Assembly: GCA_012845835.1 (NCBI GenBank)
Contig: JABAKD010000021.1
Span: forward strand, 10,423,199-10,487,198
Source: Undaria pinnatifida
Taxonomy: Eukaryota; Sar; Phaeophyceae; Laminariales; Alariaceae
Reading direction: 5' to 3'
Length of the DNA stretch: 64,000 nucleotides
Numbering within the stretch: the stretch's first letter is position 1; each line of letters starts with the position of its first letter. The translations under genes were made by a program, and so were the position numbers. The notes beneath the pieces were generated by a model. It saw nothing but the letters and a program-made list of their open reading frames with translations, made no database searches and had not been told where the DNA came from. Of this stretch, positions 1-64,000 are shown in pieces.

Positions 1-2870
1 ATGCGGGAATCACATACGTACGCCACATCCGCGCAAACGTCGCCTACAACTATACAAACCAGACAGCATGGCAGTGATCCGCACGAGTTGCGTTTCGAAC
101 CCGTATTTATGGCGTGTACAATAAGGGAAAGGGCTGAACAACTCACGGCCGACGTTCTTGACATATTTTTTATAAAATCATCTCCCTAGTTATTTGCCTT
201 CGAACTACGACCAAACTGGTTGTGAAAATTCAATACTTCGACATAGGGTTGAGCAGTTGTGGCAATGGTGCAAGGTTTTGCTGATGCACTGCAGGCAGCG
301 TGGGGTTCTCCGGCCGCTTAGGTTGGCGGAAACGCTTCCTCCTGGTGTTGGGGTTTCCTTCCCACGTAGCGTCAGTGTGCGAGAGCAGATTTTCTTCGAG
401 AAATCCGTTTCACTTCCAAGCTCAATCCGCGGGAGGTTTCACCCTTAAAACGGCCTCCTGGAGAAGTCGTGGCCATAGGTCACAGGTAGGTGTCTTCTAC
501 TCCCCTTCCCGGCACTTGCGCTTTTCCCGCTAGTATTAAACCAAAAACACTCGTGGGCCAGTGACTCCGTCATATCCATTGCAACCATACCCGAACTTGT
601 TGAAGTGATGTCGTGCGGGATGCTACAATGTGTGTTCAAGGGAGTACCGGCATAAACCGTATCCTTGAACCCCGAAATCTTCCCTACCCAGTAGAACTAC
701 AGTGCGTTTCTGCTGCTTTCTGCCTCAATTTCACACAATGAGAAATTTTTGACGTTTACCCAACGATGCCAAAAAAAGCGTCTCCCGCCCCCCAGTCCAA
801 TGGGAACAGTGAGCATATGACGAACACAGCAACAGTGAATGTAAAAAGGTAGTACCTGTCCATGTACTGGATAACCTCTACCTCCAGTGCCCGCCTGCAG
901 ATAGCATGGTTCACCCGTCGGTAAGCAAGGTGTAAAGGGGAGGACGGAGGCATGGATTAGATGCATCGTAGTTCACAGAACAACGTGTAAAGGCAGCAAC
1001 TGATTTGGAAGGTATCGACAAAAAGTGCACTTGTTGTAGACACCACAAATAACTACCGGTAATTGCTATTGTACCATACGGCGTTGTCGGATCTCCGCAA
1101 TGAAACATGTAGTGCGGCTTCAGGGCTAAGCCAAACAGCCAGCAAGAGGAACGTACTGTCGACCTGGGTAAACCGAGCAGTTGCATGAGTATTAGCTCCG
1201 AAAGCATTATTAAAGAAGCGGCGTTCCAAGGACAGGCGTGTTGGTCGGTGGCGTTCAAGAGGATATAATGCGGAGAACAACATGAGTAAGAACGTGCGTA
1301 CGTATGCGCTTGGGGCACCATCGATAACACTTGAAATAAGACGTATTAACGTACTCGAGACCGGCGACACGCAGCATGTCCTTTAAAAAAGAATTTCAAA
1401 TCCTCGGGTAAATCTGAGCGGTCACTGGGGTTGCGCTGGATGAAACGTACTTTCGAACTCATTCCAAAGTCCTAAACAGCCACGACAACGCAATACCCTG
1501 CTGCCGTGCTCTACGAGCCACATGAGATCGTTACCAACAGCGAACAGACAGGCTACTGACTACACAGTACGGGTACTGTGCACCAAAGCAGTTATCCACA
1601 ATATTACCCCTCGATGGAGGTGACATATCGGAAACTTGTATTGTTAACTTTCACAATTGATTACTCAATACCTTCGTTCTAACGTAACTACGTGCTTGGA
1701 ATCGTTTTCAATTGGCAACCTCAACATGTTCTCGTTTCGTTTCTCGAAAAACTTTCAACTTCATTCCTTGGCTATGTGTGCTTTATGCGCTGACTTTCCT
1801 GCGCTCCTACGTGTGGCATGCGTCTCTGGGGGAAGAGGTAAAAAGTTGGCACTTAGTGACTACTGCGGTGAAGCACACTTTTGTGACGATTGAGAAAACA
1901 CTAAGACATGTACGGGAAGGAAAGACGCCCATGTCGTCAACAGGTAGAAAACAACAAAGCGAGAAAAATGTTTGAAGAAAAACGTAATTGTGAAAACGAT
2001 GCGACGCATCATTCCGACATAGTACGCCCGACATATTCATCAATCCTACTGTTGTGCACAAATATAACGTGGCTGGACGTCACAGGGACTGAAACATCGC
2101 CTTCGCGTCTCGATCCCACCACAATGCAATCAGTACCCCTTATTATCGCGAACCGAAACAAAACCGAACCCTTTGCCCCTTTTTACCTTGTAGGCATCGA
2201 AATATGCGCCGGGAAGAATTTGCTCTGATTCATCACCACAGGTCTTCGAAAGCGTTGCATGGCTGTCTCGACGAGGTCTCCATTGCCGAGACTCATCGCC
2301 GCCTGGCCGACAGTCTTCCCCGATGTCGATAAGGACCGTCGCGACTGGAATAAGAAAACCATGGAAGGCGTGTCGACAAGGGAGCATGACAGGGCACCGA
2401 TTGGTATAAGAGATCTGCAAGCGGGAGAGGGACAACCGATGCAGATACATATATTACTATAATACGTCAACTGGGCTACGGCTCGTCGACTGGAGACGGC
2501 GATGACGGCGACAGTGTGTGCAAATCAATGCCAGACGCCGTGATGGTGTGTTGATCATATCGTCTTGTGGTGGTAAACTGTGTACAGAGCTATGGTGCAA
2601 TCTAGCGGACCCGTTATTGTAGGCAACGAAGAAGGTGGATTGGTCCATCTGCCTTTTCATTCGGCAACGTTGCCAACCATCAATCACCGTGATTAAGGCT
2701 GATCGATCAAGATCGGTAAGAACACGTCCGTCCGGGGGAGATTCTCGCCTTTGCCTCGTTTGGCGAGTTGCCCTGTAACTAGGGTCCCATTACGGTAAGA
2801 TAAGGTCGAAAACAAAATGGCAGCTGTGCCCCTCCCCATTGTAGTTCGTCATGTCTTTCCGTGCTACTTG
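1..2870. other. no gene recognised
   Basis: Only short, mutually overlapping open frames occur on both strands (the longest is about 140 codons), and none shows a domain, repeat or splice pattern that I recognise. I see no tandem repeat and no copy of the repeat families found elsewhere in the window. It may be intergenic or intronic host DNA. Confidence 0.5.
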
Positions 2871-2873
2871 AGA

Positions 2874-3245
2874 TCATCTTCGAAAAACCAGATACAAGAA
2901 GTTATACAACCCGATGATGATCATCGTTGTTGCTGTCAGGGATGAGTCAAGCCGCCTTACCGTGAAAGAACCGCGAGATGTTGCTGTCTTCGAGCTCTCA
3001 GAAGACGACGCGGAAGCCATCTCGTGCAACGCGGACATTTTGCTCGTCTTGACATTGCTGGACAGTACACTCTGCAACATCAATGATGCATCGTCGTTGG
3101 CGCCCTCGTTGTCGGCATCGTTTGGCGTGGAGGAGGACGGACTACTAAAGTTGTTGAAGCTCGAAGACATCGAAACTTCCGAAGACCGCCTACGTTGCGG
3201 TTCTTGCGATGGCCGCCTGCGTTCCGGGTTGGGAAGTGCCTCCAC
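2874..3245 (-). CDS. hypothetical Ser-rich protein or exon
   Basis: An open frame of 123 codons starts with Met and has an Arg-rich N-terminus, then a long Ser/Asn/Asp-rich low-complexity stretch, then a short hydrophobic C-terminus (around MIIIGLYNFLYLVF) that could be a membrane segment. The opposite strand is also open over the same interval, so openness alone is weak evidence. No family is recognised and no neighbouring exon can be assigned. It may be a chance frame; function unknown. Confidence 0.2.
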   Translation of the reverse strand: MEALPNPERRRPSQEPQRRRSSEVSMSSSFNNFSSPSSSTPNDADNEGANDDASLMLQSVLSSNVKTSKMSALHEMASASSSESSKTATSRGSFTVRRLDSSLTATTMIIIGLYNFLYLVFRR

Positions 3246-3319
3246 TGGTTTGTTGCGAATTGAAAACCCCCGACGCTTTCCTTTTTCTTATTAAACATAG
3301 CGAACAGCACCACGGTGAG

Positions 3320-4520
3320 AAACGGGCGTCACAGACGACGTGTTTTTGTTGCACGGGATACTGGTTAAACAGTGGTGCATATATAACACAGCAGTAGCAG
3401 TGGCGCAGTACGCCACACCACTGAATAAGCCAGTATGTGAGCCGTCTGTTTGGGCCACATTCAAGTTTTTTTTCGTGGAATGATGAGTCCTACGAATTCA
3501 CAAGTGCAAATTTGCAGCAATTGTTGCTTGGTTACCCTTTGTGATAACTCAGAGAGAAAAACGCGATGCAGTATTACGACTACACAACACAATTGGCCTC
3601 AACGACACACGAACCAACGCGGGCTCTTCTATATCCTTCAGTAAAGCATTAGTATCTCTCCTATGACCCTCGACCAACAATTTCCCAATTTTCCTTGCGC
3701 ATATATTTGTACTTTAGCTCTATCCTATTCCTCATAGAATATACCACCACCAGGACATTGGCATCCTCCGGCTTCTCCTCCATTCCCCTCCCATGGGTAT
3801 TGATAGCGTCGGCTGGTCGGTTGCTTGATACGTGTCACCAGCCCCTGCTGTTGGCGAGCTTACGTCTAAAGATGAGCACTGGATGGCCTTTTTTACCATA
3901 AAACGAACCCCGGATAGAAGGCGTTATTATGAAAAAACGGTAGCGGTTTTTCCGGGGGGGTTTGCTGGTTTACCGATCAACCGAAACACGGTTAAGCTGG
4001 ATTTTAGTTGTAATGAAGCATCCATACCATTGCAAACCAGGTTGGTGTTTGTGAGTTGGAACCTTGTGCTGTACTCGCAACTGCATGTATGTTTGGTTCC
4101 GTTCGCAAATAATGCGCCCCTTTGAGATGGATTGGTACGTGTATTGATGTTTCGATTAGCTGGAAAATTGTCATTTATTTATTGCAAAGCACGACGTCAG
4201 ACTGCATCAAAACTATTAATACCACAACCAGAGACCCGCACACTCCATGCTCCCGAACCTCCGCAAATCAGCGTCACATCTACCGTCGTGCGACGAGTAC
4301 AAACGCAACAGTCGCACTGCTTGTCTCTACACATGACACAACTTAAAACCTCCGCAAATTCAAAGCCATCAGAGCCGCATCCTGCAGCTCAAGGCATGTA
4401 CCGGGGGGGAGAAAAAGAACTGTGAACACGGCTTGCATCCAAAAGAAAACCATTGAGTGTGAAAGCTCCCGTGAGTTGAGCTGGAAAGAAAACGTGACAA
4501 ACCAAAAAAAAAAAACTACG
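3320..4520. other. no gene recognised
   Basis: AT-rich DNA with short open frames only, a small C/G homopolymer around 3,950 and an A-rich run near 4,505. Nothing here can be assigned to a gene or to a repeat family of this window. Confidence 0.5.
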
Positions 4521-4523
4521 TTA

Positions 4524-4612
4524 TGTTGAGGAATTAATGAGGTATTTGTCCGTTTGGCCACTTGCAAAAGGTTAATTAACCATTTGCCTACCCAAACTAT
4601 TAAATAAGCCTT
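4524..4612 (-). repeat. 3' LTR of the R3 element
   Basis: On the minus strand it runs from ATAAGGCTT to TTCCTCAACA and matches the LTRs at 33,156 and 34,664 in the CTTTTGCAAGTGG core. It directly follows a polypurine tract, as a 3' LTR should. Confidence 0.55.
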
Positions 4613-4776
4613 ATATGACCCCCCCCCCCCTCCCTGAAACGGCGGGATTGCAGGTCGGCCGGGTATACGGGCGGGCGTGTCAATATCCAGCCGGGCTCAT
4701 TTCCTAGGTATACCGGGGAGAGTATTTTCAAGTTCAACATAGATGGGAAAGTCGTAAATATTAATATTGATGGATG

Positions 4777-4829
4777 GTGGGATTCGAACCCACGCCCCAA
4801 AAAACCCATGGTCAGTCGACGACGCCATT
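4777..4829 (-). other. primer-binding-like site and tRNA T-arm-like hairpin
   Basis: On the minus strand AATGGCGTCGTCGAC follows the LTR end directly and begins with TGG after AA, as sites complementary to a tRNA CCA end do. About 20 nt further on is a perfect 5-bp stem (GTGGG/CCCAC) around a TTCGAA-type loop at 4,777-4,793, which resembles a tRNA T-arm and pol III B box. No matching acceptor stem is present, so this is not a functional tRNA gene. The same block occurs at 33,241-33,295. Confidence 0.5.
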
Positions 4830-4930
4830 TGATGAGGAATTAGAGGGTATTAGTCCGTTTGACCACGTGCAAAAGGTTATCAATTGCCTTTTCAAGTAAG
4901 TACGTTCGTATTTTGCAACAGTTATACCAC

Positions 4931-7095
4931 ATTCTTAAACCGCTAAAAAATAATAACCCCACCGCGATCCGCAACACAACCCCCAAATTGGCCCAATCCC
5001 GTCAAGATATACCGCTGGGAAGCTATGCCAAACACGCTCGGAATATCTTCGCCCTCTTGCCAAAGACAACGTAACCAATGTCCTCTTGCGATGAAGTGAG
5101 CAGTATTTGCGTCTTTATTTTTACTACAACTGTAGTGCTGGAGGTTTCTGTTTACGTCATCATGAACATGCTCGCAAGTGTTATACTAACCAAACAGTGG
5201 AACCACGGGTAAAGAGGCTCAGCTGATGTGCTAAACAGAACAGTCGCCGCTATTTCTGCGTACACCCAACAGGATCTACTCTTGTTCTCAAAACAATGGC
5301 AGATCAACAGCTTTCTTTGTTTTGCTCCGGACGAATCAACTTTTGGATTATGGCCCGGTGATCACCTTTACTTTAGGGTGAATCTAGCTCCCGAGGGATA
5401 CTTTTGCCCTCTAACGAAGCACAACACAGCCTCTCGCTAGTCGTTTGGTCAGACAACTCTTTGTTTTCCGGTTCAGGTTCGACGTCTTGCAGTCATGATG
5501 ATGATGGTAAGATCAGCTTATATTTTCCGATGTTCCTTTGCCTCGCAATCAATGTGCTTGTCAAGTTCTTTTATTGTTTAAATTCCAAGGTCTCAACCCT
5601 TCTGATATCCAACCAACCCACGCAAACACACAACAGCACTGCCTTGCCTTATCTCCTCTCTCGACAGCCCTCACTCTTCTGCTGTACGCCGCTTGAGTCA
5701 ACCCTAGATTCTTCGACCTCGCTGCTTCTACCTCGATCGATGCCGACGAACTTCTACCTCGATCGCTGCCGACGATCGTGCTGCTAGACCCGGTGCTTCA
5801 GACGCTCTGATCCCGGGGGGGGAAATCAGCTCAAAACTCTCGTGTAACAAGCTGCTAAAGGTTGACTCTCTAATTCACTGTTAATTTTCCATCTTCAGGC
5901 CCTCGGACCAAACTTCTAACCACAGTCTCGGCCCCCAAAAACCCACAACTTGTCATCCTTCTCAAACGTAAACCAATCATTGTGCTCTTAACCATTCCAG
6001 TACTTGGTCCGCTCGCTTTTGTACGTCCAAGTATCCTTATAGTACCGTTTCAGCTCACGTTCATGCAAACCAGAATTCTTACTCACTGTTATCAATCCAA
6101 CTGACCCTCTAAAACACCATGAACCTTTTCTTATCGACGTTTCTTTCTGCCTCTTGCAACCAAAAATCAATATTCGATAGCTCAAGATCGGGCTCTTCTC
6201 ACACAAACGGTCCGGTTCTATCTGATTTCCGAATCTTCTTTCCTTCTTAATCAGCCGCCACGTACGCAAAACGAATCTCGCGCCACTCCTCATAAAAATC
6301 TGCGTACGTACCAAGATTGTCGGCAGGAACTCAGCACGTTACTTGTTTTGTTCTGCCGACCTAAACTGCCGACCCTAATGTTATTCCGTATGTCGGACCC
6401 CTTCCGACAATCAACCATCGAACTATGAACTTCTTACCACATTGGCCCATCCTGCTTTTTAGTAGCGAATCTGTGGTTTCACAAACTCAAAAGCATATTC
6501 CGAAAAAGTAAGAAGTCGTGTCCCAATCGAACAAAAAAAAATGGGGGTCCTCTACCATTTTAATGATCTCTTATTTAATCAACCAATCTTGCGCTGTGCG
6601 CGGCGCTGGAGTTGCGTCCTTTCCGCCGCGAAAGTGCTGCATTAGGCAACAGGCAGCAAGCAATGCATCTGTTGGTGCGATGATGACTTGCTTACTTATT
6701 TTCGTCGCGATTATGCACGCATGTCTCCAGGCTGGAGATATGTTTCTTTCCCCCTCCCGTGTCTGGGGGACTGCACTATGCAATGCAGATGATTCGTGCG
6801 ATGATGGTGGTTGAGCAGACGCAGCGGTTGGGAGTTGGGACCACAGTAAGCTCGGAATTAGCTCAATCTGAAACCACAGGAGAGAGGTACCCGTAGTATT
6901 TACTGCCTGTCCGTGGATTACATATATTTGGTTTGATGCATATATATATGTAGTCTATATAATAGGCAATTGTTAAAGGGGGTATACCCCCGGCTTTTTC
7001 GGCCTTTGGGGGGTACAGATAAACACGGCCACGGAACGCAGCGCAGTAAAACCTCGTAAAAACATAAATGCCGTTTGTACCCGCAGTTGAGTTCG
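4931..7095. other. no gene recognised
   Basis: Unassigned DNA. A short two-unit duplication built on CTACCTCGATCG and GCCGACGA lies at about 5,727-5,775, and a G-run at 5,814-5,821. No domain or known repeat family is recognised. Confidence 0.5.
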
Positions 7096-7099
7096 TGTT

Positions 7100-7154
7100 G
7101 GGATTGGAGACTTGGGTACGTGTGACTAAAATAGCTCTTTATCCGTTTGTTACA
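7100..7154 (+). repeat. 55-bp LINE-like fragment
   Basis: This matches 17,111-17,164 with only a few differences, and that second copy leads directly into a LINE endonuclease domain. Here the similarity stops after GTTACA, so it is probably a relic of the same non-LTR family or a small shared repeat. Confidence 0.5.
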
Positions 7155-7990
7155 TGGGGCTTCAGCCGGGATCCGTGTGGGTTGATAGTCTCGCTTGACG
7201 CAGGTAGAAGTACGGTCGTAAATGCGCAGGTAGAAGTGCAGCTGCATGCCGGGCCATTTTTGGTTAAAATAATTTATAGAATAGAGTATGGAAAAAAAGG
7301 AGTTGTCTAAATATGAATGAACTTTACAGGATGTTGAAGAGAATTCCATGGCAGTTCAACTCTATATTATCATGTTGAAAATTTCGCTCGTGTAGAAAAC
7401 TCTCGCTTGAAGCAGTATCACGAACCCCACACGCTGCAGGATAACCACAGGCAGACACCGCAGAAATAGAAGCAGCAATACAGCAGGCCGCATGAGTGAT
7501 GAGAATCGGTGGTCGTGATCTCTAGATAGTGAAGGCGAGGAATGAGACGCTTGATAGTTTATACATGATGAGGAGTCACGCAGTCCATGCTACGCACAGC
7601 AGTACATACAGAGAGCAAACGAGATTCTCCCCGCTTTGACTGACAGACTGTTTTCGGTATGCGATGCAGACGAAACGTTGGTACGTATGCATCAATGGTA
7701 TCAATTGCTCCGCAAAGCATGCATTTTTTTGCTTTCGTGCTCGTACTTACTCCTACAACGAGTACTTCGGTATTGTTGTACCAGGTATGTATGTCATCGT
7801 GCTGTATACGTGCGTATCATATGTTCTGTATGTCGTTTGTGATATGCTCTTGTTCTTTTTTGTGCTGCACCAGTTTTAACACCAAACTGGCCGGATATAC
7901 CTGATTTTGCCAGAAAAATATTTTTTGTTTGTTTTGGTATCAGTACGTACTCAATCGATAACGGATGAATACAGCAAGCGATGGTACAAA
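7155..7990. other. no gene recognised
   Basis: Only short overlapping frames are open. No domain or repeat family is recognised. Confidence 0.45.
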
Positions 7991-7992
7991 GC

Positions 7993-8026
7993 GATCTCAC
8001 AACTGGAGTGTATTTTAATTTTTACA
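7993..8026 (+). repeat. R4 3'-end fragment
   Basis: GATCTCACAACTGGAGTG followed by TATTTTAATTTTT matches the 3' ends of the longer R4 copies at 25,251-25,480 and 34,279-34,519. Only the terminal part is present. Confidence 0.5.
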
Positions 8027-8850
8027 CTATCCGTAAACCAGATTTTTCAATTTTTGAACTGGGAAAGATATGCATGCATCCCTGCCTGCTAGCAAGCCTT
8101 GCCTACATGCAAGTTGGGGGGGTATTTATGTAGGCAGGATGGTGAGAAGGGAGTAACATGGACTGTTGAGCTATTAAAATAATGTAGTAATAAAAATAAT
8201 ATACATTTGCTCATACATATACCTACTACTGCTGTATAGACTATATGGTCAAAACAGTGTACGGTTGTAAGTATAGAGTATTATATGTATACGTTATTAT
8301 TGGGGTTACTTGTTTGTTGCACCTTGTATAGCACGAGAAATCGATTGATCTGGAGGATTAGCAATTGCTGTACGGAAGAATAGTATACAGGTTGGTCTTG
8401 TTTATTGTACCTTGTATAGAATAGTAAACAAGTTGGTATTTATACTACGCGAAATCGTAATCTACGGGCTGGGTTATTTTGGAAAAATATAGCAAGGGCT
8501 GACTAAGTTTTATAAAATGTAGGTAGATTAAAGAATACGAGACCAATAGGACATCGGGAGAGGATTATCATCAGTGCCGATGACGAGTAAGTTCATACGT
8601 GATAAGTCACTGTAGGGATGTGCTTGCGTTCATTATACGGGTTGAAAATGACCTCGGGTCTGTTAGTTGATCTACACTTGTTGCATGTACTGTGAGACGA
8701 CCATAAGACAAGGGGTTTTTTGCAGGCAATTTGGTTTTGGCCTTTGTGATGGGGATTTTGTGTCTTCGCAGGTTGTATAGGCACTGCAACGTCGTTCTCA
8801 CAAGTGTTTCAAGAGTAGTGACACTGCAAAATGGTTCTGGCTTTTAATTT
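8027..8850. other. no gene recognised
   Basis: AT-rich DNA with many TATA-like strings and no long open frame. Nothing assignable. Confidence 0.5.
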
Positions 8851-8853
8851 TGT

Positions 8854-9186
8854 ATGGGGAATGTAAGCCTTTCTATAGCTGCTCTTTGTCATGCTAAGAA
8901 ATTACCGGAATTGGAAACATGGTTTAGGAACATTATCATATTGGAATGGGAAGGGGGGAAGCTTGATAAGTACGTTGGAATCTTGAGCATTGTAAATAAT
9001 GCATTCATGGAGGGGAAGCTTGATAAATACGTTGGAATTTTACGGATTGTAAAGAATGCATTAATATTAATTAATGGAAACAAAAAAACATTTCACATGT
9101 CAGTGGAGCTACACCCGACATGGGAACTACTGCATACAGTGGAGCTACATGGAGAGCTACTATACAAGCCCTTTCAAGGCGCGTAG
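8854..9186 (+). CDS. hypothetical 110-aa protein with internal duplication
   Basis: The frame opens with ATG and encodes a protein with a near-repeat: GKLDKYVGILSIVNNAF is followed after a short gap by GKLDKYVGILRIVKNAL. The DNA under it (8,955-9,070) is a two-unit tandem duplication of about 57 bp. A second small duplication built on CAGTGGAGCTACA lies at 9,099-9,160. The repeated unit keeps its frame and its changes are mostly conservative, which is mildly suggestive of coding. No family is recognised, and a chance frame over duplicated DNA is just as possible. Confidence 0.25.
   Translation: MGNVSLSIAALCHAKKLPELETWFRNIIILEWEGGKLDKYVGILSIVNNAFMEGKLDKYVGILRIVKNALILINGNKKTFHMSVELHPTWELLHTVELHGELLYKPFQGA
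8955..9070 (+). repeat. two-unit tandem duplication, about 57 bp
   Basis: Both units begin GGGGAAGCTTGATAA, contain TACGTTGGAAT and end near AATGCATT. A handful of substitutions separate them. Confidence 0.8.
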
Positions 9187-9189
9187 TAC

Positions 9190-9840
9190 TTTACTACAAA
9201 TAGCTATGCATGAATATATGTAGACCTTGAAACTTCATCGATTGTTGTGTTACGTATGGACGCTTATACCTCGATAGATGTTTACAAAATGATGGATTTT
9301 GCTGTTCCAAATTCGTTCAGATAATGTGTATGAAGGATGTACAACAATGACAGATATAGCTAATGCCTACAAATAGATTGATATGCCTTAGATACCTAAG
9401 GGGTTCCATACGTTACTCTGTTGGTGAAGACTCGAGCTTTCGGAGGGCAGCATTTCCGAAGGATTACATGTATATTATGATAAGGGGACAACTTTCAACA
9501 AAACAGGAAGGTAAATTTGCATGTACTCGAAACCTTTCACCACCCCTCTTTCCCACCCACCTTGTCCCAAGCCACTGTTTATACCCGTTCGGTGCGGACA
9601 ACTTGGTGTTACTAGACTCCATCGATCCCCTGGACTCCACTCGTCTCCCTGGACTGCATCGTTGGATACCGTCTTCACCTTATACGACGCAGCTTCGTCG
9701 AACACATCGTGTACTACTATCAGCCTCATCGAGTCCATCGCATACTGCACAGCTCCTACTGCAAAGCTGCATTCGTCGGATACAACACAGCGTCGTCGAG
9801 TCCGTCGTGTACTGCACAACTTCGTCGAGTTCATCTTTCT
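9190..9840. other. untranslated leader or intergenic DNA before Gypsy-1
   Basis: A pyrimidine-rich segment with repeated short strings (GTCGTCGAGT, TTCGTCGA, TGTACTGCACA) at about 9,690-9,840. I could not find a 5' LTR matching the 3' LTR at 16,725. This may be the Gypsy-1 leader. Confidence 0.35.
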
Positions 9841-9849
9841 CTACACGAC

Positions 9850-10490
9850 AGCAAAGCGAGAGGTTTCGTCAAAGGGAAACGGGCGGCGTCCCGGGGAGGG
9901 GGGAAGGAGTGATTGGAGGAAGTAACATGGCAGGAAGAGGGGGACCTTTTTGGGGGTCTTTTGGTGTACCTTACCCGAGGGGAGGCCCACCACAGGGAGG
10001 CCCGTCACAGAGCGGCCAGGCTGGCGGCCCACCACAGGGCGGCCAGGTTGGATGGGGTCCACAGGGTGGTGCAGGACAAGGGGCAGCAGGACTGGGAAAG
10101 ACATGCGTCCCTGCCCGCTAGTAAGCCTTGGAATGGCAAATCCTGTAGGAACGGGAGGCGGGTACAATCAGATGTCCGCTCCCTCCCTACCGTCACCGTT
10201 TGGAATCGGAGGACGATGGAGTCCACAGACAACCCTAAGAGGATCACCACCGAACCCTAGATCGCGATGGGGACCTCCAATGGCGCCAAGGTCGCTGGCC
10301 AACAACAGCCAGGGTTTGCTGGCCAACAGCAGCCAGGGTTCACTGGCCAACAGCAGCCAGAGTTCAATGATCAAACAACAGCCAGGGTTCGCTGGCCAAC
10401 AGCAGTCAGGGTTTACTGGTCAACAGCAGCCAGGGTTCAGAGAGTTCCTCTCGCCGATCGGGAATGGGAGCACTGCAAACTAAGAAGTCA
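9850..10490 (+). mobile_element. Gypsy-1 gag-like region
   Basis: Low-complexity Gly/Pro/Gln-rich coding (GGPPQGGPSQSGQAGGPPQG type), followed by Gln-Gln-Gln-Pro-Gly-Phe repeats. Placement before the protease and the composition suggest the structural (gag) region or its C-terminal part. No zinc knuckle was identified. Confidence 0.45.
10297..10440 (+). repeat. 24-bp tandem repeat, six units, inside Gypsy-1 gag
   Basis: Six near-identical 24-bp units of the GGCCAACAGCAGCCAGGGTT type encode an eight-residue GQQQPGF-containing repeat. The length is a multiple of three, so the frame is kept. Confidence 0.85.
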
Positions 10491-10599
10491 CAGGCTTGAG
10501 TTCATGCAACGTTGTGGCATGCAACGAGCTCGAGCCGGCGACTTCCGATTGCGGTGCTGGTGGATACTGAGAGGCGGGTGGAGGAAACTACGTGTCACG

Positions 10600-11290
10600 G
10601 CAGTTTATCGAACCCATTGAAGAACGTGATGGTTGGGGAAAGTCGCTGATAAATCCAACGGGAGACGGCCTACTCCGCGCAGCAAACCTAAAGAACAGCG
10701 CCGTACCCCCGATGGAAGTGGTAGGCTCGTGCTTGATGCCACTAGTCTTTGCACCGGTCGATCAAATCTTCCGTTTGAAGTTCAGGGTGGTAAAGGGACT
10801 TCCGTACGCGATGGTGCTTGGAGCCGCGTTCATGAAGGACAATCGAAGTATCATCAGCTTCGATGGTGAGGAGGGTTTCCGGCCGACACCATCCCCATCG
10901 TGGGTACCATTCGCCCCGAAGGAGGTCGGAGAGGCCGCGGCAGGAGCGATGTGTGCCGAATGGGACCACTATTGCGCGGTGAAACCGTCAACGGACGAGC
11001 AAGAACCGGAAGAATTGGAGGGATCGAAGATCCCGGCGGGGATTATGGAGTTAGGAAACTCTGTTTGGAAGGACGAAGGCACTCTGCACTGGAAACTACG
11101 AATTGCGAAAGACGTAGAGGTGCCAGGTGGTACCAGTATGCAGGTAGACGCTTTTGTCAAAGGCCCTTAACCTCAAGTACAGCAGCTCGTAGTGGTAGAG
11201 CCAACTAACCGCCATGATCTTATACTAGGAATGGATCTAAGAGTGCCAACGGGGGCACAGTTGTGGTCCCCGGGTATACCACTTTAATGT
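10600..11290 (+). mobile_element. Gypsy-1 retropepsin-like region
   Basis: The stretch FRLKFRVVKGLPYAMVLGAA resembles the second half of retroviral-type aspartic proteases (the conserved hydrophobic strand followed by ILG). It lies directly before the reverse transcriptase, as expected for pol. Confidence 0.55.
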
Positions 11291-11619
11291 ATGTTGTCGA
11301 ATGTTATCGAGGATAATGTGAAGATCCAGGGGGGGCTGGTGATTGCCACGGTTTACGCTGTTAACAATTACGATCGGGAACGCATGAATTCACTCATGAA
11401 CCCGGTGTCGGAAGAACCGACAAGCCCCAAACAGGACGACGGGATCAAAAAGAAAGACAAAGGGAGACCACCAAAGCAATGCAACAAAGGGGGTGAAATC
11501 GCAGAGGTTACGAGCGAAGCCCCCAAGGTGGACCTGGGAGAGGCCAACTTCGGACAGCTCAGTCCGAGCGAAAAGGACACATTGATGGGCATTCTCAACG
11601 AGTACATCGACGTGTTCGC

Positions 11620-12440
11620 GGTCAACCCCAAGAGCGTACCAGCATGCAAAGGGGTGCCCATGCGGCTGGAGCTCAAAGATCCCAACGTCAAGCCATACGT
11701 GGCGCCCATTCGACACTAAAGCCCGGAACAGCGCGAGATGATTCAGACTGAGGTGGTGAAGGTCCTGAAGAATGGATTCATTCGGGAATCAACTTCCGAG
11801 TGGGCCGCAAATTGTTCGACGGTTCGCAAGAAAGAGAGGACAGTGCGGGCTGTGCAGGATTTTCGAGGTATCAATTCGCTTCTCAAATCACAGAGTGGTG
11901 GACTGGGAGACTTGCAGCATATTATGGATGAGATGGAAGGGTCGAAGTATTTCTCCAGTATCGATTTAGCTTCAGGATTCTTACAGCTCGACATCCATGA
12001 GGACGATCGACACCTGACGGCATTTCGAGACGCTGACGGGAAGCTGTACGAATACGTTCGCTGCGGTTTCGGGTTGAAGACAGTGCCTTCGGCGTTTGCC
12101 AACTACGTTGGAGGGCGACTATTAACCGTCAAGGATAGGGGAATCAAGAGCTGGTTGTACGATATCGCCATCCCGTCGAAAACCCTTGAAGGTCAATGGG
12201 GACTGCTGCGAGAAACGTTAGAGTGTCTGCGGCAAGGACGTTCAACCGTAGATCTTCAGATATCGCATTTCTGTCAGTCGGTCATGGACTTCGTCGGCAT
12301 GATCGTGGATAGACTTGGTACCAGGCCGGCCCCGAGCAAGATCGATGCTATCACGCAGCTGTCCAGGCCGAACACGGTAGAGGAAGTGCGAGTGTTGCTG
12401 GGCATGACAGGGTACTTACGGCAATTCGTACCCCAGTATA
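11620..12440 (+). mobile_element. Gypsy-1 reverse transcriptase domain
   Basis: Typical Ty3/Gypsy landmarks are visible: a fingers segment with VQDFRGINSL, then FSSIDLASGFLQLDIHEDD, then YVRCGFGLKTVPSAF, and the connecting LLGMTGYLRQFVPQYS after the palm and thumb. These identify a gypsy-type reverse transcriptase that copies element RNA into DNA. Confidence 0.9.
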
Positions 12441-12589
12441 GCACAGTGGTGGCGCCCATTTCCGACTTGCTGAGAGATCCAGGGTTCAGAACCAAGAGAG
12501 CGAAAAAAGAGAAATTCCCATGGGGAGAAGAGCAGAACAAAGCTTTTGATGCGCTCGAAGCTTTGACGTCACCTCCAATCCTAGCCCTG

Positions 12590-12980
12590 CCGGTGTGGAC
12601 AGAACCGTTCTCGCTGTCCACCGATGCCAGTGAGATAGGAGCAGGAGCGGTGCTAACACAATGCATCGAAGGAGTGGAAAAGGTGATCGCGTACGGCAGC
12701 AAAAGGTGGTCGAGAGGAGACCCCACAAGGTCAGCAACGGACCGTGAATGCATGGCGGTCATGTGGGCAGTGAGCAAATTCCAACCCTATCTTTGGGGGC
12801 GACCGTTCGCGCTCATCACGAACTGTTCGGCGTTGACTTGGCTTTTCAAACGCCAATCTCTCACACCGAAATACCATCGCTGGGCTCTGAGGTTGATGGA
12901 GCACGACATAACTTTGAAGTGGAGGCCGGGGACACAACATCAGCTCCCAGACGCCATGCCGCGGTTACCGAACAAGGGCA
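12590..12980 (+). mobile_element. Gypsy-1 RNase H domain
   Basis: FSLSTDASEIGAGAVLTQ opens the domain, and RSATDRECMAVMWAV and ALTWLFKRQSL follow, as in Ty3/Gypsy RNase H. The segment ending near LPDAMPRLP corresponds to the usual end of this domain. Confidence 0.9.
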
Positions 12981-13204
12981 TCGTAATCGAAGATTTCGAC
13001 GACTCTTTTCCAGGAGACGAGTCGTTGCCAAACGTTTACAAAGGGCCACAGGGGCCAGTGCTCGACGGCGTACACCTCGAAACCTTAGGAGTGGAAGATG
13101 TGGACGGATCTAGTACTCAAAGTCTTACAGTACATGCAGCTGTCGCACTCACACCCGCAGACCCATCAGAGGCAGATACTCAACAGGCCAAGCTTGTCAT
13201 CGCA

Positions 13205-14125
13205 CCGGAGCTTCCAGTGGTGGTCATGCTCGACTGTTGGGGGGGAGGCAGCATCCTTGCATCAAAGGTTGCTGATGGTCAGAGGAGCAGTAGACCAGGA
13301 CTGGAGAGCACTGGATTTCATCAGAGCAAACGGACTGGACAACGGTGCGAAGCTACTTAGGGTGACAACAGGGTCGCAGGCATGCCTAACCATGTTGAGA
13401 GAGGTGAAAACAGACGTGGTGGTCGGTGACGCCTGCAGGAGGTTTGAAGGGATACGGGATACGAGATAAGGAGGGAATATCCAGAGCGAGTAGCCTAGCC
13501 CAAGCTGCCATCGCTTCAGACGCGCGAGTTTTCATACCCGAATGTTTGGGCAACCCTCTGCGATCGACGGAATGGAACGACGAGATTCTCCCCGCTTTGG
13601 AACGAGAGTTATACATCGTGGACAAAGCGGAGATACTAGCGAGCCAAGTAGGGATTCCGTGGAGGAGGAAACGGACATTCGTGGTAGGAATCAAGGGAGG
13701 CCTTGCCACAAAAGGGAAGTTAGCCGTTTGGAAGCGGGGGTTGGAGAAGGTCAAGCAACCAATTCAGGAATAAGGGAAACTTCTGGGACGAAGAGGCGCA
13801 TACTTCCTGAAGAAAGGTAACGGAGAGCGAGCGATTTACTCGTTCAACGAACCCATCATCTCTTTGAACCGTGCTCACATCATGGGGGAAAAGCCAACCG
13901 AAGGGTATATCGCACACCCAGCGGATGCGGCACGCCTTGAAGAAACCGAAGAGTTGCACTTCAACGACTACGCCAAAATCACCACAGGGCAGGAACACTA
14001 CATGATCCTGCAGACGGTTAGCAAAAGCGCAGCGGCAAACGTCATCGCAGATTTCACGTCTCCTCCAATGCTACGAGCAGTATTAGTTGAACTAGCTGTT
14101 CAAGGCTTACTGGGAAAACCGGTAC
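13205..14125 (+). mobile_element. Gypsy-1 C5-cytosine DNA methyltransferase-like domain
   Basis: Between RNase H and integrase are collinear blocks resembling C5-MTase motifs. They are a VVMLDCWGGG block near 13,215 (motif I-like), GAVDQDWRALDFIRANG at 13,284-13,340 (motifs II-III), GIPWRRKRTFVVG at 13,651-13,689 (motif VIII, the GVPQ-R-KR-FIVG pattern), GYIAHPADAARL at 13,902-13,940 (motif IX region, after an IYSFNEPIISL stretch) and TSPPMLRAVL at 14,056-14,086 (motif X). In host enzymes this family moves a methyl group from S-adenosylmethionine to cytosine C5. The order and spacing fit one methyltransferase of about 300 residues captured into pol. Like the rest of Gypsy-1 it is broken; I claim identity, not activity. 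Confidence 0.75.
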
Positions 14126-14149
14126 CAGAGGTCGCGGAACTAGAAGGGT

Positions 14150-14660
14150 TGGCCTGCATGGTGGTCGACGATTACCTCGCAGCATCAAAAGCCTTTGAGG
14201 TGACAAGAGCGATCACGAGATCGCAGGCAAAGGCCACTTCCCAGGAACCGGAGGTTGTCTGGGAGGCAGAACCGCCGTTACCTGAGGAGGAGAAGATGGA
14301 GAATGCAACGGCGCAGACGGTCACTACTACTAAACTACCAGTGGAAGTTGATCGCCCACGCAAACGCAGGGGACAGAGAGAGCCCATCCCGAAACCGAAA
14401 CGGCAACGTGATCCGTGGGAGGAATCACCAAAGGACACCAGCAGCCGTTCAAGCGGATCAGGGAAAGAGGCCAAGGGACCCCAGCGGTCAGAGCCATCCA
14501 TGTTGGAAAGGGTGACAGCTATTCTCCAGGATTTGCCACAGCTGACGCAGAGGCAGTGCGAAGATATGGTACTTGGCAAGATTCGGAAAGAAGTCCAGGA
14601 AGCGGGAAACCGAGGATCAGGAGATATGGCGAATATGTGATGGATGATAAAGGCCTTTTG
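14150..14660 (+). mobile_element. Gypsy-1 linker between methyltransferase and integrase
   Basis: A charged, low-complexity stretch containing a basic cluster (RPRKRRGQREPIPKPKRQR) that resembles a nuclear localisation signal. It connects the methyltransferase-like domain to the integrase. A role in nuclear import is only an inference from composition. Confidence 0.4.
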
Positions 14661-14689
14661 TGGGTAGCACCTCGGGGAAAGATCCCACG

Positions 14690-15800
14690 ACTTGCAGTTC
14701 CCCGATCTCTCGTTCCAGGGATTATGGCGCTGGTGCACAGCACCTGTGGGCATCTGGGGACGGCGAGAACTACAGCCTTGATTAGTCATCGGTACTGCTG
14801 GCCCACCCTCATCAAGGACGTTAGAGACTACGTCCTCTCGTGTGGGTGCAGACGTCGCAAGCGGTCAGCGCGTCAACGGGTTGCCATGCTACCGTCGAGG
14901 TTTCTACGACCCGGGGAAGTACTCGAAGTCGACATCCAGGACATGAAGGGTGAAGTCAGACGCAGGCAACAAAGTTCTACTGGTAGCAGTCGACAAAGCC
15001 AGCAAGTTCTTGTTCGCCTTTCCACTCCCTACGAAAGAAGCAATCGGAGTAGCGAGGAAACTGCTCGAAGTGATGCTTACTTTTGGGCTACCGCTGTATG
15101 TTCGCAGTGATCCGGGATCCGAGTTCACGGCAGAGGTGATGCAACACTTATGTAAGTGGTTGAACGTGACCATCGCCTATGGGCCTGCCGTTCATCCACG
15201 TGCACAGGGGACGGTGGAGAGACTGGGGGGGTGGCTACACGAAGCACTAGGAGAACTGTGTAAGACCTGGCCTCGCAGATGGGACGAGTTCGTACAACCG
15301 GCACTGTGGATCCATCGTACCACGCCGAACCTGCGCTTACCGGGGAAGTCAACTCCCTTCCGTCTTTCCTTCGGTCGTGATGCACGCACGCAACTTGATG
15401 CTACGCACCCCGAGATGGTGGTGGGGTGGGATGCACAGTTACGTGGCCGACAAACGTCAAGCGTACAAAGAGGTACGGGGTGTACGGATGGCTCTATCGA
15501 AAAGACATGAAGACAGGCAGAAAAGTCGTGAGAGTCGGAATGCTGAAATCGGTCGGACCTCGGTGGGAACCCGTGTTGATGTCGGAGATAAGGTGCTGGT
15601 GAAGGAGGCGGAGTCTGTGATGACAAGGGAAGGGATATATCATAAACTAGCCCATGAGCACTGGACCGGACCTTGGAAGGTGACTGAAGTTGTCTTACCA
15701 GGACTCAGCTACATCGTCACAATGAATGGGCGAGGGATCCGCCGACGACGGGCGTCAGCATCGAATATCAAGATGTTCCACTTACGTCCGGACGACCTCC
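14690..15800 (+). mobile_element. Gypsy-1 integrase
   Basis: A zinc-binding HHCC-type region lies at about 14,736-14,860 (HSTCGHLGTART, later CGCRRRKR). The catalytic core follows, with VDIQDMKG at about 14,927, VRSDPGSEFT at 15,103-15,130 and GTVERLGGWL near 15,210, which fit the D, D, E positions of retroviral-type integrases. The C-terminal part, WTGPWKVTEVVLPGLSYIV, is the GPY/F-like module common in Ty3/Gypsy elements. Confidence 0.85.
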
Positions 15801-15885
15801 GTCACGACTTCGAAAACGAATTTGCTCACCTGGCATGGGGAGTTGACTTCGGACTGGCGGAGCCGTCGATTGTAGCGTCGCCTAT

Positions 15886-16066
15886 GTATACCCTAATAGA
15901 CAGAAAGGCTGTGATGGGTCAAGGCAACGCTTGGAAGTGGCGATACAAGGAACCATTCGTGGATGGCACGGAGTCGCAGTGGCTGTCCGAAGAGGAGGCA
16001 CGAGACAGTTTCACCCCTTTACAGCTGGACGTTTTCCATGCGCTGTGGGAAACGTATCACGGAGCG
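15886..16066 (+). mobile_element. Gypsy-1 chromodomain
   Basis: YTLIDRKAV, then WKWRYKEPFVDGTESQWLSE, then an amphipathic end with FHALWETYHG, follow the chromodomain plan (strand, YKV-W aromatic strand, W-E turn, C-terminal helix). Chromodomains bind modified histones and can steer integration of chromoviruses to particular chromatin. Confidence 0.65.
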
Positions 16067-16237
16067 GAATGCCGGGCAAGACCAACTTCGACGCTAACGA
16101 GGAAGGAAAGAGATGGGATCGACCGCGAACAAGCGTTGAAACAAAACCCCGTGGGGACCGTGATCTGGAGGGAATTCGCGGACGCTGAAGGAAACAACAA
16201 GAAGCGTCACCTTTCAAAGGTCTTCGACTAAAAGTCA

Positions 16238-16300
16238 CCGTACTGGCGGGTTCGGTACGCAGACGGAGATTGGGAGGAGCTCAACAAACGTGAAATCCTG
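16238..16300 (+). mobile_element. Gypsy-1 DGDWEEL segment
   Basis: The stretch YWRVRYADGDWEELNKRE resembles the short aromatic cores of Tudor-like or chromo-like readers. It lies just after the chromodomain region and is probably a second reader module or its remnant. Confidence 0.4.
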
Positions 16301-16715
16301 AAACGTAGGAGAACCGGAAATTCGCAATCCGATTCCCCGTAAACGTGGAACGTGAAGTGGAGGCTGATCGAGAAAGGGAGAAGACATTGGCCGGAGATCG
16401 ACCAGCGAGGAGGATCAAGGCCTCGGCCTACCCGGGTTAATGGGAAAAGCCGGGAAGTGGTGGATAAGAGGCTTTAAGCTGGTGCGCTTGATGAGAAATA
16501 CTAGCAAGTCCAGCAGTACCGATCTGGGACCTCATGTGAAAAAAGCGCGAGGCCTAGGGTCCCTACCCCCTGAGAGACGCCTATCCATGAACATGTTAGA
16601 CGCCACTCATTCGAGCCTTAGGGTAATCGAAACACGACTGAGTGTGGGAAAAGGCCCTCACTCTTACTCCAGTGTATCGGCAGCCCGGTTAGCACGATAT
16701 TCCTAAGAAGCCGTG
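16301..16715 (+). mobile_element. Gypsy-1 3' untranslated region
   Basis: Non-coding element sequence between the last pol segment and the polypurine tract. No second gene is recognised here. Confidence 0.5.
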
Positions 16716-16724
16716 CTGGGGGGG
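16716..16724 (+). other. Gypsy-1 polypurine tract
   Basis: A run of G (TGGGGGGG) ends exactly where the TGTTGC start of the 3' LTR begins, the position expected for the plus-strand primer of reverse transcription. Confidence 0.65.
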
Positions 16725-17037
16725 TGTTGCGGCGGATTGACATGACGTCACATGAAACACCGTCGCGGAATACTGCCTAGGTCTGTATAACGCCGATCAG
16801 TCTAGAAAGCGTGCCGCTCACGGCCTCAGTCCAAAAACACACAAAACCAAACGAGGGAAAAAGGAACGTGAACTTGATCTGACTGGAGCGTGAGTGACTG
16901 CGAACCGAGCTTGAGTACAGCGATCGTTACCGTGAGGCATTGTTGGAGGTTTCATCCGGAGATCTGTTATATTGTACGAGCGCTTGGAAGAGGACTGCTT
17001 GAGACGAGACTGGTGTTTGCAGGCAGCTGTTGCAACA
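16725..17037 (+). repeat. Gypsy-1 putative 3' LTR (313 bp)
   Basis: It begins TGTTGC and ends GCAACA, a perfect 6-bp inverted terminal pair of the TG...CA type, and follows the polypurine tract. It contains TGACGTCA at 16,743-16,750. No second copy was found in the window, so the 3' boundary rests on the terminal pair alone. Confidence 0.6.
16743..16750. promoter_or_regulatory. CRE-type site in the Gypsy-1 LTR
   Basis: TGACGTCA is the palindromic site bound by CREB/ATF-type bZIP factors. It sits 18 bp inside the LTR, in the U3 part where element promoters usually lie. A single 8-bp match can arise by chance. Confidence 0.3.
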
Positions 17038-17110
17038 AGCAGACGGGAGGAATCAGCCTGAAGGTAGACACGGAGGAAACGAACTAGAAGGGGTGAGAGA
17101 GTTGGGACAA

Positions 17111-17690
17111 GGGATTGGAGACTTTGGTACGTGTGACTAAAATAGCTATTTATCCGTTCGTTACATTCGTAATGTATTCCAATGTGGTGTATTTTTCACC
17201 AACATCCATGCGGTTGATTTTTGTGGTATCGTACGCACCAACTGAATGCACCAAGTATGCCGAGGTGATACGAATTTTCTGGCGAGAGTTGGAGGATTGG
17301 GTTCAACAGAGAGATGGAGTTTGTCTTTACTTAATTATAGACGCTAACGAACGGACTGCGTGGAGGGTGTGTGTGTGCAGTATGGTAATTACGACAGAGT
17401 ACTTGGAGCACACGGTCGTGACGTGAAAAACAATAATAACGTTGAACGGCTCCTCCTGTCGTTTGCTACCATTGGCAAGCTTGCAATCACCAACATTTTT
17501 TTCAGCCGACGCAAGGAAGGGCGGAGTATCGCATACACACACGCCCAAATGACCGCAAGCGGGTAGACTATGCACCCTCACACGCCAAGCCAATCGTTCT
17601 AGGGTACACGACGTTACCGTCCACCCAAAGCCTCCAACGCGAGACAAACCGGACTCAGACCAACCATATCATAATGTTGCTGTGACATTT
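17111..17690 (+). mobile_element. LINE (non-LTR) endonuclease fragment
   Basis: The translation shows the endonuclease/exonuclease/phosphatase fold of LINEs: RLIFVVSYAPTEC (the YAPT motif), then LYLIIDANERTAW in the position of the GDFN motif, then NVERLLLSFATIGKLAITN and FFSRR, and finally RKRVDYA and a TNHII segment near the terminal SDH position. The reading frame changes near 17,370-17,400 and again near 17,565, so it is a decayed fragment. No LINE reverse transcriptase is found nearby. Its first 54 bp match 7,100-7,154. It starts about 75 bp after the Gypsy-1 LTR. Confidence 0.75.
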
Positions 17691-18145
17691 TTTTTGTATA
17701 TTTTGGATTGCCTATTCCTGTACCCCATTCCCCTCGTGGCAAAAAGTCGGCCGATACGCTGCGGTACTGCCACCACCGGTACGCGGGATCTTCGTGATCC
17801 GGTGTACCACCTCTTTCATCGTTTTCGTCCGTTTCTTCATCCCTTCATACATATTTCCCCGGTTTTTTTCCTTTTCTGTTTTCCTTTTGTGTATTCTAGG
17901 AAGCTATTGAGGCAATGATGTTGGTACGGACACTCTCGTCGAACACACAGTAAGTAGAGGACAGACCAGGCAGCACTGCTTCCATCCCTCTTCTCGTATG
18001 TAGTGTTGATAATTGCATTCGGAACCCCGTTTGGGTGCTGCCGCGACGCCGACTGGGTGGTGCCATCTGCTTGGTTGCTGCGTTTTTGCTTTATTAATTC
18101 TCTCGGGTTTTGTTTTTTTGTATTCGGTACGGGAGCGGCGATGAC
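17691..18145. other. no gene recognised
   Basis: T-rich DNA with short open frames only and no recognised repeat. Confidence 0.4.
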
Positions 18146-18147
18146 TG

Positions 18148-18245
18148 TTGGCTGTTGTTGTTGCTGTTGCTGTTGTTGTCACATTAACTCGCATAATCAA
18201 GTCCGTGGCCACAGGACAGGCTCCAATTACTCTGGAGTGTCAGGG
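18148..18245 (-). repeat. R11 3'-end copy with AAC/AGC tail
   Basis: On the minus strand the sequence CTCCAGAGTAATTGGAGCC, then GGACTTGATTATGCGAGTTA, leads into a short AAC/AGC run. It matches the R11 copies at 41,770-41,921 and 49,580-49,665, which also end in AAC repeats. Confidence 0.7.
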
Positions 18246-18409
18246 AAGAAAACAAGCAAACCAACAGTAGTTTTAAATGCATATTACACACGGCTGAAGC
18301 AATTAGTTCACCCGTCAAAAAACATAAACGAATGTAGTCGAAAAGTCGGTCTGCCTACGCGCCAGGCCCACAACAGCCAGCTCACGCCGGGAACCCACCA
18401 CGACTGCCA

Positions 18410-18720
18410 AACGACAATTTGTTGTGATGGGTCCGTTTCGGACGGCCCATGCGATATAGGTGGAAATCAATCCTTAACGGCCACACTCCCTGCGTGATCT
18501 CTCCTTTTCATGCGGCCAGCTCGTGTCCGGGACCCACCGCGATTTTCAAACGACTATTGGATGTAGTGATTCCGTTTCTAACGGCCGAAGCGAACGGGAT
18601 TGGGCCACCATTAGTCGACCACTATGTGCGTGCGTGTGCTATTGCGTGGTTCCGTTTGTCACGGCCCGTTGTCACCGCGACCCCCCAGTCCGATTGCTAA
18701 GCGCAAGGATACGGTAGGAG
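18410..18720 (+). repeat. R8 repeat copies (about three)
   Basis: Three copies or part copies of a block built on CCGTTTCTAACGGCCCGTG followed by a CGGGATT-GCCA-CACTAGTCGACCACT segment. The core contains the small inverted repeat CCGTT-TCT-AACGG. Copies are separated by diverged spacers of 60-130 bp. Confidence 0.65.
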
Positions 18721-18729
18721 AGGTTCACC

Positions 18730-19040
18730 ATTTTCTGACTTGGACCGGGTTAGAGCCACTCGGACCAGGGACTCTGTAGTACCTAACTGATGAAAAAACT
18801 TTCAGGCGTGTTTTTTTGGCGCAGCGCCGAGCCAAACATTCCATTGCGGATTCACACCGGTTAAATTAACGGCAGCAAAGGAAACACGAAAGCTTAACAC
18901 CGCAAAGGAGCACGGGGGGGCACTGGGGCGCGAGTGACCCTGCGCCACTGCCAAATCATGCCCCCTACAAAGGGATCCCCCTACTCTAGCCTGGGTCCTA
19001 AAAAAGGGTTACTATCTGTTCCTAGCTGTTACTAAATGTT
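18730..19040. other. no gene recognised
   Basis: Spacer between R8 copies. A G-run at about 18,914 and a small duplication around CTGTTACTAAATGTTACCAA near 19,015-19,050 are the only patterns seen. Confidence 0.4.
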
Positions 19041-19044
19041 ACCA

Positions 19045-19200
19045 ACTGTGATTTGGTTCCGTTTCTAACGGCCCGTGTAAGCGGGATTTTGCCATCACTG
19101 GTCGACCACCATCTACTACGCGTGCTAACGGGTGGCTCCGTTTCTCAGGCCCCGTTTATATTGGGAACCCGTCACACGAAAGCCAACGATTACGGTCGTC
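19045..19200 (+). repeat. R8 repeat copies (about two)
   Basis: TTCCGTTTCTAACGGCCCGT with the downstream GTCGACCACC segment, followed about 85 bp later by a more diverged CCGTTTCTCAGGCCCCGT copy. Confidence 0.65.
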
Positions 19201-19209
19201 CTCGCTTTA

Positions 19210-20165
19210 AAGACGCATATCGCTTTCTTGTTTTAAGGCGCGCAGGTGATCGTCTACAAGATTCTGGGGACGATACCTCCCCATCCCCGGGGTCAAGGAA
19301 CGCGTAACATGCGTCAAAAGACGCGCCGTTGCAGCAGGGATACTAGCACGAAAGGAAAACACCGTGGCCCTGATGATCACACTGTAGTAGGTGGTTGAAC
19401 ATCGCAAGGCCTGTATGACCAAGTTGTTAATTTGTTGAACTTTTACATAGTGACACTCGACCTCCCACAATTTACAACGAACAGTATAATAGGTGGTGCT
19501 GTGCAGGACGACTTTTTGTTGCCAGCGGTGCTGTGTTGTTGTTATTGTAGTTTTGTCATTGTGCTCACGCTGGAAATATTTCCGACATATCGTCATCCCC
19601 TGAAAAATAAACTACTACTGCTGCTGTGCCAACTGATACGATACACTTTCTCCGTCACAGGCTACCAACCAAACAGGGACGAAACGAAACCGTCTACAAA
19701 TACACACGAAATACAGACGGAAGGGTCAACCACAAAAATACCGGCGAAGGCAGACAGCACCAACAACGAAAACAACAGAAACATTTACCTGAAATAAGAG
19801 TCCCTCGCTCTCTTACCCGGTCAAAGCCAGGCTTACAGAACAAAAAATTGCCAAGCCAAGCACAGCTTCATGAAAACAGACTAAAGCTCACCACAAAAAT
19901 AACAACGTACATATATAGCATATATTGAATATACAAAAAAACAACTTCCTCCCTACATCGCGAAGATTGGCCTGCATCTCATCCCCCCCCTTCGATTTAC
20001 GCAGCTGTAATTGTGATATGTGGCAATTTTGGGGGTCCAGTCGTATAAAACCTGTACCCTCCCCCGGGGTGATGTATATCTGCGGGGCACGCTGCTTCAG
20101 GAAAAAATGTCTTCCAATAAAGCGGGGCGTTGATTTAAGATGAGCGTTTTTAAAGCGGGGACGAC
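19210..20165. other. no gene recognised
   Basis: Short open frames only. Around 19,660-19,900 the plus strand is A/C-rich. No domain or named repeat is recognised. Confidence 0.4.
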
Positions 20166-20169
20166 TGTA

Positions 20170-20545
20170 ATATGTAATGATTCCGTTTTAAACGGCCCGT
20201 GCGATCGGGATTGAGCCATCACTAATCGACCACTGCGCCCTTTTCCCCTTCGTTTGCTCATCCGCCGCGAAAAATTCCGGGGGGTGGGAGGGGAAAAGAC
20301 GAATTCTGACGACTTCATTGCCAAACGATCATAAAAGGGAGTTATTCAATTTCTAACGGCCCGTGGGATCGGGATTATGCCGCCACAATCGACGACTATA
20401 TGCTTGCGCTTTCTGGTAGTTCCGTTTCATCCCGTTCGTGCCGAGGACCCTCCACGATTGCTAACCATTATTCGATGTGATGATTCCGTTTCTAATGGCT
20501 CGTGCGATCGGGGTCATACCATCACTAACCGACCACTGTGTCTCC
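20170..20545 (+). repeat. R8 repeat copies (about three)
   Basis: Copies at about 20,180, 20,345 and 20,480 of the CCGTTTCTAACGGCCCGTG block, each followed by a GATCGGGAT-GCC-CACTAATCGACCACT segment. Local spacing suggests an old, degraded tandem array shared with the blocks at 18.4 and 19.05 kb. Confidence 0.65.
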
Positions 20546-20559
20546 TTTCCAGTGTGACC

Positions 20560-21300
20560 ATCTATTGCGAAAAAAATTATCGGGAGGGTGGGTGGAACAA
20601 AGACAAACCAAACCTACTGCTGCCCAGAGGACAATTTTTTTGTGTCTTCTATCCGTGTGTTCTTATATCTCCTGCCATCAACCCCTTGGTAGGTGGTTAT
20701 TCAAAACGCTTCTCTTGCTACTGGTACCACTGCTGTTGTACATAGATGGTCGTTTACACTTTTCTTCTAAACCTATGCCAAGCAGGGGTTGTCCCCAGCT
20801 CTTGTCAGTATCCTCTTCCATTCTGGAACTACACCACTCTCTGTAATAATTCCGTAACCCGTCGTCTCCAAACTCCAGCGGAACTTATTTATCTTTCGTC
20901 CCGCTACCGCCCAAACAACACGTTGCCGCTACTACTGTGTAAACAACCTTTCTCGTTGGAGGATAAAATCGGGCCTTTTCATATTCTAGCCAGCTTGTAC
21001 GCGGGAAAAAAAATATCCAGCCATGAACTGCTGTGGGTGGGTGGCCTTCAAAAACATGGCGTGGTTCGTTCGCTCCCCAAGCACCCCTGTCGCCCCCCCC
21101 CCGCTACCTTGCCAACGTGTTGCTCGACCAATCGTGGTATCCGGCTGACACCGAAAAGTCAAACGCCGGCAACATCACTTCCCGCGGTTAATGCTTATGC
21201 TGGACCACTTCCTGCTGCGTCTTGTTCCACTGTGGAGGCGCCACTAGAGGATTGCTTTGGGCCATCGGGGCCAACGAAACACTCTCTGCACTCTCCGAAG
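20560..21300. other. no gene recognised
   Basis: A long plus-strand open frame starts at about 20,746 and runs into the minisatellite at 21,455. It has no recognised domain, ends in low-complexity sequence and overlaps other open frames, so I do not call it a gene. Confidence 0.4.
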
Positions 21301-21309
21301 GGATTCGAC

Positions 21310-21385
21310 GTTGGCCTAACGTCGCTCGCCGTCCTTTTAATGTCCAGCCTAGTGTCGCTCGCCGTCCTCCCAACGTCCATTGCTG
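21310..21385 (+). repeat. two-unit repeat, GTCGCTCGCCGTCCT type
   Basis: GTCGCTCGCCGTCCT occurs twice about 40 bp apart, each followed by a TTAATGTCC or CCAACGTCC segment. It sits immediately upstream of the palindromic minisatellite. Confidence 0.6.
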
Positions 21386-21454
21386 CTGCGCCTTTGCTTG
21401 CGATTATGTTTTGCGCGTTGGGTGGGCCACCTGCACTACCTGCATTTTTGGTGG

Positions 21455-23005
21455 AAGCTTGTGAAAGCTTCCGTGGAAGCTTTCACGACTTCCATGGAAG
21501 CTTCCACGCTTCCATGCCGTGGAAGCTTCCATGAAAGCTTCCACGGAAGCTTCCACGGAAGCAAGTTCCACGGATACTTTCATGAAAGCTTGCACGGAAG
21601 CTTCCACGGAAGCAACTTCCACGTAAGCTTCCATGAAAGCTTCCACGGAAGCAACTTCCACGGAAGATTCCATGGAAGCAACTTCCACGGAAACTTCCAT
21701 GAAGACTTTCACGGAAGCTTCCACGGAAGCAACTTCCACGGAAGCTTTCACGAAAACTTCCACGAAATCTTCCACGGAAGCAACTTCTACGGAAGATTCC
21801 ACGGAAGCAACTTCCACGGAAGCTTTCATGAACAATTCCACGGAAGCTTCCACGGAAGCAACTTCCACGGAAGCAACTTCCACGTTAGCTTCCATGAAAG
21901 CTTTCACGGAAGCAACCTAACCCTAACCGTAACCCTAACCCCAACCATATCTTCAATGGAAGCTTCCACGGAAGCTTCCATAAAAAGCTTCCGTAGAATT
22001 CACTTCCATGAAAGCTTCCATAACTTCCGCGAAAGCTTCCATTACTTCCATGAAAGCTTCCATGGAAGCTTTTGTGGAAGTTCCTTCCATGGAAGCTTTC
22101 GTGGAAGCTTTCGTGGAAGCTCCCGTGGAAGTTACTTCCGTGGAAGCTTTCGTATATTCCATATCTTCCATGGAAGCGTCCACGGAAGCTTCCATGAAAG
22201 CTTCCGTGGAAGTTACTTTCATGAAAGCTTCCATAACTTCTGCGAAAGCTTCCATTACTTCCATGAAAGCTTCCATGGAAGCTCCCGTGAAAGTTGCTTC
22301 CGTGGAAGCTCTCATATGTTCCATTTTTTCCATGGAAGCTTCCATGGCAGTTCCATGAAAGTTTTTATGGAAACTATGGAAGCTTCTATGGAAGCTTTCA
22401 TGCAAGCTTCCACCGCTTCGATTGCTTCCATGGAAGCTTCCATGGAAGCTTTAATAGCTTCCATATCTTCCATGGAAGCTTCCATGAAAGCTTCTGTGGA
22501 CGTTTCTTCCGTGAAAGCTTCCATAACGTCCACGAAAGCTTCCATTATTTCCATGAAAGCTTCCAAGCTTTCGTGGAAGTTACTTCCATGGAAGCTTTCG
22601 TGAAAGCTATCGTGGAAGCTACGGTGGAAGTTGCGCCTGTTGAAGCTTTCATTTCTTCCATATCTTCTATGGAAGGTTCACGGAAGCTTCCATGAAAGCT
22701 TCCGTGGAAGTCATTTCCATGAAAGCTTCCACAACTTCCGCGACAGATTTTATTGATTCCATGAAAACTTCCATGGAAGCTTTCGTGGAAGTTACTTCCA
22801 TGGAAGCTTTCGTGGAAGCTTTCGTGGAAGCTCCTGTGGAAGTTTCTTCCGTGCAAGCTTTCATATCTTCCGTATCTTCCATGGACGTTCCACTGCTTTA
22901 ATTGCTTCCATGAAAGCTTTCATGGAAGCTTCCGTAGCTTCCATATCTTCCGTGGAAGCTTCCATGAAAGCGGTGAAAGCTTCCACGGAAGCTTTCATGA
23001 GTTTC
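21455..23005. repeat. 1.5-kb minisatellite of GGAAGCTTCC palindromes
   Basis: The whole block is built from a roughly 12-bp unit, GGAAGCTTCC plus AC or AT, so AAGCTT palindromes alternate with CCATGG-type junctions. Because the unit length is a multiple of three and each unit is self-complementary, long frames of repetitive Ser/Phe/His/Gly or Glu/Ala/Ser/Thr/Met/Lys composition stay open on both strands. These are by-products of the repeat, not genes. A CCCTAA-type patch interrupts it at 21,914-21,946. The unit is CACGG-rich before the patch and CATGG/CGTGG-rich after it. Confidence 0.9.
21914..21946 (+). repeat. interstitial telomere-like repeat
   Basis: About five tandem CCCTAA-type units with small variants (CCGTAA, CCCCAA) lie inside the minisatellite. 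CCCTAA is the complement of the TTAGGG telomere repeat used by many eukaryotes. Confidence 0.75.
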
Positions 23006-23221
23006 CACTCAAAATGCAAGTAGTGCCGGAGACGGCGTTGGGTTTGGGTCCGACACGGTTCATCTGTTCCGTCGGTACTGGTATCTATTACAGTGTTTAC
23101 AGTTTGCGTGATGCCCACTACCAACATAGAATAAAGTGGACACTATTAGCAAGCGATTACGCGTGCTTTTTTCTTCGTAAGTACAGCGACACTATATTAC
23201 CAAGAGATTACGAAACATAAA

Positions 23222-23310
23222 ACTACACTCCAGCTCTGATATCGAATATTGTGTCGCAACTCATACTTGCAAGCTGTGTGTGATACTCCGATCGACTGGG
23301 TGTGTCATGT
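23222..23310 (-). repeat. R4 fragment
   Basis: On the minus strand CGATCGGAGTATCACACA and CAGCTTGCAAG and the terminal AGCTGGAGTGTA match the R4 copies at 25,251 and 34,279. Only the 3' third is present. Confidence 0.65.
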
Positions 23311-23424
23311 CACCGACTACCCTTTGGCGGCTGAGGACCATCCTCTGGCATATTCACGAGTTGAGTACTGACACGTTGACATCATGTTCTTGCGTTTTTT
23401 TTGTTACAGTAAATATTATTAGTT

Positions 23425-23620
23425 TTGGGACAAAATATGACGCCAATTGGGGAATACTGTCTTGCCAAGTTTTGTTTTATCAACCGCTCCATACATCAAG
23501 ATCCCAAGAATAACTGGAGAGTACCGCTCAAAATACATATTTTTGCGCGCTTCTCGCTTGTCTCGCTCAGCATCCATCCGCGTTCACGTCGAGGTGCTGA
23601 ACGGATTGACCAGGAATAAC
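23425..23620 (+). repeat. diverged R10 copy
   Basis: CTTCTCGCTTGTCTCGCTC, then CATCCATCCGCGTTCACGTC, match the R10 copies at 24,050 and 29,475-30,265. The upstream half is more diverged. Confidence 0.55.
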
Positions 23621-24045
23621 AACAACAGTCAGTAGCAAGCGCAGTTCTTGCAACCACACAAAAAAGCGTTCGAAACACCAATAATACCTTGATAATCACA
23701 CCTACCTTTAGAAGTGTATCCACGTTTCGTTTGTGGGGATAAGTATACATGGAAATCGTGTGGGACATTTTTATGCGGTCCTGAAAGATGGATCGTTGAT
23801 CGTGGACCAATATATACGGAACGACTCTTTGAAGCGGTGACGAAAAAGACTGACGAAATATTGCTTCTCGTACGGCGACTTTTGAGAGCGACCACTCCGT
23901 TCGTTGTGTTTATTTTCTATTTCTGTTATGGTCTCTGGTCTGTTTTGTTGTGTTCTCGTACCCGGTACGCATTTTACTTTCTTTATACCTTGATTCATTG
24001 CGATTGTTTGGTTTGCTCTGTCTCACAAACTGTGACCACACAATA
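23621..24045. other. no gene recognised
   Basis: A 110-codon plus-strand frame at 23,714-24,046 ends in a hydrophobic, aromatic-rich stretch. The opposite strand is open too, and no family is recognised. Confidence 0.35.
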
Positions 24046-24049
24046 ATAA

Positions 24050-24420
24050 GTTGTATATGCCACCGCAAAATTCAAAACATTAGCAACTACCGTTTGAAAA
24101 TAATGCCAATTTTGTTAAATCACCCAGGTGCTGCAGACATCAAGACACATCCAAAATACCCCGAATTCCTCCTCGACATGCGGTACTTTTGCAACTTCTC
24201 GCTTGTCTCGCTCCGCATCCGTCCGCGTTCACGTCGATGTGCGGAATGAACACGGCAGGGCGAGGGGCTTTGGAGCCGCCCCCCGACGGCGGCGCTCGAA
24301 CGAAGCTATTTGACCGAGAATTCCAGTTCCGCGAATCGCATACTTGGGCCGAGACAAAAAAACTCCGGACCAAATCCCTGAAACAAAAGAATGATTTTAT
24401 ATATATATATATGTATATCA
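24050..24420 (+). repeat. R10 repeat copy
   Basis: An approximately 370-bp repeat starting near CCACCGCAAAATTCAAAAC, running through ACTTTTGCAACTTCTCGCT and GCCGCCCCCCGACGG, and ending in an AT-rich TATATATA tail. Two further copies occur in opposite orientation at 29.5-30.3 kb. No coding region or terminal structure was recognised; it could be an LTR fragment or a non-autonomous repeat. Confidence 0.7.
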
Positions 24421-24550
24421 CCTACATTGCTAGCCATGTTATCACTACGTCGTCTGTCCACTTCATACCATTCACTCGGCTGCGTACTGCATGCTCCTCT
24501 CCCATGACTTTCATTCGCTCACATCACCAATGACCTTCCCACGGGATGCT

Positions 24551-24558
24551 TGTTGTAA

Positions 24559-24593
<35 letters not shown>

Positions 24594-24626
24594 TTGTTGT
24601 CGCTGTTGTTGCTGTTGTTGTTGTTG
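24551..24626 (-). repeat. GTT/AAC microsatellite
   Basis: A run of GTT units with a few GCT and TTT interruptions. On the minus strand this is an AAC run like those that end the R11 copies, but I could not see an R11 body next to it. Confidence 0.85.
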
Positions 24627-24660
24627 TATTTTTCCAAACAAAGCATCCCAGTCTGTTTTG

Positions 24661-24732
24661 GTATATATAGAACACCCCACTGGCCCACACAGTCACGTGA
24701 CTACGTGGGCCAGTGGATAGTTCTATATAACC
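24661..24732. repeat. 70-bp imperfect palindrome centred on GTCACGTGAC
   Basis: The left arm TATATAGAAC...CCACTGGCCCAC is mirrored by GTGGGCCAGTGG...GTTCTATATA. The centre is the perfect 10-bp palindrome GTCACGTGAC. Both arm ends carry TATATA. Confidence 0.75.
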
Positions 24733-24776
24733 AACGTGACTACATGAGCCAGTGGGTAGTTCTATATAACCATCAA
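24733..24776 (+). repeat. R9 unit
   Basis: CGTGACTACATGAGCCAGTG, then GGTAGTTCTATATAACCA, a direct copy of the right arm of the preceding palindrome. Immediately after it is a T-arm-like GTGGGTTTGAATCCCA segment, then CGACTTCATATTTCCGC and a T-run, which recalls a pol III-type repeat end. Confidence 0.6.
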
Positions 24777-25022
24777 CAGATATGTCGTGGGTTTGAATCC
24801 CATCGACTTCATATTTCCGCTTTTTTCCGGGAAAAGAAAAAAGGGAATAACGTCTTTGCGACCGTGCCCGCTGGAGACGTGGCTGGTTATGATAGTTTGC
24901 TCCTGAGTATTACCACCGTAGCGCGTGGCGAGGTGAGAGCCCCGGAGATCCCTGTTACGAAGCCGGTGAGAGTCAATTGGCGGACTCGCAAACATATCTC
25001 TTGTTAGTTATTCAGACTAGAA

Positions 25023-25070
25023 CGTAGTCACGTGACTACATGGGCCAGTGGGTGGTTCTCTATAACCAAC
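25023..25070 (+). repeat. R9 unit
   Basis: GTCACGTGACTACATGGGCC, then AGTGGGTGGTTCTCTATAAC, a third copy of the same unit, about 250 bp after the others. Confidence 0.65.
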
Positions 25071-25250
25071 ACAGTATCAATTTCGAACTTGCCCCTTATT
25101 TCGAGGATAGGATTTTGGGGCTATCCGATACCGCGTCTTGGGACGTTCGCAATTCCTTCATAATAGACATGTATGTGTCAACCAATACCGCGACGTAAAC
25201 CAAACAGTAAAATGTACGACAACCACATAGTCCATATTTATTTATCTATA

Positions 25251-25480
25251 AGCTGTCCGATTTTGTCCCCTTCAATAACGGGTGTTCAAGTTTCCGCGCA
25301 CAGACTGATTAACATCACCCTGTTGACCCTGGTACAAGCTACACTGTGACCAAGGGGAGTCGCCGACCTGTATCCTCAATGAGGACACACACCCAGTAAT
25401 ACGCGCGATCGGAGTATCACACACAGCTTGCAAAGAGTTTCGCTGAAACCTTTGATAGCTGGAGTGTATTTTTATTTTAT
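25251..25480 (+). repeat. R4 repeat copy
   Basis: An approximately 230-bp block from CTGTCCGATTTTGTCCCC through GGGGAGTCGCCGACCT and GATCGGAGTATCACACA to AGCTGGAGTGTATTTTTATT. It matches 34,279-34,519 inside an LTR element, and fragments at 7,993 and 23,222. No coding region. The conserved 3' end suggests a defined element boundary. Confidence 0.75.
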
Positions 25481-26895
25481 AATTTAGACTAGACTATAGC
25501 CTACCTCGTTTGTTTTGTTTACATTTATAAAGTTCATAGTCTACTCACACAGCTCACGGTTTTCATTTTTTTTATGTTCACGCTATTACTTATAGACGAG
25601 CGTTATTGTCTCTTGTTTTTTTCGTCAGACGCACATAATACGATAGCTACACTAAACTGAATGACCCTCCGACCCCCGCGGCAAGAGTGCCAGATGGTCA
25701 AGCGGTGACAAGGACGTCATAACCTACGTCTGGCGTCGACAAGACATGTCTAAACATTGTAATTTAGCTGTGAAGTTTATCTTGTCCATCTGGCCCTGCC
25801 GCCGTGGGGGCTGGAGGGCCGGGGGCGGGAGGGCCAGTTAGTTCCCTATAAGGTAGATATTGTTATTAGTAGTAGTAGCCGTCGGAGGCAGGCGTTCATT
25901 CTTATATGCACCCATAGGGGTGTATGTATTTTTGTCGCCGCTACCTTCACACCAACAGAGGAACGTCTACCACGTTTTAGATGCCGTGGAAGGAGCGATC
26001 AAAAATAGCACGGTCTTCTCTTCCGCCGTTGAACCAAAACATAATGAGCGACGTTCTACTGGATGCACAAAGCTTAGCGCTCTTTGTTTGACTCAGAGAC
26101 ATTCGGCCGGAACGTATTGTTGGGGCTCGGGTGCGAGGTGGGCGTCTCTTCTCCCGGAAACCGAACACATTTAGAATCGCCCCGGCTCTGAAGCACGGGG
26201 TAATAATTCCGTAATGTTGTGCCTTATGATGCCGCGCGACTCACGCCTGGCTACAGAAGCATGTTACTTGCGTCACTGTTTTTGGTGGTGTTGGTAGGAC
26301 TTGTAGGCCCTTCATGGGGAATGACCCCCCCGATTGTCAGGGACGTGGTAGCTGTACTGCTGCACCTTGTCAGAGAGTGCGGGAAGACGTGGCGATCGTT
26401 GGTATTTGTATGTACGGTCTTTTTTTTGTTCGATTGCTCTTTTTTCATTGCACATGCATTGCGGCAGGTCGTCACCTCGACAGTACTCCGAACAGCAGCC
26501 AAACAGCAGGTGTGTTCCTCCCCTTGTTCGCGTCTACCGTGAGTTTTGTACGGTGCAGGCAGCACTCCAGACAGCAACCGCTGTATGTAGTCAGCAGGCA
26601 CGAGTTGGCTAGTTGTGGACACGAGGGGGGCTCTTTCTTATATGCTAGAGTTGAGTGGATACCCGCGGCGCATATGGCAAATTGTTATTAGTACGAAGTA
26701 GCATACAATAGTTCAGCTTGCACGGTGATTTCATTTCAATTGTGCGCCTTCGTTTCGTGCGTTTTAGGTGCCAAAGCTCTCGGAAAGCGTCATGCTGTCA
26801 TGTTTCTCGGCTGACTTTTGACATGACGATGGTTTTTGGGATATTCCTATTGATGGGGCTCCATAACGTCGTGCGACCACCGACCACGACTCTAA
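25481..26895. other. no gene recognised
   Basis: Short overlapping frames on both strands. A G/C-rich segment with repeated GGAGGGC strings lies at about 25,795-25,840. No domain or named repeat recognised. Confidence 0.4.
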
Positions 26896-26904
26896 TGCAG
26901 ATTT

Positions 26905-26931
26905 TTGACACGAGTTAATGCGAGAATACCC

Positions 26932-27006
<75 letters not shown>

Positions 27007-27041
27007 CAACAACAACAACAACAACAACAACAGCCAACAGC

Positions 27042-27099
<58 letters not shown>

Positions 27100-27100
27100 G
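26905..27100 (+). repeat. AAC microsatellite behind an R11 end
   Basis: CACGAGTTAATGCGAGAATA leads into about 165 bp of AAC/CAA units with a few AGC variants. The junction string matches the R11 3' end, which carries an AAC tail at other sites. Poly-Gln, poly-Thr and poly-Leu frames over this run are artefacts of the repeat. Confidence 0.85.
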
Positions 27101-27535
27101 AAGACTGATTCTACGATAGTCCCCCCCCTCAAAACCAGCGATGACTGCTCCACACGAGGAAGGGTGCTGTGAAAGACGTATATATATCTTCAAGTCATGT
27201 AAGTCATGTATCTTCTTGTTTGCAAAGGACTTGTCCAACGATGACGTCGGGGGTGGCAAGGAGCACCGACTCTCAGGAGATACGGCCGGGAGCTGCTTTC
27301 AAAACCAGGGATTTCGTTTTAAATAAAAGTTGGAGGGCTACCGTAGAATGACCCAGAAGAAATACTACTGCTGCTGTAGTAACTGGCAACACGCCGCAAT
27401 AAGGGTACTTGATGCCTGGTGGTTCGTACGTTTGTACGTTTGTACAAGATATCTTTAAAACCGTATCGATCGGCGGTTTGTTTCACGACTGCAACAACAA
27501 CACACTGCTGCACTAGAGGCCAAATAAATCAGGGT
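27101..27535. other. no gene recognised
   Basis: Spacer between the microsatellite and the GGCCC array. No recognisable feature. Confidence 0.4.
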
Positions 27536-27539
27536 ATGT

Positions 27540-27890
27540 CATGGGCCGGCGCTGGTGGGGCGGCCCGGGGTTATCGGCCCGGCCCGGCCCATCATTTCTT
27601 CATGTGGTGGGCCGCGGCCATCAAGTTTTAACTGGGCCGCGGCCCGGCCCGGCCCATCAAATTTTTAGATGATGGGCCGTGGCCCGGCCCGGCCCATCAA
27701 ATTCGGCCCGGCAGGGCCCGGCTCATCAATGTTTCAAATTTGTCGGCCCGCCCCAGCCCGGCCCGGCCCGGCCCGGCCCGGCCCGTGACATTCGCAGCGA
27801 GGCCCATGAAACACGGGCTCCATATGGGCCGACCCGTGGATTTGAAGAGCCGGCCCATGGGTCGGCCCACGAGCTGGCCCATGTATTACC
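27540..27890. repeat. R5 array of GGCCCGGCCC blocks
   Basis: GC-only blocks (GGCCCGGCCCGGCCC) alternate with short AT-rich linkers such as CATCAAATTTTTAGATGATG, with a period of about 40-45 bp. About seven units are visible, the last ones diverged to GGCCCATG-type strings. Confidence 0.85.
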
Positions 27891-28198
27891 CCGTACTGAA
27901 AAGTGCACGCTGATGTTTTCCTAATTTTCTTGTTTATTATTATCGTCTAATAATATTACCAGGTATTAGATATAGATCTAGTATGTATACCGATTCGTAG
28001 CCGTTATATTTTGAAAAAAACTTCTCAACACGTCAGCTGTGACTTTTTGTGCCGATATTTATATTTGCGAGCTGCGTGATACACCTTATTTATTTCAGGA
28101 TCTATTATCATCATACTACCTGGAGTTGCTTCCGGCCCATGAGGCACACACATCCACTGCTCGCTCAGTCTTCATCCATCAACCAGCTATCAAATGCA

Positions 28199-28725
28199 AT
28201 GCCTGCTCCGATGGATTATGTCCCGACTGGTGGACCACCACCTCCTTCTGTTCCTGCGACGCTCACACCAGCAGCAGCAGCACTAGACTTGCTGCTGCGA
28301 TACCCGCACCTGCTCGCGGTCCTTCATCCGAAGAGAACAAAGATAACGCTCTTATATATTATTTTGGTGGCGGCTTCCCGTGCGACTGCCGCCGCAACAA
28401 GCTTCATTCTTGGTTCGACAACGACACCAACAAAGGTGAATGTCACTACACGTTTCGGCCAAAATATGCCCCCTGTCTGACCCTGCTCCGCGAAGTGTTT
28501 TCCGGCGGTTCCGTCTGGGCCGAACCATGGCGATAACGTCAAATAGTTGCTGTCTGAAGCGTGGATAAGGCAAGGAGTGTCTCCTGTGCACTCACAATTG
28601 TACGAAGGCTTTGATAAGACCTTGCAGAAGGACGACGACGCAGAGTGGAAGTTGGTTGTCGCCGCGAGCAGGAGATCAGCACAGATATCGAATCAGCGCG
28701 CAGAGGCGCTCGTCGAGGCATCAGG
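28199..28725 (+). CDS. hypothetical protein fragment, possibly two exons
   Basis: An ATG opens a Pro/Ala-rich start (MPAPMDYVPTGGPPPPS) followed by a helical Leu-rich stretch (ALDLLLRYPHLLAVLHP). A GT donor at 28,436 (AAAG before GTGAAT) and an AG acceptor ending at 28,546 would bound a 111-nt intron, a multiple of three that contains stops. After it the same frame reads a charged, helical segment (QLYEGFDKTLQKDDDAEWK, then SNQRAEALVEASG). It reaches a second donor-like GTGGGT near 28,726. No family is recognised; the composition of the second part is protein-like. Another frame is open across the first part, so this remains tentative. Confidence 0.3.
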
Positions 28726-28799
28726 TGGGTGGTTGTGAGGATCGCGCTTCTAATTATTGTGAGAAAGAGGGCAAGACTTTCTTGGCTGAACACAAAATA

Positions 28800-29465
28800 C
28801 CACACTTGAGTTCTGCAGGGTCTGTAGATTCCGGGTAAGGATATGGGGGTCTTACAGAACTTCCAGAAGTTTCGGGTATGGGTATGTAAGTTGTTACAGA
28901 ACTTCCAGAAATTCCGGGTATTTGTGGCACAGGCATACAGTACTCACAAAAGTTCCGGGCGGGTACAAAACATGATGTACCCGTACCCCGGGTCTTGTGG
29001 CACGGGTCTTATAGAACTCACAGAACGGTACGGGTATGAAATTCTTACAGAACTTCAAGAAGTTCCGGGTGCGGGTATGACAGTCTTACAAAACTTCCAG
29101 AACTTCCGGGTATTGTGACACATGCTTACAGAATGTCCAGAATTCCCGGGTAGGTATAAACATGCTGTACTTGTACCTCAGGTCTTCGTAGCACCGGCGT
29201 ACAGACCGTCCAGAAGTTCCGGTTACGGGTATAAGTGTCCTACGTAAGTAACAGTTACAGAAGTTCTTTTTATGGTAATACCCGGGGTAAATACCTCGGG
29301 TATGGCTTTTGTGTGTTCCCTACAGACAGAATGAAAATAGAAAGTTCAGGTACGGGTATGAATGTCGTACAAAACTCACATACGTTCCGGGTGCGGGTAG
29401 GGCTCTACAGAACTCACAGAAGGCCTGGGTATGGGTAATTCCCGGGTAAGTACCCGCCTCAAAAG
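28800..29465 (+). repeat. R6 array of CCGGGTA-type tandem repeats
   Basis: Degenerate units of about 45-55 bp built from CTTACAGAACTTCCAGAAG, then TTCCGGGTA and GGGTATG. About a dozen units can be followed. The same array type returns at 34,890-35,220. Confidence 0.8.
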
Positions 29466-29474
29466 GGGCGAACA

Positions 29475-29937
29475 AGCAACAAATACATATACATGAAAAA
29501 TCATTATTTGTTTCAGGGACTCGGTCAAGAGGTTTGTTTCGTCTCGGCCTAAGCATGCGGTTCGCGGAACTGGAATTCTCGGTCAAATAGCTTCATTCGA
29601 GCGCTGGCTTCGGGGAACGGCTCCAACGTCCCTCGCCCTGCCGTGTCCGTTCCGCACATCGACGTGAACGCGGACGGATGCTGAGCGAGACAAGTGAGAA
29701 GTTGCAAAAGTACCGCATGTCAAGGAAGAATTCCGGATATATATATTTTGGTTGTATCTTAAAGTTAAGTCTGCAGCGCCTGGATGATTTACAAAATCGG
29801 CATAATTTCCAAACGGTAGTTAGTTGCTTTTGTAATGTTTTGACATTTTGCGGTGGCATACTCTCGAGCGTTGTTTTGCTTGACGTCTGCAGGGCTCGAG
29901 CGTTTGTTTGTTTTCTTGACGGGAGCAGGGCTTGAAC
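29475..29937 (-). repeat. R10 repeat copy
   Basis: Reverse-oriented copy of the repeat at 24,050-24,420, including the GAGAATTCCAGTTCCGCGAA segment and the AT-rich tail. It is longer on the far side, where it includes a CCCTGCAGACGTCAAGCAAAAC segment. Confidence 0.7.
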
Positions 29938-29944
29938 GAATGAA

Positions 29945-30265
29945 ACACGTAAAAGTCTTCGGGGGGCGGTTCCAACGGGCAAAAGTCGTCGGGGGGCGGC
30001 TCCAACGCCCCTCGCCCTTCCTTGTCCGTCGGGCACCTCGACGTGAACGCGGATGGATGCTAGCAAGGCAAGGGAGAAGTTGCAAAAATATTGTATTTTG
30101 AGGAGGTAATCTTGCGACTTCGGTTGTATCTTAACGTGTTCAGCGTCTGGATAATTTCCAAAATTGGCATCATTTCCAAACGAACGGTAGGTGGTTGCTA
30201 AAGTTTTGAATTTTGCGGTGGTATTCTCTCGAGAGTTTGTTTTACTTGACGTCTGCAGGGCTTGA
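29945..30265 (-). repeat. R10 repeat copy, tandem with the previous one
   Basis: A second R10 unit in the same orientation. The shared GCCCTGCAGACGTCAAG string marks the start of both units, so they form a head-to-tail dimer. Confidence 0.7.
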
Positions 30266-30287
30266 GCGCGTGTTATAATAACAGTTA

Positions 30288-30650
30288 CACTGATTGTCGA
30301 TTTTTCATCGAGTATAGCCAACTCACGCTCTCGCGCTATCCGCAAGTCAATTTGTGCAAAACAAAACGAAAAATTATACGAGTACGCACTCGGGGGCATT
30401 CGAACTCACGGAGCTGATCTATACTCCCTGTACCAGGCTTGAGGATATAACCTGATATGCCACCGGGGCAGTGAGTGATATAGAACTGGTCGCCCCGGTG
30501 GTTTAGTGGGTTTACACTCGAATATTGCTACTAGTTATAATAGCGTTGGTCCTTGAGTTGAATAACCACCGTTGTGAGCTTTGTTGGCTACATTTATTTG
30601 CAGAAAAATATGGGGAAAAAATGGATCCACTAACTGCTGAAGCGCACGCA
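30288..30650 (+). repeat. R2 repeat copy with tRNA-like boxes
   Basis: An approximately 360-bp repeat. On the minus strand TGGCATATCAGG and GAGTTCGAAT lie 50-60 nt apart and resemble pol III A and B boxes. On the plus strand GCCCCGGTGGTTTAGTGGG resembles another A box, so two tRNA-like starts face away from each other around a CACCGGGG/CCCCGGTG inverted repeat. It matches 31,413-31,750 and 39,782-39,970. A tRNA-derived SINE is possible. Confidence 0.55.
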
Positions 30651-30990
30651 CGCATGACTAAACGAGAAGAGGGTAGTACTGATTACGATTACTGCCGCGC
30701 CAGGAAAAGCCACACAGCAGCATTGCGAGGGGCTGCGTCCCCGGGGCCTCTTGTATTATACAAGTTCCTTCTGTTGTAAAGCTGCGCTACTCGAAGGTGG
30801 TGGTAAGTAGGCAGCAGGATGGCGTGCTTTGTTGTTGCTGTGGTCCCTTACTCCGTTGCTGTGGTCGTTTGTCGGTCAAGTGCAAGCGGTCGTGTGCTAG
30901 TACGTAACTGACAAATAAGGTTGTGTTACGTCGTACTTGACGTGCTCATTGTTGCTGCTGATTGCTGATTGATCATCTCTAATGGTGATT
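30651..30990. other. no gene recognised
   Basis: Spacer between R2 copies without recognisable features. Confidence 0.4.
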
Positions 30991-31052
30991 TTTCTTTTTG
31001 GCACACTTGTACTTTTCAGCTTCTGGACATACAAGCCGCGTTCACATGTGTC

Positions 31053-31340
31053 TGTTAAGATACAGCCTCAAAAAGCCTGTATCTATCCGAATTTGATATC
31101 AAATTTGGATGGGTTTCGTATGATAAGGTTGGCGCTTTATATTCGGGAAGTTAGGAAATAGATCGGAGGCACGTGCCTCCGATCTCAGGAGCTATCCGGG
31201 GCTCTGGTGGAATCGAATAAAGCTACGTCTTTACGAAGGCAAATAATGTGTGAGTACTCTCCGAGGACCTGCTCAATTGGCAAACCTGCAGGGGGCACTC
31301 TGTGTCCCACCCATAACCTTACAAATGTCGTCGTCGAACA
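31053..31340 (+). mobile_element. R1 LTR-like insertion nested in R2
   Basis: It begins TGTTAAGATAC and ends CGTCGAACA (TG...CA) and is flanked by TGTC on both sides (31,049-31,052 and 31,341-31,344), a 4-bp target duplication. The empty site exists at about 39,713. It shares its length and a 26-bp palindrome with 49,667-49,953. Near its 3' end is AATG-CGTCGTCGA, the same string that follows the R3 LTRs. No coding capacity. A solo LTR or a very small non-autonomous LTR element fits best. Confidence 0.65.
31160..31185. repeat. 26-bp perfect palindrome in R1
   Basis: AGATCGGAGGCAC is followed directly by its reverse complement, giving a central CACGTG (G-box/E-box core). It is identical in the second R1 copy at 49,774-49,799. 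Confidence 0.9.
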
Positions 31341-31834
31341 TGTCGTCCTTCCCTTCCCCCCCCCGGTTATTGCCTTCATTTGTTTTTGGTGCATAGGGTT
31401 CAGCACCCACTGATCGTGGATTTTCCATCGAGTGTTGCTAACTCACGCTATCGCGCTTTCCGCAAGTCAATAAGCGCACAAGACAACAAATTATACGAGT
31501 ACGCACTCGGGAGGATTCGAACTCACGAAGCTGACCTACACCAGGCTCGAGGATATAACCTGATACGCCACCGGGCAGTGAGTGATTTAGAGCCCATCGC
31601 CCCGGTGGTCTAGTGGGGTTACACTCGAAAACTAGTACTATTAGTACTAGCGTTGGTCTTTGAGTTAAATAACTACCGTTGTCAGCTTTGTTGGCTCATT
31701 TTATTTGAAATAAACGGGAAAAAAAGGATCAACTAACTGCTGAAATCGCCTAGCAGCGTGGGTAGGTACCAATCGACGCAAATCGACGAGGGACAAGTAA
31801 ATGCTGAATTCTTCTCGCGATAAAAATTAGGGCA

Positions 31835-33150
31835 GGTAACGTAGTGGGGATGGGGGAGGAGAGCCCGCTATATGACCCCGGATCAAAGTTATACTACTGG
31901 GAGAGCGAGAGTAATGCGAGAATCACACTAAGTGGGATGGGAAAAAGAAAATAAGTAAAGTGTATTACTGCTGCTGGGATAATACGATACTCGAGCAAAT
32001 TGCACCTATCGACTCGATCTGGACTGCCTGCTGTTGAATTATACAATTGGTCCATGTACAACTTCTCTAATCACACACAGCGGACATGGCCAGTCACCTT
32101 ACTGGCCCCGGATGCTTGATTGAGTAAAACTATCGTAAGAAACACACTCGAGACGTTTTGTCGCCAGACTAATGGGTCAGTCGGCGTGTGCTCGGATTTA
32201 TCCAGCAGTATCTTTGTGCCTCTTCTTCTTCCGGTATAGTGTGGGTCGAAACAATGGCATCACCTCCCGCGGCGGGCGGTGGTGCTATCCCGTCCCGAAT
32301 AGGACGGTTTGAGAGTCGCTCGCTGGCTGCTGCGCCGGCACCCAAATCGCACTTACAACGATGTGCTCGGATTCATCCGGGGTGGAAATCTGACGAATGA
32401 AGCCCGGAAGGAATCGGATTCACTCAAAAAAAGGTACCAGGTAGCTACTCATTGTAGTACATTGTCATATTGTTAGTCTATACGTATCAAACCCTTGGCA
32501 TTACCTTACATGTTGTACGCGCAGACTATGATTGTGTTTGGTGACTTTTTTTACTCTACCAAGTATTGAATCGAACAATTCGAAGTGCTACCCTGCCCGA
32601 CCCGAAGCATGGATGCCAGGGTATGCCGGCACTCATGCGGAGCCCTTGTATATTGGTAAAAAAAGACACAATTAATTGTCAACACATTTCCAATTACTGC
32701 CATTGGCATACTGCATACACTGATGAACTCATAGGAAATACAAGTAACACTTACGTCTACTACTACTGCTGTTCTTCTGTAAAACAGATCAAACCATTGC
32801 GTACCCCGGCTGTGGCGCCTGAAGAAAAAAAAAATGAATGGCGGTCGCATGCCCAAGTTTTCTGCTAGCTCGATAAGCCAAGTGCCACGACAAACAAAGA
32901 AGAAGTAAAGCCACCAAAAACACAGAGAATAGTTCAAGACTTCGATGACGCATAGCGAAATCTGCATTATTCCGACGATCGGAAAAAAACAATGACAATA
33001 CGAATACGTGGTTTCCCGGTAGGAGGAAAAAGTTCGTTGTTTTCAAGCAAATCGAATCGAATTGTTTAGAGCAAATCGAATCGAATTCAATTCGATTCAT
33101 AAAAAGCAATAATTTCGATTCAAAGGTGTCCTTCGTTAAAACGTTAATAC
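31835..33150. other. no gene recognised
   Basis: Only short frames, one of which (MASPPAAGGGAIPSRIGRFE at about 32,254) is GC-rich and protein-like but only 48 codons long. Near 33,045-33,120 the string AATCGAATCGAATT recurs. No known domain. Confidence 0.4.
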
Positions 33151-33155
33151 GTGTC

Positions 33156-33240
33156 TGTTATAAGGCTTAGTTTGGGTAAGCTATTGGTTAACCTTTTGCA
33201 AGTGGTCAAACGGACTAATACCCCACTAATTACGTTAACA
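33156..33240 (+). repeat. R3 5' LTR
   Basis: From TGTTATAAGGCTTAG to TACGTTAACA, with the CTTTTGCAAGTGGTCAAACG core shared by all R3 LTRs. Confidence 0.7.
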
Positions 33241-33258
33241 AATGGCGTCGTCGACAGA
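33241..33258 (+). other. R3 primer-binding-like site
   Basis: AATGGCGTCGTCGACAGA follows the 5' LTR directly; TGG after the two A residues is the expected complement of a tRNA CCA end. The tRNA concerned was not identified. Confidence 0.5.
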
Positions 33259-33309
33259 CCATGGGTTTTTTGGGTCGTGGGTTCGGTCCCCACCATCCAC
33301 AATAATAAA

Positions 33310-33745
33310 CAGTTGATATCACGTCATTATCTTTCTGACCATCCATGACGTAGTTTTCAATTATTTTCCCCCCAACCTCCCCCCCCCCCCCCCCCTCCAA
33401 CGCCTCCTCTTTTCCGACCACCTGCACGATCGCCTAGACCTAGTACCACACGTATAACAAGCTGCTACAATCTGTGATCTTGCAGCCGAAGTGTATTTGA
33501 ATATTATTTGTGACCTAAACCTCCTAAAAAATCCCCCCCCCCCCCCCCCCCTCTTGCTCTCCCTTACTCAAACGCCCCACCAAATATCGAAATCCGCCAC
33601 ATTAATAAACACTTCACGCACAGGATATCACCTCATTATCTTTCGAGGGCTATCCATGCCGCTGTGTCCCCGCCTCGAACGCCCCCTTCTTCCCCATCAC
33701 CCGCACCATCGCCTAGACCTAGCACCACACGTATAACAAACCCCT
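33310..33745 (+). repeat. two-unit repeat inside the R3 element
   Basis: GATATCAC-TCATTATCTTTC and a later GATCGCCTAGACCTAG-ACCACACGTATAAC segment occur twice, about 290-310 bp apart, each unit containing long C-runs. Confidence 0.65.
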
Positions 33746-33759
33746 CACCTAAAGCCCTT

Positions 33760-34162
33760 CCTCCCCCCCCCCCCACCCCCCCCCCCCCCCTCCCCGCCCC
33801 CCCCCCGCCCCCACCCCCCACCTCCCCCCCAACCCATCCCAACCCCACCCCCTCGAACACTCCACCCTCTCTTTACTCACTGATTGTACGACTTACCCCA
33901 GGATATACACATGATAAACTGATGTATTATTTCCAAAACCGTCACATTTATCCCCTCAAAATAATGTATAGTTTCCAGGCACATATTGAGCTGCCCCCCC
34001 CGCCCCCCCCCCCCCCCGCCCCCCCCCCCCCCCGCCCCAACCCCCCCCCCCCGCCCCCAATAATATACTGGTGCCAAAACCGTCAGATTGATCCCCTCGA
34101 AAGGATTTATAGCTTACATGCACAAATTGCCCCCTCCCCCCCCCCCCCCCCCCCCCCTCCAA
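33760..34162 (+). repeat. C-homopolymer-rich low-complexity region
   Basis: Runs of C up to about 20 nt separated by short G, A or T insertions, with a roughly 130-bp unit (AAACCGTCA-ATT-ATCCCCTC) repeated at about 33,938, 34,077 and 34,280. The long Pro-rich plus frame and Gly-rich minus frame over it are by-products. Confidence 0.85.
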
Positions 34163-34278
34163 ACCCGCTCGCTTTTGATCAAAACCAGGCCCCCACGTCC
34201 TTCAAAACTCCGCCCCACCCCCCTCACCGGTTATTCGACTTACAAGATTCACTTGATAAAAGGATACATTTCCCTTCA

Positions 34279-34519
34279 CAGCTGTCAGATTTTGTCCCCC
34301 TCAGAAACGGGTTTTATAGTTTCCGCGCACAGACTGCCTAACATCACCCTGTTGACCCTGATAGCTACACTGTAGTTGTAAGGGGAGTCGCCGACCTATA
34401 TCCTTAATGAGGACACACAACTCGTAATGCGCGCGATCGGAGTATCACACACAGCTTGCAAAGATGAGTTTCGACGAAATCTTCGATCTCACAGCTGGAG
34501 TGTATTTTCATTTTTTATA
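34279..34519 (+). repeat. R4 block inside the R3 element
   Basis: About 240 bp matching 25,251-25,480 from TGTC-GATTTTGTCCCC to AGCTGGAGTGTATTTTCATT. Either R4 is a piece of R3-type interiors found alone elsewhere, or it inserted here. Confidence 0.75.
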
Positions 34520-34663
34520 ATAATAAACTTTTCAGATTTTCCCATGTCGAACTTGAAAAATACTCTTCCTGGTATCCCCAGGGAATGAAACGGCTTGGAT
34601 AGTTGACAGGTCCGCCCGGTATATCCGGCCGACCTGCTATCCCGCCGTTTCAGGGGGGGAGAG

Positions 34664-34747
34664 TGTTATAAGGCTTAGTTTGGGTAAGCTATTGGTTAAC
34701 CTTTTGCAAGTGGTCAAACGGACGAATACCCCACTTGTACCTTAACA
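34664..34747 (+). repeat. R3 3' LTR
   Basis: TGTTATAAGGCTTAG to CTTAACA, directly after the polypurine tract and followed by TGTC. Confidence 0.7.
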
Positions 34748-34889
34748 TGTCCCTAGAAACGAAAGAAACATCAACAACAGCAAGCACTTATTGTATGGTA
34801 CGTACAACTGCTTGCTGTGTTCGGTGTTCGGTTTGTGTGACTGAGAAAACATGACATCGCATAATACACTTAATTTCGGATTAAACCTA

Positions 34890-35220
34890 AATGAATACAG
34901 AGCTCCCCGGGTATTGCAACGAATGTATACCCGTACCCGGGGTATTGTGCCACAGTCTTACAGGAGTCACAGAATTTCCGGGTAAGGGTATGAGGATCTT
35001 ACAGAAGTTCCAGAAGCTCCGGGGTATTGTGGCACAGGTGTACAGAACTCACAGAAGTTCCGAGCGAGTACGAAGCATGCTGTACCCCGGGTATTGTGGC
35101 CATGGGCGTACAGAACTTCCAGAAGTTCCGGGTACAGGTGTGAATGTCGTACAGAATTTCCAGAATACCCCGGGTACGGTTTGTACTTACTCTTCAGAAC
35201 ACAACCGGACCTTGCAAAAT
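34890..35220 (+). repeat. R6 array (second block)
   Basis: Units of CTTACAGAAGTTCCAGAAG with CCGGGTA and CCCCGGGTATTGTGGC, as in 28,800-29,465. About six degenerate units. Confidence 0.75.
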
Positions 35221-35224
35221 ACTC

Positions 35225-36100
35225 TTGACAGGGATATAGCGTAGATGATGTTCCGATATGAAGTCGAGCAAACTTGTGTCATGTGCTATAAATTAAGGAT
35301 AGGAGTATATTATGGACTATATTATTTGTTGATATTTTTCCCGTTGTTGGGTTATGATCTCTCTCTTTTTCCTTTCTTCTTTTCTTTGCTTTTTTTTCAT
35401 TTTTCTTGCTGCCAAGGAAAGGAGCAGCATCGCCACAGCGGAGAGCGTAATAGGTGCAGCGTGGGGAGAGGAGAGGCTGGGCATCGCGTGAGTAAGCAAA
35501 CACCACGACAGCGAGGACGAGAGGGTCGGAGTTGAGACGGGCTGGGCTGGGACGGCTGAAAGCAGCTATTGGAAACAAAGGCATGCACCAAAACTATAAA
35601 CACATTGGTTTACTTGGACTGTCTCATAGCAGTCTGTGACCACAGCATTTTTGTACCAGGTATCTCTCTTGGATGAAGAATCAGCACGGACAACGGGTGT
35701 ACTGATTTCGTTGGGTATAAACAGCAAAAAATGGTCAAGCTGGATTTCATCATAATATCATATATTACCTCTAATATAATACTGTATAAACAGACGGCTA
35801 TAGAAAAGCGGAGAAGGTATACGACACAAGAAATTATACCAAGAGATGTATACGACGACAGACGGCTGGAGTGATCCTAAATTGTTGAATTCCTGGTAAA
35901 ACTGCTGTGCACTGCATTATTATTGAAAAATTACAAATTACAGCAAAACCTCATACGAAGCTTCAATGTGATGTGCTTGGTGCTTCGTGCACCGTCTTCT
36001 GTAGAGAAGAAACAGCTGACACCATGATACGCTGTCTGATATTTCGTTGTATTACCCGTTCATGATTTCATTTCTCTAAATTCCTCTGGCACAGGTCACG
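35225..36100. other. no gene recognised
   Basis: A pyrimidine-rich stretch at about 35,355-35,410 and otherwise AT-rich DNA. No domain or known repeat recognised. Confidence 0.4.
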
Positions 36101-36107
36101 GCGGTGA

Positions 36108-36347
36108 CGTCGACATCGAGTCGACAGCGCAGTCATCTTGTGGGCGTTGGGCTTAGCCGGCGCTTTGTTAGAGTCCCCACACCCCCTCTGCAAGAGGCTG
36201 GTTGGAAAGGGTGCTTCTTCTCTTATGGGGGGCTTTAGCCACTCAGCCGTCCTCTTTGACAAACAACCAGAGATGAATAACGTACGCGCGAAGGCGCTAC
36301 GAAAGGCGCAGGCTGTCATTGCTCAAGGGGATCTTGAGGGGATGTAG
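36108..36347 (+). CDS. possible 3' exon, unknown protein
   Basis: An 80-codon open stretch ends with a protein-like helical C-terminus (NNVRAKALRKAQAVIAQG, then DLEGM and a stop). A T/C-rich tract with CACAG at 36,090-36,094 precedes it and could be a splice acceptor, although the frame has a stop just after that AG. There is no ATG in its first 40 codons. No family recognised. It might equally be a relic of an element. Confidence 0.2.
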   Translation, partial: RRHRVDSAVILWALGLAGALLESPHPLCKRLVGKGASSLMGGFSHSAVLFDKQPEMNNVRAKALRKAQAVIAQGDLEGM

Positions 36348-36349
36348 AA

Positions 36350-36729
36350 TATGTAGTCTAGAGTGTGGTGCTCGTGAAACGTGATACGCCACAACATGTG
36401 GATGAGCACCTGCACTCTCGTCAAAGTTATTTATGGGGCAGTATACACAGCAGCAGCTCTTGTTGTTTGTTAGGGCAATTTTTTGTTTGGTTCTGTGTGC
36501 GTCCTGTCCGTCGAAGTATAGATAGTTTGCTCTGGCGCTGGAAGCAGCAACAGCGGTTGCGCTTGGTATGGAGAGATACGCCTGATTTATTAACCATCCT
36601 CAGTTTTCGTTCAGTATGCATATCGCGAGACTCGAGTATCGAATCCATTTATTTCCCCCGCCTGTTGCTGCTGTTTTTTGCTGCGAAAAAAACCATAAAG
36701 CGCTCTTCTGTAGCTTTTTTGCACAGGTT
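36350..36729. other. no gene recognised
   Basis: Overlapping short frames without known domains. Confidence 0.4.
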
Positions 36730-36915
36730 ACACGCGGGCCGGCCCGTGTCTCGGCAAGTAAATGTGGGTTGGTTGCCCCGCATGGGCAGGGCGGACGTCG
36801 ACGTCGTCAAAGCAGTGTACTTACCGCCCATTACATAATATGGGCCGCGGCCCGGGCAGGCACGCAAAAACGCGTGGGCCATCTCATGAGCAGGGTGGAT
36901 GGACTTCGTCATCGT
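36730..36915. repeat. diverged R5-type segment
   Basis: GGGCCGGCCCGTG at the start and ATGGGCCGCGGCCCGGGCAG near 36,840, with CGTGGGCC-TCATGAGC after it. This matches the 5' part of the R5 array at 39,095 (CGTGGGCCGCCTCATAGGC). Confidence 0.6.
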
Positions 36916-37547
36916 ACATATTACAAGGTTCCCCTTCGGGAGGTGGACATGTGCCTCCCGGGGGCGACGCAAGTCGAATGACTACAACTGATGATGAAGT
37001 ATGTATGCAGAAGGTGTATATCGGAGGGATGCGTAGTGGAAAGAATGTGGATAATATAAGATATCACAGACATTTGGAGGAGGAGGGTTGGGATATTGCT
37101 GAGGCTCGGTGTGATAAGTTATTCGAAAGTCCACTCCGTATAACTGCGTGGCAGCAATTAATTCTACGTTTGTACTGCTGTCGCTGCTGTTAGAGGAATC
37201 ATTGGTGTCAATTTGTTGTTTGTTTTCTGTGTCCAGTATTTTTCCCCGCGCGCTTAAACAGTTAAACAGTTTATACCGATGTTTGTTGCCGATATGGTCT
37301 GTTGTGTGCACATCGTTACTTTTGCTTGAGTTGTGTTGCTACTTCATATCTCTTTATACAGGTTTCGCTACTGCTGTATGGTAACCACCGTGTCAATTGT
37401 GAGGGAGAACTCACAGTAATGACATAGTTCACGTCGTTGCAGCGGGTACATATACACCGCGCCCGCGTCTAGCAGTGCGGGAAAATTCTCTCGCAAATAC
37501 ATTTTGATGCCACCCCGATGTACGTGCGAGGACTAAAGTTCCACCTT
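36916..37547. other. no gene recognised
   Basis: No recognisable feature apart from short overlapping frames. Confidence 0.4.
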
Positions 37548-37555
37548 GTGTGTAG

Positions 37556-38840
37556 TAGACGTATTTAAGCCTTACGATATGCCTATATTTTTGGCTCTAA
37601 ACCAAATTAAGCCCTATCGTGTTTTAAATGTCTAAAAAATAGGTCTATTTTATCGACCTAACGACCACGGCAGACCACGGTGAGATGTGGATTTTCCCAA
37701 AATATGCACTTGGGCACATTTTGGCCCAAGTGCATATTTGAAGCAATTTTCCGAGTATTTTCCAGCAAACAACAGCATTTCAGACGACAAAAGCTCGAGG
37801 AAACATCAGACACTCTGCAGCAGCAGCACAGCACAACACCCACGCAGTAATTGCAACGCTCAACCTAGCAAGCCGCTTGGTGTATCCCCAACCCGGGTTA
37901 ATCAACCTGCGTGTACAACACCATCAGAAACGTTGGCGGTGGTCAGAGGCGACCCACTCTCGTGGAGCGGCATGCCTCTACGTACTGTTACTTGAAAAGG
38001 AGTCCTTGTTCATTCACGAGGATCGAGCGCACACACAACACAACACACCACAAAACAAAACGACACAGCACAACACACAGACAACCAGCACCCCAACAGC
38101 CAACCCAACTACAGCACAACTAGCCGGTGGAAAACGCCCGCGAGACTCCTCCCACCCTGGCGTTCTCTGCGGTCAGAGAACTGGGACTCTGACATAGTTC
38201 GTCGCGCGCTCGTGCTCCTGCTCTCTCGTCCTGAGAGGCTGTCATTTTTCGATGACACATTTTTTTTGTTTGGTTTTTGTGCCCGACGTAGCGCATGGCC
38301 GGAGCTGCTGCTGCAGTTTACAACCCTGTTGCCTCTTTCCCGCGGATGCCTACATTTCGAGGGTGGAAATTGAACCGGGTTGAGGGCCAGTCCTGCTGTG
38401 CTGCTGTACTGACTGCCACACTGAGGCACACCGAAGGCGGCAAACGCCTGCGAGGTATCCTACATATGAAGCGAGTATGGAGTACGAAGCACTCAATGTT
38501 TTTGCCAGGCACCAGTTATTTGTTTTGGCCGTTTGTTCAAGCTCGCACAGCATGGGCAGGGGAGGGTCTTTCTCGAAGTTTCCACCCACTCATGTGCTGA
38601 CTCATGACATAAATCCTCGTCTTGCCATCTGCGTCTGGAGTAGTGCAGAAATATCATAGTCTATTTTCAAGTAGTTTGATCTTTCCTCGGCTTTTCTTTT
38701 TATGCGCACTGAAAGAGACCACTATTTCGAGTTTTAGACATATGGTGTTTTTTTTATGCGTTTAAGGTCGAAGTATCGAATGGCCTAGCTCTTCCAGTTG
38801 GAAGTACTTAAGACCTAACCTCGAGGCTTAAATACGTCTA
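37556..38840. mobile_element. hAT-like non-autonomous DNA transposon (1,285 bp)
   Basis: The ends are perfect 17-bp inverted repeats, TAGACGTATTTAAGCCT at 37,556-37,572 and its reverse complement at 38,824-38,840. They are flanked by GTGTGTAG (37,548-37,555) and GTGTGTGG (38,841-38,848), an 8-bp target duplication with one mismatch. An 8-bp duplication with short inverted ends is the signature of the hAT superfamily. No transposase domain was recognised in any interior frame, so it would depend on a partner element for mobility. Subterminal strings such as TAAGCC recur near the left end, and a strong hairpin lies at 37,700-37,739. Confidence 0.7.
37700..37739. repeat. perfect 16-bp hairpin
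   Basis: AAATATGCACTTGGGC and its exact reverse complement are separated by the 8-nt loop ACATTTTG. It lies 145 bp inside the left end of the hAT-like element and may be a structural or transposase-binding feature. Confidence 0.9.
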
Positions 38841-39094
38841 GTGTGTGGTTGCCCGGGGACAGAAGTGTCTCATACCCCGCAAAATAGAGCCAGTCTCGGC
38901 GGCTTTCCGCGGCCATAGCTCGCGCCACGGACGTCCCATGGGCCCGGCACACGGCTGATAATATACCGACGGGTAGTCTGATCGCATTGCAGAAGAAAGC
39001 ACGCCAAAAAACTCTGCGCCGGCGGAGAAAAAGGGACGGACTAGGCAAAAAAAGCAAAATGGTACATATGCATATAGCAGCAACAGTACCACAC

Positions 39095-39585
39095 ATTTCA
39101 TGGGTCGCGGCACGGGCCGGCCTGTGAAAATTCGTGGGCCGCCTCATAGGCTCGGCAGAGCGGCCCATATAAAGTCAGCATCTCATGGCCAGCGGCCCGG
39201 CCCGGCCCATCAAATTTCGAGTTGATGGGCCGCGGCCTGGCCTACGCGATTAAATTTTAACATGATGGGCGCGGCCCAGCCCGGCCCATCCAATTTTCAG
39301 ATGATCGGCCGCGGCCCGGCTCGGTCCATAAAATTTCCACACGAAGGGCCGCAGCCCGGCCCGGCCCATAAAATTTTCAAAACCCTCGGCCCGGGCCCAA
39401 CCCGGCCCACCAATTTTTCAAACTCTCGGCGGCCCATCCCATCCATGTTTCCAATACTCTCGGCCCGGCCCGGCCCGGCTCATCAAATTTTCATTTTTTT
39501 TTGCCCAGCCCGGCCCGGTGCATTACATTTTCAAAATTCTTGGCCCGGCCCGGCCCGCACTTTCGGCCCATGACATGCCCTTTAA
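39095..39585. repeat. R5 array of GGCCCGGCCC blocks
   Basis: About ten units of GC-only blocks (GGCCGCGGCCCGGCCCGGCC) separated by CATCAAATTTT-type linkers, period about 40-45 bp. Same family as 27,540-27,890. Confidence 0.85.
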
Positions 39586-39649
39586 TAAAGGGACTGTCTA
39601 ATAATAATGAATACGGGCTATTACAGCGGTATATTACTGCTGTTGATAT

Positions 39650-40230
39650 TTTTTCATCTATTTTTTCACGCTTACTTCCACTTTTCAGCTTCTGAACAAG
39701 TCGTGGTCACAGGTGTCGTCCCTTTCCCCCGGTTCTTGCCTTCAATTTTTATCGCGCATACCTAGGGTTCAGTAATCCCACTGCTCGTCGATTTTTCATC
39801 GAGCGCTGCTAACTCACGCTCTCGCGTTTTCCTCAATCAAGTCAATTTGTGCGCAAGAAAAAGTCCCCACGAATTTATACGCGTATGCACTCGAGGGGAA
39901 TCGAACTCACGAAACTGACCGATACCAGGATCCAGGGTAAGCTGAAACGCCACCGGCGCGGCCGGCTATTTTGTTCTTGATTACAAAGCTGTGTATTGAC
40001 CTAGCGGCGTCCCCGATGCCAAGACTAGACTAAGATAGCCACGTAGTAACTATTGAGGTCGAGGGTGTGTAGGTTCGACTCTCTCACAAAGGACGGGCCC
40101 TCTCGTACAAACTTGCGGGCAGAAAGCGCGACAGAGTGAGTAGCTGGCGAAATTCGATGCAAATTGACGAGCGAGCACCAACAATAATAATAGCTGAAAA
40201 CTGGGAATAATGCTGCACCTAATCTATGCA
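39650..40230 (+). repeat. R2 repeat copy, uninterrupted
   Basis: From CTTTTCAGCTTCTGAACAAG through GTCACAGGTGTCGTCC, where the other copy has R1 inserted, to GAATCGAACTCACGAAACTG and the CGCCACCGG block. The right part diverges after the tRNA-like block but resumes near 40,138 (GTAGCTGGCGAAATTCGATG). Confidence 0.65.
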
Positions 40231-40394
40231 CGATAAAAGAAGAAGGCAGTGGCCAGTACAAGGGAGAAGGAAATACACCTAACCTGTTCACGGCTTTTTT
40301 TTCCAGGTGGTCGCTTATGGCAATATCTCCAACTGAAAAACTTATACTGGAGAGTGCAGTAAAAAGAATACGCAAAAAATGTACCAACGAGGCG

Positions 40395-40560
40395 CACCCC
40401 TTCCTTTTTTCTTTTCATTTCTTTTATTTTCTTGTTTCCAAATGACCCGAGTCAGAGGTGCGTATGCTTAGCGATGGGGACCACGTGTGATATATACGTG
40501 GTAGGTGGTATTTTCTGGGTGGCAAGCGGTGTAGTAGTCGGTGTTTTCAGGCGCCGGTAC
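40395..40560 (+). repeat. partial, diverged R11 copy
   Basis: A pyrimidine-rich run, TTTCCAAATGACC, GTGCGTATGC-TAGCGA and a GGTGGCAAGCGGT segment follow the same order as the R11 copies at 41,270 and 49,245. Confidence 0.5.
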
Positions 40561-41265
40561 ACAGCAACAACAGCCCTGAAGGTAAACGATGCGCGCTGAA
40601 AGACATACCTACCTGGTAACTAAGTTACTTCAGAAATGACTTTACCAAAATAAATGTCAATGAAAGTACGAGGAAAACGCCAAGAGGCATGACGGATCCG
40701 GATGCAAGCTGCATGGAAGGAAATGCGCACTGACTGACCGATTTTGTCCTCGCCGTCGTTCTTGCTGTTGCGCCGCAGTCCTACTCTCGAAAACATTGTG
40801 TGTGGATGCAGGAGATGCACGGTTTGATAACTGGCAAGGACGAACCCGATGGTGATGTGAGCGACGAGGATGGTTGATTTTATTGTTTCGTTGAGCTCCC
40901 CTTAGCATGGTTTTTAATGTTTTCCGTTGCCGCTGCAGATCTGGCTGTGAAAGAAGTACTAAAATGCTAATGACGTGGTCGCCATTTAAATTGCGTACGT
41001 ACGAAGAAACGACGATGATATGATGCAACATGACTGCTGTAGTGGGGGAAGCGGGGGGGGGGGGGAGGGGGTCGTCATGCCCGAGAGACTGAAGTCTGGG
41101 TCTGGCCATCATCGTCTTGAAATTCGTGAGCCTTTCAATGGCCGTCACAAGATAGCGTAAGACCGCCCTGACTTCTTCGCCACGTTGCGTTCTCTCCCCA
41201 GTCAGTGCCATTGATGATGCACTACTTGATACCCTCGATGAGCCCAATTAATTTCGTCTTTAGTC
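40561..41265. other. no gene recognised
   Basis: A 196-codon minus-strand frame (40,657-41,247) is open across this spacer but contains a low-complexity Pro stretch over a G-run (about 41,050) and no recognised domain. I do not call it a gene. Confidence 0.35.
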
Positions 41266-41269
41266 AGTT

Positions 41270-41921
41270 CCTATTAATAAAGTCTGCTAGTGTGACATTT
41301 TTTTCTCTTTTCCTTTTCAATTTTCTTGCTTCCTCTTCTTCATGTCTTGTCTTTTCTTGCTTTTCTTGTCTTTTCTTTTCTTTCCTTTCCTTTCCTTTTT
41401 CGTTTTTTCGTTTTCTTGTCTTTTCTTTCCATACCTTTATCTTCTTTTCTCCTGGACTATTTGTTGTTTTTTTATAATTGACTTGCGCCCGTCGTGCGTA
41501 TGCGTAGGATAGGTTCTACTCGTACGTGCAAATTATACGAGGTAGTCTTTCTTCGGTGGCAAGCGGTACTAGAGACGGTTTTTTAGGCAAGAAGAGTAGA
41601 GATACGTATGCACCAGTATGAACCTGGCACATCGGAGGCTGACTCCCGATTTCAATTTTAGACATAAATAAGAACTATGTTTCTGGTGGAGGCATGAATT
41701 GCGTCAGCTGCGACATATGCGTGTAGAACCTTTGGTTTGTGTTTTTCCCGGGGGTATTTTCCTCAGCTCCAGAGTGACTTGAGGCTGTCCTGTGACTACA
41801 GACCGACATGAATATGCGAGTTCATGTGAACAACAACAACACCAACAACAACATCGACAACAACAACAACAACAACAACAACAGCAACAACAACAGCAAC
41901 AACAACAACAGCAACAACAAC
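41270..41921 (+). repeat. R11 repeat copy ending in an AAC tail
   Basis: A pyrimidine-rich head (about 41,300-41,470), then CGTCGTGCGTATGCGTAGG, TTTCTTCGGTGGCAAGCGG, TGGTGGAGGCATGAATTGC and TCCTCAGCTCCAGAGTGACT, and finally an AAC/AGC run from about 41,829. It matches 49,245-49,665 in the same order. A body with a simple-sequence 3' tail is typical of LINE or SINE copies. The Copia element is inserted in the tail, whose remainder continues after 48,348. Confidence 0.7.
41829..41921 (+). repeat. AAC/AGC microsatellite tail
   Basis: About 30 trinucleotide units (AAC with AGC and ATC variants). It stops exactly at the Copia LTR. Confidence 0.9.
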
Positions 41922-42435
41922 TGTTGGTGATAGCGGCAGTGTGTATCGGCCGAGCTGCTGTAGATCATCTGATTGGATAGTTTAAATATTGAATTGTCAA
42001 TTGTAGTAAGTTGATGCTGGATATTCTGGGAGTACTCTTTGTGGTACTTCGGTACGTTGTACACAAGTACGAGCTATACAATGGACCGTAGGTGTGTGTG
42101 TGTCGGTACATTGGTATGTGGTACATTGGACACTTATCCAGTAGGAAGGTTCAGGCATTGTTGCTGTAGGTCTGACTATCGGGCTATTGTCATGTTAGGG
42201 GTATTGTTTGTGGTACGGGCAACAACCCGAGGGTTTTGTGGCACGTCTGAAAGTACATTAGGCCGTGTTCTGTGTTATGCGTTATCGGGTAGTTGCATAG
42301 CGTGATCCTGAGGGTGAGGTTGTGCGCGCCCACGAGCGCCCCCACCCTGCTCACTCCACCTTGCCTACCTGTCTCAAAAGGGCAATTGCTCAATAATACA
42401 ACATCTTTTCCCCAGAAGCCACGAGTTTACCAACA
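41922..42435 (+). repeat. Copia 5' LTR
   Basis: 514 bp, TGTTGG to CCAACA. It contains a GTGTGTGTGTCGGTACATTG segment and several GGTAC strings. Preceded by ACAAC. Confidence 0.95.
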
Positions 42436-42529
42436 CGCTATAGCGACAAAGGTGTCTACTGCTCCGTCGTCCCCTTGGACTACACTAGACTGCTGTACAA
42501 GAGAGGCCTGATCAACCTGTCTCATCATG

Positions 42530-43900
42530 GCTGAACCGGGGACACCTGCGGGTGGCCGAGTTCAGAGTAATCCACAGGATGTTGGTGAGAGGATGGTTTC
42601 CCTAGAGACGCAGTTGTCCCAACTTACGACTCTAGTCACGTCGCTTGTTGATCAACAGAAGGAACAAATGGAGTCCTCTGTGTCTGCTGTCGCGCCGGGA
42701 GGCGGCGGAACAGAGTATGCTGGTGGTACGCATTCTACCGATGTTCCTACTGGCAGGACCGCGGGAGGTACGGGCGGCGATGCCCAAGGCCTTGGCGTGT
42801 CCAGCATGGGGGCTGGGAGTAGTAGCCTTGCTGGCTCAGGCTTGAACCCTATTGTATTCGCTGTTAATCGTTCCTCTGCTGGTGCTGCAAGCTTTGGTTC
42901 GATTGGGATTGGAAGTGGGGCTGTAGGTAGCCAGTCTTTTGTTCCCGGGACTGTAGGTAGGGCTCTCGGAAGCCAGTCCTCTGTTCCTCCCGAACCTACT
43001 CCGTCGAGCAGGTGGTGGGAAAGTGTCGCCAGTGGAAACAATCTGATTCCTGGGGCCGGCATTACTGATACAGAAGAGAAGTTGGGTGGGGGTCCTTTCA
43101 AAGTTCCCAAGGCTCCTGTTTTCGATGGGACAGACGTGTCTTACCCCTCATGGTCGCAGAATTTTCTGCTAAGTGCCCGGCACAACAATCTGTATGAGGC
43201 GTTTGTTTCCGAGACTGAGATTCCGATTGCTGACATTGGTTTCGACTTGGCCCCCTGGGTAGAGAAAGGATTCAGTGTGGGTGTGCTGCGTCAGGCTGAG
43301 ATGGCATGGTGGTTTCTGTTCGACTGCTTGAAGAAGGATAGTCTGAAAACTATGGTTCGCCACGCTGGTTCTTCCAGCAAGGGTTTCGAGTGCTGACAGA
43401 TCATTCCAATCATTCTCTGCCGTTGAGCCAGACTCAGATTCGTGTGCAGGAGGAGAAACTCAAATCACTGCGCATGCGTTCGAATGAGAATCCCGCGATC
43501 TTCTTTGCATCTGTGAGAGAGACGCTTGGTGTGCTTCAAATGCTGGAAGTCAAGAAAGATGACAGAGAGGTGTGCAACCTGATGCTCGAGGGGCTGTCGC
43601 ATGAACATAAGACTCTGCGTGAAACTCTGGTGGTGTTCTGCCCGAATGACCCGTCGTTCATAGAGACTAAAGTGCGTGAACGGTATCTCGACTTGCAGAC
43701 TCAAGGTGGTCCGAAGAAACACAGTGTTGCTCTGATGTCTAGGCCTGAGAAGAAGAGTGCGAAGAAGCAGAACTGCAAGTCAAGGTCTAACTCCGAGTCT
43801 GACTCATCTAAGAAAACGGCGTTTCAAGGGAAGTATTTCAAGTGTGGGGAGGTCGGTCCGAAGAAGGACTGTCTGGCTCGTGTGATTGCTCATCCCTCCC
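42530..43900 (+). mobile_element. Copia gag region
   Basis: The first part is Gly/Ser/Thr-rich low complexity after an N-terminal helix with a heptad-like LETQLSQLTTLVTSLVDQQK. A typical Copia gag core follows (VFDGTDVSYPSWSQNFLLSA, then the later QEEKLKSLRMRSNENPAIFF stretch, like UBN2-type gag). A zinc-knuckle-like KYFKCGEVGPKKDC lies near 43,830. Confidence 0.8.
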
Positions 43901-44234
43901 AGACCGGATCATCCAAGGACGCCAAGAATGAAAACGGTGAGATATCTGAGTTGTCAGTGCTTCTGTCCCAAACTGGCTCGGACCTGAGGGATACCTGGAA
44001 TGATACCATGGTTTTTCTGTCCCAAAATCTCTCAAACGATTGGAGTGGTAACACGTATCTTGCATCGTGGTATGAATCTGTACTGGTGAATTGGGTGAAT
44101 TCTTATGGTGCTGATATTCCAACGCTGTATAGTGAAGTGGCGGACAGGATAAGGAATTATGTCGGTAGTGATCGTGTTATTCGTGATTCTATTCGTGAAT
44201 ATGCCACTTTCACCAAGAAGAGGTGTTTCGAAGA

Positions 44235-44490
44235 TTGGTATGCAGACACAGGTACCGCTTTCCACATGACAGATTGTCTCTCGTGTATGAAGGATGTGAA
44301 GCCTTGCCACAAGAATGTAAAGGGAATTGGTGGCGTGACTTGTGAGGTAGCTCTTTCAGGAACTCTGGAATTGGTGTTCGTGTCTGCTGACAACGAGTTT
44401 TTGGTAGAGTTGAAGAATGTGCTGTACTGTCCCAAATTGGGGTACAACTTTTTTTCCCCCAGCGCAGAATTTGATGGCGAGTCATGAAAT
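44235..44490 (+). mobile_element. Copia protease region
   Basis: WYADTGTAFHMTDCLSC matches the DSGAS-HM active-site region of Copia proteases, and LVELKNVLYCPKLGYNFFS is the usual downstream strand (VLYVP-L--NLLS). Confidence 0.8.
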
Positions 44491-44649
44491 GGTCTTGGTG
44501 GTCCTCGTGGTGTGATTACTGCTTTCCACGGACATGTGACTTTTGAGAATTTCGATGGCATGCTTGTTGCGACTACGTATCGTGTGGGTGATGACTCTAT
44601 TGGATCCGTGTTGGCTGCCCTCACTCCTTCAAACCCCAAGCACGAAACG

Positions 44650-45350
44650 AGTATGGATGTGAATGACTTTCATAACATTTATGCCCACTCACATGAAGGA
44701 TTGCTTCGTACTACTGCAAAACGACTGGGTATCAAGTTGACTGGTAGCCTAGATGCTTGTACGGGATGTTCGATGTCGAAGGCAATTAGAAAAGGGATTG
44801 CTCGTGAAACTAAATGGAGATCAGATAAAAAGTTAGGAAGATTTTATGTTGACCTGGGAGGGAAGAAGGCCGTTGTGTCCATAGGGGGAAAGCATTACCC
44901 CATGATTGTGAAGGATAATTTCACAAGGCGAGCATGGATCTTTTTCCTGAGAAGTAAATCAGAAGCTGCGAGTGCTTTCCGGAGTTCTCTTTCTAGTGTG
45001 CGTGCTGATGGAATCCCATCATTGGTTGAGACTGTTAGATCTGACAATGGAGGGGAGTTTTTCGGTGGAGAATTTGCATCTGTGTGCAATGAGTTCTTGA
45101 TTAAGCAAGAGTTCCCAGCTTACAGTCCTCAATACAACGGTGTTGCAGAGCGTGGCTTGGGATCGATAGAGGAGGCCGCAATGGCGGCTCGTGTTCAGGC
45201 GAAAGTTCTTTTCGGGCATGTACGGTTAACTAAGACTGACAAACTCTGGGCTGAGGCAATGCACTGGGCTTGCGAGGCACTTAATCACACGGCTTGTTCT
45301 GCAAACCCCGATTCCAAGTCGCCCTATGAAATGTGGTATGGGGAAGCTCG
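44650..45350 (+). mobile_element. Copia integrase
   Basis: The zinc-binding pre-integrase segment has HNIYAHSHEGLLRTTAKRLG and CTGCSMSKA. The core shows YVDLGG, then VRSDNGGEFFGGEF, then YSPQYNGVAERGLGSIEEAA, in the D, D, E arrangement. It would join element DNA to the chromosome. Confidence 0.9.
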
Positions 45351-46190
45351 TCCTGCTAAACCTTATCAATTTTTGAAACCGGCGTACTGCAAGTGGCAGC
45401 GACCGTCGAAGCTGTTTCCGAAGGGTGAGAGTTGCTTTTATGTCGGTCCTTCGAGAGACCACCCGCGTGATTGTCATAGAGTACTTACGAGGGCTGAGAC
45501 TATTCAGGAAACGAGGGATGTAACGTGGGAGGCGTTGCCGTCACAACTCCCTCCACCGCAACCTCCATTGCCGATAGAGATCGCGGAGGAGGGAGGGGAG
45601 GAAAGTGACAACGATGTAGAAGCCGAGGTATGGCCGCTTGTAAGGAGGGGAGTTGCCCACACACTGTTGCGAAAAAACGCGGCAGTGGTCCCCTCTGGTG
45701 CAGCAACGAACGAGGTAGTGGTCCCCCCTGGTGAAGCAGTCGATGTGGTTGAAAGTGTTGACGCAGAGAGTGTAGGTCGATCGCCGTTTGCCCCCTCTGT
45801 GCCATCTTCGCCCGTTCCCTCTGTGTCGTCTCCAGCACCTGAGTTCACCGATGGTGAGGGGCAGGGAGGGCAAGATGTGGGGGAACTAGAGTCGGTGGGT
45901 CCTGAAGAGCAGGATACAGAGTCTGTAGGGCCGGGAGGGCAGGAGGCAGAGGCAGAGACATCTCCTCCAGTTGCTCGTCGTCCGCGGCATGTAGCTGAGC
46001 TAGCTGATTTCAACAACCCTGCGCGTGAGAATGATGAAGTAAGAGAAGGTAGAACTCGCGCGCAAACCCGTGCAGTTAACCAGCAGAATGTATCTGGCCT
46101 TGTGGCCACTCTAGGGCCCGTCTGCGCAACAGAGATAATATATGCGCTGTTGGCGGAGCAGAGAGCAGGTGACGCAGTGGAATTGCCGAA
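45350..46190 (+). mobile_element. Copia integrase C-terminal and linker region
   Basis: A GKAG-like segment (FPKGESCFYVGPSRDHPRDC) is followed by a long acidic, Pro/Val/Glu-rich linker with low-complexity repeats before the reverse transcriptase, as usual in Copia elements. Confidence 0.7.
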
Positions 46191-46219
46191 AGAACTAGTG
46201 CAGGACGTAGAGTCTGAGC

Positions 46220-47010
46220 CTGATAGCTATCAAGAAGCCCGGCAATTGAAGTACGCCACGATTTGGAACGGAGCTATGTCTGCAGAAGTTGAAGGCTTGA
46301 TAAGGGCAGGAACGTTCACGTTAGCGGTAAAGATCCCAATAGGCTGTAACGTGATAGATGCTAGATGGGTTTTCAAATGGAAAGCAGACGAAACAGGAAA
46401 GATAGTGAAGGCCAAGGCTAGGCTTATCGCGAAGGGCTTCAGGCAGAAGTATGGTGTAGACTATCTTGAGACTTTCTCGCCTACTGCAAATCCTGCATCA
46501 ATTCGATTGTTGGTAGCATTGGCGTGCAAGTATTATTTGGAATTACTCCACTGGGACATTGAGCAGGCGTTTGTTCAGTCGAAGTTGGATCACGAGGTGT
46601 TCATGAAGTTGCCTCCTGGCTGTGGTTCGATGTCAGGAAAGGTTGTCCGTCTGAACAAGAGTTTGTACGGATTGCAGCAGGCATCTAGAACATTTTACAA
46701 GAGGCTAGTATCGGATCTAAAGAGGATTGGTTTGGAGCAGTCACTGTGTGACCCCTGTGTGCTGCGTTTCATGATGGGAGACGAGGTGATAGGGATGGTC
46801 GCGATTCACGTGGATAACATTCTGTATGCAGGAACTAAGAGTCTTGCCAAGGTGGTTGTAGAAGCTCTAGGCGATTCTCTTCCTACGAAGAATTTGGGTG
46901 AGGTCAAGTTCTTTCTTGGTTGCGCATTTATTCGCGACCGCGAGGCTGGCACGATTGAGATTTCTCAGGAGAGTTACATCAGGAGTGTGCTCGAGAGATT
47001 CAAAATTTGT
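46220..47010 (+). mobile_element. Copia reverse transcriptase
   Basis: The RVT_2-type pattern is clear: NVIDARWVFKWKADETGKIV, KARLIAKGFRQKYGVDYLET, LLHWDIEQAFVQSKLDHEVF, RLNKSLYGLQQASRTFYKRL and an AIHVDNILYAG palm segment. These are Copia-specific landmarks. Confidence 0.95.
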
Positions 47011-47289
47011 CGCACCAGCCCGATCCCTGCTTCCCCTGCTAACGATAACAGGTCCGTGATGAAGGATGAGGAGGCAGGAGATGTGCCGTTCCGAGACGTG
47101 GTGGGGTGCCTGATGTGGGTCGCCAATGGGACGAGGCCAGACATCTCGAATGCTGTGCGGGCGGTGGCGCGGCACTCTCATGAGCCAAAGAAGAGAGACT
47201 GGAAGACAGCTCAGAAGATTCTGAACTATCTTCTGGAAACGGCACATCTAACTCTGGAGTACAAGAGAGACAGTACGGTTAATGACGTA

Positions 47290-47710
47290 GGCACGTTGGT
47301 GTACGTAGATGCAGACTTTGCCAGCAAGGCCACTGACCGTAGATCAGTTTCGGGAGCACTAGTTATTGTGGCTGCCTGCCTTGTAGCTTGGCTTTCTTGG
47401 ACGCAGAAATGCGTTTCGCAGTCGACTTCTGAGGCAGAGTATCTTGCGATGGGCGATGGTGTGAAGGAGTCTCTGTTTGTGAACGGAATGCTTCAGTTCT
47501 TGAGGTCTAGTGTGGAGCCTCGTAAAATTGACGTCCTTGAGGACAACGAGGGAGCGATTGCGCTTGCAGAGAATCCGCTTAGCTCGAGCAGGAGTAAGCA
47601 CATCGACGTGAGGCACCACTTTCTTAGAAATCTGACCGAGGAGGGTGTGACCGAGATCACGCATGTTCCCAGCGAAAAACAACATGCGGACGTCCTCACG
47701 AAGGCTCTGC
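47290..47710 (+). mobile_element. Copia RNase H
   Basis: VYVDADFASKATDRRSVSGA, then SQSTSEAEYLAMGDGVKES, then EDNEGAIALAENPLSSSRSK and HIDVRHHFLRN, with the terminal HADVLTKALPR, are standard Copia RNase H blocks. Confidence 0.95.
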
Positions 47711-47826
47711 CGAGAAGTATTTTTGAAGTTCACCGTGACTTTGCATTGGGCTCTAGGAAGTAGGAATCTGATCTATTTTTGTTTGTCATACTGCATGTTG
47801 TGGGTCTGGTAGATACAAGAGCCCCT

Positions 47827-47834
47827 AGGAAGGG
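47827..47834 (+). other. Copia polypurine tract
   Basis: AGGAAGGG directly precedes the 3' LTR. Confidence 0.8.
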
Positions 47835-48348
47835 TGTTGGTGATAGCGGCAGTGTGTATCGGCCGAGCTGCTGTAGATCATCTGATTGGATAGTTTAAAT
47901 ATTGAATTGTCAATTGTAGTAAGTTGATGCTGGATATTCTGGGAATACTCTTTGTGGTACTTCGGTACGTTGTACACAAGTACGAGCTATACAATGGACC
48001 GTAGGTGTGTGTGTGTCGGTACATTGGTATGTGGTACATTGGACACTTATCCAGTAGGAAGGTTCAGGCATTGTTGCTGTAGGTCTGACTATCGGGCTAT
48101 TGTCATGTTAGGGGTATTGTTTGTGGTACGGGCAACAACCCGAGGGTTTTGTGGCACGTCTGAAAGTACATTAGGCCGTGTTCTGTGTTATGCGTTATCG
48201 GGTAGTTGCATAGCGTGATCCTGAGGGTGAGGTTGTGCGCGCCCACGAGCGCCCCCACCCTGCTCACTCCACCTTGCCTACCTGTCTCAAAAGGGCAATT
48301 GCTCAATAATACAACATCTTTTCCCCAGAAGCCACGAGTTTACCAACA
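47835..48348 (+). repeat. Copia 3' LTR
   Basis: 514 bp, one difference from the 5' LTR by eye (near 47,945). Followed by ACAAC and the remainder of the AAC tract. Confidence 0.95.
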
Positions 48349-48359
48349 ACAACAAAAAC

Positions 48360-49244
48360 TTATTGCGTATTACGATGCGCGTACGTACATGTCATAAGCT
48401 ATAAGGAGCTGAATGAAATGGCTTATTCAAGCGCATTGATTGCCATGTTTTGCACCCGCTGAAAAAGTGAAAGCTTGGATCGTCCTCGTCAACATCCAAT
48501 GTTAAACCCTGATGCTGCTTCTGATTAAAGTTCAAGTGCATGTGACGTACAACCAAAAGTGGCGCTACTCGAGGAAATAAATGAACGATGATGTGTGCAG
48601 TTACCCCTGCATACACGTAGGAGGGCTCCAAAACTTAGCGACAATAATAATAACAAGTCAGGACAAGGACGGCATGCAATGGGTGTCCAAATGACGATGG
48701 TGTATGCTCTACACGTAGTCTACCTACAAGGGAAGTACCATGTATGTGTAGCAGCCCATGTATGTATGTGTAGTTTCTGCCCTTGTATTGCTAGTTGAGA
48801 CTCATCATCTATCTGTAGTGTTGCTATTCGCTGGTTCTATGTTATACCGTAAATTTATTGCGCCGTGTCTTTCTTGCTCTCTTGTCGTAAATGCTAAACA
48901 TTTTAGTGTTGTGGTGATAAGCACTGCTAGCAGCAGCCGCTGCAGAACACGTACTACGCGGGCATGAGATTCTTTTTGTCTCTGTTGTGGTTCAATAAGG
49001 TGGGAAACAAGCTCTTCTAGATGTAACACACGCAGGCATGAAGTTATATTGTTGTATTAGCCTATAGTAATTAAGTGGGAGTTTCGAAACTAGTTCAATG
49101 CAACAACACCATAGACTACATACGATACCTACAACAACAGCAGCAAGCAGCAGTAGTAGTCTACATTTTTAATTTTTCCGGTACAACTGCTGCCCGTACT
49201 ACTGCTACTACTACGGATGCTGCTGTGCTCATGGTACATGTGAC
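48360..49244. other. no gene recognised
   Basis: Short frames only. Short GCAGCAG/CAACAACAG microsatellite strings occur near 49,128-49,155. No domain recognised. Confidence 0.45.
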
Positions 49245-49665
49245 CTGGTACATGCTATTGTTTTTTCTTTCCTTTCCTTTATCTTCTTTCTTTTCTTTGT
49301 TTCTTTTTCCCAAATGAATTGCGTCGTTCGTGCGTATGCGTAGTGACAGTGCTACGTGCAATATATTACGTGGTGCTCTTTCTTCGGTGGCGAGCGGTAT
49401 GGTCAGTTTTTCCACGCGCGAGTAGTGAGACGTATGCAGCAGTATGGACCAGGCACCTCGTAGGCGGACTCCTGATTTCACTGTTTTATGTTTCTGGTGG
49501 AGGCATGAATTGCATCAGCTGTGATATGTATGTGCGTTTATTTAGAACGTTTGGTTTGTTTGTGTTTTTCCCTCGGGTATTCCTCAGCTCCAGAGTGACT
49601 GGAACCTGTCCTGTGACCACGGACTTGATTATGCGAGTTAATGTGAGAACAACAACCTCAGGCAG
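49245..49665 (+). repeat. R11 repeat copy
   Basis: Pyrimidine-rich head, TTGCGTCGTTCGTGCGTATG, TTTCTTCGGTGGCGAGCGGT, TGGTGGAGGCATGAATTGCA, CTCCAGAGTGACTGGAACC and TTATGCGAGTTAATGTGAG, then a very short AAC tail. Homologous to 41,270-41,921. Confidence 0.7.
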
Positions 49666-49666
49666 G

Positions 49667-49953
49667 TGTTAAGATACGGCCTCGAAAGGCCTGTAATTGT
49701 CCGAATTTGAGATCATTTGGATGGGTTTCGTATGATAAGGTTTGGCGTTTTATATTCGGGAAAGTTAGGAAATAGATCGGAGGCACGTGCCTCCGATCTC
49801 AGAAGCAATCCGGGGCTCAGGTGGAATCGAATAAAGCAACGTCTCTACGAAGAAAAAGAAAGTGAGGACTCTCCGAGGATCTGCTCAATTGGCAGACCTG
49901 CAGGGGGCACTCTGTGTCCCCACGTTTAACCGTACAAATGGCGTCGTCGAAAG
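49667..49953 (+). mobile_element. R1 LTR-like repeat
   Basis: Starts TGTTAAGATACGGCCTCGAA (with a GGCCT-CGAA-AGGCC mini-hairpin) and is collinear with 31,053-31,340, including the 26-bp palindrome at 49,774-49,799. After TAACCGTACA comes AATGGCGTCGTCGAA, the string found after the R3 LTRs, which resembles a primer-binding site. It could be the 5' LTR of a longer element, possibly Gypsy-2, but the R1-like start at 62,867 matches only over about 60 bp. Confidence 0.6.
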
Positions 49954-51395
49954 CTTGACTTGCTATTGTGCCAGCGTTCTTCCAATCTCTCCGGTGTGTT
50001 TTTTCGTAGCGATTTTGCTTCCGCTTGCCATCGAGCCCACAACCCCTGTTCCTTCTCGGGTGGCTTCTCAATGGAGGGAGCGCCCTTCCTCCTACAACGG
50101 CGACCACAACAGCAGTGAGATGGCAGGGGCCCCTCCTGTTGGTCGCCGGGCACGTACCACACGGACGACACCTTCCAACTACGTGCGGACGAAACTTCTC
50201 TCTTCGGAGCACACTCCTCGTCTAGGCTTTTGGTCCCTCCTGTTGGTCGCCGGGCACGCACCACACAGACGACACCTTCCGAGTATGTGCGAACGACACT
50301 GTTCTTCAAGGCACACTCCTCGTCTCGGCTTTTGGTCGCATCAGTTCCCCGCCAGCTGGTCATAGACCACTCCGCAGTGGAACTGCCCAAGTCCCGCCCA
50401 TCAGACTTGTTTGCTCCGCGCTCTGCCAGCATGTTGTACTGCACATCTCCGCGAGTTGCCAGCATACAATCCCCAAGATCGGCCGTCGACCTGCACTTTT
50501 TTTGCGTTTCGGGGCTATGAGGAATATGCACGACGCGCCACGGACAACCATACTGGAACCGACCCTTCGAATGACGTGGACTTCGCTTGCTGAGAGAACC
50601 CATCGGCCAGCATACTGTACACCTTTGCTGTCGGAGCCAGACCGTTCTTCGCGGGACCCCCTTGGACTACGGGCGCCGTGCTCTAGGAGCTCATGTCGGG
50701 GTTCCTTCCTTGTGGTCCTCCCAGGGAAGGAACAGGCGATGCTCGTGGAATTTTTGGGCTTTTTCGTTGGGCGATTTGTTCCAGTACACGCGTTGTCGTA
50801 TGGATTTCAGTACATTCGTCGATCCGTCTTGCGCGTCGGACAAAGCTGCTCCCTTTCTGCTGAACATAGTACAGCTACTAAATTGAAGCAATTCGGACCC
50901 CTCCCCGATCTTTCGCGATCAACAGCGCTCTGCTACTGTGCGTCACGTAGCTTCAACCACCCTCATGTTCACAGCGCTACCAACTACAGCGCAGCATAAT
51001 GGGCTCGCTGTCAATGCATAAAATATACCGCCGGATTCTCTGCTGTAGAAGTCACTGTACAGCAGCCAAGCCGCCTACTTTTCTCCTGCCCGTCCACCAT
51101 ATAGCTCGACCCTTCACTGCCCCAGCGTCCACAGTTGCAGCACCGCAGCTCTGACATCCTCCGCTGCCGTGCGAGTGCTCCTTGCAAGTTCGATTCGAGA
51201 GTTTTTTTTTTTTTTCATCCTGGCCCCCCCGTGACAAGAACTTGAATTTAGTGAACGCTGAAACTCTGTGCTGGCTTTTTTGGGCAAGGCTGTCGGCGTG
51301 TGCGATGCCCTATATTCCACCATTCATGGGTACGCGGAGACTAATACCACTTTCTGTCTGGGCACAGCTGTGACAGTGCGGCACTCTGCACTACT
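49954..51395. other. no gene recognised; leader-like region with short repeats
   Basis: Overlapping open frames on several strands arise partly from the repeats at 50,132-50,340. No domain recognised. A T-run lies at 51,204-51,217. Confidence 0.4.
50132..50340 (+). repeat. 104-bp tandem repeat, two units
   Basis: CCTCCTGTTGGTCGCCGGGC starts each unit at 50,132 and 50,236. Both contain ACGACACCTTCC-A-TA-GTGCG and CACACTCCTCGTCT-GGCTTT. Confidence 0.85.
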
Positions 51396-51399
51396 GCCA

Positions 51400-52560
51400 A
51401 CGTAACTGTCCCTTTATAGTGCGGTCGGAGCTAGTACGGAATTTATTTTTCAGCTGTCCAGGCGTTAGGCCGTCTTCCTGCCGGTACATGTGCTGCCCTT
51501 CCACAATGCTGCTAGGATAAATGCTGCAATTTGTTTTTTTTGCAGCTGTCACGACGGATACAGTCCGTTGCAATGCGGTTTACAGTTGGTGGAGACGCTG
51601 AGCACTGCGCTGTAGGCGTAAACGCTGCCTCTCTGCTGCTGTTGGTACATGTGCTGCCCTTCACGATACTGCTAGGGTCTATGCTGACAATTTTTTTTCT
51701 CTGCACATGTTCGGACAGCTACTGCCCGCTACAGAGCGTTTACTACAGTTCGCGGAGATGCTGCGCTTTACAGCTTCTAATAGTGCAAGTGGGAATCAGC
51801 CCGTTTGATGCGGTACCTTTGGGGGCAAACAGCCTTTCTATTCGGCTGTGGGCGTACGCACCTTTTCTACAGCTCGTCTTGGTATTATACTACCCTTTTT
51901 AAGGCGGTTAATGTTGTCGTCACCCGTAATCACAGGATCTACTTGCAGCAATCAGCACTACTGTAGGCTCGACCTCCCCTCTATAGTGCGGTCGGTGGGG
52001 GAACTGCCTTGTTCGGACGCTATACTACCCATCTTGGTGCGGTTGGAATTGCCGTTACCTGCTAACACAGCAGCAATACTACAGCAATCAGCACTACTGT
52101 AGGCTCGATCGTCCCCCTATAGTGCGGACGGTGGGGAAACTACCTTGTTCGGACGCTATACTACCCATCTTGGTGCGGTTGGAATTGCCATTACCTGTTA
52201 TGACAGCAGCGATACTACAGCAATCAGCACTACTGTAGGCTCGATCGTCCTTCTATAGTGCGGACGGTGGGGAAACTACCTTGTTCGGGGGTTACACTGC
52301 CCATTTTCGTGCGGTTGGTACCTACGGACAAAGCAACGATACTGCAGCGAGCAGCACTACTGTAGGCGCGACCACCCCCCTATAGTGCGGTCGGGGGAAA
52401 CTACCTTGTTCGGGGGGTTATCCTGCCCATCTTAGTGCGGTTGGTATTGTCGGTACCTATGGGCACAGCAGCGAGCAGCACTACTGTGTAGGCGCGACCG
52501 TGCCCCTTTAGTACGGTCGGTGGGGAAACTACTTTGTTCAAGCGTTGTACTGACCTTGTC
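51400..52560 (+). repeat. satellite array A, units of about 120-137 bp
   Basis: GCAATCAGCACTACTGTAGG recurs at about 51,945, 52,082 and 52,218, with later variants near 52,345 and 52,467. Each unit also carries TATAGTGCGG-CGGTGGGG and TTGTTCGGACGCTATACT. More diverged units reach back to about 51,400. Confidence 0.85.
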
Positions 52561-52599
52561 CGCCGATTTGCGCATGTACAACCTTCCACCGTGCCAACT

Positions 52600-52915
52600 C
52601 CCCCTACACTACTGTTGGGGCGGATGCTGCCCGTTTTTATACGGTTTGCTGCGCGATTCTCTACTGTGGTACCCCCTCCTACGCTACCGTTGGGGCAGAT
52701 GCTGCCCGTTTTTTATACGGTTGGCGGCGCGAACCTGTACTGTGCTCCCCCCCCCTACACTACTGTTGGGGCAGATGCTGCTCGTTTTCTATACGGTTGG
52801 CTGCGTGATCCTCTATTGTGCCACCCCCCCCCTACACTACTGTTGGGGCAGATGCTGCCCGTTTTTATACGGTTGGCTGCGCGATCCTCTACTGTGCTAC
52901 CTCCCTACACTGCCT
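52600..52915 (+). repeat. satellite array B, 76-bp units
   Basis: CCTACACTACTGTTGGGGC starts at about 52,603, 52,678, 52,754 and 52,830, a regular 75-76 bp spacing. Each contains GATGCTGCCCGTTTTTATAC and GCTGCGCGATCCTCTACTGT. Confidence 0.9.
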
Positions 52916-53400
52916 AGGTTAAATGTTACCTGTTTTGGTGCGATGAGTGTCGGCGTGTTGGGCGACCCTTCACTGTGATACCTCCCCACACTACACCTAG
53001 ATTAAATGCTGCCTGTTTTGGTACGATGAGCGTCGGCGCGTTGGGCGAACCTTTATTGTGCTACCCCCTACACTGCACCTAGGTTAAATGCTGCCTGTTT
53101 CGGTGCAACGAGCGTCGACGTGTTAGGCGGCCCTTTACTGTGCTGCCCCCCTACACTGTTTGGGATAAACGCTGCCTGTATTGGTGCGATGGGCGCGGGC
53201 TTCTTGTGCAACCGTTTACTGTGCTACCCCCCTCCTACACTGCACCTAGGTTAGATGCTGCCTGCTTTGGTGCGATGAGAGTGGGCGGTTTGGACGACGC
53301 TTTCCTGTGCTACCCCCCCCCGCCTAGGTTAAATGAGGCCTGTTTAAGTGCGATGGGTGCAGACGTACCTTTACTTGTTGAACCCCCTGCACTGCGGTTA
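52915..53400 (+). repeat. satellite array C, units of about 76-80 bp
   Basis: CACCTAGGTTAAATGCTGCC, then TGTTTTGGTGCGATGAGCGT, recur about six times. The shared GCTGCC and CTACACTGC strings suggest that array C is a diverged relative of array B. Confidence 0.85.
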
Positions 53401-53749
53401 GGGTCAGTGCTGCCCATTTTTGGCTGCTTTTACGGCAGTTCGTGCAAGCGTTACCCGTATACCCTACGGTCAGACTGAGCGCTGCTCTTATGCTGCGGTT
53501 TTGGTGGACGGTACCCTTCTTACCGCTGTCCTCCTTTAATACGGCTAGTTGGCGTGGCTGCTACCATCACTGATGCTGGACGGAGTCGAGGCCCATGTCT
53601 TGCTGTTTGCTGAAACACAGATGTACACCTAATTGCGGACACCACAACAATATATCTGCCTCCATAGCTTATTTACGCGTCGTTCCCATCACGCTACCAT
53701 CCCCCACACCCCCTCCTTCCGCTGCCCTCCCTACAGACAACAAGCAACA

Positions 53750-55350
53750 TGTCTGCCAGTGAGGAAGCGAGCTACTCGGGGCAGCCTGTGGTCTTCCACG
53801 CACACCAACCCGGATGCCCACGAGACAGGGAGAGCTCGCTCGAGATCCCGCGACTCGAGACGGGGGGAACCACGGGCGGCGGGTTCCGGTGACGAGGCTG
53901 AAGACGGAGCACCATACCTCCACCCGGACCCACCAACCAAGAGGGTCGACTCACCGGATCGCGCACAGAAGAAGACGGACCAACCTCCACCGGACTCGGG
54001 GGCGTCTCGACGCCAGCTCTCGCCAGCCCCGGGGGGGCGGCACCAGCTGCCCACCCCCGCGCTCGACAGGGCACCACCGCCGCCACCTGGGCTCTCCGCG
54101 TTTGTCAGAGCGCCACCCCCATAGCTCCCGGGGCGCCCATGCCGCCCCCTTGGACTTGGCATATGCGGCTGCGCGGGCCCAGCGGGCGCTCGACGACGCC
54201 AACCAGACGATGGCACGCCGGCATCGGTTTGACGAAGATTTCGAGCAGGCGAAGACCGCTGCGCGGGAGGCGCCCCTGGTATCGAAAAGGGCGCAACAAG
54301 CCCTCGCCCAATCAGTTGCGTCGGCTGCGGCGGTGGCTGCCACGGCCCCCTTGCCTTAGTCGCGTCCGCAGGGTGTCACATCCCAGCGACCATGACCCGG
54401 GAACGATGCCTTGTTCAAGGGCAGCGTCGCATGCATGGCGTCTGCACCGAAAGTAGACTTCTCCTCAGCGTTGGCGACCGCGGTGGTGGAAACGGCCTGC
54501 GCCCTCCCCTCGTCAGAGAGGCCGGCGTCGCGGCAAGCGGACGTCCTTTCTGTGGAAGCGGCCTGGACTCGCGTGGATTGACGCCTATGCTGGACAAACG
54601 AGAGCCGCCCTGACCCTTGCCCTCGTCAAGGCCCTGCTGATAGCCCACGACGAGGACCCCGACCCTGTCTTTTGGCCGACCCCCGAAGCCCGGAGGAAGA
54701 GTTGGCGGAACAAAACCGGGAGAAACAGCGACGCAGCGACAGTCGCGACCGCGGGGACCGCAAGCGTGAGGGTGGCAAAAATGTTGGGGGTGGCGACCAC
54801 CACCACCACCGCGGGGGCGACAGCCGTGGTGGAGGCGGGGAAGGGCCATCGGATGCTAGTGTCGCTGAGGGCGCCACCGAGGAGGGAACGTTGGTCCAAC
54901 AACCGGGGCAGTTGGCCGCAGCTCTGGCGGGGGCAACGGAGGCCGGAGGATTGGCGCGAGAGGACGTTCAGCGTGGGACGGCTTGTCAACCTCCTCCCGC
55001 TCGTTTTCGTCCTCGAGCACGGACCACAGCGAGGTGGCCGTGGTAACAGGCAAGAGGTGTCAAGAGCCATGGCAGGAGGAGCATCTGGGCCTGAGGCTTT
55101 CACCCTCCTGTTGCGTCTGCTGATGACGCAATTCGACGGTGTGTACACGGAGGAGGGGTACACTAAGTTGCAAACTTTTGGAATGTGTAACAGCATGCCT
55201 TTTTCTGATTTCAGTCGGGAGTTTCGAATACTTGTGCCGACCGCTACGGGGAGTGAGCGTGTTTTGTCTCCGGGGACGGATGTGGTGTTGGAGGTGGTTC
55301 GGGTAGCGGCGAATGAGTAATTTCCGGTTCTCCTGCCTGCGTTGTACCAT
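53750..55350 (+). mobile_element. Gypsy-2 gag-like region
   Basis: The first part is Pro/Arg/Asp-rich low complexity, then Ala-rich helical segments (AYAAARAQRALDDANQTMAR). The segment around FTLLLRLLMTQFDGVYTEEG (from about 55,100) looks like a folded capsid-type domain. Assignment rests on composition and on position before the knuckle. Confidence 0.5.
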
Positions 55351-55776
55351 TGATCGAAGGCAACGGAGCCGCGGCCATACGCCTCGTTGGATACTATGTG
55401 GCGGGCTTTTAGTGACTTAAGCGCATATTAAGACACCTGCCGTCAACGGCAAAAAAAAAAATTATCCCCCTGTTTCTTCGACGGGAGCGCGGCCATCCGC
55501 CCCGTCGGGGCCCCGGCCCGCCGATCATGGGCGCGGCCAGGGCCGAGTGCCGTCCCAGTCGCTTTCGTGGCAGACGGATCGAGCCATCATTCAACTGTCA
55601 TGCCCATCGATGGTCGGTCTGACCCTTGGCTTGACCACACATCGAACTGCTGGTCACAAAAAGAGCATCATTATGCAGAAGGTTTCGCCGTTATTGCCCC
55701 GTTTAAGACAGACGACCCTCCCCTTTGAAGCGGCCTCTTCTCACCTCGCGTTGATGCCCTCCGAGAAAATCGGGGG

Positions 55777-55825
55777 CCCTGCCTCAAATGCCGAGAAGAC
55801 AACCATTCCTTCAAGCATCGTAGGC
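55777..55825 (+). mobile_element. Gypsy-2 zinc-knuckle-like motif
   Basis: CLKCREDNHSFKH fits the start of a CCHC-type nucleic-acid-binding knuckle as found at the end of gag. Confidence 0.45.
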
Positions 55826-57194
55826 ATTATTTCATTAATGCGAGTGGCTGCTTGAACCCTGAACTTGGCCAACTTGGCGACGATGACGCACACCGACGTT
55901 GACAAACACGCATGGTCTGCTACCGCTGAGACGGTAAATCTTATCGCCCGAACAAGAAAAATCGTCGCCATCTTTCAGGTCAATCGCAAGGGTACCACCA
56001 GGATCAGGGCCAGGTAAGCTGTCACGATACCACATACACGTCGGATCACGACGGTGGTATCCCGCGCTCGCCCGCCTCTCCTGCCCCCGCTCCTGCTCCT
56101 CGAATGCGCTTTGGAGCCGCCTACAACCCGGGCGAAAATACACTCACGCGCCAACCTGGCACATTCCGTAACGGCAATCGACAGATCGACGGCGGTACGG
56201 CACCATCGACAACACTGTCGGGGGGCACCTACTTTGGTTTAAGAAGATCCTCGTGTTCTGATGCTAGCCTGTCCAGTAACGCAGCACAGATTGCCTGCCA
56301 AGAGCCCACGGGCTCCTACGCCGTCTGCAGACGATTCTCACGGCGTCGTACCGGCGGCGGGAACTAGCGCTTCGAGCGTGGTTTTCTCCACCCAGGTAGT
56401 TTCGTTTTCTTTCTTTTTTTTTCGACGGCGAGAACGCCCACTTCCAGCGACGTTGGTCATGGTCTGAGTTCGGCCACGAGAACCGCGCTTCCAGCGCCGT
56501 TTCCCGCAGCCGCGGCATAAACTCAGCAATGGGGGTACGCGCTCCAAATGCCGCCCCCAATACCATGCCACGGGAGCCTCCGCTTTGCGCGCTCCCCCCC
56601 CAGGCACGCGTGGCGCAAGAATATAGCTGCGGTGACGGAGCGTCGCCTTTTTACGTGTACGTGTCCATCCCCCCGTCTCCCTGACCAGGCGGTGGCGGTC
56701 GGTTCGAGGTGTGGGACGGTCGACCCTCAAACACTCTTTCTGACCACGGTGTGGCGGTCGATTTGAGGAGTGGGAAGGCCAACACTAAAACACCGAGATA
56801 TTTTGCGAGGCTCGATCCGGTGTTTGCTCGCGATAACAGCGGGCGCTTTGTCCTTTTTTCCATCAAAAAGGAGTCGACAAGATTAACTACCCCGTTTCCC
56901 TTCTTCAAGAGGCATAACGGAAAAGAGTCTCCTCGGGTAAAAACATTATTTCCACTTCCCCGAGCCCCGCTCCAGAAGACGCCCACAGGGTCTACGGACC
57001 CTGCTTCGTCTTAACACGCTAACCCGCGTGTTTCAGGCTACGTCTGCCCCAATGGCGCAGGAAGAAGATCCGGCACTGCGCTACGGGCCAGTGGTGACGT
57101 CACGGCCTCCAGCCTGATCAGCTGGACGCTATTCCCGTAAAATTACGGAAGAATCACGCCTCTCGTCAAGCAGAAACAGCTCAGAGCCCCTGCC

Positions 57195-57770
57195 CCTTCG
57201 GGCGCAGTTAGAGCAGTTTTCTTGCGATTATACGCCAAAGAGCGAAGAGGCCACGACGCGAGAAACTGTGGGTTTGGACTCGCGTCGTGCTCCCGAGGCC
57301 TGGTGTTCCTGAGGGGGGATATATATAAAGGTGTTGCACGACTTTATGTACAAGGAAGGTGTTGTGGATATGTAGGGATACCTCCCTTGCACCGACTTCA
57401 TATTTCCGCTTTTAGGCCCAAAGAGCCGAGGACTGGTGTTCCTAGAGGGGGACATTGCAGACCCAAATGTCTAACGAGGCTAACGACGGGTTGCCACCGT
57501 CGGTGTTGGGCTCCTTTTTTTGGACTGGTGTTCCCAGAAGGGGTCATTGCAGACCCACAAATGTCCAACGAGGCTACCGACGGGTTGGCACCGTCGGTTT
57601 TTGCCATTTTTCGGGCGCAATTAGAGCGGATTCTCGCGCTTTTCCGCCAACGATCGAAGAAAGACCCGAGGCGAGATACCACGGGTTCGCATTCGTGTCG
57701 TGCTCCCGAGGCCTGGTGTTCCCGGACGGGGAGATTGCAGGCCCAAATTCCAACAAGGCTTTTGACCCTT
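57195..57770 (+). repeat. repeated block within Gypsy-2
   Basis: GCGCA-TTAGAGC, CGTCGTGCTCCCGAGGCCTG and GGTGTTCC occur at about 57,200-57,310 and again at 57,610-57,725. Between them the unit CTGGTGTTCC-GA-GGGG-ATTGCAGACCCAAATGTC recurs. The roughly 415-bp period suggests tandem duplication of one segment. It shares CGACTTCATATTTCCGCTTT with 24,805-24,825. Confidence 0.65.
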
Positions 57771-58974
57771 CTCTCGAATCTCCACAGACAAAGGGGTGTT
57801 ATTTTGGTAGCCCCAATCCTATTTTCCACCGTGGTCCCCTTCGTCGTTTGCCGTGGACGACGTGCCATATTCTTGCGCGGAGCAATACATGATGGCCGAA
57901 AAGACCAGACTTTTCCACGACCATCGAGCAGTGGGGCTCATCATGTCATCGACTAGTCCAAGCACACGCAAACGCATCGGTCGAGGCGTGCGCAACTTTG
58001 ACTCCGCTGTTGGGGACAGGGAGAAGTAAAACGCCGTGTTACCTGGCACCTACGCCAAATTCACGCAGAATCCAGCCATGAAAAATAACCTTTTGAGCTC
58101 TGACAAAAAGAATCTGGCTGAATCCAGCCCTCTGGACCCAGTGTGGGGCATTGGTCTCCGGGAGGATGGTCCCAGGGCCAACAACCCATGCCAGGGGAGA
58201 GGAAAAACGTGCTCGGTGAGGCACCTTCTGCCGTTCGCGAAGCTATTCGCGACAATGAGACCGGGTCGGCGCACCCGACCTCCCCTAGTCGGTTCTGCAC
58301 CTGCACTGCGAATGCAAGAACCAAGAAATCTCGTCCACGCCGCGGCCGAGCCGTTAACAGCGGCCAGCGCTCGCAAAGCTTCTCCTTCGGCTGTTCCGAC
58401 CTATTTCTCGGGCGCGTTGGACAATTTGAAACCGTTGAGGTTTGGAGATAGCTTATGGCGTCGGCCCTGACCTTGCGCTGTCAGAACACAGCCCCTGTCT
58501 CGTCAAGGGTACAGTGACGCTGAACGACGTTTTCTTCACTATGAGAATCGCGTATATCAATCAAGCAACGCTCGACTCGGAGGGGCACTGGACTCCTTCA
58601 GATTTGGAGACCAGCAGCATTGTTTGGGCTCCCAAACGCCTCCGACGGTACTGCGGGGAACAAAGTTCCGCTTATCCTCCGGCCACAAAACACAGGAGAG
58701 CACTGGCGAAGTGGGGACCCTCAATGCACGAGTCCAGCGGTAGCTTGAGTTCGTCACCGCGTTCGATTGCACACTCGAGTACCGCAAAGGCAGCGCCACC
58801 GGCATCGCCGATTTTTCCGGCCTGTTTTCCAGAGCCTTCTACGGAGTGCGACCGCAGTGACATGACAAACTTCAACCTCGTGGGGTTGACAAGCTCCAAC
58901 CCCGTTGGAGATAGCGGTATCACCCTCCTCCGGACCCGCGGGCTGCGCGCTTACTCCTCGCCAACCCCAGGGGT

Positions 58975-59145
58975 CGGTTTTGGCGGAATCGTTCCCCTCG
59001 CCGAAAGCACTATCTTAGGTGGGCTCGTGCCCTACACCGAACGCACTGCTTTGGGTGGACTCGAACCCCTCACCGAAAGCACTATATTGGTTGGGCTCGT
59101 GGCCCGCGCTGAACATGCTGCCTTGGGTGGGCTCCCTGTCACCTC
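58975..59145 (+). repeat. approximately 48-51 bp coding repeat, about three units
   Basis: CTCGCCGAAAGCACTATCTT, then GGTGGGCTCGTG, returns as near copies at about 59,035, 59,075 and 59,110. It encodes a LTESTILGGLVP-type repeat in an open frame of unknown role within Gypsy-2. Confidence 0.6.
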
Positions 59146-60169
59146 TACCGCATATCACAATTTTCGCACACTCGAGCCACGTGTAAGGATTGACGGCCTT
59201 TCTGTTCCCCGGGGAGATTCGTCGCTCGTGTTTCTGCCTCCGTCGCCACTACCGAAGGCTGTACCGGCCGCGGGTCGATTTCACCTGCCGCTGACACCGT
59301 CTTTGCTTCGGCTTTTGCCATACCCATCGAGGGCGGCACGGGCTCCGCAGAAGCCCTGGCTGAAGTGACGCCCATCGCACAGCCGACTTATCTATCCCGG
59401 AGTTCTACACAGGAGACAGCCCCCGCCGCGACCACCGGTTCGACTGTGTCCGTCTCCACCTTGCTTGGCGCTCCAGCCCCTCCGTCGTCAACGACACGCC
59501 GACGAACAGCAACAGCAACGGGTAATGCACCCCCGCTATAGATTATGGATTCGGGCCCGGCGGGGCCCCTCGGTCATTTTCCAGACGACGTACAACCCCG
59601 CCGCGAGTCCCACGGCCGCGGCCGGCTCCGTCCGCCGCCGCGACCCCTGCTCTTGTCGACTCGCCGGTCCGCACGGTGCCACTACCGTCCGACCGCGACC
59701 ACGCAGAGCCTATGTGGGAACTCTTCTCTTACGGCTCACGCCTTCTCCTGGGGACACGCCGACTGTATATACCAGGTCGGACGTCCTCGGCGACGCTGCT
59801 GAATTGCGGTTCGCTGATTCCGTTGCGCGTTATTCACATGACGATTGGAAGCGAGAGCAGCACGCTGAGCGGACGTGCCACGCCATGATGCGTTACGCTT
59901 CCATCGGCCGGCCATCAGTCCTGCCGACCGACGTTTTGGCGTGCTAAGTCTCGCACAAACGTCCATTCCTCTCAGACATCAAGGAGCTTGCGGGTAAGGG
60001 TTGACTACACACAACCGACGACGACATCGCCCTACTCGTCCGCAACCCGACACTACCACCAACAAGGTCTGATAAACCCAACTCTGTGGGGCGAGCTGCT
60101 TGCTTGTTAAACGACGAGCCAGTTCGCATCTACGTTCTCCTGATCATGCGCCCTTGGATCATGCAAGCT

Positions 60170-60305
60170 TGTCACTCGACGGCCTCTTGTCACCTTGGCA
60201 CCACGCGCACGTTGCGCATGCTGGAGCGGTTATATTAGTGAATTGGCACGAATGTGTGCACCCGGTGGTGGCCTCGCCACTGCTTGACGTGCCAAGCGCG
60301 GAAAA
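60170..60305 (+). mobile_element. Gypsy-2 integrase zinc-binding region
   Basis: CHSTASCHLGTTRTLRMLE and a later CLTCQARKTP match the HHCC-type N-terminal region of gypsy integrases. Confidence 0.7.
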
Positions 60306-60369
60306 CCCCATGGCTGACTGTCCGCTGGCCCATCATCTCAATGCCTCTACCGGAACGTCCAGGTGTCGC

Positions 60370-61290
60370 CGTCAGCGTTGACTATTTCGGCCCCTTCCGG
60401 TCACACCACGAGGCAACACATACATCCTGCTGTTCACCGATCGCTTCAGCCGTCGGGCCGACATGTCCCCCGTCACTGCCGCTGAGTTCACCGCGGAGAG
60501 TACAGCCAATATCCTGGTGAACCAATACATCCCCTTGTGGGGGTGCCCGCGCACCATACTCTCGGAAAACGGGCTGCAGTTCTGCTCTAAGTTTTCGCAA
60601 GCTGTATATCAGCTGTTGGGTGTGCACAAGCTTGATACAAGCTCCTATCATCCCAACTGTAACGGGGCCGTTGAGCGGGTAAACCACACTCTGGCCCAAA
60701 TGCTGGCTATGGTCGTCAACGAGCGACAAAACGATTGGGACTTGCATCTGCCTCACGTAGGATTCGCTTACAACAATTCCGTCAGCGCGGCGACGGGTCT
60801 GGCGCCCAACGAGATCCACATGGGCCGACTCCCACGGCTCCCCCTGACGGTTTTCGACCGCACTGGTGTCGTGGGACACCAGAGTCTGGCCCGTGACCAC
60901 CTGGCCTATTGTGACTTGGCCACCGACCGGCAAAAGCGCGCGAACGACATTGTCCGCGCACACCACGCCCTCACCGTTTCCCGTGTTAACCGCAGAAACT
61001 CCGCCCTCGCCGACGCGCTGCGTCCAGCACCTAACTTCTCTGTGGGTGGTTGGGCATGGGTGTACAATTCTGCCTGTACCATCCCCCAGGGTGTGAAGGC
61101 GAACACCGACGCCAAGGCACTCAAGGCCAAACTTGCGCTTTAACTGGACGGGCCCGTACAAGGTCCTGGCAGTCGGTCCCTCCTCCGCCGCCAAGACCCC
61201 GAACGGTTCGCCGCTCGGGAACAACCTCCTCTACTTGGATCTGCCTTCCGACCTGCCCAGTTCAGACTCTCGTCGGCGTGTGGCCATCGA
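60370..61290 (+). mobile_element. Gypsy-2 integrase core and C-terminal part
   Basis: VSVDYFGPFR, then TILSENGLQFCSKFSQAVYQ, then YHPNCNGAVERVNHTLAQML give the D, D, E positions. WDLHLPHVGFAYNNSVSAAT and the SVGGWAWVYNSA and TGPYKVLAVGP blocks are the usual downstream parts. A long minus-strand open frame over this region is only its antisense shadow. Confidence 0.9.
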
Positions 61291-61429
61291 GCGCTGAAAA
61301 CCCTGTGCTAACCCCCACGACAGCGGGGACATGCCCAAATACCTGCCGGCGGGACTGACGCAGTACGTGCTCAACAATGTTTCCAAGAAGTCCCCGCCGT
61401 ACCACGTCACTCAAGACGACGTTTCGACT

Positions 61430-61640
61430 GCTGGAGGTGGAGCAGATCACTGGTCATCAGTCGGTTTCGGGGCGAGGTGGCATCATCGCGGTGCTGTACA
61501 AGGCGCATTGGGCGGGACTCTCCGAACCTTCCTGGGAGCAGGAAATGGACCTCCACCTCTCCCGCTCCCACATCTTGCGTTACTGGGCCGGAACCCCAGA
61601 CCAGCACCGCCAAACCAACCGCCTGTACCGCCAAATGCAG
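61430..61640 (+). mobile_element. Gypsy-2 chromodomain
   Basis: LEVEQITGHQSV, then YKAHWAGLSEPSWEQEMDLH, then a helical ILRYWAGTPDQH end follow the chromodomain plan. It would be expected to bind modified histone tails. Confidence 0.7.
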
Positions 61641-61764
61641 ATCGGGGCGGCATAGCGTGAGCTCTCCCGCAACAACGGGGAACATTTCCTAGCGCCGGGC
61701 TACGTCTGTGTTTCCCGCGCCGGTTGACTCCGTCGCTACCACGACACAGTACTTCCTAAGAGAG

Positions 61765-62035
61765 CTCACGTTTGGTACAAGGGAGACGATGGGATATGGT
61801 GGCTTGGAAAAATCAGCGCGAGCACTACCGAGGACAAGGTATACCTGGTCCGCTTTCTGGACGACCCGGGACCGATTTATCTTCCTGTTCCCCTGGCGCG
61901 CTACACGACTTCGACGGGAACCGTACGAGGCTCTTGGTGCTTGCAAGTTCACATCGCCAGTGCGTTTCCTCGGGGAATCCACCGTAACGCAGACAAACCT
62001 CGAGGCGCGGCCGTGGCCAGTTGACTTCCAAGCCG
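61765..62035 (+). mobile_element. Gypsy-2 C-terminal reader-like module
   Basis: VWYKGDDGIWWLGKIS is followed by VYLVRFLDDPGPIYLPV and a RGSWCLQVH stretch. The pattern aromatic-G-WWLGKI...Y-VRFLDDPGP resembles a Tudor-like beta barrel. It follows the chromodomain, so the element tail may carry two chromatin-reading modules. Confidence 0.5.
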
Positions 62036-62866
62036 CCAGGCCGCTCCCCGATAGTTCTTCGATTTTTGGGGTTATGAGGTTTGAATCTTTGTCTTTGGAT
62101 TGTTCGTAGTGTCCTGAGGGTCTTCGTCGGGTTTTGGGTGGTTCTTTCCGTTATTTTTTTCTTTCTGTCCTGCCGAAACCCCTGCTCAGTGCCGGGCCAG
62201 GGTTCGGGTAAAACGCCGCTATCTGAGGCGCAGGGCTGTCGCTTTTCGTCATTATTCAATTTCGCCCTACCGACGCCCTCCTCAGCCCGGAGCCGGGGGG
62301 CGACCAGGGTACCCGTTCGTGCGTCACGTGGTACAGGGCTATGTACGGGTCTGTGTGTCATATTTTGTATTTTGTGTGTTGTATTTGTTCTACGTTTTTT
62401 TTCTTTTACTAAACGCTTTCCCCCTAGCGGGGCTGTAGGTGTTGCCACCTTCCATCCCGGGTATTTGTCGTTTCCTCGTCTAACCCCCCGCCATGCCGAT
62501 GACCCGCGGGAGCTTTTTCGCATGACTTCCCCCTTGTGTTAGCGCCTGTGTTACCCTCCATATCGACGAGGGCTCGCCTCGTCATAGTACCTTTTCTGTG
62601 ATTGGTTTGCCGTAGAGCCTTTTCTGCCCCCCCCGCCACACCGGCGGCACGCGGCAGGTTGTTGGTGGGTGACTTTTGCCTTGTTGTCGGGTCTGCGTTT
62701 CTTTCAACTGCTTTTCTTCGCGTGTTCCTGGCTCCAGAGCCAGGCCGTTAGAGGTGTGGGAGTGGGGTTTGAGGAGCCGCATCTTCGACTTATGGTGTAG
62801 TTCGTAGAACCGAATTTCCCCGAATCTCCCATATTTCTGCAGATGCCACTCCTCAGGGTGGGCTAG
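62036..62866 (+). other. Gypsy-2 3' non-coding region (probable)
   Basis: About 800 bp without a recognised domain, with a T-rich stretch near 62,150 and a C-run at 62,627-62,634. It ends in CTCAGGGTGGGCTAG, a weak polypurine-like tract just before the R1-like start. Confidence 0.35.
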
Positions 62867-62930
62867 TGTTAAGATACGGCCTCGAAAGGCCTGTAACAAT
62901 CCGAATTTGATATCATTTGGATGTGGTTTG
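62867..62930 (+). repeat. R1-like LTR start
   Basis: TGTTAAGATACGGCCTCGAA, then AGGCCTGTAA and TCCGAATTTGATATCATTTG, match the first 60 bp of the R1 copies and then diverge. LTR families often share their terminal bases, so this could be the 3' LTR start of Gypsy-2, with an end near ATCAACA at 63,207. Confidence 0.45.
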
Positions 62931-63435
62931 TTGATTGTGTGCTTGGATATGATGCGGATATGATGACGGTTGAGTATTGTAGGGGCTTCCAGTGATAGCT
63001 TGGCCACGTGATAGCGGGATATCGGGATGGTGGAAATACTCCGCCTATTCAGCCGCCTTTCTTCCTGGCGAGCGCACTCCACGCTGCGCCTTGGCTAGGA
63101 ACAACGTGATATATATACGTCTTTTACTTGTCTTCATACCGGTGACTCCACTACCCCACTATTGTCAGCTCAACGGGTAAGCCCTCTACGCTTCGTAGGG
63201 ATCAACAAACACGATAATTATTGCGTACCGTAAGCTGTACTAACCCTGTTCGAAGAAAAGGGTGTTGAGTGACGTGGGCTCTTCTGCGGAGGAGAGCTAG
63301 CTGGAGATATCACATAAACAGCCCTCCCTGTGAAAGGGAGCGAGCTGGTGTCTTTTGAACCATGCTTGAGGGTGAGTTCAAAACGGGGGTTGTGAACGTA
63401 AAGGCGTTGGCAGAGAGGACGGGGAGCTCTCAGCG
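62931..63435. other. no gene recognised
   Basis: Possible remainder of an LTR up to about 63,207, then sequence leading to the coiled-coil frame. No other feature seen. Confidence 0.35.
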
Positions 63436-63441
63436 GCCAAA

Positions 63442-63712
63442 ATGCGGGAGCTGGAAGAGCTGCTCGCAATACGGGACCAACTGGAAAAAGAAATCAAGTG
63501 TGGTATCCGTCATGGTTTCTGGACCATAGACCAGATTTCGGCAGGATGGCACGAGTTCTATCGAATCAAAGATCGCATTGAGGAAAGCGAACTCATCATT
63601 CGCGAGTACTCGCAACTTTTCCTCGAGCTCTCAAGCTTCTCTCTACGACTGGAGCAAATTCGAGACTTTCTCAGCCGTCTCAGGTACCAGAAAGGGGAGC
63701 GGCCGTGGCCAG
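63442..63712 (+). CDS. hypothetical coiled-coil protein, possible first exon
   Basis: The frame from ATG reads MRELEELLAIRDQLEKEIK and continues with charged, strongly helical sequence (FYRIKDRIEESELIIREYSQ, then LRLEQIRDFLSRLRYQK). Heptad-like Leu/Ile spacing indicates a coiled coil. The frame stays open for about 15 codons upstream of the ATG, so an upstream start or an acceptor (CTCTCAG at 63,428-63,434) is possible. At its end CCAG before GTGAGA at 63,713 is a good 5' splice donor, so the exon may end there. Without splicing the frame stops at 63,732 (96 codons). The composition is the most protein-like of the non-element frames here. No family recognised. Confidence 0.4.
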
Positions 63713-63739
63713 GTGAGAGTTACAGCTCGTAATCCCAGT

Positions 63740-64000
63740 ACTTGAGACTGGGAGTGAGAGCACTGCTTAGCAGCAGCCGCAGCAGTAGAGCATTCTGCTG
63801 TATAGGTAGCAACAGTTCATGTTTCGCGACAGTTCATGTGATGTATTTTCACACAGCAAAAGTCCACTACCTGCTATATCACTCTAGAATGAAAACAGAA
63901 TGCAGACGGAAAAACACTACGTGACATGACCTGATTGTTGGCTTAGTCTGGTGCAAACGGTGGGAAGGATTCTCCGCCTGGGTGTCCGTGCCTCCCATGC
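63740..64000. other. possible intron or flank, no feature
   Basis: AGCAGCAGCCGCAGCAG-type strings occur near 63,770-63,785. Nothing else is recognised before the window ends. Confidence 0.35.

Follow-up and report, generated by a model that had tools for sequence, protein, structure and literature searches.

C5-cytosine methyltransferases (C5-MTases) borne by retrotransposons have been described in two lineages whose hosts methylate DNA, and for these dinoflagellate and charophyte elements self-methylation of element DNA has been proposed (PMC5890265, de Mendoza 2018). KnitGypsy-Dnmt3 of Klebsormidium nitens is an LTR/gypsy element with several copies, DIRS-like repeats and a Dnmt3-related domain in its Pol ORF; the key residues of this domain are reported as conserved and its Ka/Ks as below 0.2 (PMC5890265). 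In Symbiodinium, C5-MTase domains are borne by the retrotransposons SymbioDIRS-Dnmt3 and SymbioLINE-Dnmt; the SymbioDIRS enzyme was shown to methylate CG, and most of the Symbiodinium genome is CG-methylated (PMC5890265). Among brown algae, gypsy elements of Ectocarpus have been reported with NADAR, chromo- or Tudor domains; in the material compared from that source no C5-MTase domain is reported for them, and the single DNA methyltransferase domain mentioned is of the N4C/N6A type and lies in a Sola1 DNA transposon (PMC12477816).

Here we describe a C5-MTase-related domain in a Ty3/gypsy element of the kelp Undaria pinnatifida, found in a stretch of 64,000 nucleotides (the window). As in the elements of de Mendoza 2018, the domain lies in frame in a retrotransposon Pol and is present in several copies. 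The kelp element shares with KnitGypsy-Dnmt3 the LTR/gypsy class, the position of the domain in the Pol ORF, the several copies and some sign of selection on the domain; it differs in that the PC and ENV signatures are altered in the kelp families, with four catalytic residues kept in family 1, that a copy with ordinary LTRs (L034) is present, and that the host lineage is reported to be without DNMT1, DNMT3 and DNMT5 (PMC5890265, PMC13076208). The Symbiodinium elements belong to other classes than the kelp gypsy (PMC5890265), and the Ectocarpus elements resemble it in carrying extra domains in a brown-algal gypsy Pol (PMC12477816). No report of a C5-MTase domain in a brown-algal retrotransposon was found in the titles and abstract openings of the best-ranked open-licence literature. 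The kind of element has been known since 2018; what is new here is the altered active site together with a host lineage reported to lack DNMTs.

The Ty3/gypsy element of the window

A broken Ty3/gypsy element was found at window 7100-17166 (Table 1). Reverse transcriptase (RT) and RNase H, both inside the open frame 11720-13357 (Pfam), are followed by integrase in the order of Ty3/gypsy elements, and the window has a 3′ LTR and a remnant of the 5′ LTR, with an LTR pair in L034 (L-numbers denote loci in the Undaria genome). The two LTRs of L034, of 433 and 444 bases, align with 430 identities, 11 gap columns and 3 substitutions, and since there are only 3 substitutions L034 is taken to be a recent insertion. 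The 5′ remnant of the window matches L034:525-901 at 93.9% and L034:7893-7948 at 98.2% (blastn).

Table 1. Features of the Ty3/gypsy element in the window
Feature	Position	Strand	Evidence or remark
5′ remnant	7100..7476	+	last 56 bases of 5′ LTR (7100-7155) and sequence after the LTR
Reverse transcriptase (PF00078)	11858..12304	+	Pfam E 3.4e-9, in ORF 11720-13357
RNase H (PF17917)	12599..12901	+	Pfam E 1.1e-27
C5-MTase-derived domain	13205..14112	+	tblastn with the domain of an open copy; sub-threshold Pfam; hhalign with shuffles
Open block with motif VI-/VIII-like stretch	13408..13770	+	PF00145 E 0.0043, profile positions 124-168
In-frame TAA inside the C5-MTase-derived domain	13771..13773	+	
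Integrase zinc-binding domain (PF17921)	14697..14861	+	Pfam E 4.1e-14
Integrase core (PF00665)	14959..15195	+	Pfam E 2.9e-8, 34.4 bits over cut-off 32.6
3′ LTR	16725..17166	+	blastn to 5′ LTR of L034 (148-580), 93.0%

An earlier note, made from the letters of the window, had placed a C5-MTase-like domain at 13205-14125 in a gypsy pol, between RNase H and integrase. Pfam, tblastn and hhalign bear out a C5-MTase-related domain at this place, with RNase H before it and the integrase zinc domain after it, and with homology to open copies ending at 14112 (tblastn). That the element is broken, as the note had also said, is confirmed: the domain of the window copy is spread over three frames, with one frame change between 13239 and 13267, another at 13456-13460, and the TAA.

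About 3 kb of the window element (7477-10438) is absent at that place in L032-L034 and largely present in L031. This segment contains most of a QQPGF-repeat stretch (10277-10463) and perhaps also gag, so that some copies with an open pol may be without gag. At the other end, the C-terminus of integrase (window 15251-16228) has a GPWKV stretch and a tail, with no Pfam match over cut-off. By its pattern the tail may be a diverged chromodomain.

Homology of the domain to C5-cytosine methyltransferases

Searches with single sequences gave weak matches. When the domain of the window copy was searched in four pieces against Pfam, one piece, the open block of Table 1, matched the DNA methylase family PF00145 with 17 bits, and the other three had no PF00145 match. 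PF00145 was the top match in four of five open copies (E 5.8e-4 to 2.3e-3, 17.8-19.8 bits), and the fifth had no Pfam match at E<=1. The curated PF00145 cut-off of 22 bits was reached neither by the window pieces nor by the five open copies, so the PF00145 search which the earlier note had proposed returns matches, all of them below threshold (17-19.8 bits). The NCBIfam model TIGR00675 was weakly matched in all three open copies tested (E 0.02-0.07), and PHROG DNA-methyltransferase families in both copies tested (best E 0.0027 and 1.1e-4). The weak matches in all three collections name DNA methyltransferases first; on their own they would not carry the case for homology. PDB sequence searches gave nothing sensible (one returned a single ribosomal protein at E 2), and a phage search with the window block returned two hits, both to a single phage methylase (E 0.6). 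Scans of IMG/VR (84 pattern matches) and of prokaryote genomes (39), with the matches checked by tblastn, found no close relatives of the domain; they started from exact peptide patterns and so reach close relatives only.

A kelp profile of 53 rows, made from the query and from Undaria loci that in part overlap (33 rows kept by hhalign), was aligned with 10 diverse C5-MTases at a score of 67.3 (95.6% probability, P 1.1e-8, 158 columns); the best of 200 column shuffles scored 22.8. Against 23 phage C5-MTases of one group the score was 41.1, with 200 column shuffles at or below 21.9 and the reversed profile at 13.3. Against single reference proteins the kelp profile scored 18.7-35.8, and two of the ten (18.7, 23.1) were no better than the best alignment shuffle. 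The alignment to the 10 C5-MTases, with 25% identity over 158 columns, is collinear over motifs I to VIII: motif I is matched by D-C-G-G-G-G, motif II by A-V-D-Q-D-W-R-A-L-E, motif IV by G-D-A-C, ENV by L-E-C-L and motif VIII by G-I-P-W-R-R-K-R-T-F-V-V-G.

The earlier note had seen collinear blocks resembling motifs I, II-III, VIII, IX and X. When the profile was split, residues 1-100, aligned at 3-48 (motifs I and II), scored 29.9 (best of 60 shuffles 18.5) and residues 95-190 (motifs VI to VIII) scored 44.5 (best of 60 shuffles 14.1), so that these two blocks stand separately. Residues 186-301, the supposed motifs IX and X, scored 14.0, below the best shuffle at 17.5, and motifs IX and X were rejected as evidence in their own right. 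The kelp domain is thus like bacterial and phage C5-MTases (PF00145, COG0270) in its collinear motifs I, II, IV site, VI and VIII, and unlike them in that motifs IV and VI are altered and its C-terminal part is not significantly alignable. Judged by these profiles, window 13205-14112 is a domain descended from C5-cytosine methyltransferases.

Copies and families in the Undaria genome

The genome searched has 68 contigs with 511,146,479 bases in all. In it the 121-residue block had at least 140 matches at E <= 0.001, with 150 of 226 candidates scored. Merged, these make at least 115 places, spaced by more than 2.5 kb, on 27 contigs; many of these hold the block only partly. Five copies (L009, L010, L011, L012 and L017) have the 301-residue domain without stop or gap, the first four being 95-97% identical to L017. 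Within the stretches examined, the frame is open for 1367 aa in L009 and 1093 aa in L012 (RT/RNase H into integrase), 1053 aa in L010 (RNase H into integrase), 966 aa in L017 (RT to linker) and 909 aa in L011 (end of RNase H into integrase). The L010 linker (2672-3184), which follows the domain, contains a strongly basic stretch (RPRKRRGQREPIPRPKRQR), and Pfam finds nothing in L010:2360-3180; the basic stretch resembles a nuclear localisation signal.

At least three families of the domain were found by a search with a divergent copy and by tblastn. Family 1, to which the window copy belongs, is the most numerous; family 2 comprises 13 loci, with measured identities of 32-44%, and family 3 five, with 33-44%, and L024 and L025 are further divergent copies. 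RT/RNase H, domain and integrase occur in the same order in family 2 copies and in the divergent L024. For family 3, no RT or integrase match was found in L021, and the other four of its five loci are only 1.4 kb long.

Between families 2 and 1, identity was 43-65% for RT (seven loci with a match) and 50-59% for integrase (six loci with a match); over eight loci it was 32-39% for the N part of the domain and 48-55% for the C part in seven, with 33% in L057. Broken copies were compared, so the lower identities are partly damage. The polyprotein still carries the domain, and its C-terminal half is better kept than its catalytic half between these two families; the part with the catalytic residues, at 32-39% versus 48-55%, changes fastest.

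Some copies have lost most of the domain. A DNA search with the junction of L073 scored 40 places, of which 12 match across the junction and 28 end at the breakpoint. Nine deletion copies (L073 and eight others) share breakpoints within a few bases, and the deletion removes 714 bases, starting shortly behind the motif IV site and ending past the domain. In L073 the frame stays open at the junction, seven of the eight further copies have a stop just behind it, and L173 is otherwise damaged. The subfamily was considered as proof that the domain is dispensable and was rejected as such, as only L073 of the nine copies is open at the junction. Because of the stops in seven of the eight further copies, the subfamily probably moves with the proteins of full copies, and it therefore says little about the need for the domain.

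Altered catalytic motifs

The catalytic roles of the motif positions are those of M.HhaI-type enzymes. In 10 of 10 reference C5-MTases motif IV has P-C and motif VI has ENV. The corresponding signatures are D-A-C and E-C-L in family 1, and H-A-C and Q-C-T in family 2. Counts for family 1 are drawn from 43 loci, fewer being readable at each position: Cys stands at the catalytic position in 35 of at least 40 readable loci, mostly after D-A, motif VI retains its Glu in 40 of 42, and in motif VIII (GxPQxRxR) each Arg is kept in 40 of 42, with Gln replaced by Trp. All four residues, Cys, Glu and both motif VIII Arg, are present together in 31 of 40 readable copies, and the glycine-rich motif I is retained. 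In family 2, Cys is present in 13 of 13 loci (mostly as H-A-C, once as P-C), and Gln replaces Glu in 11 of 12. Pro before Cys was seen in none of the listed family 1 loci and in one of 13 family 2 loci. Family 3 has no catalytic Cys in any of its five loci (a gap or Glu instead) and keeps Glu in three. All three families have altered catalytic signatures.

Selection on the domain

Pooled pairwise pN/pS, with broken copies included, was 0.65 for the N part of the domain (39 copies), 0.46 for its C part (39), 0.55 for RT/RNase H (16), 0.49 for integrase (25) and 0.57 for the linker (42), values which mix the life of active elements with decay after insertion. Variants shared by at least three copies gave 0.27 for the domain, 0.11 for RT/RNase H, 0.17 for integrase, 0.25 for the linker and 0.42 for the stretch before the domain. 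Variants in exactly two copies gave 0.65 in the domain and 1.05 in the linker, and singletons gave 0.64-0.79. For the domain, 27 nonsynonymous and 34 synonymous shared variants (at least three copies) stand against 288 and 124 singletons (Fisher p 1.3e-4, a guide only as the copies are not independent). These shared variants suggest purifying selection on the domain, weaker than on RT. Selection acted on the frame while the elements were mobile, but constraint on the domain does not clearly exceed that on the linker. As the constraint looks weaker than on RT and like that on the linker, and two-copy variants stand at 0.65, a function of the domain's own is no more than putative.

Methylation in the element and its host

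Brown algae, Undaria among the species covered, are reported to be without DNMT1, DNMT3 and DNMT5, and DNMT2 is the sole DNA methyltransferase reported for the lineage in the part of the source used (PMC13076208). For Saccharina japonica, about 1.4% methylated cytosines have been reported and ascribed to DNMT2 (PMC6916402).

A footprint of methylation was sought over 2.9 kb in 42 copies and the reference L034, using columns with exactly one deviating copy. Transitions were found at 76 of 362 CpG, 72 of 292 CHG and 183 of 868 CHH positions; CpG (76/362) showed no excess over other C/G columns (255/1160, p 0.72). The element has a CpG observed/expected ratio of 0.96-0.97, and two further stretches of the window have 0.97-1.03. 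With no CpG-transition excess and a ratio near 1, lasting CpG methylation of the elements is unlikely; the footprint is blind to methylation of RNA or of transient cDNA. The lack of excess agrees with the reported absence of DNMT1, DNMT3 and DNMT5 (PMC13076208). The suggestion of the earlier note that the domain links the element to a host silencing mark is thus not borne out, given this absence as reported, the altered catalytic signatures and the lack of CpG-transition excess.

An exon-by-exon PF00145 search of the Undaria genome returned two matches only, both short pieces, and DNMT2, expected from the part of PMC13076208 used, was not found by it. The two matches, at G000:C33:9584045-9584356 (L051) and 9595022-9595297 (L052), are separated by 11 kb and sit in short frames, of which one has an internal stop, and a sub-threshold MYND-finger match adjoins one of them. 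They could, as a guess, derive from a large DNA virus and not be host DNMTs.

Possible role of the domain

We consider it fairly probable that a C5-MTase was taken into a gypsy Pol and then altered, and that the domain now serves in binding or tethering and probably does not methylate DNA. A Ty3/gypsy lineage of Undaria would have taken up the C5-MTase between RNase H and integrase, presumably before the families split; the Pro-Cys and Glu-Asn-Val signatures would then have changed, with one family losing the catalytic Cys. The domain would no longer methylate DNA and may act in Pol as a nucleic-acid-binding or tethering module which, for instance, could hold the cDNA end or the target DNA beside integrase. 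The pseudo-enzyme DNMT3L, which works by binding and not by catalysis, offers an analogy. This explanation builds on the homology, the position in families 1 and 2, the copy number, the motif changes, the selection on shared variants and the CpG null, each of which the data support directly. As parts of the active site are altered and the lineage is reported to be without such enzymes, the domain is probably not an ordinary DNA methylator. Against a binding module stand the four catalytic residues kept in 31 of 40 readable family 1 copies, which a pure binding module would not need, and the methylated cytosines reported for S. japonica (about 1.4%, PMC6916402) count against the explanation as a whole. 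It is conceivable, though we put this more tentatively, that a whole gypsy lineage of brown algae held on to a C5-MTase fold in Pol while its hosts lost DNA methylation, or even after that, and that the fold, its catalytic site altered, gained a new role in retrotransposition, the families standing at different stages of losing the catalytic residues.

Because family 1 keeps these residues, we rank second, as rather unlikely, a working C5 methyltransferase, unusual in its motifs IV and VI, which methylates element cDNA, RNA or target DNA during retrotransposition. The retained motif I glycines, the copies with a frame open across the domain and the selection on shared variants would fit such an enzyme, but the signatures found in 10 of 10 references have changed, Gln stands in place of Glu in 11 of 12 family 2 loci, family 3 is without Cys in five of five, and CpG transitions are not in excess. 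It is less likely still that the domain is a decaying relic whose role was lost with brown-algal DNA methylation and which is kept only since its removal would disturb the polyprotein. The faster evolution of the catalytic half, a shared-variant pN/pS resembling that of the linker and the 714-base loss at 12 places would all be expected of a relic; however, families 1 and 2 are about as similar in the C half as in integrase (48-55% in seven of eight loci versus 50-59% in six), and seven of eight further deletion copies, having a stop after the junction, are probably helped by full copies. A chance or general Rossmann-fold resemblance to methyltransferases is already largely refuted and highly improbable: although all Pfam and NCBIfam matches are below cut-off, PDB searches gave no sense, the C half has no significant similarity and two of ten single-protein scores do not exceed a shuffle, two sub-regions each beat 60 of 60 shuffles, the whole domain beats 200 of 200 at nearly three times the best, and the weak matches name DNA methyltransferases first.

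In Undaria a C5-MTase-derived domain persists in a lineage reported, in the part of the source used, to have no DNA methyltransferase but DNMT2 (PMC13076208). The kelp case separates two ideas which are hard to separate elsewhere, namely that the domain marks element DNA and that its fold aids retrotransposition in another way, and the two can be tested since the families differ in their sets of catalytic residues. It also suggests that censuses reporting the absence of DNMTs in brown algae miss methyltransferase-derived domains borne by transposons.

Other features of the window

An integrase fragment of another retroelement was found at 60382-61143 (rve E 4.5e-5, 24.1 bits, under cut-off), and a Copia-type pol frame of 1091 residues at 44488-47763 (RVT_2 E 9.9e-48). 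At 21353-22603, on the + strand, there is a tandem-repeat frame of 416 residues, rich in SFHGS/SFHES units.
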